From a bacterium (GTDB lineage Bacteria; Patescibacteriota; Saccharimonadia; Saccharimonadales; Saccharimonadaceae): 61,394 nt of DNA. Shown one piece after another: positions 1-61,394 of the stretch (its first letter is position 1; each line of letters begins with the position of its first letter). Location: positions 1 to 61,394 of the forward strand of contig DAIDKB010000020.1 in the NCBI GenBank assembly GCA_027451105.1, in the 5' to 3' direction. Under the pieces are notes generated by a model. The model searched no databases, was not told the DNA's origin, and saw only the letters and a program-made list of their open reading frames with translations. Both the position numbers and the translations under genes were made by a program.

Positions 1-71
1 TGGACCGACTTCGGCTCGGGATGCATACCAACCATAACGACCTCATGGTGTACCTACTAAGGAATTTACAA

Positions 72-908
72 ATGGATAATATGCTAAATAAATATAGTAA
101 AAAGACCCGATGGATAATCATCAGCATAGCCATCTTCATAATATCGGCAGGCATTACACTTTTATTGATTAACTTGCTACCACGACAGAACACAGCCGTT
201 GTCACCAGCAACTTAACACCAGCCGCACTAGTCAAGCAGTACGTTGATAATAACAAAATAAGTGGATATACGATTAATCCCAACTTTGCGGATTCAGCAA
301 TTAGCTATAAGCCGAGTGGCTCACAGTACGAACTACAAATTAATGCAACTGATAACGCTCAGTTTGCACGCACCAGCGGATCCGTCGCAAGTGATATCAA
401 TAAAGCTATTAGCGATGGCTCAAAATTTTTATCAAGTGAGGGTTTTAATAGAGTAGCCGACCAAAGCGCCACTAACATAATAGCTCTAATTTACGATAAT
501 CAGGTTAATGTATGTAAACTTTACGGTAATCAAAATACTACTGACAAATCGTCAAAGTATGGCCTAATTTGTGCCACGAAAGCTGAATTTGCCGACGAAT
601 ACAACACCGTAAAGTCGTTATTAACTCTCGATAAACAACTTGGCGATACAGCTGGCATCAAAGCGATTACAAGAGTTTCACACACAGAAGGTAATAAATC
701 GGTCAGTTTGTTATATATAACACCAAGCAACAGCTCAACAGCACCCTACATATTAGTTTACGCCGCAATTGACAACAGCTGGTCATACCTAGGCAAGCGC
801 AATACACCATCAATCGACGCCAAAGATAGTTTTAGTCTGCCAAGCGACCTTAAGGCCGCCATTAACGACCCTAAATACGGCGGCTTCTTAAACAAATACG
901 TTTATTAG
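72..908 (+). CDS. single-pass membrane protein, unknown function
   Basis: I do not recognise this 278-residue protein. A short basic N-terminus (KKTRW) is followed by one hydrophobic segment at about residues 15-37, and the remaining 240 residues are polar and rich in Asn, Ser, Thr and Asp, so it is probably anchored with most of the chain outside the cell. The outer part has two cysteines (in VCKLYG and LICATK) about 20 residues apart that could form a disulfide. The frame is open back to an ATG at 21, but the ATG at 72 has an AAGGA about nine bases upstream and gives a normal anchor. It converges with the next gene, and the two overlap by four bases. Confidence 0.6.
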   Translation: MDNMLNKYSKKTRWIIISIAIFIISAGITLLLINLLPRQNTAVVTSNLTPAALVKQYVDNNKISGYTINPNFADSAISYKPSGSQYELQINATDNAQFARTSGSVASDINKAISDGSKFLSSEGFNRVADQSATNIIALIYDNQVNVCKLYGNQNTTDKSSKYGLICATKAEFADEYNTVKSLLTLDKQLGDTAGIKAITRVSHTEGNKSVSLLYITPSNSSTAPYILVYAAIDNSWSYLGKRNTPSIDAKDSFSLPSDLKAAINDPKYGGFLNKYVY

Positions 909-1393
909 CTTGTCTTGATGCGACGATAAGCGAATTTAGCTGCTGCTCGCCAACCAGATGTCGAGTCGGCATCAAACTGGTGCACCACGCCACTGGTAAC
1001 TTCACTAATTAAAATAAGAGCAGGATTGTATGGCGATAATGTCTTGTAAAAAACAATATCGTCGTCGGTGATGTGGGAGCGCCCTGGGAAGACATCACGG
1101 AACTTAGCCGATCCAACTTCTGTAAAATAATGTGGCCGGCCTTTTGGCGGCAGGTAGGTATCAGCCTTGAGGCCCATACGTGCGACAATCTTTTTAACAT
1201 CGCCAAGTAGCAGCTTTGATTCACCACAAATATATAAATATAGCTGTTTTTTAGATGTAAGAAATAGAGTGGCTTCGGCCGTATGACTAACCGGCACTTT
1301 AAAAACAATCGCTTGCCGTATATCGGCATCGATACCAAACTTATCTTTAATACTGCGCTCCAGCGCCAATTCTTCGTACATCTTATCACTCAT
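905..1393 (-). CDS. conserved-looking soluble protein, unknown function
   Basis: This is a 162-residue soluble protein I cannot name. The middle part has an alternating hydrophobic pattern with AEATLFLTS, YLYICGESK, then a Phe-Pro-Gly turn (VFPGRS) and YNPALILISEV near the end. This faintly recalls the YbaK/prolyl-tRNA editing fold, but no diagnostic residue set is clear, so I make no functional claim. The frame extends upstream to a TTG at 1417. I prefer the ATG at 1393 because a TACAAT box (complement of 1401-1406) ends seven bases before it, the same leaderless spacing seen at the divergent helicase gene. Confidence 0.55.
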   Translation of the reverse strand: MSDKMYEELALERSIKDKFGIDADIRQAIVFKVPVSHTAEATLFLTSKKQLYLYICGESKLLLGDVKKIVARMGLKADTYLPPKGRPHYFTEVGSAKFRDVFPGRSHITDDDIVFYKTLSPYNPALILISEVTSGVVHQFDADSTSGWRAAAKFAYRRIKTS

Positions 1394-1466
1394 AACTATC
1401 ATTGTATCACTTGTCAAATATCTTTAACCTCGACGCTACCCAATCTATCGACTACAATATATATTA

Positions 1467-4400
1467 ATGGACTTCGAGAGACGCTACAAAAACCTCAATG
1501 CCGCACAAAAACAGGCTGTCGATACAATTGATGGGCCTGTAATGGTGATTGCTGGACCGGGTACTGGCAAGACTGAATTATTAAGTGTTCGAACGGCTAA
1601 TATTCTGCGCCAGACCGACACTTTACCAGAAAATATCCTGTGTCTGACATTCACCGACAGTGGCGCCAATGCCATGCGTGAGCGTTTGACCGGCATTATT
1701 GGCAAGGATGCCTACAAAGTAGCGATCCACACCTTTCACAGCTTTGGTAGTGAAATTATTAATCAATATGGTGAGTTTTTTTACGAAGGCGCCCACTTTC
1801 GACCAGCCGACGAGCTCAGTCGCTACGAAATAATTAAAAATATTTTTGAGGGGCTTGGCCACAATAATATTCTTAATAAAAAGATGAACGGCGACTTTAC
1901 ATATTTATCGGACAGCCTGACCGTTATATCCGAACTTAAAAAAAGTGGTCTAACCAGCGACGAGTTGTTGATCATTCTCGATGCTAACGACAATGCTATC
2001 GAGAAAACAGAACAGATTTTGGGGCCAATTTTTGCCGATAAAATCACCAAGTTAACCGCCGATAAGCTAGCTATTCATATTGATGCTATTCGCGCAGCCG
2101 GCGTCGATGTAGCTCTACCGACAGTCGTCAATTTAGCAGAGGTTATTGCCGATTCTTTAGCAGAAGCAGTTGAGTCGGCAATCGACCAAAATTCAACCAA
2201 ACCAGTGACAGCCTGGCGTAATGAATGGTTTAAAAAAAATGAAGATGGCAAATTTGTCTTAAAGTCACAAGAACGCCAAAAAAAGTTACGTGCCATTAGC
2301 TCGATTTATGAACAATATTTGGCTCGCATGAGTGAGGCTGAGCTATTTGATTTTGACGATATGATTCTACGCGTGGTTCATGCAATTGAGATTTTTGACG
2401 AATTGCGCTTTAACCTCCAGGAAAGATACCAGTACATTATGGTGGACGAATTCCAGGACACTAATATGGCTCAGATGCGTATACTACACGACTTAATGGA
2501 TAGCGATATTGCTGGCGATACGCCAAATATTTTAGTCGTAGGTGACGATGACCAAGCTATTTACAGCTTTCAGGGTGCCGATATCAGCAATATTACCGAT
2601 TTCCGTACAACTTACCCCAAAGTCAAAATTATTAGTCTAAAAGAGAATTATCGTTCCGGCGACCACATTCTGACCAATGCTCGTTCGTTAATTGTTCAGG
2701 GTAACGACCGCCTTGAAGACCAGATACCCGAACTTGATAAAAGTCTGCTGGCAATGGCAAAAAAAGGCGAAGGTGTCGTCGAACTACTTGAAGCCGCCAC
2801 AAGCGCCGATGAGCGACATTGGTTGATTAATGATATTAAAAGTAGAATCAAGCCATCGACCAACCTGTCCGAAATCGCCGTCCTAACCCGCACTCACCGC
2901 GAAATTGAAGCCCTGCTGCCATATTTTGCGAGTGCCGATATACCAGTTCAATACGAGCGTCGTGATAATGTTCTTGATATGGCGCCGATTATTTTAGTCG
3001 AGCAACTTGCACGAGTTTTGATTGGTATATTACTTGGAAAACATGCCGAAGTTAACTCAATGTTGCCCGAACTTTTGTCCCATCCTGCCTGGAAAATCGA
3101 GCCATCATTACTCTGGCAGTTAAGCCTAAGGTCATATCAAAATCGCTCATTCTGGCTAGATGAAATGAGCAATATGAATGACTTTTTGCACCTACGCGAT
3201 TGGCTTATTACAACATCATTATCAATTCCGCATCGGCCGCTTGAGATAATTATGGACGAACTAATCGGTAAGCTAGACTCGGCCGTCAGCGATGACGAGC
3301 AGGATGACAGTGAGCCCGGAGCGACCAAAGACGCCAGGAAGTTCCATAGCCCAATCTATGATTATTACTTTTCAGATAAAAACCTTGAAGACCGCCCCGA
3401 AGACTACGCGCGTTATCTGCGAGCTCTTAAATCAATCCGTTCAAGCCTACGCGACTATCGTCCGCTTGAAACTCCAACGCTTTTGACGTTTATCGAGTTT
3501 ATTAACTTACATCGTAGCATTGGCAGTGGCATTACAAGCGTTACTGGTGCATCGCTTCAAACTAACGCTATACAGCTGATGACCGCCCACAAATCAAAGG
3601 GCCTAGAGTTTGGCGACGTCTATATCGTTAATGCTGTTGATAATATTTGGGGCGAACGGGCGAGGGGATACAACCGCCTAATTAGCTACCCGGAAAATCT
3701 ACGCCTAGCCCCAGCCGGCGACTCGGCCGACGAGCGCTTGCGCCTCTTTTACGTGGCCGCCACTCGGGCAAAAAATAATCTGCACATCAGCTACAGCTTG
3801 CTTGACGACAAAAACAAATCAACTGCTCGAGCTAGCTTTTTAATTGGCGATGGATGGACAGCAAGTTTGATCGACGGCAGCCACAACATCACGAATGCGC
3901 TGGAAGCGGCAGAGCTTAGTTGGTACGAGCCGGTAATTAAAACTGACGGTAAAAACCTCAAGGATGTTCTGGCGTCACAACTCGAAAATTATCAACTTAG
4001 CGCTACGCATTTAAATAACTTTTTGGATATTACGCGTGGCGGACCCAAGAATTTTCTGGTCCAAAACCTACTGCGCTTTCCGCAAGCCATGTCTCCAGCC
4101 GCCGCCTACGGCTCTGCTATTCATAAAACCCTACAGCGGGCTCACGCTCACATTGCCGCTAATGCCGGCGAGAAACAGGCGATTGAGGATATTTTACACA
4201 ACTTTGAAATCGCCCTCAGCGAGCAACGACTGACGCAAGCCGAGTTTGAGCTGTACTTACAGAAGGGGATTGATGACCTGCAAGTCTTCTTGACCAATAG
4301 TTATGATAGTTTTTCAGCTACACAAAAGACTGAGCTTAATTTTAAGTCCCAACACGTCATCGTTGGCAAAGCTCACTTATCGGGCGCACTTGATTTAATC

Positions 4401-4790
4401 GACATCGACGACAATATCATCACCGTCACTGATTATAAAACTGGCCGTCCGGCCCGCAGCTGGAGCGGTAAAACTGATTATGAAAAAATTAAGCTGCACA
4501 AGTACAAGCAGCAGCTTATGTTCTATAAACTACTCGTCGAGAACGCGCGTGATTACCGTGGCTTGCGTGTCGAAAGCGGTGTTTTACAGTTTATCGAACC
4601 CAGTGCGAGCGGTGCAATTTTATCACTTGAAACCGACTTTAATATGATTGACCAAAATCGTTTGAGTGATTTAATCAGCGCCGTCTGGCGCCATATTATC
4701 GAGCTTGATATGCCCGACACAAGTGAATATGAACAATCCATCAAGGGTATCTTGGAATTCGAGCAAGACCTAATTGATGGCAAAATATAA
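1467..4790 (+). CDS. UvrD/PcrA-type DNA helicase fused to a RecB-like nuclease
   Basis: A superfamily 1A 3'-5' DNA helicase of 1107 residues with a C-terminal PD-(D/E)xK nuclease domain. Visible helicase motifs are Walker A GPGTGKT (residues 30-36), Walker B VDEFQDT (about 326-332), motif III GDDDQAIYSFQGAD, motif V TAHKSKGLEF and motif VI LFYVAATRAK. The last 250 residues show a GSAIHKTLQ helix, then LSGALDLIDI, TDYKTG (about 989-994) and a QQLMFY motif, as in RecB/AddB nuclease domains. By family it should unwind and trim DNA ends in recombinational repair, standing in for RecBCD or AddAB. A TACAAT box at 1453-1458 lies eight bases before the ATG, suggesting a leaderless mRNA. Confidence 0.92.
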   Translation: MDFERRYKNLNAAQKQAVDTIDGPVMVIAGPGTGKTELLSVRTANILRQTDTLPENILCLTFTDSGANAMRERLTGIIGKDAYKVAIHTFHSFGSEIINQYGEFFYEGAHFRPADELSRYEIIKNIFEGLGHNNILNKKMNGDFTYLSDSLTVISELKKSGLTSDELLIILDANDNAIEKTEQILGPIFADKITKLTADKLAIHIDAIRAAGVDVALPTVVNLAEVIADSLAEAVESAIDQNSTKPVTAWRNEWFKKNEDGKFVLKSQERQKKLRAISSIYEQYLARMSEAELFDFDDMILRVVHAIEIFDELRFNLQERYQYIMVDEFQDTNMAQMRILHDLMDSDIAGDTPNILVVGDDDQAIYSFQGADISNITDFRTTYPKVKIISLKENYRSGDHILTNARSLIVQGNDRLEDQIPELDKSLLAMAKKGEGVVELLEAATSADERHWLINDIKSRIKPSTNLSEIAVLTRTHREIEALLPYFASADIPVQYERRDNVLDMAPIILVEQLARVLIGILLGKHAEVNSMLPELLSHPAWKIEPSLLWQLSLRSYQNRSFWLDEMSNMNDFLHLRDWLITTSLSIPHRPLEIIMDELIGKLDSAVSDDEQDDSEPGATKDARKFHSPIYDYYFSDKNLEDRPEDYARYLRALKSIRSSLRDYRPLETPTLLTFIEFINLHRSIGSGITSVTGASLQTNAIQLMTAHKSKGLEFGDVYIVNAVDNIWGERARGYNRLISYPENLRLAPAGDSADERLRLFYVAATRAKNNLHISYSLLDDKNKSTARASFLIGDGWTASLIDGSHNITNALEAAELSWYEPVIKTDGKNLKDVLASQLENYQLSATHLNNFLDITRGGPKNFLVQNLLRFPQAMSPAAAYGSAIHKTLQRAHAHIAANAGEKQAIEDILHNFEIALSEQRLTQAEFELYLQKGIDDLQVFLTNSYDSFSATQKTELNFKSQHVIVGKAHLSGALDLIDIDDNIITVTDYKTGRPARSWSGKTDYEKIKLHKYKQQLMFYKLLVENARDYRGLRVESGVLQFIEPSASGAILSLETDFNMIDQNRLSDLISAVWRHIIELDMPDTSEYEQSIKGILEFEQDLIDGKI

Positions 4791-4819
4791 TTGACATATA
4801 CATCATTAAGTTGTACAAT
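4791..4819 (+). promoter_or_regulatory. sigma70-type promoter of GC-rich mini-gene A
   Basis: TTGACA (4791-4796) and TACAAT (4814-4819) are separated by exactly 17 bases, starting right after the helicase stop codon. Transcription would begin near 4826, giving a leader of about 247 bases before the TTG start at 5073. Confidence 0.8.
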
Positions 4820-4834
4820 TAAAGGATACAGATA

Positions 4835-4885
4835 GAGGTCGCGGAACGTGTATAAAATTCGCTTTTATTCAGGTTTCGCGATCTC
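4835..4885 (+). ncRNA. 5' leader stem-loop of mini-gene A
   Basis: A 13-bp stem pairs 4835-4847 with 4873-4885 (two G-U pairs), and an inner 6-bp hairpin (ATAAAA 4852-4857 with TTTTAT 4863-4868) fills its loop. It sits almost at the predicted transcript start, so it may protect the 5' end or take part in regulation. The G-U pairs fit a plus-strand RNA. Confidence 0.55.
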
Positions 4886-4934
4886 TCTGTGTGTACATTA
4901 AGAGAGACAAGCGATAGCATCCGGTACGGGCTAG

Positions 4935-4961
4935 ATGACAACACCGACTCCCACCCCCTGA
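4935..4961 (+). CDS. possible upstream ORF (leader peptide) of mini-gene A
   Basis: An eight-codon ORF in the leader encodes the Pro/Thr repeat MTTPTPTP and ends in TGA. Consecutive Pro codons slow ribosomes, and a very stable hairpin follows 32 bases later, which resembles an attenuation layout. There is no clear Shine-Dalgarno, so translation is uncertain. Confidence 0.25.
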   Translation: MTTPTPTP

Positions 4962-4993
4962 GTCAAGATGGCGTCAGTCAAATAACCGGATAG

Positions 4994-5027
4994 GCCCCGC
5001 CGCCTTCAGCGTTGAGGGTGGCGGGGC
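4994..5027 (+). promoter_or_regulatory. 15-bp GC-rich hairpin just upstream of mini-gene A
   Basis: GCCCCGCC and the following seven bases pair with 5013-5027 around a four-base loop, with a few G-U pairs. There is no U-run after it, so it is not a standard terminator. It ends about 31 bases before the AGGAGG of the gene and could control read-through or ribosome access. Confidence 0.6.
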
Positions 5028-5072
5028 TTCACCAAGCATTTTCAGCTACCACAACCCCAGGAGGGGATTGCA

Positions 5073-5315
5073 TTGGCCGTGTCCGAAAGTGATGTCCAGC
5101 GTGTGGCGACCGAGCTGAAGCAAGCCGAGACCGACCTGTACAACGTCGGACACCAGCAGTACAGCTCGACAAACTCGTCGACCGACCTGCGCACCGCTCA
5201 AAGCCGACGCGGCGAGTGCCGAGCCCGCTTCGAGCGGATCTACGCCCAGTACCGGTCGGAGATGCAGCGCGCGGATCAGATCCCGCGAGATGCTTCCTGG
5301 TGGGGCGTGCGCTAG
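5073..5315 (+). CDS. GC-rich orphan mini-gene A, 80-residue polar protein
   Basis: A short gene with a TTG start, preceded by a strong AGGAGGG (5059-5065) at good spacing. The 80-residue product is polar and probably helical (LKQAETDL, RARFERIYAQYRSEM), has no membrane segment, and matches no family I know. Codon use is strongly biased to G/C in third positions (CTG, AAG, GAC, CGC), unlike the flanking helicase and dus genes. It has its own promoter (4791), long structured leader and terminator (5333-5380), so it is an independent unit rather than part of an operon. TTAA-GAGAGAC in the leader (4898-4908) is complementary, with one bulge, to GTCTCTC-A-TTAA after the stop (5321-5332). The features fit a transferred or specialised cassette. 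Confidence 0.65.
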   Translation: MAVSESDVQRVATELKQAETDLYNVGHQQYSSTNSSTDLRTAQSRRGECRARFERIYAQYRSEMQRADQIPRDASWWGVR

Positions 5316-5332
5316 TACCCGTCTCTCATTAA

Positions 5333-5380
5333 AGCCCACCGTCCCCGTGAATTTAATCACTAGGGGCGGTGGGCTGTTTT
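5333..5380 (+). terminator. intrinsic terminator of mini-gene A
   Basis: AGCCCACCGTCCCC (5333-5346) pairs with GGGGCGGTGGGCT (5363-5375), with an extra GTGA/TCAC stem in the loop, followed by GTTTT. Confidence 0.85.
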
Positions 5381-5405
5381 ACTATAATATGTATAATAGA
5401 TAACG

Positions 5406-6356
5406 ATGAATAATTTTTGGACAGACCTACCCAAGCCCTTTTTTATCCTTGCGCCCATGGAGGCGGTAACGGATGTTGTTTTTCGCCATGTCGTCGCTTC
5501 AGCTGCTAAACCAGATATTTACTTTACCGAGTTTACGAATGCCTCAAGTTACTGTAGCCCAAAGGGAATCAAGAGTACGCGCAGTCGTCTGACGTTCACG
5601 CCTGATGAACAACCAGTGGTGGCTCAAATTTGGGGTAAAAAACCCGATGAATTTGCAATTATGAGCAAAGGTCTAGCCGAAATGGGCTATAAAGGTATCG
5701 ACATCAACATGGGCTGCCCAGATAAGTCGGTCGTTCATGGCGGGTCGGGCAGTGGATTAATTCGTACACCCGAACTAGCGGCCGAATTGATTGCTGCCGC
5801 CAAGACTGGCGGTTTGCCAGTCAGCGTCAAAACCCGACTAGGCGACTTTAAGGTAGAAGAGTGGCGCGACTGGCTGTCACATATCCTGCGCCAAGACATC
5901 GTCAACTTAACCATTCATCTGCGAACTCGCAAAGAAATGACTAAAGTCGACGCTCATTTTGAGCTAATACCAGAAATTAAGAAATTGCGCGATGAGATTG
6001 CGCCACACACACTACTGACTATCAATGGCGACATTCGCGACCGACAACACGGTGAGGAATTGGTGCGTGAATATGGCGTGGACGGCATCATGATCGGCCG
6101 TGGCGTCTTTCATGATCCATTTGCCTTTGAGAAGGTTAAACGCGATCATAGTCGCGAAGAACTGATTGATTTGCTTAATCTGCAGCTAGATTTGCATGAC
6201 TATTACGACAAAACGCTAGAACGCCGCAATTTTAACTCATTAAAACGGTTTTTCAAGATATACTTCCATAATTTTGAGGGCGCTAGCGAGCTTCGAAACG
6301 AGTTGATGCTGACGAAGAGCACGGATGAAGTGCGAAAGATAATCGCTGGTTTATAA
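5406..6356 (+). CDS. dus: tRNA-dihydrouridine synthase
   Basis: An FMN-dependent enzyme that reduces uridines in the D-loop of tRNA to dihydrouridine; 316 residues, normal for the family. It has the TIM-barrel signatures LAPMEAVTD at the N-terminus, then [11 protein letters not shown] with the catalytic cysteine near residue 104, VKTRLG, the TINGDIRD phosphate-binding strand and [15 protein letters not shown] near the FMN phosphate site. Two TATAAT boxes (5383-5388 and 5392-5397) precede the ATG, the second ending eight bases before it, and there is no Shine-Dalgarno, so the mRNA is probably leaderless. I cannot tell the DusA/B/C class from sequence alone. Confidence 0.92.
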
Positions 6357-6361
6357 ACAAC

Positions 6362-6606
6362 TTAATCCTTACTTTTGCCAAAGTAACAAATGTCTTGATA
6401 CTTTTGGACTGCAAAAGTATCCAAAACTGCTGGGGTTAGATGTAGGTACAGAGACCCCAGGAAAACGCAGTAGAGCCACACACCTAACTACTACGAACAA
6501 CCACTCTGCAGCCCGAGTACGACAAGACGCCGAGGCTCTTGTTCATACCCGGAGCGAAGCCCGGTTAGAGGAGTGGTTGGAGGTAGAGGCGAGGGAAAAG
6601 GATTAA
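6362..6606. repeat. hairpin-rich intergenic element, copy 1
   Basis: A non-coding element fills the gap between the convergent dus and atpC genes. It is bounded by inverted TTAATCCTT (6362-6370) and AAGGATTAA (6598-6606). Its first 76 bases match the element at 15781-15870 apart from a short insertion: TTACTTT/AAAGTAA hairpin, then GATACTTTTG/CAAAAGTATC hairpin, then CTGCTGGGGTT. The body differs but is also structured (CTGGGGT/ACCCCAG; CAACCACTC/GAGTGGTTG; ACAAGA/TCTTGT). It could be a MITE-like repeat, a bidirectional terminator module or a structured RNA. Confidence 0.65.
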
Positions 6607-6607
6607 C

Positions 6608-7029
6608 CTATCTTCGGTGATGGCGACGCAGTTCGGCGACCTTCAATCGGACCGAGTGACGGTCAACCAGTTGATGGGCTTTTTCAAGCTCAATTTGATC
6701 CTGTGCCTTTTCGCGTAGCTCAATCGCACGGTCGAGCGCAGCCCTTGATTCAGCCTCGATAATATCATCACCATGGTCGGCTTCATCCACTAAAACGCGG
6801 ATGGCTTTTTGTGAAATCTCAACAATACCGCCGCTAATCGCAAAAAACTCTAGTTTACTGTCAGGATCACCCTTATGGTAACGGACAGCAATCGCGCCCG
6901 GCACCGCCAAAGTAACCAGCGCCTCATGACCTGGAAAAACCGCAATTTCGCCAGTCGAAGTTGGCACGATTAACTCGTAGATCTCTTCATCCACTTTGAC
7001 GCCGAGCATTGTGATTAGCTTAAGATTCA

Positions 7030-7030
<1 letters not shown>
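6608..7030 (-). CDS. atpC: ATP synthase F1 subunit epsilon
   Basis: The last gene of the ATP synthase operon, 140 residues. The N-terminal beta-sandwich is clear: MLGVKVDEEIYELIVPTSTGEIAVFPGHEALVTL, broken here by the usual PGHEALV turn, then ISGGIVEI. The C-terminal helical hairpin (ESRAALDRAIELREKAQDQ) is the part that inhibits ATP hydrolysis in this family. It forms the central stalk with gamma. The start overlaps the atpD stop by one base (TAATG), which implies translational coupling. It converges with dus across the repeat element. Confidence 0.93.
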
Positions 7031-9292
<2,262 letters not shown>

Positions 9293-9294
9293 GT

Positions 9295-10824
9295 CTATTT
9301 ATCCTCAAATCCCTTAGCAACTGCCCGGGCGACCTTTTCAACCATATGTAAAGTCTCGTCAGTAGGCTTATCACCCTTGTTTAGTGTCCGCATCTCTTCT
9401 TTGTGGTCAGTCCATAGTCGAGTCAATAGGGCAGCCTGAGCGTCTTTAACTCGATCGGGGGCAACATCATCAAAACAACCACTGTTAACGCTGTATATAC
9501 TGGAAACTTGCTCCCAAATACTGGCTGGCTGATATTGTGGCTGCTTCAAAAGTTCGGTTAATCTTTCGCCTCGATCAATCTGCGACTTGGTCGATTCGTC
9601 GAGGTCGCTACCAAATTGCGCAAAACTGGCCAGTTCGCGGAATTGCGACAGACCAAGCTTTAAACCGGTACTAACCGATTTAACCGCCTTTGTCTGGGCG
9701 GCACCGCCAACACGGCTAACCGATAATCCAGCTGAAATTGCCGGCCTAATACCCTGGTAAAATAAGTCCGTCTCTAGGAAGATTTGACCGTCGGTAATCG
9801 AAATAACGTTAGTTGGAATATATGCACTAATATCGCCAGCCTGAGTTTCGATAATTGGCAACGCCGTCAGTGAACCGGCGCCCAAATTATCACTTAATTT
9901 AGCCGAGCGCTCCAGTAGGCGAGAGTGAAGGTAAAAGACATCGCCTGGAAACGCCTCACGTCCTGGTGGGCGACGAAGCAGCAACGACATTTGGCGATAA
10001 GCTACGGCATGCTTAGTTAAGTCATCATAAATCATTAGGGCATGTTGCGCATTGTCGCGGAAATATTCACCCATAGCAGTTGCGGCATACGGTGCCAGGT
10101 AAAGCATCGAAGCGGGGTCGGATGGGCTAGTGGCGACAATAATCGTTTGGTCCATCACGCCTTCGGACTTTAATCGGTCAATCAACCTAGCCACCTTGGA
10201 CGATTTTTGACCAATCGCAACATAAATATTTATGACACCGGTTTTTTGCTTACCCTGGTTGATCATCGTATCAATGGCAATAGCGGTTTTACCAGTTTGG
10301 CGGTCACCAATAATCAGCTCACGTTGGCCACGACCAATCGGAAACATCGAATCAATTGCCATAATTCCCGTCATAAGCGGTTCGTGAACCGACTTACGAT
10401 CCATCACACCAATAGCTTCGCGCTCAATCAAGCCAAATTGTTTGGCCTTAATCGGACCAGCCCCATCAAGTGGATTGCCGAGTGGGTCAACCACGCGCCC
10501 CAACAGTTCTGGGCCAACTGGCACCTGCAACGGCGTACCCTTCAAACGAACCGTGTCACCAGCCGATATTTGAGCTTCGTCCTCAAGTAGCACTGCACCA
10601 ATTTCGTCTTCCATCAAGTTAAGCGCAAAGGCCTCGGCCATACCGCTGGCAGTCTCGATTGTTAGCACTTCACCGTAGCCTGCACTATGCAAACCATGTA
10701 CCCAAGCTACACCGTCACCAATGCGAACGACCACGCCAACACGCTCAAGACCTTCATTGGCCTCAAGCTTGGCAATTGCCTGCCGAAGATCTTTGGATAG
10801 TTCTGCTACTGATAGTTCCGCCAT
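9295..10824 (-). CDS. atpA: ATP synthase F1 subunit alpha
   Basis: The non-catalytic nucleotide-binding subunit of F1, 509 residues, normal length. The beta-barrel domain is followed by Walker A GDRQTGKT (173-180), [16 protein letters not shown] (Walker B region) and [27 protein letters not shown]. The C-terminal helical bundle is intact. A GAGGA about ten bases before the ATG can serve as the ribosome-binding site. It is in the standard order delta-alpha-gamma-beta. Confidence 0.95.
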
Positions 10825-10839
10825 TGTATTAATTCCTCA

Positions 10840-11238
10840 TCATTTCTTATAATTTTCTCTAAAAATCGCTAGTCGCCTGGCAATCGTGGCATCAAGTCGC
10901 TTGCCAGGAATGTCGATGCGCACGCCGCCAATTACCGCCGGGTCAATAAATTGTCGTAGTTCGATTCGGCCTGGATCAGCATACCGTCCAACCAGACGTT
11001 CGATTTCTTTACGGGTTGCATCGGTTAGTTCGCTTGCGGTTGTAACTTCGGCTAGTATAATGCCGCGATTTTGAAGTTCGAACTCTATATCACGGATAAT
11101 CAGCTGGACTTCTTTGGTGCGCTTATTGTCGATCAAGAAGGCCGCTAAGCGTTTGATAACCGCCGTTTGATTGCCACCCTTAGCTAATTGCTCAGCAATA
11201 TAGCTGGCGATTTTGCGACGAGACAAACGGCTAGGCAT
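10840..11238 (-). CDS. atpH: ATP synthase F1 subunit delta
   Basis: The peripheral-stalk subunit that links the b dimer to F1, identified by position between atpF and atpA and by its C-terminal domain. At 132 residues it is shorter than the usual 175-180. The N-terminal six-helix domain is reduced (RRKIASYIAEQLAKGGNQTAV), while the C-terminal part keeps the family's conserved strand-turn pattern: VTTASELTDATRKEI, then YADPGRIELRQFIDPAVIGGVRIDI, interrupted here only for length, then KRLDATIARRLAIF. The short form is probably real, since the reading frame is clean. Confidence 0.85.
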   Translation of the reverse strand: MPSRLSRRKIASYIAEQLAKGGNQTAVIKRLAAFLIDNKRTKEVQLIIRDIEFELQNRGIILAEVTTASELTDATRKEIERLVGRYADPGRIELRQFIDPAVIGGVRIDIPGKRLDATIARRLAIFRENYKK

Positions 11239-11241
11239 AGT

Positions 11242-11781
11242 TTATTTTACCTTTTCCAAAGTTTCTTTAATAATTGACTCATCAAGCTTTGGTGACATCT
11301 TGCTGCCAATAATTTTTTCGGTTGCCATGGCCACCAGTTCAACCGTTTCATTATGTAGAGCAGTTTTAGCCGCTACGACTTCTTTTTGAATCTCAATTTG
11401 AGCATCAGCCACAATCTGATCCGAACGCTTTTTAGCTTTTTCTTCGGCATTGTTAATAACCGACTCGGATTCTAATTTGGCTGTCGCCATAATGTCCGAG
11501 GCCTCGATACGGGCCTTAGCTAACAATTTCTCAACCTGAGCCTCGGTTTGAAGGGCAGATGCCCTAGCTTCTTGCGCAGCTTTATTAACGGCCTCAATAT
11601 TAGCCTGACGATCATCAACCGACTTAACCAGCCATGGATAGACATATTTACCAAGCAGCCAGACTAAAATCAAAAAGGCAATAATCTGCAAGATAAGAGT
11701 CTTCCAGTCAATACCGAGCGCGTCAAACAGGTTGGTCTGGCTTGGCGCCGATGAAGCAAAACTTGTAAAAATTGCCGTCAC
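11242..11781 (-). CDS. atpF: ATP synthase F0 subunit b
   Basis: The membrane-anchored peripheral stalk, 179 residues. One transmembrane helix lies at about residues 29-48 (LILQIIAFLILVWLLGKYV), followed by a long charged, alanine-rich helix (EAVNKAAQEARASALQTEAQ and onward) that would form the dimeric coiled coil reaching delta. A single b gene is present, so a homodimer is expected. It follows atpE by six bases. Confidence 0.92.
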   Translation of the reverse strand: MTAIFTSFASSAPSQTNLFDALGIDWKTLILQIIAFLILVWLLGKYVYPWLVKSVDDRQANIEAVNKAAQEARASALQTEAQVEKLLAKARIEASDIMATAKLESESVINNAEEKAKKRSDQIVADAQIEIQKEVVAAKTALHNETVELVAMATEKIIGSKMSPKLDESIIKETLEKVK

Positions 11782-11787
11782 TGATTA

Positions 11788-12003
11788 TTATCCCAAGAAC
11801 TTAGAAATGATGGCAACAATAATACCGATAATGGCCAAACTGTCGGCAAAGACGATGGCGGTAATCATCAAAGTACGAATATCGCTTAGTTTTTCAGGGT
11901 TTCGGCCAAAGGCATTAAGAGCGCTTGCACCGATAAAGCCAATTCCAATGGCAGCTCCAAGCGCAGGTAGGGCGTAGGCAAGTCCGAAAGCTAATTGATT
12001 CAT
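11788..12003 (-). CDS. atpE: ATP synthase F0 subunit c
   Basis: The proteolipid of the rotor ring, 71 residues with two transmembrane helices joined by the polar RNPE loop (34-37). The ion-binding carboxylate is Asp54 (VFADSLAI), where many bacteria have Glu. The glycine-rich first helix (LGAAIGIGFIGA) lacks the Gln of Na+-binding rings, so proton use is likely. AAAGGAGAAAT before the ATG is a strong ribosome-binding site, consistent with the need to make many copies. Confidence 0.94.
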   Translation of the reverse strand: MNQLAFGLAYALPALGAAIGIGFIGASALNAFGRNPEKLSDIRTLMITAIVFADSLAIIGIIVAIISKFLG

Positions 12004-12050
12004 GTGTATTTCTCCTTTAAAATTTATTGTATCTAATGGTCATTATTATA

Positions 12051-12863
12051 TCATTTTGCTACTGACCGAATGTGTTTAGCAGTAGGGGAATGATCAGGGT
12101 TAGAATCTTCGTGCGGCGTCACAGCCAGCGATGTAAAAATAAGCGATAATGCAAAGAAAACATAGGCCTGAATAAAGCCAATAAATAGCTCAAACGCCAT
12201 GAAAAATGGCAAAACAACACTTGCTAAGTAGCTACTTAACAGAGCAATCACAATCAGTAGAACCTCACCAGCAAAGGCATTGCCAAACAAACGTAGCGCC
12301 AGAGCGGAACCGCGCGATACCTCACCAACCAGTTCCAAAATACCCTCAAATGATCCAATCGGATCCTTTATTGGATTGCGAAAATAGCGGCTAGCATTCC
12401 CTAAAGCCGTCAGATACTTAATGGCGTATATTTGCGCCGTCACCATGGTAATAAGAGCGATTGCAAGCGTAAAATTTAGGTCAGCCGTTAAGCTGCGAAT
12501 TACTGGTACGCCATGATAAGTAATTGAATCAAGTCCCGGAATAACACTTAGCCAATAGTTAAACAATACGAAGAAAAAAATTGTAATCGATAATGGTGCA
12601 ATTTTGCGCGCCAACACCTGGTCCGGGATAATATCATTAACTGATTTAAGTAAGCCCTCAAAAACCCACTGAACCAAGCCAACGAAGCGGTTATAGCGCT
12701 TCGTGCGCAACATAATCGCTACATAAATCAAAACACCAAGCGTCAGAACTAAACCTAGTACGCCAGTTACCATTGCGTTTGTGACCGAAATACCACCTAA
12801 CGTAAACAGCTTTTCAGACGCAATACTAATATGCAAATCGAGTGCTGAAAAATTATCAATCAT
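12051..12863 (-). CDS. atpB: ATP synthase F0 subunit a
   Basis: The stator proton-channel subunit, 270 residues with five or six hydrophobic helices. The essential arginine is Arg191 in ALALRLFGNAFAGE, and the following helices form the ion half-channels against the c ring. The start overlaps the end of the preceding atpI/Z-like gene by one base, so translation is probably coupled. The 47 bases between this gene and atpE hold the atpE ribosome-binding site. Confidence 0.94.
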   Translation of the reverse strand: MIDNFSALDLHISIASEKLFTLGGISVTNAMVTGVLGLVLTLGVLIYVAIMLRTKRYNRFVGLVQWVFEGLLKSVNDIIPDQVLARKIAPLSITIFFFVLFNYWLSVIPGLDSITYHGVPVIRSLTADLNFTLAIALITMVTAQIYAIKYLTALGNASRYFRNPIKDPIGSFEGILELVGEVSRGSALALRLFGNAFAGEVLLIVIALLSSYLASVVLPFFMAFELFIGFIQAYVFFALSLIFTSLAVTPHEDSNPDHSPTAKHIRSVAK

Positions 12864-13108
12864 TAGCGTCGTACCGCCCTTAATTGCAAAATAATTAACA
12901 ACGCACTAACCGTGAAGCCCAAAATTACAAAGATAATTGTCATCAGAGGGGCCAGATGCAGTGCTTTATCAAGGCCAATTCCTAAAAAAGTACCACCAAT
13001 CGTTGGCGCAAAGGCCCGCCACGTCGTATCAAGCATAGTTGTTATCAGTAAAAGCGCCGCGGATTGCGGCGGTGTCGTCTTTTTACCCGATTTAGGCGAC
13101 TGAATCAT
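12863..13108 (-). CDS. AtpI/AtpZ-like membrane protein of the ATP synthase operon
   Basis: A small 81-residue protein with two hydrophobic helices (about 22-48 and 52-75) and a basic N-terminus (KSGKKTTPP). The GGTFLGIGLDKALH turn between the helices is the pattern of AtpZ/AtpI-type proteins ('F0F1 ATPase subunit, gene 1'), which help assemble the c ring or transport Mg2+/Ca2+. Its position directly before atpB supports this. A TAAAAT box (complement of 13115-13120) lies six bases before the ATG, so the operon transcript may begin here without a leader. Confidence 0.8.
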   Translation of the reverse strand: MIQSPKSGKKTTPPQSAALLLITTMLDTTWRAFAPTIGGTFLGIGLDKALHLAPLMTIIFVILGFTVSALLIILQLRAVRR

Positions 13109-13155
13109 AGAGTCATTTTATCAATTTTGCAATGATTTGCATATAGGCCAAGCCA

Positions 13156-15381
13156 TTAGTTAGCGGTGGCCGTTACGTTAAGAGTGCCGCTACTAGTGAA
13201 GGTATGGATTTCGTAGCCACCCGATGTCGTAACCGTGCCGCCAGTCGCCGTAACTTTACCGATAGGAAAAGAGATTATGACTATACCAGATCCACCAGCG
13301 CCGCCGTTGCCTGTTGCATAGCTCCAACCGCCGCCACCACCGCTACCAGTGTTAGCTGCTCCAGCACCACCCACATCAGCACCGTTACCGCCGCCACCAA
13401 GGCCACCAGCACCACCGTTACCGCCGCCACCACCGGCACCATAATATTGAGTTGAACCAGTTATAGCGCTAGCAACTCCATTACCGCCAGCACCACCGAT
13501 ATACTGCGCTTCGGTAGCCCATCCAGCACCTCCAGCACCACCACCGCCAGACGCCGAAGCATAGCCCAATGCACCACCGGGATTACCCTGCAAGGTGGTA
13601 CCAAGGCCTCCGATGTTTGCACTGTAGTAGTCCTGACTACCACCACCAGAACCACCGTTCAATCCGCCACCAACTACACCACCGGTACGAGTAAAGGCGC
13701 CGCCGCCACCACCAATCGCCGTTAAGCCATTAAAGCTTGAGTTTCCACCGCTTATTCCTGGGTTCTGGTTACCCGGTGCAGTACCGCCAGCACCAACTGT
13801 GACGGTATAGTTACCTGGTTCAACTTCTGTCAAAGTCGAAATAACGCCACCGCCACCGCCACCGCCGCCGGTCGAGCCACCGCCGCTGCCACCACCGGCA
13901 ACAATTAGGGTATTAACAGTCCTTGGATCTGGTGTTGGGAAGTACGTATTATCGTATGAGTACGCCGAACCAGCAAAGTCGCTAGTACTCCAAAGCTGAG
14001 ATGCTGTCCAGGTGGCGTCGGAGCTTGTTAATATAGCGTTGTCGCCAGTTCTTAATACAGCAAAGATAAAGGTTGAGGGACCGGTAATATTATAAAGATC
14101 GACGCCAAAACGGTGAGACCCTTCAGGTAACGTTAGGGTTGTCGTTTCAACAGCTCCTACTCCGTTGTTAAGTATCTCATTGCCATCAAGCCAAATACTA
14201 CAGTTATCGTCACAACCATATGCAATCTTGACAGTTGTCGGCGATGTTAAGTTCAGGACGCGGCTGTCTCTAAATAATGTATATGAATACGATGGTGCAT
14301 TATTAGAGCCATCGAGACCGTATGGGTTAGTTAGAGACCTTGTCGTCGAGTCACCGGTAGCCGGTGCCCATCCAGAGTTACCGGTTGCTGGGCCCATGTC
14401 TTTAGCTACAGGCCACCAGTTTGGGTCGGCATAATAGTTAACTTCCGAGAAATTCCGCGTCACACCCGCCGATACCCGCCATGATGTATCAGTTACTACA
14501 GTTGGCACACTGGCGCCTACTCGGGTTACCGCCACCTTTAGACCTGCGGCATTCGGTAGCACGCCTTTATTAGTAAGTTTGGCGACCATCGTGTGACAAC
14601 CCACTCCCAGCGCCACCTGCTCCGTGTCGACAGTCGCCCAGCCGACCGAAGAGAACAGCTTACCATCAATATACAAATCGCTCTGATCATCACCTTGATG
14701 ATTTATGTTATATGTTCCAGGCGTAGTGACACTAAAGTCCTTACGGAAAAAAACTGGCCCAACGTTAATAGAACCAGGGGCAATTGATATTTGTTGAGAT
14801 GAAGCTTCAGGGAAGGCTGCCCCCGTAGTATTAACTGCCGGAGCGTTCCATCCCAACGTGGCCTGGGCCGTTCCCGAACATTGATCAGGCACTACCGCCG
14901 ACTGCACAGCCGGTTGATTGTAGCGACGCCATACCGCTCCATTGGACTCACGCGTTATCTCAACAAAACCAGTGTTCGGCACTGTCGTAGCACGACCGTT
15001 AGCATCGACAATTGGCATGCCAATGCTAAAACCACTCCTTATATTAGTTGCATTGGTTAAAATATAGCTTGGATAACCACCTTGGACGTTTCCGCTACAG
15101 TCGGTGGCTGGCGTTAAAGGCTTGGCATTAGACCAAGTTGGGATATTGGCATTATTATGCAAACACGCCTCAGCATAAGCCGTACCCGCTTCACCAGCCA
15201 GTTGCGCCAGTTGCGAGTAGTATTGATTATTAATCGCCACACGAAGCGCCGTCGTGCTAGTAACCGAAACGAGTAGGACCGTTAGCATTACAATCGACGC
15301 GATTAAAATCGTCGGCAACGCAAACCCACTAGCCGTAAAGCCTGCAGTATTTTTGGTTTGATTGCGGAGCGTTAACGCCAC
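13156..15381 (-). CDS. large glycine-rich surface protein with pilin-like N-terminus
   Basis: A 741-residue protein. The N-terminus has SGFALPTILIASIVMLTVLLV, of prepilin/PilX type, with a possible cleavage after Gly before FALPT but no Glu at mature position 5. Residues of about 150-460 hold two similar beta-rich modules (DDQSDLYIDGKLFSS and DDNCSIWLDGNEILNN) that look like PA14/carbohydrate-binding folds. The last 250 residues are very glycine-rich (runs such as GGGGSTGGGGGGGG-type blocks), ending in KVTATGG and GGYEIHTFTSSGTLNV, a common end of bacterial glycine-rich repeat proteins. I infer a pilus-associated or surface adhesin. It precedes the ATP synthase operon by 47 bases on the same strand. 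Confidence 0.7.
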   Translation of the reverse strand: MALTLRNQTKNTAGFTASGFALPTILIASIVMLTVLLVSVTSTTALRVAINNQYYSQLAQLAGEAGTAYAEACLHNNANIPTWSNAKPLTPATDCSGNVQGGYPSYILTNATNIRSGFSIGMPIVDANGRATTVPNTGFVEITRESNGAVWRRYNQPAVQSAVVPDQCSGTAQATLGWNAPAVNTTGAAFPEASSQQISIAPGSINVGPVFFRKDFSVTTPGTYNINHQGDDQSDLYIDGKLFSSVGWATVDTEQVALGVGCHTMVAKLTNKGVLPNAAGLKVAVTRVGASVPTVVTDTSWRVSAGVTRNFSEVNYYADPNWWPVAKDMGPATGNSGWAPATGDSTTRSLTNPYGLDGSNNAPSYSYTLFRDSRVLNLTSPTTVKIAYGCDDNCSIWLDGNEILNNGVGAVETTTLTLPEGSHRFGVDLYNITGPSTFIFAVLRTGDNAILTSSDATWTASQLWSTSDFAGSAYSYDNTYFPTPDPRTVNTLIVAGGGSGGGSTGGGGGGGGVISTLTEVEPGNYTVTVGAGGTAPGNQNPGISGGNSSFNGLTAIGGGGGAFTRTGGVVGGGLNGGSGGGSQDYYSANIGGLGTTLQGNPGGALGYASASGGGGAGGAGWATEAQYIGGAGGNGVASAITGSTQYYGAGGGGGNGGAGGLGGGGNGADVGGAGAANTGSGGGGGWSYATGNGGAGGSGIVIISFPIGKVTATGGTVTTSGGYEIHTFTSSGTLNVTATAN

Positions 15382-15487
15382 GTTTTCTCCTTGTTTTTTC
15401 TGTGATTAGTATAGCATAAGCACCAATCAATATTTACCTAAAAGATTACATAGTATATAATGTATAGTATAAGAAAAGAGGATAATT

Positions 15488-15763
15488 ATGAACGATTCTA
15501 ATTCTGCAAAAATAACCATCTACAAGACCAGCTGGTGCGCATTTTGCCACACTGAAATGCAATGGCTTGATAAACTAGGTATTCCCTATATCGCCAAAGA
15601 CATCGAAGCCGATAAATCAGCTTACGAAGAATTAATGTCAAAAACCGGCGGTAGCTTTAGTGGCGTGCCAGTCACGGACGTAGCGGGGGACATGATTTTG
15701 GGCTTTGACCGCCCACGATTGCAAGATGCGATAAATCGACACGAAATCGTCGCAGCTGCTTAA
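15488..15763 (+). CDS. glutaredoxin-like thiol oxidoreductase
   Basis: A 91-residue thioredoxin-fold protein with the redox motif CAFC near the N-terminus (SWCAFCHTEM), the cis-Pro loop GVPVTDV and the C-terminal DRPRLQDAI helix, as in glutaredoxins and mycoredoxins. It should exchange disulfides with small thiols or proteins in the cytoplasm. Unlike most first genes here it has a leader of about 20 bases: TATAAT at 15456-15461 and an AGAGGA just before the ATG. The hairpin element 15781-16296 follows its stop. Confidence 0.88.
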   Translation: MNDSNSAKITIYKTSWCAFCHTEMQWLDKLGIPYIAKDIEADKSAYEELMSKTGGSFSGVPVTDVAGDMILGFDRPRLQDAINRHEIVAAA

Positions 15764-15780
15764 AATTAATTTTTTCAATA

Positions 15781-16296
15781 TTTAATCCTTACTTTTGCCA
15801 AAGTTCCGCTGTACGGCGGAAAATGTCTTGATACTTTTGGCTGCAAAAGTATCCAAAACTGCTGGGGTTGGCTTCACTGTCGCGGCTTAGCTTAAGCTAA
15901 TCTATACTTGGAACACTGCGGAATCTCGCGCCTGACATATGTTGTCAGGGCTCAGGCAGTCCTCGAGCTGCCAGGTATAGCTTAACTTAATCCATCCGGA
16001 CAGCTGCAGATGCCCCAGACCCCGAGGGCTACAAGCTACGGCGGTCTTGCGACCTTGGGGCCTGGGGTATATGGACTAACCGTAATAAGAAGTAGTTGCT
16101 GTTCCTGACTGGCCGAGGACCTACCCGCACCCAGTTAATCTGGCGTAAGGGCGATCCCTTCAGGGTCGTTCCGCAGGCCATCAAGAGCAGTAACTGCTTC
16201 TTATTAGCGCGTTAGTTCATCGAACCCCAGTGATTTTGCCTCTTTTGTTGGCACAAAAGAAACTCGTTTGTTACTTTCCGAGGGGAAAGTAAAGCC
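15781..16296. repeat. hairpin-rich intergenic element, copy 2 (possible structured RNA)
   Basis: A 516-base non-coding stretch between convergent genes. Its left 90 bases repeat the head of the element at 6362. Its right 75 bases (16222-16292) form an inverted, diverged counterpart: ACCCCAG, then CTTTTGT/ACAAAAG and TTACTTTCC/GGAAAGTAA hairpins. The body folds well: CCTGACA/TGTCAGG (15931-15949), GGCAG/CTGCC (15955-15972), a 14-bp stem with one mismatch (16010-16023 with 16057-16070), and a 19-bp stem (16083-16101 with 16188-16206) whose only irregularities are two G-U pairs when read on the plus strand. Confidence 0.65.
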
Positions 16297-17937
16297 TTAT
16301 TGGGCGCCGATTTGCAAAACTTCGCCACCAATTGCCTGTCGGAAGTAACCATCGTGACTGACATAAATAATCGCACCCGAATATTTGCCCAGGGCTGTTT
16401 CAAGCTCTTCAATACTTGGTAGGTCAAGGTGGTTTGTTGGTTCGTCCAAAACTAGCAGCTGAGGGTCATTTGCCAGCATCGAAATCAATTGAAAGCGCGC
16501 CTTTTGGCCGCCAGATAATCTTGAGATTGGCGTCTTGCCGTCACTGTCAGTAAATAAATAATCATTTAGTAGACTGCGGACTTTCGATACCGAAACCGAC
16601 AAATTACGATCCAAGTACATTTTTTCGATGGCCGATTCAAGTGACATCTCAAAATATGTCGAGCTAATTTCTTGCTCATAAACGCCGATTCGAACATGTC
16701 TATCTAGCGATAGCTCACCGGTAAATAACGTTGGCGTTTTATCACCCAGTAGGGCTTTAATTAATGTCGTCTTGCCGGCACCGTTGCGACCACGCAGTTC
16801 TAGCGCCTCACCCTCGCGAAGGTCAATATTTACACCTTCAAACAGTGGTTTTTCACCATAGCCCAGCGCTACATTCCGACCAGATACCAGGACGTGCTTA
16901 CTGCGTGATTCGTCATCCTTCATATTCATGCGAATGTTTTTAGCTTTGAACTTGTCATATTGCGCCGCCACTTTGTAGTTCAGATTGGCGGCCGATTCTT
17001 TATCAATCCAAAATGTTGGCTTTTCCTTGGCCTGCAATTCAGCTAGTTCCTTGCGTGAATTTTCCTCCAGACGCTTAAATTTTTGAATCGTGCCGGGATT
17101 ACGAGATTTTTCCTTTAGTCGCTGATAGTCAAGAACTTTAACTTTTAGGTTAGCAATCCGCTTTTCAATCATTTCAAAATCGTTCATTTGGGTACCAGTA
17201 CTGACGGCATTCTGTTTTAGATAGGCGTCATAATTGCCCTTATAGCTAACACTACCACCATCTTTCAGTTCGATAATCCGATCAACTTCGTTTAAAACAT
17301 CACGATCGTGAGTAATCACTAGCATTGCTTCGCGAGCGGTTTTCATCCAATCGACATATTGCGATTTGGCGATGTAGTCCATGTGGTTAGTTGGCTCATC
17401 GACCAGCGCCAGGTGGGCATCACTGTGCATGACCTTAACAACCTCGACTAAACGTTTTTGGCCACCAGATAGAGTAGTGAAGGCGCGGTGGGCGATACCG
17501 GGCAGTTGAAAGTTATCAAGTTCGCGCTCAATTTGCTCTTCAATTTGATAAAATCCCTTATCGTCAAACCGCATCAGCGCCTGCGTATATTCGTCAATCA
17601 GTTTCATATCGTCGCCCATAGTAAGCGGTAGGGTTTCGATTTTATGCGACAAATCAGTATATTCCGGCAATCCTCTTAAGATATATTGCAAAACCGTCGT
17701 ATCGCCCATATCGTGGTGCTCCTGGGCGGTTGTTACGACGACCGTACCGCGTTTAAAGATAACTTCACCAGTAAAATCCTTATCGACACCCGCCAAAATA
17801 CCAAATAAAGTCGATTTGCCAACACCGTTACGGCCAATAACGCCAACTTTTTCGCCGTCATCAATACTAAATTTAACCCCACTCATTAAGACTTTGGGGC
17901 CAAACGATTTTTCAGTAATCGTAATATCGGCAATCAT
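16297..17937 (-). CDS. ABC-F family ATPase (ribosome-associated type)
   Basis: A duplicated ATP-binding cassette protein of 546 residues without membrane segments. Each half has Walker A (GRNGVGKST; GRNGAGKTT), an LSGGQK signature, and Walker B (LALVDEPTNHMD; LLVLDEPTNHLD). A charged linker of about 70 residues between them (ANLKVKVLDYQRLKEKSRN) is the tRNA-interaction 'PtIM' region of ABC-F factors. These act on the ribosomal E site to relieve stalled translation or protect from antibiotics. The frame continues to an ATG at 17967, but MIADITITEKSFG at 17937 is the usual start and a TGCTATGCT box lies nine bases before it. Confidence 0.9.
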   Translation of the reverse strand: MIADITITEKSFGPKVLMSGVKFSIDDGEKVGVIGRNGVGKSTLFGILAGVDKDFTGEVIFKRGTVVVTTAQEHHDMGDTTVLQYILRGLPEYTDLSHKIETLPLTMGDDMKLIDEYTQALMRFDDKGFYQIEEQIERELDNFQLPGIAHRAFTTLSGGQKRLVEVVKVMHSDAHLALVDEPTNHMDYIAKSQYVDWMKTAREAMLVITHDRDVLNEVDRIIELKDGGSVSYKGNYDAYLKQNAVSTGTQMNDFEMIEKRIANLKVKVLDYQRLKEKSRNPGTIQKFKRLEENSRKELAELQAKEKPTFWIDKESAANLNYKVAAQYDKFKAKNIRMNMKDDESRSKHVLVSGRNVALGYGEKPLFEGVNIDLREGEALELRGRNGAGKTTLIKALLGDKTPTLFTGELSLDRHVRIGVYEQEISSTYFEMSLESAIEKMYLDRNLSVSVSKVRSLLNDYLFTDSDGKTPISRLSGGQKARFQLISMLANDPQLLVLDEPTNHLDLPSIEELETALGKYSGAIIYVSHDGYFRQAIGGEVLQIGAQ

Positions 17938-18040
17938 ATCTGTACCAGCATAGCATTTATAGGCCATAACAGATAGGGGCTGTAGTTTTAATTACAAACT
18001 TGCTTGCGCAAAAATATGAGCGGTTGTTTAATAGCAACTA

Positions 18041-18379
18041 ATGAGTAACGGTGAAGTAATCGACGCCGCCGAGCGCTTTATTGCGCGCGGCAACCGGCCG
18101 GAAGAGCGAGTGAGAGGGATTGGCGGCACAATCATCTACCTTAGCACGCCAAAAAATCAAGAAAAAATGATTGCTACCAGCGCCTACCTTGCCACTTCTA
18201 AAATTACTTGCATGCTTGACGCCAAAGGGTACCATAACGAGGCGACGCTAATAATTGAACGTGCTGAACAATTTCTTAGCGAAGGCATTCCGGTCGATGA
18301 AATTCGCGAGATGGCCGGTCAATACCTGCAAAATATCGACCCGCGTCTATATGAAGCATACGAAGCCTCAAATCATTAG
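18041..18379 (+). CDS. small helical protein, unknown function
   Basis: A 112-residue soluble protein I do not recognise. The sequence is mostly helical (VIDAAERFIARGNRPEE, ATLIIERAEQFLSEG, VDEIREMAGQYLQN) with one cysteine. It is divergent from the ABC-F gene and lies three bases before the hydrolase gene, so the two are probably cotranscribed. A TTTAAT box eight bases before the ATG would give a leaderless mRNA. Confidence 0.6.
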   Translation: MSNGEVIDAAERFIARGNRPEERVRGIGGTIIYLSTPKNQEKMIATSAYLATSKITCMLDAKGYHNEATLIIERAEQFLSEGIPVDEIREMAGQYLQNIDPRLYEAYEASNH

Positions 18380-18382
18380 TTA

Positions 18383-19240
18383 TTGCGGCGCATAGATTAT
18401 CAGCCTATACTTAACAAGGTGAAAAACACATCTTTTGGTCATCCCTTCTGGACCTACAATCTATCGGCCGATACGACAATTATTATGATTCATGGTTTCC
18501 GTGGTACACATCACGGCTTGGATTTGATTGCTAAAAACCTGACCGATTTTAAGATTATCGTGCCCGATCTACCCGGTTTTGGTGAGGCCAAACCACTTGA
18601 AGCCGAACATAATCTGGATAATTACGTCGCCTGGCTAGCCGATTTCATTAAAGGCCTCAATCTGCCAAAACCACCAATCTTGCTGGGTCATTCTTTTGGT
18701 AGTATCGTCGCCGCAAGTTACGCCGCCAAATATCCAGAAACCTTATCGAGCTTAATCTTAGTCAACCCTATTGGCGCACCGGCCCTCGAAGGACCAAAGG
18801 CCGTCCTGACTCAACTGGCAATTTTTTATTACTGGCTGGCTCGCAAATTACCGGCCCGACCGGCTCATCGCTGGCTAGCTTCCAAACCGACAGTCATGAT
18901 TATGAGCATCACCATGGCCAAAACTAAGGATAAAAAACTGCGCAAGTTTATTCATAATCAACACCTAACGCACTTTAGTAGTTTTAATAATCCCGCCATG
19001 TTGGCTGAGGCGTTTAAAACCTCGGTCAGCAACGATGTGCGCATGTTCGCCCAAAAAATCAAATTGCCAACGCTTTTAATCGCAGGCGACAAAGACGACA
19101 TCACACCACTCACCAAGCAACAAAGCCTAGCAGAACTATTTGATAATGCTAAATTAATCGTTATTAAAAACGTTGGCCATCTGACACATTACGAGACGCC
19201 GGACCAAGTCGCCCAGGCTGTCAAAAAATTTATTCGCTAA
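18383..19240 (+). CDS. alpha/beta-fold hydrolase
   Basis: A 285-residue serine hydrolase-type protein. The oxyanion region is MIHGFRGTHHG, the nucleophile elbow is GHSFGS, the acid is in AGDKDDITP and the catalytic His in NVGHLTHYE, so the triad is complete. No signal peptide is seen, so it acts in the cytoplasm. The substrate cannot be told; relatives include esterases, epoxide hydrolases and C-C bond hydrolases. The start is a TTG at 18383 three bases after the previous gene. Its end overlaps the convergent glycosyltransferase by 11 bases. Confidence 0.85.
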   Translation: MRRIDYQPILNKVKNTSFGHPFWTYNLSADTTIIMIHGFRGTHHGLDLIAKNLTDFKIIVPDLPGFGEAKPLEAEHNLDNYVAWLADFIKGLNLPKPPILLGHSFGSIVAASYAAKYPETLSSLILVNPIGAPALEGPKAVLTQLAIFYYWLARKLPARPAHRWLASKPTVMIMSITMAKTKDKKLRKFIHNQHLTHFSSFNNPAMLAEAFKTSVSNDVRMFAQKIKLPTLLIAGDKDDITPLTKQQSLAELFDNAKLIVIKNVGHLTHYETPDQVAQAVKKFIR

Positions 19241-20444
19241 CTCCGTATTGTTCGGCTTCTTTAGCGTCAACTTTATTTTGCTCGATAACCATATTGTAGA
19301 GCTCTTCAAATTGCTCAAGTGTATTCGCCATGTCATGAGTCTTCGCAATTTTCAAACTGTTAACCGACATTCGCGTACGCAGTGCGGGATCAGTGATAAT
19401 TTTCAATATTCCCTCAGCCGCCATTTCAACATTGTCTAAATCAAACAAAAAGCCATTCTTTTTATCATGACAAAGTTCGGCCAAAGCACCAGCATCAACC
19501 GCCACGACTGGTTGACCGCTTGCCATTGCCTCAAGTGTTGCGATACTTTGCAGTTCGGTTGGCGACGGCATACAAAAGACTTTGCCGACTTTGTGAAGCT
19601 CAATCAAATCTTCGTCACTAACGCGGCCGGTAAAGGTAACGTGTTGGTCGATACCCAGCTCTTTGGCAAGAAGCTGATTACATTCCAAATCACCACCACT
19701 ACCAACGACCAACAGGTGAGTCTTCGTCTGCTTCAAAACTAATTCCATCGCCCTAATCAAAATACCAAGGTGCTTTTCGGCATCGATTCGGCCAACATAC
19801 GAGACAATCGGCAAATCGGTTGGAATATTAAATTTCTTAAAAATTGCCGAGTCGGCCTTGGTCGGCGTAAACTGCGTTAGGTTAATGCCATTTGAAATCG
19901 CGTAAATAGGCTTATCGATCTTTGCGACGTGCTTACCAAATGACTTGATACCAGATTCAGTTGGCGAAGTAATTGCATCAGCGCGGGAATGAAAACGACG
20001 GCCATACTCACGCAGCATGTAGTTAATCGGACGGGCCAGTGGAGCCAACTTTTTCAGGTTGTCCATTAGGTTTTCCGGCATAGCATGGCTGGTTGAAACG
20101 ACTGGAATATTACGACGGCGCGCCTGTGACATGGCAGCTTGACCAATCCACATTAACATTTGGATATGGATGACGTCTGGTTCAAAATCTTGGATGATAC
20201 GGCGGACCTCTAAAAGCGGCGTCAATGAAACTCGAATATTTTGGTAAAGCGGAAAAATAACCGAACGAGTTCGATAAATCTTGTAGTTGCCGTCAACCTC
20301 AACATATGGTCGACCGGTTTGACTTGGGGCAATCACGATAACTTCATGGCCCCTGTCAGCCAGTCCCTTAGCTAAGTTGCGTGTAAATGTAGCAACTCCG
20401 TTAATAAGGGGCCAGTTGAGGTCGGATGCAATAAGAATTTTCAT
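19230..20444 (-). CDS. glycosyltransferase family 4 (group 1)
   Basis: A 404-residue GT-B fold glycosyltransferase. The acceptor domain begins DLNWPLINGVATFTRNLAKG, and the donor domain has VGRIDAEKHLGILI, VGSGGDLE, and the nucleotide-sugar signature PTELQSIATLEAMASGQPVV with the EX7E pattern. By family it transfers a sugar from an activated donor to a lipid or glycan, possibly glycolipid synthesis (the N-terminus resembles 1,2-diacylglycerol 3-glucosyltransferases). A TATAAT box lies nine bases before the ATG. It is divergent from a second glycosyltransferase at 20560. Confidence 0.88.
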   Translation of the reverse strand: MKILIASDLNWPLINGVATFTRNLAKGLADRGHEVIVIAPSQTGRPYVEVDGNYKIYRTRSVIFPLYQNIRVSLTPLLEVRRIIQDFEPDVIHIQMLMWIGQAAMSQARRRNIPVVSTSHAMPENLMDNLKKLAPLARPINYMLREYGRRFHSRADAITSPTESGIKSFGKHVAKIDKPIYAISNGINLTQFTPTKADSAIFKKFNIPTDLPIVSYVGRIDAEKHLGILIRAMELVLKQTKTHLLVVGSGGDLECNQLLAKELGIDQHVTFTGRVSDEDLIELHKVGKVFCMPSPTELQSIATLEAMASGQPVVAVDAGALAELCHDKKNGFLFDLDNVEMAAEGILKIITDPALRTRMSVNSLKIAKTHDMANTLEQFEELYNMVIEQNKVDAKEAEQYGVSE

Positions 20445-20559
20445 GTTTAGTTAATTATAGCACGACAATTTTACAAAAATAGCATTATATTGATTATAAC
20501 ACATTTTTATAATATATACAAATATACCCAGCTGTAAATATGTTACAATTCATACATCT

Positions 20560-21633
20560 ATGAAGTTGTTTTTCGACGCCCGCTATATTCGAACTGATTT
20601 TCATGACGGCATTAGCCGCTATTCGACCGAACTGGCCACAGCGCTCGGCCGACAGGCCCACGTTACATTTATTATTTGCGACACCGACCAACTAAAGCTA
20701 TTACCGCCAGAGGCCGACTACGTGCTAATACATCGACCAACCTCGGCTCGCGAACCGTTGACGGCACTCATACTAAATCACTATCAGCCTGATGTAGTCT
20801 TTAGCCCAATGCAGACCATGGGGGCCTTTGGTCGCCGTTTTAAGCTGATCTTGACGCTACACGACATGATTTATTATCGTCATCGCACGCCGCCGCATCA
20901 GTTTAATGGGCTTATTCGCGCCGGCTGGTGGCTATATCATGCCACTTATATTCCGCAGCGTTTAGCCCTAAATAGTGCCGATTTAGTTGCGACCGTCAGT
21001 CAAACTAGTCGCGAAGATATTTTGACCGCCCGGCTGACCAAACGACCAGTTGTCATCGTGCCAAATGCGCCACAAAAACTCCGCCAATATCTTAAAACTG
21101 ACGTCACCACCAAAGAGCCCAAAAACTTGGTTTATATAGGGTCGTTTATGGAGTACAAGAACGTCGAAACGTTGATTCGCGGGATGCAATATTTACCAGA
21201 ATTTACACTTCATCTTTTAAGCCGCATTAGCCCAATTCGAAAGGCCCAACTGGAAAAAATTAGGCCGCATGGCGCCAAAGTTGTTTTTCATAACGGCGTG
21301 TCCGACCAACAATATGCTGAAGCTTTGGCCGATAATAGCCTATTCGTTAGTGCCAGCTTGGATGAGGGTTACGGCTTACCAGTCGCCGAAGCTCAAGCGC
21401 TCGGTGTCCCAGCAGTTATTAGCGACTTGCCGATTTTTCACGAAGTAGCAGGGGAGGGCGCGTTGTATTTTGACCCGTCTAGCCCAGCTGACTTTGCTAA
21501 AAAAGTTAAACTAGCCACCCAATCAAGCGAATACCAAACACTGTCCCATGCTGGCATTTTGCAAAGTCAAAAATTCTCATGGGACGAATCAGCTGCCACG
21601 CTACTCAAGGCCATCGAGTCTCTGTTACAATAA
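20560..21633 (+). CDS. glycosyltransferase family 4 (mannosyltransferase-like)
   Basis: A 357-residue GT-B glycosyltransferase. N-terminal FDARYIRTDFHDGISRYS is typical of the mannosyltransferase branch; VYIGSFMEYKNVETLI opens the donor domain and LDEGYGLPVAEAQALGVPAV carries the EX7E motif. It probably builds a cell-surface glycan. TACAAT (20544-20549) lies ten bases before the ATG with no Shine-Dalgarno. smpB follows nine bases after the stop. Confidence 0.88.
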   Translation: MKLFFDARYIRTDFHDGISRYSTELATALGRQAHVTFIICDTDQLKLLPPEADYVLIHRPTSAREPLTALILNHYQPDVVFSPMQTMGAFGRRFKLILTLHDMIYYRHRTPPHQFNGLIRAGWWLYHATYIPQRLALNSADLVATVSQTSREDILTARLTKRPVVIVPNAPQKLRQYLKTDVTTKEPKNLVYIGSFMEYKNVETLIRGMQYLPEFTLHLLSRISPIRKAQLEKIRPHGAKVVFHNGVSDQQYAEALADNSLFVSASLDEGYGLPVAEAQALGVPAVISDLPIFHEVAGEGALYFDPSSPADFAKKVKLATQSSEYQTLSHAGILQSQKFSWDESAATLLKAIESLLQ

Positions 21634-21642
21634 AACATTATT

Positions 21643-22119
21643 ATGGCTAATAAAAAGAAACCGTCTAAAAAGCCCAGCGCCATCGTCAACCGACGCGCTT
21701 CTTTTGATTATGCCCTTGATGACGAGTTACAGGTAGGAATCGCCTTGACTGGCACGGAAACACGCGCCGCTCGCGACGGCCACATTCAGCTAAAGGGTTC
21801 GTTTGTAACTATTCGGGATAACGAATTGTGGCTTAATAATGCCAGTTTTAGCCTGAAGATTAACGAGAAAAACAAAGAGAATGCCCGCTCAATTGATACT
21901 TCACCGCGCAAACTGCTGGCTAAACGCAAGCAAATCGATGAACTAGCCGAACGCAAACAGGCGGGCATGAGTATCGTACCGCTGCGATTACTAACCAGAG
22001 GCCGTTACATTAAGGTCGTGATTGCACTTGGTAAGGGTAAAAAGCTGTATGACAAACGCGAAACTCTCAAACGCCGCGATCAAGAGCGCGAAGCCAGCCG
22101 AGCTATAAGATCATCTTAA
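21643..22119 (+). CDS. smpB: SsrA-binding protein SmpB
   Basis: The tmRNA partner for rescue of stalled ribosomes, 158 residues. The OB-fold core is clear: NRRASFDYALDDELQVGIAL, broken by TGTETRAARDG, then KLLAKRKQIDELAER. The C-terminus GKKLYDKRETLKRRDQERE is the basic tail that enters the mRNA channel. Its tmRNA partner gene is not in this window. It shares a likely transcript with the preceding glycosyltransferase. Confidence 0.95.
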   Translation: MANKKKPSKKPSAIVNRRASFDYALDDELQVGIALTGTETRAARDGHIQLKGSFVTIRDNELWLNNASFSLKINEKNKENARSIDTSPRKLLAKRKQIDELAERKQAGMSIVPLRLLTRGRYIKVVIALGKGKKLYDKRETLKRRDQEREASRAIRSS

Positions 22120-22127
22120 TATGAAAT

Positions 22128-22150
22128 GTCCGCCACTGGATGTGACGGAC
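22128..22150. terminator. hairpin between convergent smpB and mini-gene G
   Basis: GTCCGCCAC (22128-22136) pairs with GTGACGGAC (22142-22150) around five bases. It follows both stop codons and may end both transcripts. The U-run is weak on either strand. Confidence 0.55.
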
Positions 22151-22166
22151 TGGGATTGTACTACTC

Positions 22167-22418
22167 CTAACTGTTCGGCTCCTCTGGTGTAATCCCGAGC
22201 TCCTCATCCGAAAGAGATGCAGCAAGTTCCGCAACATTGCCTCCGTTACGAACGGCAGCCAGAATGGCGGCGAGCGTCTCATCGGGAAGCGGCGAATAAC
22301 CCTTACGTCCAAGATTAGCCTTACTGTCGAGGACTTTTGCAGTTCTGTCGCCAGAACCCAGCCTTCGACTGTTAGCCCTCTCTCCAAACGACGGACGACT
22401 ACCCGTGTGAACAAGCAT
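22167..22418 (-). CDS. GC-rich orphan mini-gene G, 83-residue protein
   Basis: A short isolated gene between convergent smpB and divergent exonuclease III. The product is not recognised: a basic, disordered-looking first half (RANSRRLGSGDRTAKV), then an acidic helical half (DETLAAILAAVRNGGNVAEL) ending in EEPNS. The sigma70 promoter at 22465-22493 and a leader of about 40 bases with GAAGGG before the ATG set it apart from its leaderless neighbours. A 7-base complement (TGTACTA in the leader, TAGTACA after the stop) is too short to be significant on its own. Confidence 0.55.
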   Translation of the reverse strand: MLVHTGSRPSFGERANSRRLGSGDRTAKVLDSKANLGRKGYSPLPDETLAAILAAVRNGGNVAELAASLSDEELGITPEEPNS

Positions 22419-22464
22419 AACTAGTTACACCCTTCGCTAGCATGTTGCGTATTAGTACATGACA

Positions 22465-22493
22465 CTTATACAGTGTATTTTAGTATTCGTCAA
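22465..22493 (-). promoter_or_regulatory. sigma70-type promoter of mini-gene G
   Basis: On the minus strand TTGACG (22493-22488) and TATAAG (22470-22465) are 17 bases apart. The -35 lies within 25 bases of the divergent exonuclease III start. Confidence 0.7.
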
Positions 22494-22512
22494 TAAGCTA
22501 TAATAAGATCTT

Positions 22513-23313
22513 ATGAAACTCTACTCTTGGAACGTCAATGGGATTCGCGCCGTCATCAATAAAGGCGTCTTTCAAAAGTTTGTCACCGAGCATCAGCCAG
22601 ATATTTTATGCCTGCAAGAAACCAAGGCTCGCGAAGGGCAGGCGGTGATTGATTTACCAGATTATCACGAGTACTGGAACAGTGCCGACAAGGCCGGCTA
22701 CAGCGGCACGGCCATTTTTAGCAAAATCAAGCCACTTAGCGTTCTAAACGGCTTTGCCGATGATATTGCCGCCAAATATGGTCTGGCAGGGGATAGCTAC
22801 GGCGATCCAACCAAGGAGGGCCGTGTCATTTCAGCCGAATTTGATGATTTTTGGGTCGTTACCGTTTATACGCCCAATTCAAAAGGGGATTTGTCACGAT
22901 TAGAGTTGCGCCACAAGATGTGGGATCCAGCCTTTCTAGAGCATTTAAAGCAGCTAGAGAAGTCTAAGCCCGTCCTATTTTGCGGTGATCTTAACGTCGC
23001 TCATAATGAAATCGATTTGGCTAATCCGCAGGCGAATATTGGCAAGCACGGCTTTACAAACGAAGAACGCGAAGGCTTTGACCAATTTGAGGCGGCCGGT
23101 TTTATCGACATTTTTCGGACTAGATACCCCGACCAAACTGATGCCTACACTTGGTGGACCCACTGGGCCAACGCGCGGGCGCGCAATATTGGTTGGAGGA
23201 TTGATTATTGGCTAGCCAGCAAATCACTCGCAGATCGCATAGTCGAAGCCCAGATTCACCCCGATGTCATGGGCTCTGACCACTGTCCAGTCAGTATCGA
23301 ATTATCTATATAG
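22513..23313 (+). CDS. xthA: exodeoxyribonuclease III / AP endonuclease
   Basis: A Mg2+-dependent AP endonuclease and 3'-5' exonuclease for base excision repair, 266 residues. Family residues are all visible: SWNVNGIRA, QETKA (metal-binding Glu), CGDLNVAHNEIDL, then WWTHWANARARNIGWRIDYW and the final GSDHCPVSI with the catalytic Asp-His. TATAAT at 22499-22504 lies eight bases before the ATG and no Shine-Dalgarno is present, so the mRNA is probably leaderless. Confidence 0.95.
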   Translation: MKLYSWNVNGIRAVINKGVFQKFVTEHQPDILCLQETKAREGQAVIDLPDYHEYWNSADKAGYSGTAIFSKIKPLSVLNGFADDIAAKYGLAGDSYGDPTKEGRVISAEFDDFWVVTVYTPNSKGDLSRLELRHKMWDPAFLEHLKQLEKSKPVLFCGDLNVAHNEIDLANPQANIGKHGFTNEEREGFDQFEAAGFIDIFRTRYPDQTDAYTWWTHWANARARNIGWRIDYWLASKSLADRIVEAQIHPDVMGSDHCPVSIELSI

Positions 23314-23338
23314 TTTAGCACCCTAGTCCATCATTCTA

Positions 23339-23367
23339 TTGACTTTTAAGACTTTATGTGCTAATAT
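23339..23367 (+). promoter_or_regulatory. sigma70-type promoter of mini-gene B
   Basis: TTGACT (23339-23344) and TAATAT (23362-23367) are 17 bases apart, giving a leader of about 105 bases. Confidence 0.75.
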
Positions 23368-23477
23368 ATTCGTTAGTTACTCGTCTGAGGCTACGCCATC
23401 GATGGGTAAAGCAAGACAGAGCAAATCGCTCACAATCCAACAACTGACCGCCAAATGGTCACGGAAGGAACACTCCA

Positions 23478-23858
23478 ATGACGGTTGTCAAGGGAAGCAG
23501 CCTCGACTACCTGCTCGGCCAGATGCCCACGGGCCTGGAGGAGCACAGAGACCGCAACCAGGTGGTGGTGGCGGCAAGCAGGGTCGTAGACATCTGCAGG
23601 CCCTACCTCAACGCCACTCGATGGCACGCCCAGGGAGCCACAAGCTCGCCGGACGAGGAGGAGGTCCAGATCATGCGCTCACGCTGCATGCTGGCCGCCC
23701 AGCGGGTCTACCCGTTCATCGAGGAGGACAAGGACCGGCGCAAGAACAACGCCGGAAGGTCCCCCTACGAGCGAAGCCACGGATTGTTCGTGGAGCTGAG
23801 CAGACTGCTCGGCCTCGCCGAGCACGAGCTGATCACGATCTGCGAGCGCACCAGCTAG
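23478..23858 (+). CDS. GC-rich orphan mini-gene B, 126-residue helical protein
   Basis: An isolated gene with GGAAGGAA about nine bases before its ATG. The 126-residue product is soluble, helical and unrecognised (DRNQVVVAASRVVDICRPYL, MRSRCMLAAQRVYPFIEED). In bases 23641-23700 I count 41 of 60 as G or C, against 30 of 60 in the exonuclease III gene (22741-22800), and codons are strongly G/C-ending. The leader holds GACAGAGCAA (23415-23424), a perfect complement of TTGCTCTGTC (23901-23910) after the stop. A frame-shifted long ORF over the same bases (23339-23884) is a by-product of high GC. Confidence 0.65.
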   Translation: MTVVKGSSLDYLLGQMPTGLEEHRDRNQVVVAASRVVDICRPYLNATRWHAQGATSSPDEEEVQIMRSRCMLAAQRVYPFIEEDKDRRKNNAGRSPYERSHGLFVELSRLLGLAEHELITICERTS

Positions 23859-23910
23859 TTGGCATGTTGAGTTACCGACAGTAACTCAGGTGACGCAGGC
23901 TTGCTCTGTC

Positions 23911-23957
23911 GTCATCCTGAATGTTCGATAAACATACAATCGAACATTAAGGATGAT
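23911..23957 (+). terminator. long hairpin after mini-gene B
   Basis: An 18-19 bp stem (23911-23929 with 23939-23957, one mismatch) with a nine-base loop, followed by TAATTTAAAA. It directly abuts the TTGCTCTGTC complementary to the leader. A second hairpin, GAGTTAC/GTAACTC, lies just after the stop codon. Confidence 0.65.
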
Positions 23958-24014
23958 TAATTTAAAAGGGCTCATAATCTTATAATTTGCATAAATGGTA
24001 TAGTAAAGATACCT

Positions 24015-24818
24015 ATGCAACCCGCATCATCATACTCATATTGGCAGAAGCAGCTCCCCGGTAAGCCGCTTTTTAGTGATATCAGCTGGAGCAAGCCAGA
24101 GCAAAAGTCGCTAGCAGGACGACTGGGGATTATTGGTGGCAATAAACTTGGTTTTGCTGGTGTAGCTGATGCTTACCAAACGGCTTTAAAAAATGGGGCA
24201 GGCGAGGTGCGAGTTTTGCTGCCCGATGTGCTTAAAAAGACAATTCCAACTATCATAACCGAGACGATTTTTGCACCGACTAATCCATCAGGGGGTCTGG
24301 CCCGCGATGGCCTAAGCGACATGAAAGCACTTGGCGCTTGGTCAACAGGCATCTTATTAATTGGCGATGCCGGTCGCAATAGCGAAACAGCAATTCTTTA
24401 CGAGGATTTTTTGCGCGAATATCACGGCCCGCTGACTATCACACGTGATGCGATTGATCTTATTAAAAATAGCAGTCAAAGCTTGGTCGAACGGCCCGAC
24501 AGCTCGCTAATCATCTCGTTTGCACAACTACAAAAACTATTTCAGCTGGTTTACTATCCGATTGTTTTAACTTTTAGCATGCAGTTAACCAGCCTAGTCG
24601 AAGCGCTACACAAATTTACAATTACTTATCCAGTAACAATTACCGTATTACACAAAGACCAACTAATCGTTGCCAGTGGCGGTGAAATCACCACGACACC
24701 ATGGGATAACCCAATGTCAATTTGGCGCGGCAGTGTCGCCAGTGCGGCCGCTACATTTTGGCTTTGGAACCAAAGCAAGCCACTCGAAAGCATTACAGCC
24801 AGTTTGATTAAAGAATAG
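24015..24818 (+). CDS. divergent NAD(P)HX dehydratase-like (ribokinase-fold) protein
   Basis: A 267-residue protein resembling the C-terminal YjeF/NnrD domain that dehydrates damaged NAD(P)H hydrates. GRLGIIGGNKLGFAGVADAY, then ALKNGAGEVRVLLPD, match the family's G-G-s-x-x-y-x-GA start, and GILLIGDAGRNSET and GPLTITRDAID match the middle. The C-terminal GTGD catalytic signature is not clear (I see IWRGSVASAAATFWLW), so activity may be lost or changed. A TATAGT box (23999-24004) lies ten bases before the ATG. It converges with tRNA-Leu. Confidence 0.55.
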   Translation: MQPASSYSYWQKQLPGKPLFSDISWSKPEQKSLAGRLGIIGGNKLGFAGVADAYQTALKNGAGEVRVLLPDVLKKTIPTIITETIFAPTNPSGGLARDGLSDMKALGAWSTGILLIGDAGRNSETAILYEDFLREYHGPLTITRDAIDLIKNSSQSLVERPDSSLIISFAQLQKLFQLVYYPIVLTFSMQLTSLVEALHKFTITYPVTITVLHKDQLIVASGGEITTTPWDNPMSIWRGSVASAAATFWLWNQSKPLESITASLIKE

Positions 24819-24821
24819 TAT

Positions 24822-24908
24822 TGGTGGGCAAGGGGGGAATTGAACCCCCACTCCCTTGCGAGAACCAGATTTTGAGTCTAGCGCGTCTACCAATTCCGCC
24901 ACTCGCCC
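24822..24908 (-). tRNA. tRNA-Leu (anticodon CAA)
   Basis: The minus strand folds into a complete type II tRNA: acceptor GGGCGAG pairing with CTTGCCC, D-arm with TGGTAGACGC, anticodon loop CTCAAAA giving CAA, a long variable arm, and T-arm GGGGG-TTCAATT-CCCCC. Discriminator A and a genome-encoded CCA follow. It reads UUG codons. Confidence 0.95.
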
Positions 24909-25002
24909 AACAATATTACTGTTTAATCAATCGACCACTTATACGCCGATAGCAGTTGCTACCAATGTATTGTACAATAGAACGTATCAGGAATCTATAG
25001 AA

Positions 25003-26205
25003 ATGAAGCCAAATGACGTCAGTTCCACCCCCGCAAACGTCTCTCCGGTAACGGTAGGGTCAGTCGAACCTACGCCAACTCAACCAGCTCAACAGCAAGC
25101 AGCGGTCGCACTAGTCCGAGCACAAATTGATAATCTTTATGCCAGTAGCAACCAGACCACTACGGCTACAACCGAACCACAACAGACGCTCGAGGATGTT
25201 AACCCTTACGACCGAACTCATACAGCCAACCCACAGCCGACCGCTGATCAATGGAAACAGTACCACAGCGCCTGGCAAACCTATTACCAAAAGTATTACG
25301 AAGGATATTACACGCACCACTTAAACCAGGTTAAACAGGCCGCTATTCAGCAAGCGTCTGCACCTGGACAACAGTATTTTTCCAATCAGCCAAAGGAAGA
25401 GCCAGCAGTCGAGACCTTATCCAAAGATGAAGCCTTATTTGATTTGCGCCAAAAACTTTTATCAAAAGTTCAAGCTTCAGCCAAAAAAGCCCGTAAAAGC
25501 CGCCATTTTGTGCCAATTACATCTGCACTTATTGTTATGCTAATTTTTGCCTTTTTGCAGTACAACCGCGTCATTATAGCCAATGTTATGGCCTATGTCT
25601 CGCCCGGAAACATTGATCCACAAAATATCGTAATCGATCCATCGACCGACATTAATGTGGGCCCCGAACCACGTTTAATAATCCCTAAAATCAACGTCGA
25701 TGTGCCAGTATCATACGATATTGGCAACGATTACGCCTCACAGATGAAGGCAATGGCGGTTGGCGTGGCCCACTTTGCAATTCCTGGCGCCGACAGCCAC
25801 CCTGGCCAAGTTGGTAATACCGTGATTGCCGGACACAGCAGCAATGACCTACTCGATAGCGGTGACTACAAATTTATCTTTGCTCAACTTGATAAGCTAA
25901 CTGTTGGAGATAGTATTTACGCTAATTACCAGGGCAAACGCTATACCTACACCGTCACTGGAAAAACCGTCGTTGAGCCGACTGACGTTAACAAGTTGGT
26001 CTACCCAACGACCAAGCCGGTTATGACGCTATTGACCTGTACGCCGCTTGGTACCGCTCTGCACCGCCTATTAGTCACCGCCGAGCAAGTCAGCCCCGAT
26101 CCATCCAAGTCGACAGCCGCACCGGTTTCAACTGCTTCCACACAAAATGTCACTATGCCAGGCAATTCACCGACATTATTCGAACGGCTCTTTGGTCAAA
26201 AGTAA
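25003..26205 (+). CDS. membrane-anchored sortase
   Basis: A transpeptidase that joins proteins to the cell surface, 400 residues. About 165 Gln/Thr/Pro-rich residues are followed by a basic patch (KKARKSRHF), one transmembrane helix (ALIVMLIFAFLQYNRVII) and the sortase beta-barrel. The catalytic triad is His278 (VIAGHSS), Cys346 (LLTCTP) and Arg355 (ALHRLLV). The TLTC-type motif resembles class D/E sortases. The long cytoplasmic N-terminus is unusual. The frame opens inside the tRNA at 24856; I start at the ATG at 25003, preceded by a TACAAT box and CAGGAA. Confidence 0.88.
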   Translation: MKPNDVSSTPANVSPVTVGSVEPTPTQPAQQQAAVALVRAQIDNLYASSNQTTTATTEPQQTLEDVNPYDRTHTANPQPTADQWKQYHSAWQTYYQKYYEGYYTHHLNQVKQAAIQQASAPGQQYFSNQPKEEPAVETLSKDEALFDLRQKLLSKVQASAKKARKSRHFVPITSALIVMLIFAFLQYNRVIIANVMAYVSPGNIDPQNIVIDPSTDINVGPEPRLIIPKINVDVPVSYDIGNDYASQMKAMAVGVAHFAIPGADSHPGQVGNTVIAGHSSNDLLDSGDYKFIFAQLDKLTVGDSIYANYQGKRYTYTVTGKTVVEPTDVNKLVYPTTKPVMTLLTCTPLGTALHRLLVTAEQVSPDPSKSTAAPVSTASTQNVTMPGNSPTLFERLFGQK

Positions 26206-26209
26206 ATAA

Positions 26210-27682
26210 CTATTGCAAGATTAATCGGACACGCTGTAATTGATAACCAGTGTTAGTTTTACCGATACTGTAAAGATAGCGCTCGTTGTGTGTCAATGTC
26301 ACGTCATAGCCAGTGGCGACGGTGTTGATATTGATTTTGTTCAAGCCATCAAAGTCACGCATGCTTAGCGAGCCACCGTGGTCAGACCATAAGTGGTCAT
26401 CATCTAGCCACTTCAGCGGCGCTACAGCTACCGAAGGGTCGGCTGCAATTACTGAGTTACTAACCGTCTTGTGCTCGATATCATAACTAGCAAAATTAGC
26501 ACCAGACTGGACGACGAGGTAAAACCCCTTTGGACTGAACGAAACACGGTCGACGCTTGGCGCAAAGTTAAAACTATCATACTCTGACAGGCTATCGGCG
26601 CTAACACTGCTTGATGAAGGATAGTTGCCGGATAAAATATCAACCTTATCGCCATTAGTGATAGCGACGTAATTTTCATTAAAGTAGCGCGTTGTCGTAA
26701 TATGTAGCGGAACATCGGCCGATTCAGTATAGCTCCTTAGAACATGGGGATTATCATCACCGTCTCTATAAAGGCCAACCACACGCTTAGTAGCATCAGC
26801 CGGATCGGTGCCAACATAGGTTATTACGTTGGTATCAAACAATTCAAAACTGCTAACTTGCGATACCAAGCTACGCGAAATTGTCCCGGCCGACAAATCT
26901 AATTTACGAATGTCAGTGCCCGACAAAACGTACAAAATATTACCGCTAGTGCCGGCAAAAGTCGCATACGACATACCGATATCAAATGATCGACTGATAT
27001 TTTTGCTTGAATTAACATCCTGAGTATCGACAACCAGCCATTCTTTTTTGTCGCCATAGCTATGTTCCACAATCAGATAACGGCCACTTGTGTCCCATTG
27101 ATCAACACTAAATGAATGTGTCATGCCGACAGTTGCGGCTTCACTATAAAGTGAGGCGGGTAGATTAATCGTCGTCGTCTTAATATCGTCAGCCCTAACA
27201 TCTACTAACTGAAAAGACGGCTGGGTCGCATCTTGCTGGATTAAAATCGTCTGACCATCAACAGTGCCCAAACTGGCGTGAAGCGTCGTATAACTTTCCA
27301 TCGACACGACCGGGCGATCTTTTGGAATCAGGCGAACATAATCAAGCCAGGTTAGTGTACCAGCCTTAATATCCATAGTTTTTTGCCAAGTTTCATAGCC
27401 ATCGCGCTGCATAACAAAGGTATGCATTCCCTCAATAATGGTGTTTTTCGCCGGCGTCCGCAAACCCAGCATCTTGCCATCAACTGAGATTGTCGCCCCA
27501 GCTGGCGTCGTCTTGTACTGCAACAAGGCGCTGCGCTCAATTTGACCGTTATTAGTATCAATTCGATAGCCCAGGATAACAAAAATTAGACCGGTCACGG
27601 TGATTGCGACTAGTAAAGTCATGGCGGTATAAACCAAGATACGTCTAATCAGTTGCTGCTTTTTCGAAGGGCGGCGATACAT
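26210..27682 (-). CDS. PEGA-domain membrane protein with beta-propeller-like region
   Basis: A 490-residue protein with a basic N-terminus (YRRPSKKQQLIRR), one transmembrane helix at about 20-42 and an outer part. A PEGA domain is clear at about 60-130 (TTPAGATISVDGKMLG, then EGMHTFVMQRDGYETW). The remaining 350 residues repeat a pattern of strands with Asp and Ser turns (YLIVEHSYGDKKEWLVVDT, SPKGFYLVVQSGA), consistent with a WD40/TolB-like propeller. It probably binds the cell wall or a surface glycan. The start at 27682 follows a TATAAT box by ten bases. It converges with the sortase gene. Confidence 0.75.
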   Translation of the reverse strand: MYRRPSKKQQLIRRILVYTAMTLLVAITVTGLIFVILGYRIDTNNGQIERSALLQYKTTPAGATISVDGKMLGLRTPAKNTIIEGMHTFVMQRDGYETWQKTMDIKAGTLTWLDYVRLIPKDRPVVSMESYTTLHASLGTVDGQTILIQQDATQPSFQLVDVRADDIKTTTINLPASLYSEAATVGMTHSFSVDQWDTSGRYLIVEHSYGDKKEWLVVDTQDVNSSKNISRSFDIGMSYATFAGTSGNILYVLSGTDIRKLDLSAGTISRSLVSQVSSFELFDTNVITYVGTDPADATKRVVGLYRDGDDNPHVLRSYTESADVPLHITTTRYFNENYVAITNGDKVDILSGNYPSSSSVSADSLSEYDSFNFAPSVDRVSFSPKGFYLVVQSGANFASYDIEHKTVSNSVIAADPSVAVAPLKWLDDDHLWSDHGGSLSMRDFDGLNKININTVATGYDVTLTHNERYLYSIGKTNTGYQLQRVRLILQ

Positions 27683-27813
27683 ACTTAATATAATTATAAC
27701 AAGTCGCATACATTTTTTGATCAAAACCTTGCATAATCGCTCCAAGCTTCCTAATATAGTGGTAATGCTTCGCAAAATGCGTAGAAAAACATGGTGAGGC
27801 TGCGAGGAAAAAT

Positions 27814-28773
27814 ATGAACCAAAATAAAATCGTTACTATCAATGGGCATCGCTATGATGCTCAGACAGGCTTGCCGCTTGACCAACCAGATAGTATCAGG
27901 CGACAACCCATCACAAAACCGACCGCAGCAGCGGCAATTCATAGGACTACTCAAAAGTCTAAAACTCTTGTCCGTCGCGCCATTAAAAAGCCTGCAAAGC
28001 CAGTTACACCATTACTCAGTAAGCCAGTTAGCAAGCGTACTATGGACATTGCCCGCAGCAGCAAGATAACTCGCTTTGCTCCTGCGGCCGCCGCGACAAC
28101 TCCTAATATTGCTCCTAAAAAGGTTGCAACAAAAGATATCGATATTCCAGCTACGGCGCATCCAGCCGTCAGTCGCGCATTGGCTAAGACTAAACGGCCA
28201 GAGGTAGCAGTACCAGCCCCAAAAGCCGCCAAAGAAATCAAAGACGAGGCTATTGCTGCGGCAATGGCTAAACCAACCATCAAAAACCGAAAGACAAGCT
28301 TTAGCAAACGACACCCGCGATTCCTCAGTATTACCGGTCTATGCCTTGTTATCGTCATTTTAGCCGGTTACATCACATACCTTAATATGCCAAATTTATC
28401 AGTCGCCGTCGCCGCCAGCCAAGCCGGCATTGCCGCCAAGTATCCTGACTACCGACCTGATGGTTATAGCGTTGACGGACCAGTTACATTTAGCGACAGT
28501 GATGGTTCAGTCACGATTAATTTCAAAGCAAATACCGGTGATAGTAAATTCTCGTTTAAACAAACCCGCAGCTCATGGGACTCATCAGCTGTTTTGGATA
28601 ATATCGTTCGCAAAAAGGTCGGTGAGGAATACATCACCAGTCAAGTCGGCGGCCTAACAATTTACACATTTGGCGGTGACGCGGCCTGGGTTAACGGCGG
28701 CATTCTTTACACAATCGATGGTAACGCGCCACTTTCAAGCGACCAAATTCGCCGCATCGCTACCAGCTTATAA
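27814..28773 (+). CDS. membrane-anchored protein with DUF4367-like outer domain
   Basis: A 319-residue protein with a 165-residue basic Pro/Ala/Lys-rich cytoplasmic part, one transmembrane helix (FLSITGLCLVIVILAGYITYL shortened here) and a C-terminal domain of about 115 residues. The outer domain has YPDYRPDGYSVDGPVTFS, then FKQTRSSWDSSAVLDN, GGLTIYTFGGDAAWVNGGI, which looks like the DUF4367 fold found in anti-sigma and cell-wall associated proteins. GAGGAAAA before the ATG is a ribosome-binding site. Function is unknown. Confidence 0.65.
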   Translation: MNQNKIVTINGHRYDAQTGLPLDQPDSIRRQPITKPTAAAAIHRTTQKSKTLVRRAIKKPAKPVTPLLSKPVSKRTMDIARSSKITRFAPAAAATTPNIAPKKVATKDIDIPATAHPAVSRALAKTKRPEVAVPAPKAAKEIKDEAIAAAMAKPTIKNRKTSFSKRHPRFLSITGLCLVIVILAGYITYLNMPNLSVAVAASQAGIAAKYPDYRPDGYSVDGPVTFSDSDGSVTINFKANTGDSKFSFKQTRSSWDSSAVLDNIVRKKVGEEYITSQVGGLTIYTFGGDAAWVNGGILYTIDGNAPLSSDQIRRIATSL

Positions 28774-28807
28774 TCTTGAATTTTCTCTGTTATAATAAGC
28801 AACAGTT

Positions 28808-30250
28808 ATGTCTGATTCTATAGTTCGCACTCGTTTTGCGCCCAGCCCAACCGGCTATATTCACGTTGGTAATGTTCGCGCCGCACTCTTTCCCTGGCTG
28901 TTTGCGCGGGGCAACGGTGGCAAATTTATCGTACGAATCGAAGACACTGATCAAGCCAGGTATGTCGAAGGTGCTCAGGATTTAATCCTGGAGACGCTTA
29001 AGTGGCTCGGCATAGACTGGGATGAGGGTCCACAAGTTGGTGGCGACTATGGACCATACGTCCAGAGCGAGCGCGTCGAGCGCTACAAACAATGGGCACA
29101 AATACTCATTGATAAGGGCCTAGCTTATGCCGACCCTTATACTCCAGAACAGGTCGATGCCTTTCGTGCTGAAGCCAAAGCCGCTAAGCAACCCTTCCTA
29201 TTCCGTAATTTTCGACCCGAAAACCCACCAGTTTGGGACGGTTCGATGCCGCTACGTTTTAAAGTAACCGACATAAAACGCTACACCTGGAACGATCCAG
29301 TCATGGGCGAGCTTAGCGCCGGTCCCGAAGCGCTGGACGACTTTATTTTGATTAAAAGCGACGGCATGCCAACCTATAACTTTGCCCATATTGCCGATGA
29401 TAAAGACATGGAAATAACTCATGTCGTTCGCGGCTTGGAGTATATCCCGTCAATTCCAAAATACTTATCACTATACGAAGCTCTCGAGATTACACCCCCA
29501 GTACTGGTGTGTCTGCCACATATTATGGCGCCTGATGGCAAGAAGAAACTTGGCAAACGTGACGGCGCCAAAAGTGTTACCGAATACAAAAACGAGGGTA
29601 TCTTGCCAGAGGCGATGCTTAATTTCTTGGCCAGTATGGGCTGGAATGACGGCACCGAACAAGAAATTTTTAGCGTCCAGGAGCTAATCGAAAAGTTTAG
29701 TTTTGATCGCGTTCAAAGAAGTGGCGCCCGCTTTGACGAGAACAGACTGCTTTGGATGAACGGGCAGTGGATTCGTCGCCTTGATATCGACGATCTGTTT
29801 AATCGCGTCACTGATTTTTGGCCAGAGTCGGCCAAAGAGGTGGGTGATGAGCGCAAAAAACAAATCCTACAGTTAGTCCAAGACCGCCTTAAAACCTTGG
29901 CTGATTTGCCGATGCTTAGCGATTACTTCTTTACTGAGCCGACCGTAGATTGGTCAATGATTACAGACAACAAGCAGTTATCAAAGCTTTCAACCGATCA
30001 AATTGTCGATTTACTTAATGCTGCCAAAAACGAGCTTTTGGCTAGTGATTTTGACACCGACGCCATCCAGGAGTGTTTAAACCACCTGCTTGAAATTACC
30101 GGCCAAAAACCAGCCATATTGTTTAGTCTAATCCGAATTGCCGTATCGTGGGCACCGTTTAGCCCAGCGCTCAATGATACTTTAGCGGTCCTCGGTAAAA
30201 ATACGGTTATCGGTCGGATTCAGCTAGCGATTGATTCAGCGCGCCAATAG
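28808..30250 (+). CDS. gltX: glutamyl-tRNA synthetase
   Basis: A class I aminoacyl-tRNA synthetase of 480 residues that charges tRNA-Glu (and perhaps tRNA-Gln). The HIGH-like motif is PSPTGYIHVGNVRAALF, with RIEDTDQARY next, and the KMSKS-like motif is KLGKRDGA near residue 248. The C-terminal anticodon-binding helical domain is complete. TATAAT (28791-28796) ends 11 bases before the ATG without a Shine-Dalgarno. A tRNA-Glu gene is in this window at 33701. Confidence 0.95.
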   Translation: MSDSIVRTRFAPSPTGYIHVGNVRAALFPWLFARGNGGKFIVRIEDTDQARYVEGAQDLILETLKWLGIDWDEGPQVGGDYGPYVQSERVERYKQWAQILIDKGLAYADPYTPEQVDAFRAEAKAAKQPFLFRNFRPENPPVWDGSMPLRFKVTDIKRYTWNDPVMGELSAGPEALDDFILIKSDGMPTYNFAHIADDKDMEITHVVRGLEYIPSIPKYLSLYEALEITPPVLVCLPHIMAPDGKKKLGKRDGAKSVTEYKNEGILPEAMLNFLASMGWNDGTEQEIFSVQELIEKFSFDRVQRSGARFDENRLLWMNGQWIRRLDIDDLFNRVTDFWPESAKEVGDERKKQILQLVQDRLKTLADLPMLSDYFFTEPTVDWSMITDNKQLSKLSTDQIVDLLNAAKNELLASDFDTDAIQECLNHLLEITGQKPAILFSLIRIAVSWAPFSPALNDTLAVLGKNTVIGRIQLAIDSARQ

Positions 30251-30458
30251 AATCTAGCCCAAACGGGTTTTCAACGATAATTTGCCGGCCCAGGGCCAAA
30301 GTGGCCAGCAGAACCCCTTCAGCTTCAAGCAGGCTCATCTCGGCCGTATCCTGAACCTCTGCGATTATGTCATCGACTCTATCCTCTAGCCGATAAAGCT
30401 CCTCCAAGGTAGGGGACTTACAAAGCTCGGCCTTTATTAAATCAATTCTCTCGTTCAT
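30207..30458 (-). CDS. small acidic helical protein, unknown function
   Basis: An 83-residue protein rich in Glu, Leu and Ala, predicted all-helical (LEELYRLEDRVDDIIAEVQD, then LLEAEGVLLATLALG), with no known family. It overlaps the 3' end of gltX by 44 bases in the opposite direction. I keep it because a TATGAT box lies six bases before the ATG, as at the other leaderless genes, and the space from 30251 to 30458 has no other content. Confidence 0.5.
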   Translation of the reverse strand: MNERIDLIKAELCKSPTLEELYRLEDRVDDIIAEVQDTAEMSLLEAEGVLLATLALGRQIIVENPFGLDSIGALNQSLAESDR

Positions 30459-30526
30459 ATTTCTATCATAAATCTATTAACTTTAGTTACAAAGCTCAGG
30501 CGCTTTGCTATAATAACGCTTAAGCT

Positions 30527-31621
30527 ATGGAACAGGATAAAACCACCAAGTCTCTACGGTTCAAACAGTGGATACGTAAACATCGTGTCGCACTAATAAG
30601 CGTGGCTGGTATTCTGCTACTTGCCGGATTAACCGTTGGCGGTCTAATGATCTTTTTACAAAAACCTAAAACAGCCGACAAAACTACTCCGGTCGTCGTC
30701 CAACCGGTTGCGCCAAAACCAGTTCCAGTTAAATATTATTCTCCCCTGACAGGTGAGCTAGTCGCCGATGAAGCCGCCACTAAACAGCCAGTTACCGGCG
30801 TGATGATCGAAAATAGCCCCGACGCTAGGCCGCAATCTGGTCTAAAAAATAGCGGTGTTGTCTTTGAAGCTATCGCCGAAGGTGGCATCACGCGCTTTTT
30901 GGTACTATATCAGCAAGAAAAGCCTCAGTTAATCGGCCCGGTTCGCAGTATTCGCCTGTATGACGCCGAATGGCTGGCGGCCTTTAATGCCAGCATTGCT
31001 CACGTTGGCGGTAGCGCCGGCGGATTGGCTGAAGTTCGCAATGGCAGTTATCGTGACCTTGATCAGTTCTTTAATTCCCAATACTACTGGCGTTCAACTG
31101 ATCGCTATGCGCCGCATAACGTTTATACCAGTTTCGCAAAACTTGACGCCCTCAATGCTGCCAAAGGTTATACCTCGTCGTCATTTACGGGCTTCAGTCG
31201 TATCGATGCCAGCCCAAGCGCCACACCAACCGCCACCCAAATTAACGTCAATATTAGCAGTGCACTATATAACAGCAGTTACAGCTACGACAAAACTACC
31301 AACACATACCTCAGGTCGCAGGCTGGCGCGCCACATCTTGATCGCGAAAACGGCCAAATAGCACCAAGCGTAGTTGTTGTTATAAAGGTTAACGAATCAA
31401 CAGTTATGCAAGATGGTTACCGTGAAGCGATTACGACAATCGGTAGCGGCGCAGGCACTATCTTCCAAGACGGCACCGTCCAAGATGTAACTTGGCACAA
31501 AGACAGCAAACTTGGACAGCTTTACTTTACAGACGCAAACGGCAAAGACGTACCACTAGTGCGCGGCCAAACTTGGATCGCTGCCATTCCTGTCAGTAGC
31601 GGAAGTGTCACATGGCAATAG
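30527..31621 (+). CDS. DUF3048-type membrane-anchored protein
   Basis: A 364-residue protein with a basic N-terminus, one transmembrane helix at about 25-45 and an outer DUF3048 (YerB-like) domain. Typical pieces are SPLTGELV, PVTGVMIENSPDARPQSGL, VFEAIAEGGITRFLVLYQ, and IGPVRSIRLYDAEW, followed by AHVGGSAG. The family is common in Firmicutes and CPR; its biochemical role is not known. TATAAT (30509-30514) precedes the ATG by 12 bases. It overlaps the following kinase gene by ten bases and may be sensed by or coexpressed with it. Confidence 0.85.
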   Translation: MEQDKTTKSLRFKQWIRKHRVALISVAGILLLAGLTVGGLMIFLQKPKTADKTTPVVVQPVAPKPVPVKYYSPLTGELVADEAATKQPVTGVMIENSPDARPQSGLKNSGVVFEAIAEGGITRFLVLYQQEKPQLIGPVRSIRLYDAEWLAAFNASIAHVGGSAGGLAEVRNGSYRDLDQFFNSQYYWRSTDRYAPHNVYTSFAKLDALNAAKGYTSSSFTGFSRIDASPSATPTATQINVNISSALYNSSYSYDKTTNTYLRSQAGAPHLDRENGQIAPSVVVVIKVNESTVMQDGYREAITTIGSGAGTIFQDGTVQDVTWHKDSKLGQLYFTDANGKDVPLVRGQTWIAAIPVSSGSVTWQ

Positions 31622-33171
31622 ACGACCGCCAGCGCGCACCAATTCGCGAGTTTTTGCCACACCTTCGTCGCGGCGTCGCCTGGCGGATTATCCTATTCCA
31701 GGCAATTATCAGTGGGCTTCTGGCGGCCGCTTTAATCCTGACTGCAACTCTACCGATAGAATCAACACTTCTGTGGATCTTCACCGGTGCTAGTTTTGTA
31801 GTTGGCATCATCTTTGAACTAATCCTGGCCTTCCACATCGCTAGACCAACCAAATATCTGCTCGCCGCCTTAACCCATGTCGCCGGTGAACCAACAACGA
31901 CAACACCGCCAAACCCGAATGACAATCGATTTATTAAAAATGGTTTTAGCGACGCCCTGCAGACAATTTATGAGCTGGCTGGTCATGACGAAACAAAAAC
32001 CACAACAGTCGCTTTGACTAATAAAGATGCTGCAGTCGCCCCTGTAAGCGACCCAGTCAAGTCAGCACTAAATAAAACAACCTGTGGTTTCGTTGTCTTA
32101 AATCATGACCGCAAAATCACTTACCATAATAAGGCCGCTCCAATTCGAATTGACAGTGATGATGTTGAGTCATTAGAGCTGATTTTCAGTGGCGCCGACA
32201 CAATCGACAGTTGGCTGGATGAGTGCGAGCAAAACTCGGTACAGGCCGAGCATATCTGGACCCGCATTCCTAATCGGATGCCAGATGCCGAAGACAGGCG
32301 CTTTTTTGATATTGTCGCATCATATGACAAGGGGTCTGAAAATGAAACTGTCTTGACGCTCATTGACCGGACTAATTTGTACGAAATAGGCGAGCAAGAG
32401 CTTGATTTTATCGCTTTTGCTGCCCACGAGCTCCGCGGTCCGATTACGGTTATTCGGGGATATCTTGATGTCCTGCAAGACGAACTTAGTGCCGTGCTTG
32501 AACCCGACCAGCGCGAGCTGTTCCATCGTCTGACTGTATCCGCCAATCGCTTGTCGGGCTATATCAACAACATCCTGAACACCTCTAAATACGACCGTCG
32601 TCACCTTAGGGTTCATTTATCAGAAGATAAGCTAGCTGATATTTATGATACGATTCGCGACGATATGCAGCTACGCGCCGACTCACAAGGTCGCGTCCTA
32701 TCAGTTAACTTTCCAGCTGATCTCCCGACCATTGCCGCCGACCGGGCCAGTATCAGTGAGGTGCTGGGTAACTTAATCGATAATGCTATCAAATATAGCA
32801 ATGAAGGTGGGGCTATTAATGTCACGGCTAGCGTCAAAGGTGATTTTGTTGAAGTAGCCATCGAGGACTTTGGTATTGGCATGCCTGGAAACGTTGTCAG
32901 CAACCTTTTTCAAAAGTTCTATCGATCACATCGCTCACGCGAGACTGTCGCTGGTACCGGCATTGGTCTATACATCAGCAAGGGGATCATCGAATCACAT
33001 GGTGGCAACATCAGCGTTCGCAGCGAAGAAGGCAAGGGCTCGACCTTTACGGTTGCTTTGCCAATTTATTCTACCGTTGCAGACAAGCTTATTTCGGGTG
33101 ATAATAGCAATGAAGGCTTAATCGAGCACGGCAACGGCTGGATTAAAAATCATTCAATGTATAGGGGTTAA
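31612..33171 (+). CDS. sensor histidine kinase
   Basis: A 519-residue membrane kinase. Two transmembrane helices (about 24-45 and 52-75) with almost no loop outside suggest sensing in or near the membrane. A PAS-like region (about 145-260) leads to the H-box FAAHELRGPI with phospho-accepting His272, then N-box NLIDNAIKYS, G1 EDFGIGMP, F-box LFQKFYRS and G2 GTGIGLYIS. It should autophosphorylate and pass phosphate to the receiver encoded two bases downstream (33174). The start overlaps the DUF3048 gene. Confidence 0.92.
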   Translation: MAIDDRQRAPIREFLPHLRRGVAWRIILFQAIISGLLAAALILTATLPIESTLLWIFTGASFVVGIIFELILAFHIARPTKYLLAALTHVAGEPTTTTPPNPNDNRFIKNGFSDALQTIYELAGHDETKTTTVALTNKDAAVAPVSDPVKSALNKTTCGFVVLNHDRKITYHNKAAPIRIDSDDVESLELIFSGADTIDSWLDECEQNSVQAEHIWTRIPNRMPDAEDRRFFDIVASYDKGSENETVLTLIDRTNLYEIGEQELDFIAFAAHELRGPITVIRGYLDVLQDELSAVLEPDQRELFHRLTVSANRLSGYINNILNTSKYDRRHLRVHLSEDKLADIYDTIRDDMQLRADSQGRVLSVNFPADLPTIAADRASISEVLGNLIDNAIKYSNEGGAINVTASVKGDFVEVAIEDFGIGMPGNVVSNLFQKFYRSHRSRETVAGTGIGLYISKGIIESHGGNISVRSEEGKGSTFTVALPIYSTVADKLISGDNSNEGLIEHGNGWIKNHSMYRG

Positions 33172-33173
33172 TT

Positions 33174-33554
33174 ATGGCTATTCACTCAATTTTATGTATC
33201 GAAGATGACCGCTTTATCGGCGAAATGTATGTTCGTAGCCTGCAAAAGGCGGGATATGTCGTTGATTGGGTAGTTGATGGCAACGACGGCCTGATTGCCG
33301 CCCGTAACCAGTCGTATGACCTGATTTTACTTGATGTCATGTTACCCGAACGGCGCGGCACCGAAATTCTTGACGCTTTGCGCGGCGGTAGCGAAGACTT
33401 AATCCCCAACACCAAGGTAATCGTCCTGACTAACTTCGAACAAGATGATGAATCGCGTATGGCAATGCAAAAACATGCCGACGCTTATCTAATCAAGGCC
33501 GAGATTACTCCTAAAAAGCTAATCGAAGTCGTTGAACAGCTGGCGGCTAACTAG
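33174..33554 (+). CDS. single-domain response regulator
   Basis: A CheY-like receiver of 126 residues with no output domain. Acidic pocket EDD is at residues 10-12 (CIEDDRF), the phospho-acceptor is Asp54 (LLDVMLPE), Thr in VLTNFEQ and Lys in LIKAE complete the active site. AGGGGT before the ATG is the ribosome-binding site. With no DNA-binding part it must signal through protein contacts or as a phosphorelay intermediate of the upstream kinase. Confidence 0.93.
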   Translation: MAIHSILCIEDDRFIGEMYVRSLQKAGYVVDWVVDGNDGLIAARNQSYDLILLDVMLPERRGTEILDALRGGSEDLIPNTKVIVLTNFEQDDESRMAMQKHADAYLIKAEITPKKLIEVVEQLAAN

Positions 33555-33614
33555 ACATCACCAAGGTTATTTGGTAGAGTTATACAGGTTCGATTGTTTC
33601 GTACTAAAATTCGT

Positions 33615-33688
33615 TTTCATATGGATTCTTCGAACCATATGAAACCGCTTGATTCGGAAATGAAAATAAGTAAACTGATTTTCATTTC
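33615..33688 (+). repeat. two tandem hairpins before tRNA-Glu
   Basis: A 10-bp stem TTTCATATGG/CCATATGAAA (33615-33644) is followed by an 11-bp stem GAAATGAAAAT/ATTTTCATTTC (33657-33688). Neither is followed by a U-run. They may end the receiver transcript, or form part of the tRNA promoter region. Confidence 0.5.
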
Positions 33689-33700
33689 ACTCATCTTCGC

Positions 33701-33775
33701 GGTCTCATCGTCTAACGGTTAGGACACCAGGTTCTCATCCTGACAATCCGGGTTCGATTCCCGGTGAGATCACCA
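33701..33775 (+). tRNA. tRNA-Glu (anticodon CTC)
   Basis: Acceptor GGTCTCA pairs with TGAGATC, the D-arm has CTAACGGTTAGGAC, the anticodon loop TTCTCAT gives CTC, and the T-arm is CCGGG-TTCGATT-CCCGG. A discriminator A and encoded CCA end at 33775. The outermost anticodon-stem pair (C-A) is mismatched. Confidence 0.95.
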
Positions 33776-33813
33776 AAGTAAAAAGCTCTGCCATTGGTAG
33801 GGCTTTTTACTTT
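33775..33813 (+). terminator. terminator after tRNA-Glu
   Basis: A 15-bp stem (33775-33789 with 33799-33813, one G-U) with the A-run and U-run paired in the arms (AAAAAGC and GCTTTTT). Confidence 0.85.
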
Positions 33814-33919
33814 AACGAATTCTGTCAAATCTATCTGATTTTACTTATGCTTGCAGGCCGCTATGCCCGATGCAATAATACAAAAGAGACACTTGACCAC
33901 ACGCGAAGGGACACAGGAG

Positions 33920-34189
33920 ATGTCACAGGCAAGCCTAGCTTTTACTCCGCTCACGTCCGAGCAGGCAGAGCGCTACGAAGACGTCAAGAAGGTCATCAGC
34001 CGCATTGCTGACGAACCCGACGGCCTGTCGTTCATATTGAGCGCAGTTCTGCTCACCGGAGACGGCGTCCTCATCAAGCTGCACATGATGCTAGACCTAC
34101 TGCTCAGCAACGGATGGGATTCACGCGACATCGCCGGAGTCATCAACGAGCGGCCCCTCGAGTTGCACGGTTTGGTGCAGGCCACGTGA
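33920..34189 (+). CDS. GC-rich orphan mini-gene C, 89-residue helical protein
   Basis: An isolated GC-rich gene between tRNA-Glu and a leaderless gene. The product is unrecognised and helical (EQAERYEDVKKVISRIADE, then VLIKLHMMLDLLLSNGW, and DIAGVINERPLELHGL). The frame is open from 33851, but the ATG at 33920 has GAAGGG about ten bases upstream. A weak promoter (CTGTCA, 18 bases, TATGCT) precedes it. The leader contains AGACACTTGA (33887-33896), a perfect complement of TCAAGTGTCT (34205-34214) in the left arm of the terminator. Confidence 0.6.
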   Translation: MSQASLAFTPLTSEQAERYEDVKKVISRIADEPDGLSFILSAVLLTGDGVLIKLHMMLDLLLSNGWDSRDIAGVINERPLELHGLVQAT

Positions 34190-34206
34190 CCTAGCGAACT
34201 CGGCTC

Positions 34207-34256
34207 AAGTGTCTTTGGCCGCCCTAAAATGGGCGGCCTCTGACACTTTTATTTTC
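34207..34256 (+). terminator. intrinsic terminator of mini-gene C
   Basis: AAGTGTC/GACACTT and GGCCGCCC/GGGCGGCC stems separated by a small internal loop, followed by TTATTTT. The left arm is also complementary to the leader of mini-gene C. Confidence 0.85.
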
Positions 34257-34271
34257 TGGTACAATAACGAC

Positions 34272-35321
34272 ATGATTGATTTGCAAATTAAGCAGAGTTG
34301 GCTAGAAAAAAGTAGCGAAAGCGCACTTGAAGAATTCAAATCAGCACTCGTCTCAGCCCTTAACAGCCTCCCTGTCGATAGGCACGCTCAAAATCGGTGG
34401 ATGATTACCAAAATATCGGAAGGCGACGAGGCCGCCCTGGTGTATGACGAACGTCCACTTTTATACCTAAAAATTGCAGATAATCTATTGCATATTCGTT
34501 CAGATGACTACGAGATAGCGCGCTTTGATGACATTATTTATGCAATACGCTACGTCGCCAATCATTTATCGTTGGCTGTATATTCCAGCCAACACCACGG
34601 CGCACGTTTGCCGCAGGCGGCGAGTCTTGCCTTGGACCACACCTTTTTTGATCGCAGTAAGGACTTGCGGGACTTTTTCGAAAAGTCAGACTTTATTCCT
34701 CGCTTTGCTATAACTCATTTCGAAAATCTGCAAGACGGACGGCAAATCCTAGCAATCTATCCACCTTATTACGCCGAGAACAAACTCGATGGATCGATTC
34801 ATATCCTTAACGATAAAATGCTGAACTATGTCAGCAAAAAAGACAACCAGACTTTAAGCAACGAATTCTCGTATAAGGTCGCTAGCTCTATGCAGGATTT
34901 CGCGCGAAAGTACGATCTTGGCTTGGTGCCAATAAGTTTTTACCAGAATTACGGAATTCCAACCAAGATTATCAACGAAACCTATTTCGACGCTTTCCAC
35001 ATTAACCGTAAAGTGTTTATCGACCCATACGTTTGGGATTTCGACGACGAACATGACCACCGTTATTATGCGAACATTGAAACCGGAAGGCACCTCATGG
35101 ATAAGGTAAGAAGTGGTGAAAACTTAGATGACGCGATTTGCCGGACACTTAAAGAAGAGTTAAAGGTTGCCGATGATTACATTGGTGCCCGAATTTGGGA
35201 TGTCGAATTCGACAGAGATAAAGAGGGGATTCTAACGCCCCGCCTAAAGATCAATGTTTTCGTTAACGGCATGACCGAGCAACAACGCAGTCAAGGCCAC
35301 GACTGGGTTTCGGCTCGCTGA
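34272..35321 (+). CDS. protein of unknown function with degenerate Nudix-like box
   Basis: A 349-residue soluble protein. Most of it is not recognised (YPPYYAENKLDGSIHI, IDPYVWDFDDEHDHRYY). Near the C-terminus GENLDDAICRTLKEELKV resembles a Nudix box, keeping R-x-L-x-E-E-L but lacking the first Glu and the final Gly, so it may not hydrolyse nucleotides. The open frame begins at 34209, but TACAAT at 34260-34265 lies six bases before the ATG at 34272 and inside the longer frame, so I use 34272 as a leaderless start. Confidence 0.6.
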   Translation: MIDLQIKQSWLEKSSESALEEFKSALVSALNSLPVDRHAQNRWMITKISEGDEAALVYDERPLLYLKIADNLLHIRSDDYEIARFDDIIYAIRYVANHLSLAVYSSQHHGARLPQAASLALDHTFFDRSKDLRDFFEKSDFIPRFAITHFENLQDGRQILAIYPPYYAENKLDGSIHILNDKMLNYVSKKDNQTLSNEFSYKVASSMQDFARKYDLGLVPISFYQNYGIPTKIINETYFDAFHINRKVFIDPYVWDFDDEHDHRYYANIETGRHLMDKVRSGENLDDAICRTLKEELKVADDYIGARIWDVEFDRDKEGILTPRLKINVFVNGMTEQQRSQGHDWVSAR

Positions 35322-35388
35322 TTACATAGATACACATCTATGTAAGCCTTCCACACGATTTATTTTGTTGCCATGCAAGCCATAGTTC

Positions 35389-36330
35389 CTACAAATGCTT
35401 ATTCAAAAACGCAATCATCTGCGCTTCAATCGCGTTCAAACTTGGCTGGCTTTGCGCTGTAAAGTAGTGGTTACCATTCTTTACGCCAACTAGGGTGGCG
35501 TCAACTCCAGCAGCCTTCAGTCGAGCCTCAAAATTAAGCGACTGGGCATAATAGACGGTGCGGTCATTCAAGCCGTGAAAAATCAAAAACGGCGGTGCGC
35601 CGCGCAGGTCAGCGAATAGGGGACTGGCTTGACGAGCTAATACCTCGTCCTTGGCCGTTCCCAGATAGTCGATAGCCCACTTGTCCGGTGTCGGTTTTCT
35701 GGTAACCTGTGCCCAGACATCAGCTGGGCCGTAAAAATCAACAACGGCTTTAATCTGTTTTTTATATGGAGAGGTCAGGGCGGCCATTGATGCCAGCTGA
35801 CCGCCAGCGCTATCGCCCATGATGGCGAACTTAGTCATGTTGATATTAAGTGTCTTCGTATTAGCGTTCAGATACGAAATTGCACAGTCGATATCTTTAT
35901 TTTGAGCAGGATAGGTAAATTGCGGAGCTAGGCGATAGTTAATACTTATAAAAGTCATGCCGTGTCTAACGACTTCTGCGCCATAGTCGGCGACAAATGG
36001 ATTCGACTTGTCGCCACCAATCCAGCCACCACCGTGCACATACATAACAACCGTTGTTGGAGTATCGATATTTTTTGGGGCATAGACGTCCAGCTTTTGC
36101 ATCCGGTCAAGACCGCTGCAATAGGGCAGGTTAGCTCTTTTGTTAGCCACCGTTGTCATACTTGGATCAATTACAAAATTATAATATGCCGAATAATAGA
36201 AGTCGCTGATATCTTCTCGAAACGACGACGAAAGAATATACAGAAGCACCATCGCCAAGACTGCCACCCCTACAACAATGACCACCCCTAGTGAAATTTG
36301 TTTTTTAGAGTATTTTTTTATATTGACCAT
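35389..36330 (-). CDS. membrane-anchored alpha/beta hydrolase (esterase/lipase, HGGG family)
   Basis: A 313-residue enzyme with a basic N-terminus, one transmembrane anchor (about 12-35) and an outer hydrolase domain of the hormone-sensitive lipase/BD-FAE type. The oxyanion motif is VHGGGWIGGDK, the nucleophile is in GDSAGGQ, the acid in HGLNDRTV and the His in GNHYF. It likely hydrolyses an ester outside the membrane. Four start codons in a row (TTG, ATG, ATG, ATG) follow a TATAAT box; only the last, at 36330, has the eight-base gap seen elsewhere. Confidence 0.87.
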   Translation of the reverse strand: MVNIKKYSKKQISLGVVIVVGVAVLAMVLLYILSSSFREDISDFYYSAYYNFVIDPSMTTVANKRANLPYCSGLDRMQKLDVYAPKNIDTPTTVVMYVHGGGWIGGDKSNPFVADYGAEVVRHGMTFISINYRLAPQFTYPAQNKDIDCAISYLNANTKTLNINMTKFAIMGDSAGGQLASMAALTSPYKKQIKAVVDFYGPADVWAQVTRKPTPDKWAIDYLGTAKDEVLARQASPLFADLRGAPPFLIFHGLNDRTVYYAQSLNFEARLKAAGVDATLVGVKNGNHYFTAQSQPSLNAIEAQMIAFLNKHL

Positions 36331-36507
36331 CATCATCAATTATAGCTTATTTAAAGTGTTCTAATTGATTGTCAATATGCTTGCATAAAATAATCATAAA
36401 CGTCATAATAACCTCTAGAAAACAGTTCTAAAAAGTAGGGGGCAACCATTCAGCCAGTCAGTCTAAACCGTTTTTGGCACCGCCGTATCTGCGAAGCGGC
36501 TATTTTA

Positions 36508-38460
36508 GTGTCGGCCAGTATTATCGTTCTTTATTTTCTGCCTTTTTTTAGCGCTCAGCCAATCGGCCAATCAATCCTTGTCAGCCAACCAATTCTGATT
36601 CTAGCCAGCCTCACGACTATTGTCGGGGTGGTTTTTTACATCTGGTATCCTAAAAAACCGGTGGCTTTCCCGTATTCGCTGATTGTTTATCTGTTGTTGA
36701 CCGCCAGTGCCGGTGGCTTAATCGTCACAACCGGTGGTGCCAGCTCACCATTCTTGGCGCTTTGGATGCTAGTCGCTATCTTTGCTGGCTTATTTGGTAT
36801 TTGGGGACTTTTACCGATGCTAGTTGCTATCGGAGTTTTTGTAGCAGCTGAATACCTTAAGGGTCACTTTACGCCCGAACTTATCGTCCTGGTTAGCTTT
36901 GCCGGTTTACTGCCGCTAATCGCCAGTATGTTGATTTGGCACAGTAAATCCGATCGTTCAGACGAAAACGGTGGTGACCGCGCATATAAAGACCTGGCGC
37001 ACGAGCTCTCCCAAGTCGCATCACAATCCGAAGTTGTTATTAACGCCATCGGTGACGGGGTCATGGCGCTTGACGGTAAGGGTATGATTCAGCTGATTAA
37101 CCCAGCCGCTCAGCGCATTTTAGGCTGGGCCAAGCAAGATGCATTGGCGCTTAGCTATAAATCGGTTTTGACCCTTATCGATAAGGTTAATAAGCCACTC
37201 GACCCCAGCATGGATCCAGTCCAACAAGTCCTAAACAACAACCAGCAAGTTCGCAATAACGACTTAACGATTTCGTCCAAAACTGGCAAAAAAATGATGA
37301 CCTCACTGGTGGTTTCACCAGTTGGCGAGATGGGATCAGGTGTAATTATCGTTTTCCGCGATATTACCAAGGAAAAAGCCGAAGAGCGCGAACAAGCTGA
37401 GTTTATTAGCACCGCCAGTCACGAAATGCGTACTCCAGTTGCTTCAATCGAAGGCTATTTAGGCTTAGCACTAAACCCCAATACCGCCCAAATTGACGAT
37501 AAGGCGCGCGACTTTATCATGAAAGCACACGAAGCCGCCCAGCACCTGGGACGCCTCTTCCAGGACCTGCTAGACGTCTCTAAAGCCGATGATAGGCGAC
37601 TGGCTAACAATCCGAAGGTAGTTGATATCGTCACCTTTACCCACGACATCCTGCAAGGCTTTAACCAAAAAGCCGCCGACAAGGGTCTACGGCTGAAGTT
37701 TAACCCGATTCCAGATGACGGCTCGCGCCACATCGCACCGGTTTATCACATCAACCTGGACAACGACCACGTCCGCGAAATTATCGATAACCTGACCGAA
37801 AATGCCATTAAATATACTCCAGCTGGTGAAGTTACGGTTGATATTAGCGGCACCGACGATAAAGTCGTCGTTAGTATCAAGGACAGTGGTATCGGTATCC
37901 CAAGTGAGGACATGCCACATCTGTTTCAGAAGTTCTACCGCGTCGACAACGTTGATACCCGCGAAATCGGCGGTACTGGCCTAGGGCTCTATCTTTGTCG
38001 TCGGCTAGCTGAAACCATGGGTGGACGTATTTGGGCCGAAAGTGAATATAAAAAGGGCAGCACCTTCTTTCTAGAATTACCACGCATTAGTGCCCAGGAA
38101 GCCGCTGACTTAGCAGAACAACAAGCTCAAGCTGCTCAGGCCGCTGCTGCTCAAGCCGCCACCCAGGCAACAACTGGACCAGCGACCTTTAGCGCCGATC
38201 AAGCCGAAGTAGCTCCATCCCCAGCAGCCCCTACGGATGCACCTCAGCCAGCGACAACCGTCCCGAGGGGTGAAAGCCTAACCCCAGAACAAATTGCCGC
38301 TCACGTGGCCCAGCTTAAAGCCATGATTCAAGAGCAGCAAGCTACCACTGCTGCGCCAGCAACGGCAGCACCACAGGCCATGCCAACTGTGCCGCCAGCC
38401 GTCGTAACCGCTCCAACCGTCACAATTCCGCCACGTGACATGACGCAACCACCTCAATAA
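36508..38460 (+). CDS. sensor histidine kinase with PAS domain and Ala/Gln/Pro-rich tail
   Basis: A multi-pass membrane kinase of at least 650 residues. About six hydrophobic segments fill the first 150 residues; a PAS domain (about 175-290, GDGVMALDGKGMIQLINPAA) leads to the H-box TASHEMRTPV with His305, then NLTENAIKYT, DSGIGIPSEDM, LFQKFYR and GTGLGLYL. The last 120 residues are low-complexity Ala/Gln/Pro/Thr. The GTG at 36508 falls inside the first hydrophobic segment; the frame is open to 36439, so translation probably starts upstream (see findings). Its partner receiver is at 38513. Confidence 0.9.
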   Translation: MSASIIVLYFLPFFSAQPIGQSILVSQPILILASLTTIVGVVFYIWYPKKPVAFPYSLIVYLLLTASAGGLIVTTGGASSPFLALWMLVAIFAGLFGIWGLLPMLVAIGVFVAAEYLKGHFTPELIVLVSFAGLLPLIASMLIWHSKSDRSDENGGDRAYKDLAHELSQVASQSEVVINAIGDGVMALDGKGMIQLINPAAQRILGWAKQDALALSYKSVLTLIDKVNKPLDPSMDPVQQVLNNNQQVRNNDLTISSKTGKKMMTSLVVSPVGEMGSGVIIVFRDITKEKAEEREQAEFISTASHEMRTPVASIEGYLGLALNPNTAQIDDKARDFIMKAHEAAQHLGRLFQDLLDVSKADDRRLANNPKVVDIVTFTHDILQGFNQKAADKGLRLKFNPIPDDGSRHIAPVYHINLDNDHVREIIDNLTENAIKYTPAGEVTVDISGTDDKVVVSIKDSGIGIPSEDMPHLFQKFYRVDNVDTREIGGTGLGLYLCRRLAETMGGRIWAESEYKKGSTFFLELPRISAQEAADLAEQQAQAAQAAAAQAATQATTGPATFSADQAEVAPSPAAPTDAPQPATTVPRGESLTPEQIAAHVAQLKAMIQEQQATTAAPATAAPQAMPTVPPAVVTAPTVTIPPRDMTQPPQ

Positions 38461-38512
38461 GCACAAGAACTATAGTAATTTTAAAAGCCCTCGGGTACAA
38501 TAAAAGGTAATT

Positions 38513-39403
38513 ATGACAAAAATCCTGCTAGTAGAAGACGACAAAAGCTTACGCGAAATTTACGGTGTTAGGCTTCTTGCGGAAGGCTACGATATAGTGT
38601 CGGCTGGCGACGGCGAAGAAGCCCTTGCCATGGCCATCAAAGAACGCCCACAACTAATCGTTAGTGACGTGATGATGCCAAAGATTAGCGGCTTTGACAT
38701 GCTAGATATCCTTCGCAGTACTAGCGAGACAAAAGATATTAAAGTTATTATGATGACCGCCCTAAGCAGCGAAGATCAGCGTGCCCGTGGCGAAGCTCTT
38801 GGAGCCGATCGCTATCTAGTTAAATCACAAGTCGGTATTGAAGATGTCGTTCGCACTGTTCATGATGTTCTTGGTGACAGTCTGGCACCAGCACCAAATC
38901 TGGCGCAAGCCTTTGGCGCCGCCGCTCCATCAGCCGTTACTCGTCCAGCGCCAACTATGCCACAGCGCCCAACTGCACCAGTTATGCCTCAGCCAGCACC
39001 AGCTGCACCTGTCTACCAAGCGCCAGCCGCACCGGTTAACCCACTTCCACAGCCAACTGCGCCAGTTGCACCAGCACCTCAACCCGCCCCGCAATACCAG
39101 GCGCCGACTGCGCCTCAGCCAGCTCCAGCACCAACTGCACCTGTCTACCAAGCGCCAGCCGCCCCAGAGGTTAACACATTACCGCAGCCAACTGCACCAT
39201 TTAGCACTCAACGCCCAGCTTCACTCGGTGACCGCGTTATCCATCCGCTAACTGATCAACCACCAGCCGTTGACGTCGGTGATTTAATCAATCAAGAGCT
39301 AAACGGTACTACAATGCCATCAACCCCTGTTGCGCCCGCACCTCAAACAGGCGTACCACCGGCAAATAACGATTTTCAGATTCCGCCAACTCCTCAATTC
39401 TAA
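38513..39403 (+). CDS. response regulator receiver with long Pro/Ala-rich tail
   Basis: A receiver domain (residues 1-120) with EDD (9-11), phospho-acceptor Asp52 (VSDVMMP), Thr in MMTALSS and Lys in YLVKSQ. The remaining 175 residues are repeats of Pro, Ala, Gln and Thr (QPTAPV, APVYQAPAAP) with no output domain. A DNA-level duplication of about 70 bases builds the tail (38994-39063 and 39124-39198). TACAAT (38496-38501) precedes the ATG by 11 bases. It pairs with the upstream kinase, whose tail has similar composition. Confidence 0.9.
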   Translation: MTKILLVEDDKSLREIYGVRLLAEGYDIVSAGDGEEALAMAIKERPQLIVSDVMMPKISGFDMLDILRSTSETKDIKVIMMTALSSEDQRARGEALGADRYLVKSQVGIEDVVRTVHDVLGDSLAPAPNLAQAFGAAAPSAVTRPAPTMPQRPTAPVMPQPAPAAPVYQAPAAPVNPLPQPTAPVAPAPQPAPQYQAPTAPQPAPAPTAPVYQAPAAPEVNTLPQPTAPFSTQRPASLGDRVIHPLTDQPPAVDVGDLINQELNGTTMPSTPVAPAPQTGVPPANNDFQIPPTPQF

Positions 39404-39430
39404 GACCCGTCATCTGCTATACTGATAACC

Positions 39431-40123
39431 ATGCCAACAGATGACCAACTTCGCCTCAATAAACACCTTGCCCTGCAACTAGGCGTATCTCGTCGTGAAG
39501 CCGACAATCTGATTAGCCAAGGTAAAGTTACAATTAATGGCCGCACGGCTGAGCTTGGCGCTCGTTTTGTAGCTGGCGACAAGATTATTGTTGATGGCCG
39601 ACCATTACAGGCCGATGTCACTTATCAATACCTTGCCCTTAACAAGCCGGTTGGCTATGTTTGTTCACGCCGCCAACAAGGTGATAGCCCGACTATCTAT
39701 GAACTGCTCCCAGCTGAGTACCGTCATCTCAAACCAGTCGGTCGCCTAGACCGTGACAGTAGCGGTATTATTTTGCTAAGTAATGATGGTGATTTTGCCT
39801 TTAGGATGACTCATCCCAAATTTGCCAAGACTAAAATCTATAATGTCAGCCTCGATCACGACCTTGCACCGCTTCACCAACAGATGATAAGCGATTATGG
39901 CGTTAACCTAGAGGATGGGAAAAGCCTACTGCAACTTGAAAGAGCTAATGACACCAATAGAACAGATTGGATCGTCACCATGAAAGAGGGTCGTAACCGA
40001 CAAATTCGCCGTACCTTTGATTCTCTCGGTTACAATGTCGTCAGCTTGCGCCGTACCAATTTTGGTAATTATGCGGTCGGTGATATAAAGCCTGGCAAGT
40101 TCGAAATCGTCGATATTCGCTAG
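39431..40123 (+). CDS. RsuA/RluB-family rRNA pseudouridine synthase
   Basis: A 230-residue enzyme that converts specific uridines in rRNA to pseudouridine. An N-terminal S4 RNA-binding domain (LNKHLALQLGVSRREADNLI) is followed by LNKPVGYVCSR and the catalytic PVGRLDRDSSGIILLSNDG with its Asp, and ends with EGRNRQIRRTF. I cannot decide between RsuA, RluB, RluE and RluF types. TATACT at 39418-39423 lies seven bases before the ATG. Confidence 0.92.
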   Translation: MPTDDQLRLNKHLALQLGVSRREADNLISQGKVTINGRTAELGARFVAGDKIIVDGRPLQADVTYQYLALNKPVGYVCSRRQQGDSPTIYELLPAEYRHLKPVGRLDRDSSGIILLSNDGDFAFRMTHPKFAKTKIYNVSLDHDLAPLHQQMISDYGVNLEDGKSLLQLERANDTNRTDWIVTMKEGRNRQIRRTFDSLGYNVVSLRRTNFGNYAVGDIKPGKFEIVDIR

Positions 40124-40211
40124 GTGATATATCGCCCTGCAATAACCCCAAAAGTCCGGTCTCGCTTATGCTCGCAAAGATAAGCCATCTCTGTTATAAT
40201 TACGTCCAGTT

Positions 40212-41609
40212 ATGGCTTCAAAACTTCCTACAGTTGCGATTATTGGTCAAGCGAACGTCGGTAAGAGTTCGCTTTTTAATCGTCTGGTGCGCTCAAACCA
40301 AGCGATTGTCGCCCGTGAAGCTGGTACCACTCGTGATAACGTTTTAGGCCGTGTCGAGCACAAGTTTCACCAGTTTTGGCTAGTTGATACCGCCGGCCTA
40401 AAAGATGCCGCCGATGAATTTGAAGCCTCAATCCAAGATCAAATCACCGAGGCCGCCGACGCCGCCGATGTTATTCTGGTCGTTGTCGACAGTACCCAAT
40501 ATGTTAGCGACCAAGACCGCACGGTTGCCAAAAAGGCCCTTCGTAGCAAAAAGCCAGTCATCCTAGTCGTCAACAAGACCGACCTCAAAGAAAGTCTACC
40601 AAGCGACGAATTTAAGCGCCTGGGTATCAAAGAAATTATCCGTACCAGCGCCGAGCACAACCAGGGGACCAATACCGTCCTGGATGCCGTTGTAGCCTTG
40701 ATACCCGCCAAAAGCGAAGAAGCCCCCGACAATATCCTGCGCATCTCGCTAATTGGCCGTCCAAACGTCGGTAAAAGTTATCTGTTTAACACCCTGGCTG
40801 GCAAACAGCAGGCGATTGTCGCCAATATCGCTGGTACGACCCGCGACGTCAACCGCATCGCCGTCCGTTATGGCGCCCGTGATATCGAAATTCTCGATAC
40901 TGCCGGTATGCGTAAACCTGGCAAACAAGAGGTCGGTATCGAGAAATTTAGCGTCCTGCGCACCCTGCAGGCCATCGAAGAAAGCGACGTTTGCTTCCTT
41001 TTGATGGATGTTAACGAACTTAACACCCAGCTTGATCAACGCCTAGCTGGCATCATCGACGAAGCCGGCAAAGGCATGGTTATCGTCATCAGCAAGTGGG
41101 ATAGTGTTGAGGGCAAGGATGCCTATACTCGCGATGATTTAGCCCCAAAAATCTCGAACACTTTCAAATTTACACCTTGGGCGCCATTAATATTCACCAG
41201 TAGCGTGACTGGCCAAAACGTCACTAAATTGTTTGACCTTGCCCTCGATATCGACGCTCGTCGTAAACAAGAGCTTAAAACCCGCGAACTTAACGATTTA
41301 CTGCAAAAGCTTATTCAGCGCCACCCGCCAGCCGGCCTTAAAAACACCCATCCAAAACTGCGCTACATCGTCCAGACCGACGTTTCACCACCTTGGTTTG
41401 TCATCTACGGCAGCAACCTGAAGTTTATTCACTGGAGCTACAAACGCTACCTGGAGCGCCATGTCCGCGAGACTTTTAACTTTGCTGGTACACCAATTCG
41501 GTTTAGCTTCCGCGATGAAAAGCAGATCAAAGCTAACCGCGAAAAAGAACAACTGCAAAAAGACAAGCTGACTAAAAAAGCTGAATCAACCGACGAATCT
41601 AAGCTTTAA
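40212..41609 (+). CDS. der: ribosome biogenesis GTPase Der (EngA)
   Basis: A GTPase with two tandem G domains and a C-terminal KH-like domain, 465 residues, needed for 50S assembly. First domain: GQANVGKSS, DTAGLKD, NKTD. Second domain: GRPNVGKSY, DTAGMRK, SKWD. The C-terminus has HPKLRYIVQTDVSPPWFVIY and RYLERHVRETFNFAGTPI, normal for Der. TATAAT (40195-40200) precedes the ATG by 11 bases. Confidence 0.96.
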   Translation: MASKLPTVAIIGQANVGKSSLFNRLVRSNQAIVAREAGTTRDNVLGRVEHKFHQFWLVDTAGLKDAADEFEASIQDQITEAADAADVILVVVDSTQYVSDQDRTVAKKALRSKKPVILVVNKTDLKESLPSDEFKRLGIKEIIRTSAEHNQGTNTVLDAVVALIPAKSEEAPDNILRISLIGRPNVGKSYLFNTLAGKQQAIVANIAGTTRDVNRIAVRYGARDIEILDTAGMRKPGKQEVGIEKFSVLRTLQAIEESDVCFLLMDVNELNTQLDQRLAGIIDEAGKGMVIVISKWDSVEGKDAYTRDDLAPKISNTFKFTPWAPLIFTSSVTGQNVTKLFDLALDIDARRKQELKTRELNDLLQKLIQRHPPAGLKNTHPKLRYIVQTDVSPPWFVIYGSNLKFIHWSYKRYLERHVRETFNFAGTPIRFSFRDEKQIKANREKEQLQKDKLTKKAESTDESKL

Positions 41610-41615
41610 GAAGTC

Positions 41616-42149
41616 TTATCGTAAAACTAGTGAAGTATTAGCCTGCGATCGCCTAGGGGACCGCGTTTTAATATCTAGACGCATATAAGGTATTTCCGCA
41701 TACTCGGGAACAATCTCATCACACACAAAGCCCAAATGAGCATAAAAGCCCATTGAATCCTGTAATGCTCGCAGTCGCAAAGCTTCGAGGCCTTGCTCGC
41801 TTGCCGTTTGGGCTAGGTTATCAATCATAAAGCGACCGACACCTTGTCCGCGCACTGCATCGGCTACCACTAGGCGCTCAATTAATGCGCAGCCTCTCAT
41901 TCGATAGCGCCCGTCATAGCAAGCCACCGCCACGGTGTCGTTTGACTCGGTTTTGGCAATAAATGCCCGACGACGGTCAACTACGAAATCGTTAATTAGC
42001 CTTGCATTCAGCCTTTGTATTTCGGGGCCACGATACTGATCGCCCTCAAAAATTGGTTGATTATAGAGTCGAAGCGCCTCCAAAACCGCCCCATCAGATT
42101 GCTGATGTACGAATTTTGGCATAGTTATCTCGGCAAACTCCAGTTGCAT
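41616..42149 (-). CDS. GNAT-family N-acetyltransferase
   Basis: A 177-residue acetyl-CoA-dependent acetyltransferase. The core strand and acetyl-CoA loop VVADAVRGQGVGRFMIDNLA is clear, with ALRLRALQDSMGFYAHLGFV near the end. The N-terminal region resembles ribosomal-protein/ArgA-type GNATs, but the substrate is not evident. A TATAGT box eight bases before the ATG at 42149 supports this start rather than the internal Met at 42122. It converges with der. Confidence 0.85.
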   Translation of the reverse strand: MQLEFAEITMPKFVHQQSDGAVLEALRLYNQPIFEGDQYRGPEIQRLNARLINDFVVDRRRAFIAKTESNDTVAVACYDGRYRMRGCALIERLVVADAVRGQGVGRFMIDNLAQTASEQGLEALRLRALQDSMGFYAHLGFVCDEIVPEYAEIPYMRLDIKTRSPRRSQANTSLVLR

Positions 42150-42199
42150 AAACAGATACTATACAACTTATACATAAATTACGCTATACCTATATATCA

Positions 42200-42228
42200 T
42201 TGACATTTTAAGGTGTTAGTGCTATAAT
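42200..42228 (+). promoter_or_regulatory. consensus sigma70 promoter of mini-gene H
   Basis: TTGACA (42200-42205), 17 bases, TATAAT (42223-42228): both boxes match the consensus perfectly. Confidence 0.9.
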
Positions 42229-42236
42229 CGCCTCTG

Positions 42237-42259
42237 GTCGCCGACAGTCGGCGACTTTT
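42237..42259 (+). promoter_or_regulatory. leader hairpin with U-run before mini-gene H
   Basis: GTCGCCGA (42237-42244) pairs with TCGGCGAC (42248-42255) and is followed by TTTT. Placed in the leader a few bases after the transcript start, it resembles an early attenuator. Confidence 0.6.
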
Positions 42260-42280
42260 GACAGAACGGAAAAGAAACCA

Positions 42281-42727
42281 ATGACGCTTGCAGTCGAGAC
42301 AGACGCGAACACGAAGACCGAGTACGTGGCCGCGCTCTACTGCCCGACCGACGACAAGATGCCCGAATCGGCATCGGTCATCCTGACCCTTCAGCCACCG
42401 GCAGAGGCCGACAGTCTGCCGTTCCGCTTCAGGGCATTCGTTCCCAAGCACGACCAGCAGCCGCATGTCCTCGAGGGTCACACACTCCTCAAGGAGTACA
42501 CCATCGAGGCGGCCGCCTTCCTGGCGGAATGCAAGATGTACACGCCCTCGGGCATGCACGTCAGTGATGACGGCATGGAACTGACGGCGTACTACCCGCA
42601 CGGCTACAGCAACGTGGCCATGGCCTACATGCGGAGCACGCTCAAGGAACGCGTCGAAGCGGCTTGCCGTCAGGCGGAGTCGCAGTACCGCAAGAACACC
42701 AGCACCCTCCTCATCGAGCCGCGCTAG
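42281..42727 (+). CDS. GC-rich orphan mini-gene H, 148-residue protein
   Basis: A 148-residue soluble protein not recognised, with a beta-rich first half (SASVILTLQPPAEADSLPFR, then HVLEGHTLLKEYTIEAA) and a helical end (YMRSTLKERVEAACRQAESQ). 40 of 60 bases at 42361-42420 are G or C. The gene has a perfect promoter, GGAAAAGA before its ATG, a leader hairpin, and a 14-bp terminator. GACAGAACGGA in the leader (42260-42270) is an exact complement of TCCGTTCTGTC after the terminator (42799-42809), the longest such match among the mini-genes. Confidence 0.65.
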   Translation: MTLAVETDANTKTEYVAALYCPTDDKMPESASVILTLQPPAEADSLPFRFRAFVPKHDQQPHVLEGHTLLKEYTIEAAAFLAECKMYTPSGMHVSDDGMELTAYYPHGYSNVAMAYMRSTLKERVEAACRQAESQYRKNTSTLLIEPR

Positions 42728-42745
42728 TCGCTACCAAGGCTGATA

Positions 42746-42786
42746 GTACCGGCCCCGACGTCAGCAATGACTGTCGGGGCCGGTAC
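42746..42786 (+). terminator. 14-bp hairpin after mini-gene H
   Basis: GTACCGGCCCCGAC pairs perfectly with GTCGGGGCCGGTAC around a 13-base loop. The U-run comes 24 bases later (TCTTTTT) after the leader-complementary segment. Confidence 0.75.
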
Positions 42787-42826
42787 CTGAGGAATTTCTC
42801 CGTTCTGTCTTTTTCCAAGAATTATC

Positions 42827-42860
42827 AATATACCACACAGTTACGTGCGGTATATTTTAT
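42827..42860. terminator. hairpin between convergent mini-genes H and D
   Basis: AATATACC and GGTATATT enclose a partly paired loop and are followed by TTAT on the plus strand. It may act as a back-up terminator for mini-gene H. Confidence 0.45.
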
Positions 42861-42876
42861 GTCTAAAAATAGAAGG

Positions 42877-42902
42877 TCCCCGTACTCGGTTGAGTACGGG
42901 GA
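42877..42902 (-). terminator. intrinsic terminator of mini-gene D
   Basis: TCCCCGTACTC/GAGTACGGGGA, 11 bp with a four-base loop, followed on the minus strand by CCTTCTATTTTT. Confidence 0.85.
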
Positions 42903-42933
42903 ACGCATCAAGCCTTGTGGGCCGGATGCGATT

Positions 42934-43284
42934 TTAGTGGTCGTGCGCGCCCAAAGAGGCGTACACACCCATGCCCAGCAACAGGACGGCAGCCGGGGCG
43001 AAGACAGTCAGGCTATTGACACTACCGATCATGGCCGAAGCCAGGTGGTAGACCGCCGTTGCGCCCAGGATGGCATACAACACAACAGCTGTGTGCCAAC
43101 TGCGAACCCGGTCCTCCGGGAAGCGCCTGGATAGGTCCTTGTTGGCCCACCACACCAGCGCCAGTCCCAGCATAGCGACCAGCCCGGCCAGGTAGTTGCC
43201 AGCCAGTGGCCATCCATCAGCCGACACGGTCAGCGCCGTGACATAGAGGGCCAGAAACGCGCCCACTAGGTAAAGAAGCTTCAT
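42934..43284 (-). CDS. GC-rich orphan mini-gene D, four-helix membrane protein
   Basis: A 116-residue integral membrane protein with four hydrophobic helices (about 2-22, 28-47, 63-83, 90-110) and a short basic loop (KDLSRRFPEDR). No family is recognised. AAGGAGG at ideal spacing and a TTGATA-17-TATAAT promoter drive it. Codon use is G/C-ending. It faces mini-gene H. A bulged match of leader GCCGATGTG to CGCATCCGGC after the stop could pair the ends, but is weaker than in other mini-genes. Confidence 0.65.
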   Translation of the reverse strand: MKLLYLVGAFLALYVTALTVSADGWPLAGNYLAGLVAMLGLALVWWANKDLSRRFPEDRVRSWHTAVVLYAILGATAVYHLASAMIGSVNSLTVFAPAAVLLLGMGVYASLGAHDH

Positions 43285-43330
43285 CTTGAACCTCCTTGTT
43301 CAGAAACAGCTTGTCATGGACACATCGGCG

Positions 43331-43359
43331 ATTATAAAATATATCGTCAATATTATCAA
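43331..43359 (-). promoter_or_regulatory. sigma70-type promoter of mini-gene D
   Basis: On the minus strand TTGATA (43359-43354) and TATAAT (43336-43331) are 17 bases apart. It backs onto the pth promoter. Confidence 0.8.
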
Positions 43360-43378
43360 TGGTTTAGAATGGTAGTAT

Positions 43379-43939
43379 ATGAAAATCATTTTTGCCCAAG
43401 GCAACCCGGGCCAGACTTATGCCCAGACCCGCCATAATATTGGGTTTTTAGTACTTGACCAGCTAGCCGCGTCGGCCAACCTAAAATGGTCCGAAAAGGC
43501 CAAATTTAAGGCACAAATTGCCGAGACTGCCATTGCTGGCGAAAAAGTTCTATTAGTTAAACCAACGACTTTCTACAACGAGACCGGCCTCAGCGCCCGG
43601 GCACTAACTGATTTTTATGATATCGATATCAGCCGCGACTTTTTAGCGGTTCACGATGACCTGGCCTTGCCGTTTGGCACCATCCGCAACCGCAGACAGG
43701 GGAGTGATGCGGGCAATAATGGTATCAAATCACTAAATAGCCATCTTGGCGAAAACTATCACCGAATCCGTATCGGTATACATAATGATTTACGTAGCCG
43801 TATCAGCGACGCCGATTTTGTACTCGGTCGTTTTTCGTCTGAAGAAAATCTTGAGCTTGAAGCAATCATCGGTAAGACTATAGAATTAATTACAAGCTTT
43901 GTTGCAGGTGAACTGATAGCCACTACGCACGTAAAGTAA
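43379..43939 (+). CDS. pth: peptidyl-tRNA hydrolase
   Basis: An enzyme that frees tRNA from prematurely released peptidyl-tRNA, 186 residues. QGNPGQTYAQTRHNIGFLV holds the catalytic His near residue 20, KPTTFYNETGLS and HDDLALPFGTIRNRRQGS, then AGNNGIKSL complete the family pattern. TAGAAT at 43365-43370 is eight bases before the ATG with no Shine-Dalgarno. It is a normal housekeeping gene set between GC-rich mini-genes D and E. Confidence 0.95.
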   Translation: MKIIFAQGNPGQTYAQTRHNIGFLVLDQLAASANLKWSEKAKFKAQIAETAIAGEKVLLVKPTTFYNETGLSARALTDFYDIDISRDFLAVHDDLALPFGTIRNRRQGSDAGNNGIKSLNSHLGENYHRIRIGIHNDLRSRISDADFVLGRFSSEENLELEAIIGKTIELITSFVAGELIATTHVK

Positions 43940-43996
43940 ATGCCGGATTGAGTCACGATTACCTGTAAGGGTGCAGTCATTTATAGCTATAAAAAT

Positions 43997-44053
43997 AGCC
44001 GTGATCACTGCGGGCGGCATGACTTGCAGTCGCGCGCGCAGTGATCATCGGCT
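43997..44053 (-). terminator. intrinsic terminator of mini-gene E
   Basis: AGCCG..GATCACTGCG pairs with CGCAGTGATC.CGGCT; on the minus strand it is followed by ATTTTTAT. The right arm's CGGCTAT is repeated in the gene's leader. Confidence 0.85.
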
Positions 44054-44054
44054 C

Positions 44055-44336
44055 TCATCGTTCTTGCGGGAAATCGCCGTGGGCGATGACCTTACAGCTG
44101 AGGACCTGGCCGGCTTCGACCAACTGGCTGCTCACACCCAACGGTGTAAACTCGCCGTCGATCTTGAATGACCAGGAATATCCCTGGGGGGCCGACTCGC
44201 CGTCGATTGAAGTGACAAACATCCCGAACTCCGGGTGAACAGTCCCTTCGACGACGTGATTGTTGGCCTCGAGAACCGCCAGGAAGGTCATACCTTCCTC
44301 GGTGGCCGTCACGATGTGTCGCATCTCGTCCTGCAT
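44055..44336 (-). CDS. GC-rich orphan mini-gene E, DUF4430-like small protein
   Basis: A 93-residue protein whose second half resembles DUF4430, a small beta domain related to cobalamin-carrier proteins and often found on surface proteins: GMFVTSIDGESAPQGYSW, then SFKIDGEFTPLGVSSQLVEA and GQVLSCKV fit its Trp-x-Asn/Asp-Gly-x and 'Gly-asp' spacing. Here it has no signal peptide or partner domain, so it would be cytoplasmic. It has its own promoter, a leader of about 55 bases and a strong terminator, and high GC. A GGAG lies 13 bases before the ATG, farther than usual. Confidence 0.6.
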   Translation of the reverse strand: MQDEMRHIVTATEEGMTFLAVLEANNHVVEGTVHPEFGMFVTSIDGESAPQGYSWSFKIDGEFTPLGVSSQLVEAGQVLSCKVIAHGDFPQER

Positions 44337-44399
44337 GTTGCTTCACGCTCCATCAGAGGGATAGCCGTCAGCCACAAGAACGTAGACTGACATTTATTA

Positions 44400-44429
44400 A
44401 TTATAACATTTTTTATAGTATTTTGTCAA
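44400..44429 (-). promoter_or_regulatory. sigma70-type promoter of mini-gene E
   Basis: On the minus strand TTGACA (44429-44424), 18 bases, TATAAT (44405-44400). Confidence 0.8.
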
Positions 44430-44456
44430 TACAGGGCAAGCCGCTTACATGAAAAA

Positions 44457-44528
44457 GACTCCCTAATTAGTTAGGGAGTCGAGCCGAGGGCGGCAGGCGA
44501 ATCATTTCTGACTCAGCCTGCCGCCCTC
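44457..44528 (-). terminator. double hairpin terminator of mini-gene F
   Basis: A 13-bp GAGGGCGGCAGGC/GCCTGCCGCCCTC stem (44486-44528) is followed by GACTCCCTAA/TTAGGGAGTC (44457-44480) and TTTTT on the minus strand. Confidence 0.9.
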
Positions 44529-44540
44529 CTTCACGGTGGA

Positions 44541-44888
44541 CTAGCTCACCGGCAGCGGCGCAGGTCCGCTTTTTGCGGCCTTCCTGGCCCTGCGTGCCTT
44601 CCGGCGGATGTCCACCAGCTTGACAGAACCGACGAACAGCAACAGCAGTCCGCCGACCCACACTGGTGTGGTGTAGGTCCAGCCAGGCAGGGTTGCCCAG
44701 CTGTAGGTTGCACTCTTGGCGCCAATGTGGCGCAGCGCCGCCAGGTTGAGCAACAGCCCACCCATCAACGCCACGGCACCGAACGCCGCCAGCGCTTCCA
44801 CGATCTTGCGCGCCCAGAGGGCGCCAATCAGGCAAAGCACGGCCGCGATGGTCAACAGAACCACGACGGTGTAAATCGAGCTGGCCAT
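44541..44888 (-). CDS. GC-rich orphan mini-gene F, small membrane protein
   Basis: A 115-residue membrane protein with three or four hydrophobic helices (about 5-25, 29-50, 70-90) and a basic, alanine-rich C-terminus (RRKARRARKAAKS) likely on the cytoplasmic side. No family is recognised. The frame is open to 44927, but CGGAGA lies seven bases before the ATG at 44888. Its promoter, structured leader and double terminator make it a closed unit. Like mini-gene D it codes for a small integral membrane protein with G/C-ending codons. Confidence 0.65.
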   Translation of the reverse strand: MASSIYTVVVLLTIAAVLCLIGALWARKIVEALAAFGAVALMGGLLLNLAALRHIGAKSATYSWATLPGWTYTTPVWVGGLLLLFVGSVKLVDIRRKARRARKAAKSGPAPLPVS

Positions 44889-44947
44889 TTCTGGTCTCCG
44901 TTTCGATTGTAGGCTTTGATCTCGCACTGATTGTACGAGCTAGCGAC

Positions 44948-44976
44948 ATAATACTATATTTTGTTATTTTTGTCAA
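44948..44976 (-). promoter_or_regulatory. sigma70-type promoter of mini-gene F
   Basis: On the minus strand TTGACA (44976-44971), 17 bases, TATTAT (44953-44948). Confidence 0.8.
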
Positions 44977-45013
44977 TAGCATGAGCGACTTACATAATTT
45001 TCCAAATAAAAAA

Positions 45014-45253
45014 GCGCCAGGTAAGGGTGGGCATCACCTGGCGCCGTTTTACCCTTTAACCCACCCGAGGGGCAAGCGTAACTGTCTCGATCAAAGCGCA
45101 GACGTTCGCTGGTTAAAGGGATTAGTATACACGCAATGCTTATCGCTAATGAAGTGGAGGGTAGTTACTTTAAAAGCACATTGCATGTAACCTAACATAA
45201 GTTAGAATAGGGGGTATAAGGTGCTTTTGGTTAATCTCGCAATGTAACCAATC
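45014..45253 (-). ncRNA. candidate structured non-coding RNA
   Basis: A stretch of about 240 bases transcribed leftwards has a TTGACA-17-TAATAT promoter (45289-45261) and a terminator (GCGCCAGGT/ACCTGGCGC, 45014-45044) followed by TTTTTTATTT on the minus strand, but no convincing reading frame with a ribosome-binding site. Internal pairing includes CCCTTTAACC/GGTTAAAGGG (45052-45061 with 45111-45120) closing an inner imperfect stem, and AAAAGCAC/GTGCTTTT (45172-45179 with 45221-45228). It does not show the tmRNA, RNase P or SRP hallmarks. Confidence 0.6.
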
Positions 45254-45260
45254 GTTCCTG

Positions 45261-45289
45261 ATATTAGCACGTCTTTGACATAATGTCAA
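45261..45289. promoter_or_regulatory. palindromic divergent promoter of the candidate RNA and dprA
   Basis: TTGACATAATGTCAA (45275-45289) is a perfect palindrome that supplies a TTGACA -35 box in both directions. Leftwards, TAATAT follows at 17 bases. Rightwards, a poor GACATA box at 17 bases would place transcription near 45310, the dprA ATG. Confidence 0.7.
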
Positions 45290-45309
45290 TACTTACCGAC
45301 ATAAAATGT

Positions 45310-46167
45310 ATGAAAATCAATAGCACGTCACCCCAGGACTATAAATACTTACAGCTATTAAATTCTATTGCCAAAAAACCGGAAAGATTACATTTTACTG
45401 GCAAGCTGCCGAGTAACCGCTTAACAACCGTTGCGATTGTCGGTTCGCGCAAGCCAACCGCTTACGGTAAAGAGGTGACTTATCGATTAAGCTACGAACT
45501 AGCCAAGCGAGGGATCATCATCGTTAGTGGCCTAGCCCTAGGGGTCGATGGTATTGCGCACCAAGCCGCCCTGGATGCTGGCGGTACAACTATTGCCGTC
45601 GTCGCAAACGGCGTTGATATTATCTATCCAGCGGCACATCGTCAACTGGCCAAATCAATTATCGATAGCGGTGGCGCCGTTATAAGTGAATATCCGCCCG
45701 GCACCGAAGCCCGCGACTTTTACTTTTTAGCCCGCAATCGCATCGTTAGCGGCCTAGCCGACGCCGTCGTCGTTACCGAAGCGGCTGTTCGTAGTGGCAC
45801 CTTATCAACCGTCGCCCACGCGCTTGAGCAGGGCAGGGAAGTCTTTGTCGTACCCGGCAACATAACCAGCCCACTATCGGCCGGCTGCAACGCCTTATTA
45901 AAACAGGGCGCCCAGCCGGTGACCTGTAGCGAAGATATCTTAGAAGTTATCGCTCCCGACCTATTAAAACCGCAACAAAGCCTGCCACTGGGTAATTCTC
46001 CCGCCGAAAGTAAGTTAATCGAACTGATTCAAGCTGGCCTGCGTGATGGTGATCAGATTTTAAGCGCCTCGAAATTATCCGTCAGTGAATTTTCCCAAGC
46101 TTTAACTATGCTAGAAGTTAATGGTTCGGTTCGCGCCCTTGGCGGCAATCAGTGGACGCTGCGCTAG
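45310..46167 (+). CDS. dprA: DNA-processing protein DprA
   Basis: A RecA loader for incoming single-stranded DNA in natural transformation, 285 residues. The Rossmann-type core is intact: VAIVGSRKPTAYGKEV, VSGLALGVDGIAHQAALD, VVANGVDIIYP, ISEYPPGTEA, and RNRIVSGLADAVVV. A winged-helix-like C-terminus follows (SKLSVSEFSQALTMLEV). The frame opens at 45283, but that ATG lies in the promoter palindrome; the Met at 45310 fits the expected transcript start. Natural competence is common in CPR. Confidence 0.92.
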   Translation: MKINSTSPQDYKYLQLLNSIAKKPERLHFTGKLPSNRLTTVAIVGSRKPTAYGKEVTYRLSYELAKRGIIIVSGLALGVDGIAHQAALDAGGTTIAVVANGVDIIYPAAHRQLAKSIIDSGGAVISEYPPGTEARDFYFLARNRIVSGLADAVVVTEAAVRSGTLSTVAHALEQGREVFVVPGNITSPLSAGCNALLKQGAQPVTCSEDILEVIAPDLLKPQQSLPLGNSPAESKLIELIQAGLRDGDQILSASKLSVSEFSQALTMLEVNGSVRALGGNQWTLR

Positions 46168-46252
46168 CTGGAAGAACCGGGCATTTTACAAATAACAATA
46201 ACTTGCGTACAATAGCCCATTGTGTTTAGCTGAACTAAACCACAACCATTTT

Positions 46253-48592
46253 ATGAAGAATTTAGTAATCGTCGAGTCACCAGCCAAAGCTAAAACTATC
46301 GAGAAGTACCTTGGTAGTGATTTTAAAGTGTTGTCCAGCGTCGGCCACATTCGTTCGATTGCCAAAAAAACCAAAGACGGCACGCCGCCAATTGATGTAA
46401 AAAATGGTTTTAAAACAACTTACGAAATTGATTCCGAGAAGAAAAAGACCGTATCAGACCTAAAAAAGGCCGTTAAAGAGGCCGAAACTGTCTGGCTAGC
46501 AACCGATGAAGACCGCGAAGGGGAGGCAATTGCCTGGCATCTTTGCGAGGTTCTAAAACTTGACCCAGCTAAGACTAAACGAATTGTTTTTCACGAAATC
46601 ACCAAAGAAGCAATCACCGAGGCAGTCAAAAACCCGCGCACGGTTGACATGAACCTGGTTCAAGCTCAACAAGCCCGTCAAATTCTTGATCGGATTGTTG
46701 GTTTTGAACTTTCGCCAGTTGTCTGGCAAAAAGTTCCCGGCGGTAAATCTGCCGGCCGCGTCCAGTCGCCAGCCGTGCGTTTGCTAGTCGAAAAAGAGCG
46801 TGAAATCGAGCAGTTTGAAGGCTCGGCTGAATTTAGAGTTACAGCGGAATTTACAGTCGATGGCGACATCATGAAAGCCGAACTTCCAAAGCGCTTTAAG
46901 ACCGAAGACGAAGCTAAGGCCTTTTTGGAATCATTAATTAACGCCAGCTTTAAAGTCAGCAAGATTACCACCAGCCCAAGTACGCGTAATCCGGGTGCAC
47001 CATTTACGACCAGCACCTTGCAGCAAGAAGCCAACAGCCGGCTCGGCTTTGGTGCCCGCGCTACTATGTCATCGGCTCAAAAGTTGTACCAAGAAGGTAA
47101 GATTACATATATGCGTACCGACTCGGTCAATCTAAGCGGCCAAGCTTTGTCGCAAATGACTCAATATATTAAGACTGAGTTTGGCGAGAATTATCACCAA
47201 ATCAGGACCTTCAAGACCAAGTCCAGTAGCGCCCAAGAGGCCCACGAAGCCATCCGCCCAACTAATATTGCCTTAGAGCGCGGCAGCAGTAACGAATACG
47301 ACCAAAAACTTTACGATCTGATTCGCCGTCGCGCCCTGGCTAGCCAAATGGCGCCAGCTAAACTGGAAAAAACAGTGGTGACAATTGAAATCTCGACCAA
47401 CAAGGAAGTCTTTGAAGCCAAGGGCGAAGTCATTATCTTTGACGGTTTCTTAAAAGTTTACGGTGGCAGCAAAAAAGATGCCGAAATCTTGCCAGCCGTT
47501 AAATCCGACGATATTTTGCCGCTCGCCCAAGCTAGCGCCCGTCAAGTTTTCGCTCGTCCACCAGCTCGTTACAGCGAGGGTAGCTTGGTTAAAAAGCTCG
47601 AGGACCTCGGTATCGGCCGTCCTTCGACTTATGCCACGATTATTAACACCGTTCAGGTCCGTGGTTACGCCGAAAAAGGCGAGACCGAGGGTACGGCGCG
47701 CGATGTTATCGTTTTATCAATTGATGGCGACCAGGTTAGGCGCGAAATCGTTCAAGAAAAAACCGGCTCGGACCGCGGTAAACTGATTCCAACCCCCAGC
47801 GGGGAAGTTGTTAGTGACTTTTTGACTAATAACTTCTCACAAGTGGTCGATTATGATTTTACTGCCCATGTCGAGGAAGAGTTTGACCAAATTGCCGCTA
47901 GTAAGCTAGCTCGCAATGACATGTTGCAGGAGTTTTACAATCCGTTCCATAAACTAATCGAGCAGTCGAGTGATATCAAACGCTCTGATACCGCCAAAGT
48001 TCGCGAACTTGGTATCGACCCCAAGACAAACAAGCCGATTTTTGCCCGTTTTGGCCGCTTTGGACCAATGTTGCAACTGGGCTCAAACGAAAATCCCGAC
48101 GACAAACCGCAATTTGCGCCAATGCCCGCCGGTAAAAAAATTGAGACTGTCACGCTGGATGAAGCCCTACATGCCTTTAAATTACCACGACTTGTCGGCC
48201 AGACACCCGATGGTTTACCGATTAAAGCCAATGTCGGTCGGTTTGGGCCATACGTTCAAGTCGATAAATTATTCGTCAGTATTAAACCGCTTGACCCACA
48301 CACTGTTACCCTTGAAGAAGCGCTCGAACTTTATAATGCCAAATTAAAGGCTGACGCCGAGAAAAATATCGCCGACTTTGGCGATGGTATTAAGGTATTA
48401 AAGGGTCGCTTTGGACCATACGTTACCGATGGCGCCAAGAACGCCAAAATACCCAAAGACACCGACCCGACTTCGATAACTCACGAACAGGCCAAGGAAA
48501 TGATTGCCAAGGCACCAGCCGGCAAACGCCGACCCATCAGGGTTCGAACAGCCTCAAAGACTGCCACCAAGCGACGTTCGACTAAAAAATAG
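46253..48592 (+). CDS. topA: DNA topoisomerase I (type IA)
   Basis: A 779-residue enzyme that relaxes negative supercoils through a 5'-phosphotyrosine intermediate. TOPRIM motifs: LVIVESPAKAKTIEKYLG and TDEDREGEAIAWH. The catalytic Tyr is in ITYMRTDSVNL, and GIGRPSTYATIINT follows. In place of zinc ribbons the C-terminus has three short 'Topo C' repeats (KPIFARFGRFGPMLQLG, GLPIKANVGRFGPYVQV, GIKVLKGRFGPYVTDG) and a basic tail. A TTG at 46220, six bases after a TACAAT box, is a possible alternative start adding 11 residues. Confidence 0.96.
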   Translation: MKNLVIVESPAKAKTIEKYLGSDFKVLSSVGHIRSIAKKTKDGTPPIDVKNGFKTTYEIDSEKKKTVSDLKKAVKEAETVWLATDEDREGEAIAWHLCEVLKLDPAKTKRIVFHEITKEAITEAVKNPRTVDMNLVQAQQARQILDRIVGFELSPVVWQKVPGGKSAGRVQSPAVRLLVEKEREIEQFEGSAEFRVTAEFTVDGDIMKAELPKRFKTEDEAKAFLESLINASFKVSKITTSPSTRNPGAPFTTSTLQQEANSRLGFGARATMSSAQKLYQEGKITYMRTDSVNLSGQALSQMTQYIKTEFGENYHQIRTFKTKSSSAQEAHEAIRPTNIALERGSSNEYDQKLYDLIRRRALASQMAPAKLEKTVVTIEISTNKEVFEAKGEVIIFDGFLKVYGGSKKDAEILPAVKSDDILPLAQASARQVFARPPARYSEGSLVKKLEDLGIGRPSTYATIINTVQVRGYAEKGETEGTARDVIVLSIDGDQVRREIVQEKTGSDRGKLIPTPSGEVVSDFLTNNFSQVVDYDFTAHVEEEFDQIAASKLARNDMLQEFYNPFHKLIEQSSDIKRSDTAKVRELGIDPKTNKPIFARFGRFGPMLQLGSNENPDDKPQFAPMPAGKKIETVTLDEALHAFKLPRLVGQTPDGLPIKANVGRFGPYVQVDKLFVSIKPLDPHTVTLEEALELYNAKLKADAEKNIADFGDGIKVLKGRFGPYVTDGAKNAKIPKDTDPTSITHEQAKEMIAKAPAGKRRPIRVRTASKTATKRRSTKK

Positions 48593-48712
48593 CAAGGCCG
48601 GATTTAGCATGTTTTCCACATCATACAACAAGGTCAATATATAAAAAGTCCCACAACACTGTTTACAAGACATGTCTATTTCATGCTATAATGAGCTTAA
48701 GTAGCCATGGTG

Positions 48713-48741
48713 TTGACATTATATATAATATCTTATATAAT
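48713..48741 (+). promoter_or_regulatory. consensus promoter of the sigma4-HARE gene
   Basis: TTGACA (48713-48718), 17 bases, TATAAT (48736-48741), a perfect match. A second TATAAT-type box lies at 48687-48692. The leader of about 60 bases carries AGAGGAAAAGG before the ATG. Confidence 0.85.
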
Positions 48742-48805
48742 CACATCTAGATACATATAAAAATCTTAAATCCAAGGTGTGGCTGAGAGGAAAAGGCTGA
48801 GATAA

Positions 48806-49855
48806 ATGAGTGAAAAGAACGACACAGAATCATCAATTGATTTAAAGGCCGGTATTACCGAGATTCTATCGATTATTGACCAGGAGCGTGAGCGTGAGAT
48901 TATCACTCGTCGTTTTGGTCTTTATGATCGTCGTGAGACACTCGAGCAGATCGGTGAGCTGCTTGGCATTACCCGTGAGCGCGTTCGACAACTTGAAAAG
49001 GCGATTATTATTCGCCTAAAAATCGCCGCCGACGAAAACAAAATTTCCTCAGTCGCAAGCTTTGAAAAAATGTTCATTCGTAACCTAACAGAGCTGGGCC
49101 GGATTGCCCGCGTTCAAGATTTGACCGATCACTTAATGGGTCGAACCACCGATCAACGTGAGCGCGCCCACGTTGCCTTTATCGCCGAACTAGCACCAAA
49201 CCTAACCGTTATTGACGAAAATGATAGCTATTTCCATTCAATCGGTATCGCTGAATATGGTGATGAGAAAAAGATTAAAGGGGAAGTTGACGAAATCGTC
49301 AAGGTCATTAAAAAGCACGGTGAACCAATGACCGTCGAACAGATTCATGACCAACTTTCTTACGAGCATCCTTCGCACATTCGCGCCCTAGCTAGTGTCA
49401 GCAAGTTACTGGCTCATCTTAAGGACAACTGGGGTCTAGTCAAATGGCCAACCGTTAACCCAAAAAACATTCGCGACAAAATCTACGTCATTCTAGCCGA
49501 GAAGGGCAAGCCAATGCACTTTTCCGAGATTGCTAAGTCGATCAAGGGTAGCAGCTTTAAGCGTAAAGACGTCACCACCCAGGCAATCCACAACGAACTA
49601 ATCAAAGATAAGCGCTTCGTCCTAATCGGTCGTGGCATCTACGCCCTCGACAGCTGGGGTTTCAGCAAGGGTACCGTATCTGACATTATCGTCGATGTTT
49701 TACGTAAGTCAGACACACCGTTGCACCGTGACGAAATCGTTAAGCGTGTTCTAAAGAGCCGCCAGGTTAAAGAGACAACAATCTTGCTTAACCTGCAAAG
49801 CAAGCCGCAGTTTAAGCGCGTTGCTAAAGCAACTTACTCGCTTGCTGAAAAATAA
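48806..49855 (+). CDS. sigma70 region 4 fused to HARE-HTH domains
   Basis: A 349-residue regulator. Residues 15-75 form a sigma70 region 4 helix-turn-helix (REREIITRRFGLYDRRETLE, then QIGELLGITRERVRQLEKAI), yet no region 2 is present, so it cannot melt promoters itself. Two or three winged HARE-HTH-like repeats follow (EIVKVIKKHGEPMTVEQIHD; ILAEKGKPMHFSEIAKSIKG, then GRGIYALDSWG), as in RNA polymerase delta (RpoE of Firmicutes). I infer an RNA polymerase-associated regulator. Its strong consensus promoter suggests high expression. Confidence 0.82.
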   Translation: MSEKNDTESSIDLKAGITEILSIIDQEREREIITRRFGLYDRRETLEQIGELLGITRERVRQLEKAIIIRLKIAADENKISSVASFEKMFIRNLTELGRIARVQDLTDHLMGRTTDQRERAHVAFIAELAPNLTVIDENDSYFHSIGIAEYGDEKKIKGEVDEIVKVIKKHGEPMTVEQIHDQLSYEHPSHIRALASVSKLLAHLKDNWGLVKWPTVNPKNIRDKIYVILAEKGKPMHFSEIAKSIKGSSFKRKDVTTQAIHNELIKDKRFVLIGRGIYALDSWGFSKGTVSDIIVDVLRKSDTPLHRDEIVKRVLKSRQVKETTILLNLQSKPQFKRVAKATYSLAEK

Positions 49856-49905
49856 TTCGCGACGTTGCCAACAGACGCGAGAGGTGAGACAATACAGGAG
49901 TAAAT

Positions 49906-52665
49906 ATGGGTATTATCTCGACAATGATTAACTTCCTGTTACAGTGGTATATTCTATTTCCATTGGTTTTAGCGCTGGGTTATCTGACCTGGCGTAATTA
50001 TCGCAAGATTGACACCATTCGTGCCACACCCGAGAGTGACCTACTGATCCTCGAAATCCCAAAGGCTAACGATAAGAGTGAGCTAGCCGCCGAACAGCTT
50101 TTTGCCAGTTTGCATGGTATTTTTCGCGATAAAGAAGAATTAAAGCTGAACGGGGGCGTCCAAGAACACTTAAGTTTCGAAATCGCCTCTGTTAATGGCC
50201 AGATTCGCTTTTATGCCTGGGTGCCGCGAACTTTACGCAGTTTTGTCGAAGGCCAAATCTATTCGCAATATCCAACCGTCCAAATTCACGAAGCCGACGA
50301 AGATTATGTCGCCCATGAAGGTCAGCACAGCGTCGTTTATAGCTCCGAAATCACCCTTACTGACAATGAGATGCTACCAATCAAGACCTTTCAAAGTTTT
50401 GAGGTTGACCCGCTAGCTGGCATTACTGGAACTTTGGCTAAACTTGAATCTACCGGTGAAGAGGTCTGGATCCAAATCTTAGCCCGTCCAATTGCCGATG
50501 ACTGGCATGAACGATCCGACAGCTGGGTGAGCGGTGTTAAAAAGGGCAAGTCGGCCTCGTTAATTAGCGGCAATGTTTTTACTTGGCTAACCAGTTTAAT
50601 CGAAGCCCTGTGGCGACCGCCCGAAGAAGGGAAGTCGGCCTCTGCTAGTGCGCCCGAGCTATCCGATCGCGATAAAACCCGTATTGCCGAAGCCGAAAAG
50701 AAGGCGACTAAACTTGGCTACGAGGTCAAGATTCGCCTAGCATACCTTGGCGACAGTACCACTAATGCCCGTCTGCGAATGCAGGCGATTGTTGGTACCT
50801 TCAAACAATTTAACAGCACCAACCTTAACGGTTTTAAAATGTCAGCCGCCAGCTTCGATAAAGAGGATTTGGTGCGTTATCGTAATCGTTCATTCAACGA
50901 CAGCGGCTATATCTTGAATATAGAAGAGTTAGCCAGTGTCTTTCACTTGCCGCACACTAATGTCGAGACGCCAAATATCGTCTGGGCTAGCAGCAAGACC
51001 GCTGAGCCACCAGCCAGACTACCGATTATCACTGGCAATAGTGCAATCGATGAAAATATCAGCGCCTTTGGTTTAACTAACTTCCGCGGTATCAATCATC
51101 AATTTGGTATGCTGCGTTCCGATAGGTCGCGCCACGTTTATATTATTGGCCAAACTGGCGCCGGTAAGTCTGGAACGCTTGAGCTATTTGCGCTGAGCGA
51201 CATTTTTCATGGTCACGGCTATGCCATTATCGACCCACATGGCGACTTTGCAGTCAACAATATGCGCTTTATTCCAGGTTCGCGCCTGCAAGATGTCGTC
51301 TACTTTAACCCGGCCGACACAGCTTATCCGCTAGGTTTTAACCCATTAGAGGTCACCAATCCTAATCAAAAGACTAATATTAGCTCCGAGGTAATCGGCG
51401 TGCTTAAGCGTATGTTCGGTGAGTCTTGGGGCCCACGTTTGGAATATATCTTACGCTACACAATCCTGGCGCTGCTTGATCGTCCAACCACCACCATGCT
51501 TGATATTACCCGCATGCTAACCGACAAAAAGTTCCGCCAAGAAACGCTAACATACTGCCAGGACACAGTCGTCCTGAACTTCTGGAAAGTTGAGTTTGCC
51601 AGCTGGAATGATAAGTTCGTCTCGGAAGCGATTGCGCCAGTACTAAACAAAGTCGGTGCCTTTACGGCTAACCCAATTATCCGTAATATCATCGGCCAAC
51701 CCAAGAGTACCTTTAATATTCGTCAAATCATGGACGAGGGCAAGATTTTAATCGTCAACCTATCGAAGGGTCTAATTGGCGAGGATAACGCCGCCATCCT
51801 GGGCGCCTTTATGGTTACCAAGATCCAGCTGGCTTCAATGAGCCGAAGTGATATTGAACGCATCGAGGATCGCCGTCCGTTCTATCTGTATGTTGACGAG
51901 TTCCAAAACTTTGCCACTGATTCGTTTGCAACAATTCTATCCGAAGCCCGCAAGTATGGCCTTAACCTGACCGTTGCCAATCAATATATTAGCCAGATGA
52001 CCGATACCGTGCGCGATGCTGTCTTTGGAAACGTCGGTACGATGATATCTTTCCGTGTTTCAGCTGATGACGCACCAATCCTGGCCAAGCAGTTTGAGCC
52101 GCAATTCGAGCCAGTTGACCTGTTGCAGATGCACAATCGTCACTTCATCATCAACATGGTAATCGGCGGCGAAAAAGCCCCAGCCTTTAGCGCCACCACC
52201 TTAACCCTACCAACTCCACAGACCGATAACACTGGTCGAATTATCGAAAATACCAGGCGTAATTACAGCCGTAGCCGCGCCGATGTCGAGCAAGAGATTA
52301 GTCTTGCCATTCAGCCCCCAGAACACCTTCAGAAGGCTCCACAATCGCAGGCACAGGCCAAACAATGGCCCGTCCAACCAGGGGCGCAAGCCGTTAGCGC
52401 GGCTCAGCCAACCACAGTTGATACATCCAGCCCACAAGCTACTGCCGAGCAGGGGACAGAGGCGCCTAAAAAGCGTAAGCGTACTCGCTCTCGTAAAAAA
52501 AAGACCGCTGATGAGGATGGTCAAACTCAGCCAACCAATACACAGCCCGGCTCTAGTCCTGTGGTTGACAATCAGCCAGCCCCAGCCGCTATGACAGCGC
52601 CTAGCGCCCCTCAGCAGCCAGCTCCTACCGACTCAGCCGAAGACGGCGTCTTACAGATTCATTAG
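49906..52665 (+). CDS. VirB4/VirD4-like membrane-associated ATPase
   Basis: A 919-residue protein with one or two N-terminal hydrophobic segments, a domain of about 350 residues common in CPR, then an ATPase of the type IV secretion/HerA group: Walker A IGQTGAGKSG near 413-422, IIDPHGDF, and Walker B LYVDEFQNFATDSF near 661, followed by ANQYISQM. The last 160 residues are Pro/Gln/Ala-rich with a basic stretch (KKRKRTRSRKKK). It could drive DNA or protein transfer or pilus assembly, but no other T4SS gene is present nearby. It follows the sigma4-HARE gene by 50 bases. Confidence 0.85.
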   Translation: MGIISTMINFLLQWYILFPLVLALGYLTWRNYRKIDTIRATPESDLLILEIPKANDKSELAAEQLFASLHGIFRDKEELKLNGGVQEHLSFEIASVNGQIRFYAWVPRTLRSFVEGQIYSQYPTVQIHEADEDYVAHEGQHSVVYSSEITLTDNEMLPIKTFQSFEVDPLAGITGTLAKLESTGEEVWIQILARPIADDWHERSDSWVSGVKKGKSASLISGNVFTWLTSLIEALWRPPEEGKSASASAPELSDRDKTRIAEAEKKATKLGYEVKIRLAYLGDSTTNARLRMQAIVGTFKQFNSTNLNGFKMSAASFDKEDLVRYRNRSFNDSGYILNIEELASVFHLPHTNVETPNIVWASSKTAEPPARLPIITGNSAIDENISAFGLTNFRGINHQFGMLRSDRSRHVYIIGQTGAGKSGTLELFALSDIFHGHGYAIIDPHGDFAVNNMRFIPGSRLQDVVYFNPADTAYPLGFNPLEVTNPNQKTNISSEVIGVLKRMFGESWGPRLEYILRYTILALLDRPTTTMLDITRMLTDKKFRQETLTYCQDTVVLNFWKVEFASWNDKFVSEAIAPVLNKVGAFTANPIIRNIIGQPKSTFNIRQIMDEGKILIVNLSKGLIGEDNAAILGAFMVTKIQLASMSRSDIERIEDRRPFYLYVDEFQNFATDSFATILSEARKYGLNLTVANQYISQMTDTVRDAVFGNVGTMISFRVSADDAPILAKQFEPQFEPVDLLQMHNRHFIINMVIGGEKAPAFSATTLTLPTPQTDNTGRIIENTRRNYSRSRADVEQEISLAIQPPEHLQKAPQSQAQAKQWPVQPGAQAVSAAQPTTVDTSSPQATAEQGTEAPKKRKRTRSRKKKTADEDGQTQPTNTQPGSSPVVDNQPAPAAMTAPSAPQQPAPTDSAEDGVLQIH

Positions 52666-52720
52666 GGTAGAGTGTACTAGCCCGCTTTAATTTAGGGCAT
52701 CATTACCGGCCGAAATAAAA

Positions 52721-52740
52721 TAGAACATAATTAGAACATG
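52721..52740 (+). repeat. 20-bp direct repeat, left copy
   Basis: TAGAACATAATTAGAACATG, itself two TAGAACA units 11 bases apart. It matches the copy at 53331-53350 at 18 of 20 positions. Confidence 0.75.
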
Positions 52741-52856
52741 CACGATATGGCGCCGCAGGGCCTAAAGTTGCCTGTGAGCGCAAATTAATAATTATCCAAT
52801 AATTATACGGCTGGTTCAAATAAAGGCCGCAGGCCGCGTATAAAAGGCCGAGTAGC

Positions 52857-53057
52857 ATGAAGCGTAGTAGACATATAATAAAATCCAGCGCAAAAATAAA
52901 TCAGTCGGACGAGTTAGGTGATTTATCAGCAATATTTATGTATATAGATTATGCGTCGCACAATGTATATTTTACGACATTAGATATTATTAATAAAGAC
53001 GACTTATCATCCATCCTCATTAAGGTCAAAATACGGATAGATAGCCCTACGATGTAG
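52857..53057 (+). CDS. doubtful small ORF in the convergent gap
   Basis: A 66-codon ORF with Ser/Ile/Lys/Asp-rich product and no recognisable domain. A TATAAA box lies 12 bases before the ATG and AAAGG about ten bases before it, so it might be expressed. However, the candidate dif site lies inside it and codon use is simply AT-rich, so it may be a chance frame. Confidence 0.22.
   Translation: MKRSRHIIKSSAKINQSDELGDLSAIFMYIDYASHNVYFTTLDIINKDDLSSILIKVKIRIDSPTM
52953..52980 (+). other. candidate dif (XerC/XerD) chromosome dimer resolution site
   Basis: Two 11-bp arms (52953-52963 and 52970-52980) flank the six-base spacer TGTATA. The spacer is identical to that of E. coli dif, and 19 of 28 positions match overall; the arms share GTCG/CGAC inverted symmetry. 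It lies where plus-strand genes (to 52665) and minus-strand genes (from 53387) converge, as expected at a replication terminus. Confidence 0.5.
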
Positions 53058-53330
53058 TAACACGTCTGCCGTATGAATATTCACACTGTTATTAAGTAGT
53101 TTATATTTTCAAAATTATTTATCAAATGTCACACGACTGCCAGCATGCCTGGATCGACAACACCAAGAGCGTTTTTTACTACGTATGGTTATCCACATAC
53201 CATGCGCGGTATTTGCATTTTCTAAAAATTATTTCACTACTCCTCTACTCGCTCTTATAAATTAATTTGCTTTTTTGATAATTTGGTGTTTATATATAGT
53301 TTTTCTTCTCCACCACAATATATCAATATA

Positions 53331-53350
53331 TAGAACAGAAATAGAACATG
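53331..53350 (+). repeat. 20-bp direct repeat, right copy
   Basis: TAGAACAGAAATAGAACATG, with the same 11-base internal period as 52721-52740. The 590 bases between the copies are AT-rich and hold no well-supported gene. Confidence 0.75.
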
Positions 53351-53386
53351 ATAGTGTAGCGGGGTGGACTCACCTACAAATAAGAC

Positions 53387-54328
53387 CTATTTATAAAATG
53401 CCTTACCACTCACACGGACATCAACATAACCGGGTTTTAAACCATGGCTAGATAAATAGCCCAGTGCCCTGCTCATATCCTCTATCTGCTCCCCCACTGG
53501 GCGATCAATTGATAATTTTACAAGTGGCGTTACACTGTTAATGCGAATCTCAAGCTGACGGGTAGTGTCTTGCGGAATGATTGCTTGCGTCACAACAAAG
53601 CCGCTAGCCTTAGCCAGGGCCACTACACGTCCCACAAAGCCCAAAAAGCGATTACTCGCTATAGCCGAACCCTGCTGAACGCTGACGCCACTTTGGTCAA
53701 TAATCTCGACATCTGGGTTAGTGTAGTAATTGCGCTCAAAAGCGATACCGTGCGAGTCGACATAATACTGCTTATCACTAATTGTCCAGCCAGCAACGGG
53801 GCGACGCATGATCAGGGCATAGTCAGTGTCACCAACACCACCCAAACTGACGCTCGAAACGCTTTCAACCTCAGGAAGCTTTTGAGTTAAATAGTCGGTT
53901 AACTTTTGAACATTCAAAGCAAACCGAAACCTCTCTAGTGGATTTGCGCCCAAATAATCATTTATAGCCTGCTCGTATAGCGCCGAATCAACTGAGTGCG
54001 AAACTGTGCTATCACCCGAGATGGCCGTAACTTTAGCCGTAAACTGAAACAAAAGAAACGACAAAATCACTGTAATAGCCACAACAGTAAGTAGGGTAGC
54101 CCCTATTTTACGGCGCTGAATCGCTAAATGATGGGCTTGAGTGCGCGGCGATTCCAGGTCACTGCGATGTTTAGCGGTATTGATGCTGTTAGAAGTACTA
54201 CCCGTCAAAGTACGGTTGCGCTGAAAAGTGTATTGATCTTGCCTTGGTACGGCCGACTCGCGCACAGGAATATCGCCCTGACGCCGACGAGCTGGAATAT
54301 CAGTAGTTTTTTTGTTGAATAAGCGCAT
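53387..54328 (-). CDS. ftsQ: cell division protein FtsQ/DivIB
   Basis: A bitopic division protein of 313 residues. About 80 basic cytoplasmic residues (RRQGDIPVRESAVPRQDQY) precede one transmembrane helix (LLTVVAITVILSFLLFQF), then a POTRA-like domain (DYLGANPLERFRFALNVQKL, ESVSSVSLGGVG) and an FtsQ beta domain (DSHGIAFERNYYTNPDVEI). It bridges FtsB/FtsL and the septal synthase. It is the last gene of the dcw cluster, 15 bases after murG. Confidence 0.85.
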   Translation of the reverse strand: MRLFNKKTTDIPARRRQGDIPVRESAVPRQDQYTFQRNRTLTGSTSNSINTAKHRSDLESPRTQAHHLAIQRRKIGATLLTVVAITVILSFLLFQFTAKVTAISGDSTVSHSVDSALYEQAINDYLGANPLERFRFALNVQKLTDYLTQKLPEVESVSSVSLGGVGDTDYALIMRRPVAGWTISDKQYYVDSHGIAFERNYYTNPDVEIIDQSGVSVQQGSAIASNRFLGFVGRVVALAKASGFVVTQAIIPQDTTRQLEIRINSVTPLVKLSIDRPVGEQIEDMSRALGYLSSHGLKPGYVDVRVSGKAFYK

Positions 54329-54343
54329 ATTGGTTACGATTAA

Positions 54344-55501
54344 TTATAGCTTATTGCCAGCCGAAATAATCATATCAGCCATATCGTTGGCCGCATTAGG
54401 CCTGGCGAACTTTGAAAAGCGTCTCGCCATCGCTTTTGCATCGTTCGGACTAGACAAAACTTCCTTAACCGCCTCTACTAGAAGAGTGGTATCATCAACC
54501 ATCTCGTCCTCATTAAGTATTTTAACCGCTCCTGCATCAGCATAAACGGCCGCATTCTTTAACTGATGACCACCGGTTAGCTTGGCATTTGGTATTAAAA
54601 TAGTTGGCTTTTCGAGGGCAGCCAATTCTAAAATCGTCGTTGCCCCAGCCCGCGCCAGGACGACATCGGCAGCCCCCAATAGCTCGGCCATACCACTCGA
54701 AACAAAGGCGTGTAGCTGGAAATGCTCATTATTAACAGGTGTTAGCGAGCGCAATTCGTCATATTGTGCCGCTCCAGCAATCAGCACAACCGTGCCAAGT
54801 TTTAATAGGTCATCAAGTGCCTCGGCAACCGTATCATTAATACGCTTAGCGCCAAGTCCCCCACCGGTAATAGCAATTAGCTTAGAGTCGGCGCTAATCC
54901 CCCACTGCCGGCGAGCCTGGACGCGTTCGGAATCAGTAAACGGATGAAAATCACTCGAAATTGGAATACCAATATAGCGCGAAATTGCCTTGGGATATGA
55001 ATAATATTCCAGAGGCGCGCCAGTAGCGATAGCACTCGCCCACTTTGCCAGAATTCGGTTAGTTAACCCCGGATGGGCATCAGAATCATGTATCACCAAA
55101 GGAATATGCAAAATTCGAGCCGCCAAACCAACCGGCAAGCAAACGTAGCCGCCCTTGGTAAAAACAACATCCGGCCGCCACAAAATCAACATGCCTAGAC
55201 TTTGAATTAAGCCTATCAGTACCAAAAAACTATCACGCAAATTCAATAAAACCAATTGTGTCCACATTAGCTGCTGCATAACGCTTAAGTGGTGATAGCG
55301 CCTAAATTTACCCGCAATAATAGTTTTTACTGGCAAATTAGGGTCAAAACTAATTAAAAGTGCCTTGGCCTGGTGGGAAAACTTTTTATCACACCAAAAT
55401 CTAATTTCGGCTTGCGGCTGTTTACGCCTAATGTCTTTCAAAACGGCTACGACTGGCGTGACGTGACCGCCCGACCCCCCGCCGACTGCTAGAATCTTCA
55501 T
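54344..55501 (-). CDS. murG: MurG, lipid II-forming N-acetylglucosaminyltransferase
   Basis: The membrane-associated GT28 enzyme that adds GlcNAc to lipid I, 385 residues. The N-terminal AVGGGSGGHVTPVVAV, then the second glycine-rich loop ITGGGLGAKRINDTV and the donor-site region LGAADVVLARAGATTILELA with ALEKPTILIPNA are typical. AAGGAGG precedes the ATG. Its start lies inside the ftsW 3' end (74-base overlap), implying coupled translation. Confidence 0.94.
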   Translation of the reverse strand: MKILAVGGGSGGHVTPVVAVLKDIRRKQPQAEIRFWCDKKFSHQAKALLISFDPNLPVKTIIAGKFRRYHHLSVMQQLMWTQLVLLNLRDSFLVLIGLIQSLGMLILWRPDVVFTKGGYVCLPVGLAARILHIPLVIHDSDAHPGLTNRILAKWASAIATGAPLEYYSYPKAISRYIGIPISSDFHPFTDSERVQARRQWGISADSKLIAITGGGLGAKRINDTVAEALDDLLKLGTVVLIAGAAQYDELRSLTPVNNEHFQLHAFVSSGMAELLGAADVVLARAGATTILELAALEKPTILIPNAKLTGGHQLKNAAVYADAGAVKILNEDEMVDDTTLLVEAVKEVLSSPNDAKAMARRFSKFARPNAANDMADMIISAGNKL

Positions 55502-56738
55502 ATTGCGCCTCCTTTAACCTTGATGAATGGACTGTATAGCGAGATAGCTGAAAAACCAAGCCAAGCGCCGCTGCGATAAAGATCATACTGGTACCGCCAA
55601 AGCTTAGAAGTGGCAGCGTAATACCAGTAAGTGGGAAGATCCCAATCATCGAAGCTATATTAAGGATAACATGGGATCCGAACCAACCAAAAGTACCGGC
55701 TACAATCAGTTTTAGGCGCATATCGCCCAGATGATCCATCACGATAAGCATTCGATACATCAAGGCTGTCAGCAGCGCCAATATTGCCATTAGGCCGACA
55801 AAACCAAAGATTTCACCCATAATTGCAAAAACCGAGTCGTTAATCGCTTCCGGTAAGTAGCCCGTCGCCTGGACGCTATTGCCAATACCAACACCAGTTA
55901 AACCACCGGTGCCTATAGCCATTTTAGCGTGATCAATCTGATAGCTGTTTGTGTTACTCGACGTCGTGCTGTCACCCTGCAGAAACGTGACAATACGATC
56001 AATACGATGTGACGCCGAGGCAATCAAAATCACACCGGCCACAGCTATGCCTATAAGAATTATTAAGCCATTTTTTTTATTAATTCCCGATACAAACAAC
56101 ATCGATCCGATAATGCTAATCAGGGCAACGCCAGTCCCCAGGTCTTTTTGAATCACAATGATAAATAGCATCGATATAGCCAGCACAACTCCGACTGGTA
56201 TTAGCGTCTCGTGGACATCATTCGCCTTTCCTTGTTGAGTTTTAATACCCAAGAAAACCGCAATAAAGACCAAAACACCAAACTTCAAGACCTCAGCTGG
56301 CTGAAAACTTCCAAGTGGCCCCAGGTTGAACCAACGAACAGCTCCAAGACTAGCCTGAGCGATACCCAAATGCGCCCAACCGGCTAGCGCTAAGAATGCA
56401 CACGCGGCCAGCCCTGCAATCAACAACTTACCGCCGTTTTTCGTAAATACCGAATACGGCACAACAGCAGCAACGCCAAACGCCGCCAGGGCCATCAGCA
56501 AGCTGACCGCCTGTTTTACAAAGAAATATGTATCGCTGTAATTACTCCCGTAGGCATTATTCAAGACGTTGGCGCGTTGTGGGCCAATCGAATATATAAT
56601 AATCAAGCCAATCAGCATCAAAAGCCCCATATAAAGAGCAATGCGGTAGTCTGGTCGATGCCGTCGGTTAACGTCTTCACGGGCATTAGAGCGCGTCATA
56701 CCGCCGACAAGCTGCATCAGACGCCCACCGATAGTCAT
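55428..56738 (-). CDS. ftsW: FtsW/RodA-type peptidoglycan glycosyltransferase (SEDS)
   Basis: A ten-helix SEDS polymerase of 436 residues that polymerises lipid II at the septum with its PBP partner encoded upstream. Typical features are WFNLGPLGSFQPAEVLKFGV, then QKDLGTGVALI and the C-terminal GITLPLLSFGGTSMI. The frame is open to 56792, but the ATG at 56738, one base after the mraY stop, is the likely start. The final 25 residues (SSRRGVGRSRHASRS) are basic and lie in the murG overlap. Confidence 0.93.
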   Translation of the reverse strand: MTIGGRLMQLVGGMTRSNAREDVNRRHRPDYRIALYMGLLMLIGLIIIYSIGPQRANVLNNAYGSNYSDTYFFVKQAVSLLMALAAFGVAAVVPYSVFTKNGGKLLIAGLAACAFLALAGWAHLGIAQASLGAVRWFNLGPLGSFQPAEVLKFGVLVFIAVFLGIKTQQGKANDVHETLIPVGVVLAISMLFIIVIQKDLGTGVALISIIGSMLFVSGINKKNGLIILIGIAVAGVILIASASHRIDRIVTFLQGDSTTSSNTNSYQIDHAKMAIGTGGLTGVGIGNSVQATGYLPEAINDSVFAIMGEIFGFVGLMAILALLTALMYRMLIVMDHLGDMRLKLIVAGTFGWFGSHVILNIASMIGIFPLTGITLPLLSFGGTSMIFIAAALGLVFQLSRYTVHSSRLKEAQYEDSSSRRGVGRSRHASRSRFERH

Positions 56739-56739
56739 A

Positions 56740-57771
56740 CTAGATGCTTCCCCCGGCGATGGCGGCAAGTACGCCCAAAAAGGCCATGACATAGGCTATC
56801 ACCCAAAAACGCATCGTCACCTTTGTTTCCGGCCAGCCAATCGCTTCAAGGTGATGATGAATTGGCGCCGATAAGAATATCTTGTGCTTGAAAACTCTTT
56901 TACTAAAGATTTGAATCAAGCTTGAACCAGCCTCAATAACAAAGACAAAGCCGATAATCGGTAGCAAAAACAAGGTGTTGGTTAACATTGCAACAACCCC
57001 GAGTGAGGTACCAAGCGCAAAACTACCAACATCACCCATAAAGAAGCGTGCTGGAAAAATATTGAACCATAAATAGCTCAGTAAGGCGCCAACGACCGTA
57101 AAGCAAAAGCCGGCTAGCATAAATTGGCCTTGTAAAATCGCAATAATACCAAAAGCTCCATAGGCTATCGATACCAAGCCTCCAGCCAGGCCATCCAGGC
57201 CGTCGCTGATATTAACAGCATTGCCAGTAGCAACGACCGCGAAGGCAAACAAAGGTACAATCAACCATCCAGCCGTCCAGTTACCTAAAAACGGAATGTG
57301 AACAATATCAAAGCCTAGCTTGGTGTAGAAAAACCAGCCTAACACCAAGCCAATAGCGGCAATCGTCAAAAACTTTAAACCAGAGCGCATACCAGCCACA
57401 CCCTTACCTTGACCGTGAATATTGATAATATCGTCAATCAGGCCTACCGCTGCCCCGCCTAGCAGAGCGGCAATCGGTAGCCAAGTCTGGCCACGATTAA
57501 GGTTAAACACTGTCACTATAGAAATCGAAGCCACAAACACCAATCCGGCCATCGTTGGAATGTTGCGCTTAAACTTATTGGCATGAAGTTTTGTAAAAAC
57601 CGATAATGCCTCCCCTGTCGTACTGGTGGTTCGTTGTTTTTTCCAAAATTTATAGCGGTAAGCCAGGAACGTATAAACGGGAGTTAGCAGCATTGCCAGC
57701 AGAAATGCCGCCACGCTCAGTACAAATGGTCCTGTTAGCTCTTTAGTTAAATCCGTCAGTGTTATTTCCAT
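56740..57771 (-). CDS. mraY: MraY, phospho-MurNAc-pentapeptide translocase
   Basis: The polytopic enzyme that makes lipid I from UDP-MurNAc-pentapeptide and undecaprenyl phosphate, 343 residues with about ten helices. Diagnostic motifs: GLIDDIINIHGQGKG, then NAVNISDGLDGLAGGLVSIA, FMGDVGSFALG and APIHHHLEAIGWPETKV. AAAGGAGT lies before the ATG. It follows the PBP gene by three bases. Confidence 0.95.
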   Translation of the reverse strand: MEITLTDLTKELTGPFVLSVAAFLLAMLLTPVYTFLAYRYKFWKKQRTTSTTGEALSVFTKLHANKFKRNIPTMAGLVFVASISIVTVFNLNRGQTWLPIAALLGGAAVGLIDDIINIHGQGKGVAGMRSGLKFLTIAAIGLVLGWFFYTKLGFDIVHIPFLGNWTAGWLIVPLFAFAVVATGNAVNISDGLDGLAGGLVSIAYGAFGIIAILQGQFMLAGFCFTVVGALLSYLWFNIFPARFFMGDVGSFALGTSLGVVAMLTNTLFLLPIIGFVFVIEAGSSLIQIFSKRVFKHKIFLSAPIHHHLEAIGWPETKVTMRFWVIAYVMAFLGVLAAIAGGSI

Positions 57772-57774
57772 GTT

Positions 57775-59514
57775 TTACTCCTTTGGCTGCACCCTTAAAT
57801 ATCCGAGCATCCAGTTTGAAATATCTGTAAAGATAGGCTGGGCGTCACGTCCACCCTCTAGACTCATGCCTTTGCCAGATACTTGTATCATTATGACATA
57901 TCGTGGCGTGTCATTACCACCATAGCCCAGATATGTACCAACTGTTTGATTGTTATTATAGTTACCGTCAATTAGCGTCTGCGAGGTACCAGTCTTGCCA
58001 CCGATCTCATAGCCCGGCTTATCACCGCCACCAAATAGCGTATCGCGAGTAATATGCGTCATTATCCGTACTTGATCGGCCGTCGTTTTACTAACACTCA
58101 TATGGGTCGGTAAAGCCGCCGCTGGTTTATAATTACCGTTGTCATCAATCGTTCCTGCGATTACTGTTGGCTGATGATATTGGCCACCGTCAACAATTGA
58201 GCTAAAGGCCGCCGCTACCTGCAACATCGTAACGTCTAATCCCTGGCCAAATGACATATTTGAATAACGCACCGCGTTTCCCTGAGGGTCGCTTGGCGGA
58301 ATAATCGTTCCCGGTTGCTCGCCAGTAACTTCAACACCAGTTAGCTGCCCCAACTTAAATTTATTATAGAAATAATCATACAAAGTATTACGAGCCTGTA
58401 AGGTAATATTTGAGCCGTCACCTAGTCGCTCAGCAACTGTAATGAAGCCCGAGTTGAGCGAGTGATCCATGGCTGTTTGAAGTGTGATATTGCCAAAATG
58501 GTCCAGGCCAACACCGTTTAGGACCCTAATGCCGTCAACATCCATATAACCGACGTTATTATAGGTCGAAGCTGGCGTCACAACCCCCTTATCGATGCCA
58601 ACAGCCATCGTTAAAGTCTTCATGTCAGAGCCTGGTTCATATGGGGCTGATACAATTGGATTGTTAAAGACCGAGACATCAGTCACGCTGTTGAGGTCAC
58701 TTGGGTCATACGAAGGCAAGTTAGCCATAGCCATAATTTTGCCAGTCTGCGGGTCCATGACAATCGCACTAGCATTAGTCGCCTTAGTGCGCTTCAAGCC
58801 ATCGGCTAGCGCTTGCTCAACATGAGACTGCACGTTGCGATCGATTGATAACACGATGTTTTCACCGTTAATGGCCGGCTTCTTAATATTGTTATTGCCA
58901 ATTGTTAGCGGCACGTCACTAACATCAGTGACCGATTGCAGCATACCGTCCGTTCCAGTCAGTCGATCGTTTAGCTCACCTTCGACACCGTATTGGCCAA
59001 CACCGTTATAATCCAAAAATCCTAAAACCTGAGCTGCCAGTCCGCCTTCAGGATAAACACGCTGACTGTTCTCTTGAAAACCTACCCCTTTAAGACCAAC
59101 GGCTTTAATCATATCAGCTTGGGTTTGACTAACCTTGGTGGCGAGTACCTGATAGCGGCTAGCCTTATTGCTCAGCAAGCTCTCCAGGTTTGGCCGCGCA
59201 TTGCCACCAGCAATCTGTCGAATCGTATCGACGACTTTAGCATCGTCAGTCGTGACCGATGGGTCTGCAAAGACCGTATAGACAGTGGCATTCATCACCA
59301 AATGAACCGGCGTGTTGCCGTCAAGCGCATAAATCAGGCCACGTTTAGCCGGTATATCCAGCCTTTTAATCTGTTCTTTGTCAGCCAGTCCAACATAATA
59401 ATCATGCTGAATAATTTGCAAAAAAAAGAGTCGCACGACAAATACCGCCATAATGATAAACATCAGACGGGAAAGAATTCTCGATCGGCTGCCTTTTTGC
59501 AATTCAGATTTCAT
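57775..59514 (-). CDS. ftsI: FtsI-type penicillin-binding protein (class B PBP)
   Basis: A septal transpeptidase of 579 residues. One N-terminal transmembrane helix (LMFIIMAVFVVRLFFLQII) and a dimerisation domain precede the catalytic domain: SxxK is SDMK (YEPGSDMKTLT), SxN is SLN (DHSLNSGFI) and KTG is in GGKTGTSQT. The SDMK form is a variant of the usual STxK/STMK. It cross-links peptidoglycan together with FtsW of the same operon. It follows the FtsL-like gene by seven bases. Confidence 0.94.
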   Translation of the reverse strand: MKSELQKGSRSRILSRLMFIIMAVFVVRLFFLQIIQHDYYVGLADKEQIKRLDIPAKRGLIYALDGNTPVHLVMNATVYTVFADPSVTTDDAKVVDTIRQIAGGNARPNLESLLSNKASRYQVLATKVSQTQADMIKAVGLKGVGFQENSQRVYPEGGLAAQVLGFLDYNGVGQYGVEGELNDRLTGTDGMLQSVTDVSDVPLTIGNNNIKKPAINGENIVLSIDRNVQSHVEQALADGLKRTKATNASAIVMDPQTGKIMAMANLPSYDPSDLNSVTDVSVFNNPIVSAPYEPGSDMKTLTMAVGIDKGVVTPASTYNNVGYMDVDGIRVLNGVGLDHFGNITLQTAMDHSLNSGFITVAERLGDGSNITLQARNTLYDYFYNKFKLGQLTGVEVTGEQPGTIIPPSDPQGNAVRYSNMSFGQGLDVTMLQVAAAFSSIVDGGQYHQPTVIAGTIDDNGNYKPAAALPTHMSVSKTTADQVRIMTHITRDTLFGGGDKPGYEIGGKTGTSQTLIDGNYNNNQTVGTYLGYGGNDTPRYVIMIQVSGKGMSLEGGRDAQPIFTDISNWMLGYLRVQPKE

Positions 59515-59521
59515 GATTTAT

Positions 59522-59869
59522 TTAATGGACATAGTCGGTACTAGCCGGGGTAGTCATCGTACTAGCAACGCTACTGCTCTTAACAGACTCAAGCGCTGTT
59601 AGACGTGCATTTTCAACCTCAAGATCACTCTTTTTCGTGTTCAAATCAGCAATTTGACTATCAATTTTTTGCGACTGGTAGTCATAGCTGGTGGCTTTGG
59701 TTGCCTGTGTCAGGTAAATCAAACCAAGCACTGTAATCATAAGAGCGACAAGCACTGTATGAGCGACGGGGCCAAGTTTGACAGAAGAAATAAAGGCGAC
59801 GGTATTTTGATTACGCGACCAATTTTGCTGCCTGCGACTACTAAATTGAGTTGTATTTTGGTATGACAT
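59522..59869 (-). CDS. FtsL-like division protein
   Basis: A 115-residue bitopic protein between rsmH and ftsI, the normal place of ftsL. About 40 Gln/Asn/Arg-rich cytoplasmic residues lead to one transmembrane helix (TVLVALMITVLGLIYLTQ) and a coiled coil (KIDSQIADLNTKKSDLEVEN, then ARLTALES). FtsL sequences are poorly conserved, so the name rests on topology and position. I start at the ATG at 59869 (MSYQNTTQF); the frame extends to 59932 across a hairpin. Confidence 0.75.
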   Translation of the reverse strand: MSYQNTTQFSSRRQQNWSRNQNTVAFISSVKLGPVAHTVLVALMITVLGLIYLTQATKATSYDYQSQKIDSQIADLNTKKSDLEVENARLTALESVKSSSVASTMTTPASTDYVH

Positions 59870-59900
59870 TGTGGTGGTTTTTCTTTTTATTTTTATTTGG

Positions 59901-59930
59901 GCCTGATTGCTCAAAGCTGAGCAATCAGGC
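59901..59930 (-). promoter_or_regulatory. 12-bp hairpin between rsmH and ftsL
   Basis: GCCTGATTGCTC/GAGCAATCAGGC, perfect, six-base loop. On the minus strand it follows a 21-codon ORF and is followed by A-rich sequence rather than a U-run, so it looks like an RNA stability or attenuation element and not a full terminator. Confidence 0.65.
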
Positions 59931-59938
59931 AACGGGTA

Positions 59939-60004
59939 CTATTTTACGTTAACTGCAACTACTTGAGTTACGTCGGCGTATTGTACGTTGATGTGAATTG
60001 GCAT
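59939..60004 (-). CDS. 21-residue small protein in the dcw operon
   Basis: A tiny ORF (begins MPIHINVQYA, ends VNVK, stop TAG) lies between rsmH and ftsL on the coding strand. A strong AAGGAAGGGG is 9-11 bases before its ATG, better than that of most genes here. The product would be a single beta-strand-like peptide with no hydrophobic helix. It may be a leader peptide acting with the hairpin at 59901-59930, or a genuine small protein. Confidence 0.45.
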   Translation of the reverse strand: MPIHINVQYADVTQVVAVNVK

Positions 60005-60031
60005 GGTGTTTTGCCCCTTCCTTTTTTGTTT

Positions 60032-60967
60032 TTATTTTTTCACTGCTGCTCGAAACTTGCTGCTTCGGGCGCGCGGATTGTGAACGTCGTAAATGTCTCC
60101 GGCCATAGGCTTCTTGGTCAGTGGCTGCAGCTCAGATTCAAGCCCTAAATCAAACTGATCTTTAAAGAAACGTTTGACTAGCCTGTCTTCTAAACTATGG
60201 AAGCTAATGATGCCGACTCGCCCGCCTGGTTTTAACAGGTCGGGCAAGCGTGGCAACAGGTCTTCGATAAGCCGTAACTCATCGTTGACCGCAATCCGGA
60301 GCGCTTGAAAGGTGCGCGTAGCTGGGTGGGTTTTCTTCCACTTGCCACGATAGGTCTGCTTGATCAAATTCGCGAGTTCTTCTGTTGTACTTAGCGGCCG
60401 AGCGCCAACAATCGCCGTAGCGATTTGCCTGGCAAAACCGATTGGCTCTTCACCGTATCGATTTATGATGCGAGTCAGATCTTCGACCGAGGCGTTGTTA
60501 ACCAGCGTTTGTGCGCTAACGTCTTGGCGTCGATCCATCCGCATATCGAGTGGCCCGCTATTTGTGAAAGAAAACCCTCTTGTGCTCTGATCGAGCTGTG
60601 GTGACGACACCCCCAAATCAACTAATACAATGTTAAATTTCTCACCCGCTTCTATCAACTGTTTGGCAGCGGATACAAAGTCGGTATGAAGCAGCCGCGC
60701 GCCTTTATCAGATAGTGACTTTAAACGCTCGATGGCGTAATCATCACGATCAACTAGGACCGATTGACTGTAGTTTTTAGTTCTAGCTAAAAATTCACCT
60801 GCATGACCACCGTACCCAGCAGTTAGGTCGAGATAGCTCTCCCCTTCCTTTGGATCTAGCAGCTGCAAAGCTGTTTCTAGCAAGACCGGAACATGTAATA
60901 CGGAAGAATTATTCGAATTGTGTTCGTCATTTTCTTCTGATTGTGGTGGATGTTCTTTTATACTCAT
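60032..60967 (-). CDS. rsmH: 16S rRNA (cytosine-1402-N4)-methyltransferase RsmH
   Basis: An S-adenosylmethionine-dependent methyltransferase (formerly MraW), 311 residues. SAM-binding motif YLDLTAGYGGHAGEFLAR, then VLVDLGVSSPQLDQSTRGFS and MRMDRRQDVSAQTLVN, and C-terminal GISFHSLEDRLVK-like GIISFHSLEDRLVKRFFK. The ATG at 60967 has GGAAAGG five bases upstream; the frame opens at 60997. It is the first dcw gene in the window. About 15 extra polar N-terminal residues (EHPPQSEENDEHNSNNSS) are unusual for the family. Confidence 0.95.
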   Translation of the reverse strand: MSIKEHPPQSEENDEHNSNNSSVLHVPVLLETALQLLDPKEGESYLDLTAGYGGHAGEFLARTKNYSQSVLVDRDDYAIERLKSLSDKGARLLHTDFVSAAKQLIEAGEKFNIVLVDLGVSSPQLDQSTRGFSFTNSGPLDMRMDRRQDVSAQTLVNNASVEDLTRIINRYGEEPIGFARQIATAIVGARPLSTTEELANLIKQTYRGKWKKTHPATRTFQALRIAVNDELRLIEDLLPRLPDLLKPGGRVGIISFHSLEDRLVKRFFKDQFDLGLESELQPLTKKPMAGDIYDVHNPRARSSKFRAAVKK

Positions 60968-60997
60968 TTGCCTTTCCAATATAACATGGAAGAGCAA

Positions 60998-61394
60998 TTC
61001 GAGATCACCTAACTGATAGCGAGGCTTTTTTGTTTTTGTGAGTGTGTTTGTTTTTGTAATAAGTGTCCGAACGATTGGTTATTCAAGGGGGTTACGTTGT
61101 AACTCACACCCTGCCAATTATTCGGTTGAGAGACTTATGTGTTAGGATACCCCACAAAAACGAGTTTTTGCGGGGACCCCGTGTGAGGTGGAGTTTTTTG
61201 GGAGGTGTGTTTTTTAAGTAAGGTACGCGGATTTTTTTGAGTGGCCCGGAGCCCACTGCCTCACTATCAGATAGTTGATCTCGAGAGTTTTCTTGCTTTA
61301 GAATCGCGAATTGTTAAAGTACGAAGGAATTTTTGGTTGTACCTATGCGTCAGCTGCCATAATGCGCCAATAGGCACCGGCGCGTACAGCAACT
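60998..61394. other. non-coding region upstream of the dcw cluster
   Basis: No gene is visible in these 397 bases. On the minus strand (towards rsmH) there is a 12-bp hairpin with one G-U pair, CCCCGCAAAAAC/GTTTTTGTGGGG (61175-61150), which would be in a long dcw leader or end an upstream transcript. A TATATT box lies about 13 bases before the rsmH ATG. An mraZ gene is not seen, and the window ends before it could be ruled out upstream. Confidence 0.5.

Follow-up and report, generated by a model that had tools for sequence, protein, structure and literature searches.

The window analysed here (the whole stretch of 61,394 nucleotides) belongs to the 919-kb draft genome, in 46 contigs, of a Saccharibacterium (Patescibacteria). 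Within a 721-bp gap between convergent genes it holds a 28-bp candidate dif site, reading GCGTCGCACAA TGTATA TTTTACGACAT (Table 1). Where relatives of the gene neighbouring the site carry a name, it is Candidatus Saccharibacteria. The flip in gene direction reported here by the first-pass annotation, with a plus-strand ORF ending at 52665 and the next minus-strand ORF at 53387-54328, was borne out, and in close relatives the reversal also holds at the scale of the chromosome. The minus-strand gene, which we refer to as gene X, ends a cell-wall and division (dcw) cluster (mraW-ftsI-mraY-ftsW-murG) and was found in 92 of 100 relatives. Searches of Pfam and NCBIfam gave no match to its product, which is possibly a divergent division protein. 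In the Saccharimonadia the distance between the site and the end of gene X is usually 0.2-0.6 kb, with a VirD4/HerA-like ATPase gene converging on the opposite side. Most VirD4 homologues of the phylum are encoded far away from virB4 and may serve a different function (PMC12102498); a candidate role for the VirD4/TrwB/HerA-like ATPase adjoining the site is dif-linked DNA pumping.

Table 1. Features of the window at and around the candidate dif site.
Feature	Position	Strand	Observation or basis
Candidate dif site, 28 bp	52953..52980	+	Sequence, single copy, class and phylum conservation, sharp edge of core
Left arm of dif	52953..52963	+	
Central region of dif	52964..52969	+	
Right arm of dif	52970..52980	+	
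Conserved 24-bp core, GTCGCACAA-TGTATA-TTTTACGAC	52955..52978	+	Comparison among relatives
VirD4/TrwB/HerA-like ATPase gene, converging on site	49906..52665	+	Recurs beside the site in Saccharimonadia and in several further families of Patescibacteria
Gene X, 313 aa, last gene of dcw cluster	53387..54328	-	Homologue adjoins site throughout the order
Left flank	1..52954		KOPS-like AGGGGA toward site: 19 on +, 1 on -
AGGGGA in left flank	3663, 4264, 5062, 9093, 12084, 16281, 21450, 22788, 22884, 30411, 32981, 35224, 35618, 40663, 41655, 43698, 46519, 49279, 52451	+	
Right flank	52979..61394		AGGGGA on - strand only (57611, 60840); every called gene on -

Further features were seen in the window and beside the site in other genomes. 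Positions 48806-49855 encode a sigma-70 region 4 domain fused with a HARE-HTH domain like that of the RNA polymerase delta subunit. A tRNA-Leu gene (24822-24908, minus strand) overlaps the start of the opposite-strand ORF 24856-26205 (plus strand), the true start of which is probably further in. In many members of the order, CCCC...AGGGGA followed by T-rich DNA recurs 43-44 bp to the right of the site (L089-L118). At this fixed distance it is likely a terminator hairpin, and its AGGGGA, which points away from the site and is hairpin-like, was rejected as a guide motif and not counted.

The 28-mer has the layout of a dif site, with two 11-bp arms flanking a 6-bp central region. The features on which the first-pass annotation had based its call, namely the TGTATA centre, CGCA.AA in the first arm and the GTCG/CGAC ends, were all present at 52953-52980. 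The exact E. coli spacer did not prove to be a telling feature, as most close relatives carry TATATC instead; between conserved arms the 6-nt centre is variable (TGTATA, TATATC, TATACC, TAATAC and others). The consensus of the core across Saccharibacteria and Patescibacteria was GTCGYACAA-N6-TTTTRCGAC, and its half sites, GTCGYACAA and, for the right arm taken in reverse complement, GTCGYAAAA, are identical but for a single position. The right arm in the window, TTTTACGACAT, is not close to TTATGTTAAAT, as an XerD arm would be. Between the fifth positions of the two arms there was no covariation of base-pair type, the combination of C and A being common, and since a change of the fifth base in one arm goes unmatched by the other, the symmetry indicates a DNA dyad and not an RNA stem.

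The 28-mer was unique in its own genome when up to three mismatches were allowed, and the reversed control pattern gave zero matches. Of 100 relatives, 89 carried the core, GTCGCACAATGTATATTTTACGAC, at up to three mismatches; it was almost always in single copy, in a few genomes in two, and the control gave no matches. When the arms were searched with a free centre (at most two mismatches), 145 of the 147 genomes in the class had the site, and none of the 138 high-quality genomes lacked it. The copy-number check and the search of related genomes that had been proposed for the site both came out in its favour. Across the phylum, the core was found in 180 of 287 sampled genomes at up to two mismatches, a minority of these matches being probably due to chance, as judged from the control columns and some of the listed strings. 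Conservation dropped sharply beyond 24 bp in a comparison of 86 distinct sites, in which column conservation is biased in the arms because the arm pattern had selected the sites. Conservation of the site is far beyond chance. Two copies per genome were observed in G038, G061, G032 and G303, several of them at contig ends, and the two copies in G061 differ in their centre; these duplicates may be marks of elements integrated at dif.

The search for xerC and xerD that had been suggested for this genome returned one XerC/D-like protein (L002, 307 aa), and no canonical pair of XerC and XerD was found in it. The alignment of L002 with XerD and with an archaeal XerC-like protein extends through the catalytic R, K, H-x-x-R, H and Y (residues read by eye). 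L002 resembled XerC/D and XerA more closely than XerS or XerH, and it passed the NCBIfam cut-off for XerA. The XerD residues that contact FtsK (RQ-QQ) were not retained in it, by eye against PMC5357621. The second tyrosine recombinase of the genome, L003, scored as a distant integrase type. Relatives of L002 were identified in 278 of the 287 phylum genomes. Among the matches listed, at least 15 genomes from 11 non-Saccharibacteria families had an xer gene 0.5-6 kb from the site (G215, G236, G253, G283, G323, G347, G364, G384, G393, G401, G410, G425, G433, G455 and G463), and in about 25 other genomes among them xer was not near the site or was on a different contig. Proximity of xer and site within 6 kb is expected by chance in about 1% of genomes. 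In Saccharibacteria, xer was not beside the site. FtsK with a gamma domain was present in all 15 relatives scanned; no protein of the 46-contig draft reached the FtsK profile cut-off, which may reflect an assembly gap.

In published surveys, dif and the GC-skew shift lie within ~1.4% of each other (PMC3025954); even where chromosomes are asymmetric, the mean distance between dif and the skew switch is 13 kb (PMC6199493). A location at the skew switch is usual for dif, though not a mechanistic requirement. The first-pass annotation had supposed a location at the replication terminus, and this was not supported: GC skew was negative across the whole window, on both sides of the site and with no switch at it, and in relatives skew switched opposite oriC, ~14-23% of the chromosome from the site. 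In G056, a single contig of 952,504 bp, the skew minimum coincided with dnaA, and the maximum was reached at 0.496 of the chromosome, ~23% short of the site at 0.729. In G010, with contig 2 reversed, the skew maximum was at 0.506 and the site at 0.714 (~21%). Joining the G010 contigs as numbered gave a maximum at 0.78 and was dropped for the reversed contig 2, with its V-shaped profile, an orientation that is inferred and is consistent with three single-contig genomes. The sampled skew of G042 and G050 switched well away from the site (offsets of roughly 14-20% and roughly 18%, respectively).

The sign change of GC skew at 0.496 (G056) and 0.506 (G010) was found on both coding strands alike. 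Measured from dnaA, the site lay at a distance of ~0.24-0.34 of the chromosome in single-contig Saccharibacteria; for nine single-contig genomes belonging to other classes the distance was ~0.24-0.48. These fractions derive from coordinates and lengths, some of which were rounded to 100 kb. Between the maximum and the site, skew in G056 and G010 was at most about half of its strength from the site to the origin, and gene orientation explained part of this weakness. The drop in skew at the site was considered as a termination signal and was not relied on because its changepoints were 16 kb and 61 kb off and part of it follows gene orientation. A skew extreme elsewhere, or a better dif-like site at the switch, had been named in advance as grounds for rejecting the site. 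The former was seen in four relatives; as for the latter, no canonical dif at the skew switch or elsewhere, and no other dif-like site, was found in G056 and G010, both of which were fully read. Based on these two results, skew and dif are uncoupled here, and the site is not false.

The KOPS-like motif AGGGGA points toward the site on both flanks in the window (Table 1). GGGGA and AGGGGA were the best of hundreds to thousands of motifs tried on G056 and G010, and because they had been selected in these same two genomes a hold-out test was needed. The changepoint for AGGGGA was at 696,844 in G056, where the site is at 694,792 (2.1 kb apart), and at 607,330 in G010, where the site is at 607,547 (0.2 kb apart). 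Stratification by coding strand showed the polarity to be independent of that strand: the orientation of GGGGA and AGGGGA reversed at the site in G056 and G010 (z 8.2 and 6.0; 5.2 and 6.5), with no reversal at the skew maximum in either genome. GGTTG and TGTTG, stratified in the same way, had the opposite pattern, reversing at the skew maximum and not at the site, and the free changepoint of the replication-linked GGTTG was near the skew maximum in both genomes.

In the hold-out test, the forward-to-reverse counts of AGGGGA changed across the site from 29:10 to 2:17 in G042 and from 17:6 to 1:22 in G050, and in the window from 19:1 to 0:2. The AGGGGA reversal ranked second among all 6-mers in the sampled G042 and G050. 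Gene orientation in G056 and G010 likewise reversed at the site and not at the skew maximum: the plus-strand coding fraction was 70% from the origin to the skew maximum, 61-63% from there to the site, and 22-23% from the site back to the origin. In the held-out genomes, the reversal in gene orientation was clear in G042 and only partial in G050. Polar guide-like motifs converge on the site, and their reading by FtsK is putative.

Together, a single-copy site of recombinase type, its nearness to xer in many lineages and the convergence of guide motifs are best explained as dif. We estimate a probability of about 0.92 that the 28-mer is the chromosomal dif of this Saccharibacterium, serving Xer resolution, with FtsK steered to it by AGGGGA/GGGGA, and lying apart from the skew terminus. 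The original identification as dif has thereby gained strong support from single-copy conservation over the phylum, xer proximity in other families, and KOPS-like polarity reversing at the site. In the mechanism that we propose, a XerC/D-like recombinase would bind the two near-symmetric half sites, and strand exchange across the 6-bp centre would convert chromosome dimers into monomers. Septal FtsK would be steered to dif by KOPS-like AGGGGA/GGGGA pointing inward from both sides. In the simplest account, forks would meet opposite oriC, at the GC-skew switch, FtsK and Xer would finish at dif, and gene orientation would have stayed with dif.

Compared with the canonical XerCD/dif system of E. 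coli (28 bp), the site shares the 11-bp arms, the 6-bp centre, which is the identical TGTATA in the window, and the single chromosomal copy, and the system shares an FtsK gamma domain (here in relatives) and polar G-rich guide-like motifs toward the site. It differs in having a second XerC-like half site where the E. coli right arm is TTATGTTAA, in a guide motif like AGGGGA/GGGGA where that of E. coli is GGGNAGGG, in the one XerC/D-like recombinase of its own genome, and in its position off the GC-skew switch. With XerS/difSL and XerH/difH it has in common a single recombinase, near-symmetric arms and, in other Patescibacteria families, a site near xer, an arrangement described for both systems (PMC5357621). 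However, the centre of difSL is 11 bp compared to 6 bp here, the protein is closer to XerC/D and XerA, and xer is away from the site in Saccharibacteria. Archaeal XerA/dif also has a single recombinase and a near-symmetric 28-bp site, and the protein here passes the XerA cut-off; the archaeal protein is reported to function in the absence of FtsK (PMC5357621), whereas the relatives here have the FtsK gamma domain and polar motifs. P. aeruginosa PAO1-UW, with unequal arms, likewise has a dif with KOPS polarity far from the point opposite oriC (PMC6199493). In that strain, however, the skew switches at dif; here the switch is opposite oriC, dif being tracked by motif and gene polarity alone, and the separation is family-wide and not that of one strain.

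Several observations count against dif: the position off the GC-skew switch, unlike nearly all published dif (PMC3025954, PMC6199493), the right arm being unlike the usual XerD arm, the absence of RQ-QQ from the recombinase, the draft in which ftsK was not found, and xer not being beside the site in Saccharibacteria. The 28-mer could instead be mainly an attachment site for mobile elements, with dimer resolution secondary or absent. The arm pattern did occur in at least 120 IMG/VR contigs, compared to 31 for the reversed control, and the site is duplicated in a few genomes, in some cases at contig ends. We consider this very unlikely, as an attachment site alone leaves unexplained the single copy across the phylum, the xer proximity and the reversal of KOPS-like and gene polarity, and elements that use dif presuppose an existing dif. 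The viral contigs with the arm pattern (L259-L338 and further ones) are perhaps Patescibacteria phages or plasmids using the host Xer. A parS-like centromere, or another protein-binding palindrome organising the chromosome without recombination, would suit a near-palindrome in single copy at a constant place by the dcw cluster of Saccharibacteria. parS sites, though, are grouped close to oriC, often in several copies, and differ in sequence from this one, and arms around a variable 6-bp centre with xer nearby suit a recombinase site, so that such a centromere is extremely improbable. We give almost no credence to a structured RNA or transcription terminator, despite the convergent genes and short inverted ends: there was no Rfam match at E up to 1, the fifth arm positions lack base-pair covariation, and the core itself has no G+C-rich stem with a T run.

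A different possibility accepts the site as dif and also as the true replication terminus, with the skew switch opposite oriC being misleading. Gene orientation does reverse near the site, the stretch from the site to the skew switch has a weaker skew, and in P. aeruginosa the meeting point of forks is poorly predicted by GC skew (PMC6199493). Nonetheless, a skew sign change at 0.496/0.506 on both coding strands is what would be expected if forks meet opposite oriC, and we regard termination at dif as unlikely, and less likely than forks meeting opposite oriC.

As polarity reverses at the site but GC skew elsewhere, we infer that in the family the end point of FtsK/Xer is separate from the GC-skew terminus. 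The FtsK/Xer end point probably lies, stably, about a fifth of the chromosome from where forks meet in the family, and probably also in the class, which would uncouple the ends of the chromosome cycle throughout the lineage. A literature search, with few subscription papers covered, turned up nothing on dif in Saccharibacteria or Patescibacteria; the core presented here is a candidate dif consensus for a phylum that is large and mostly uncultured, none being described in the literature searched. It has long been argued whether dif is where replication ends and what it is that GC skew records (PMC3025954, PMC3317982, PMC6199493). These genomes provide a natural example of GC skew and FtsK/Xer polarity, normally found together, lying far apart; the ends of replication predicted from dif and from the skew switch differ in them by ~200 kb.
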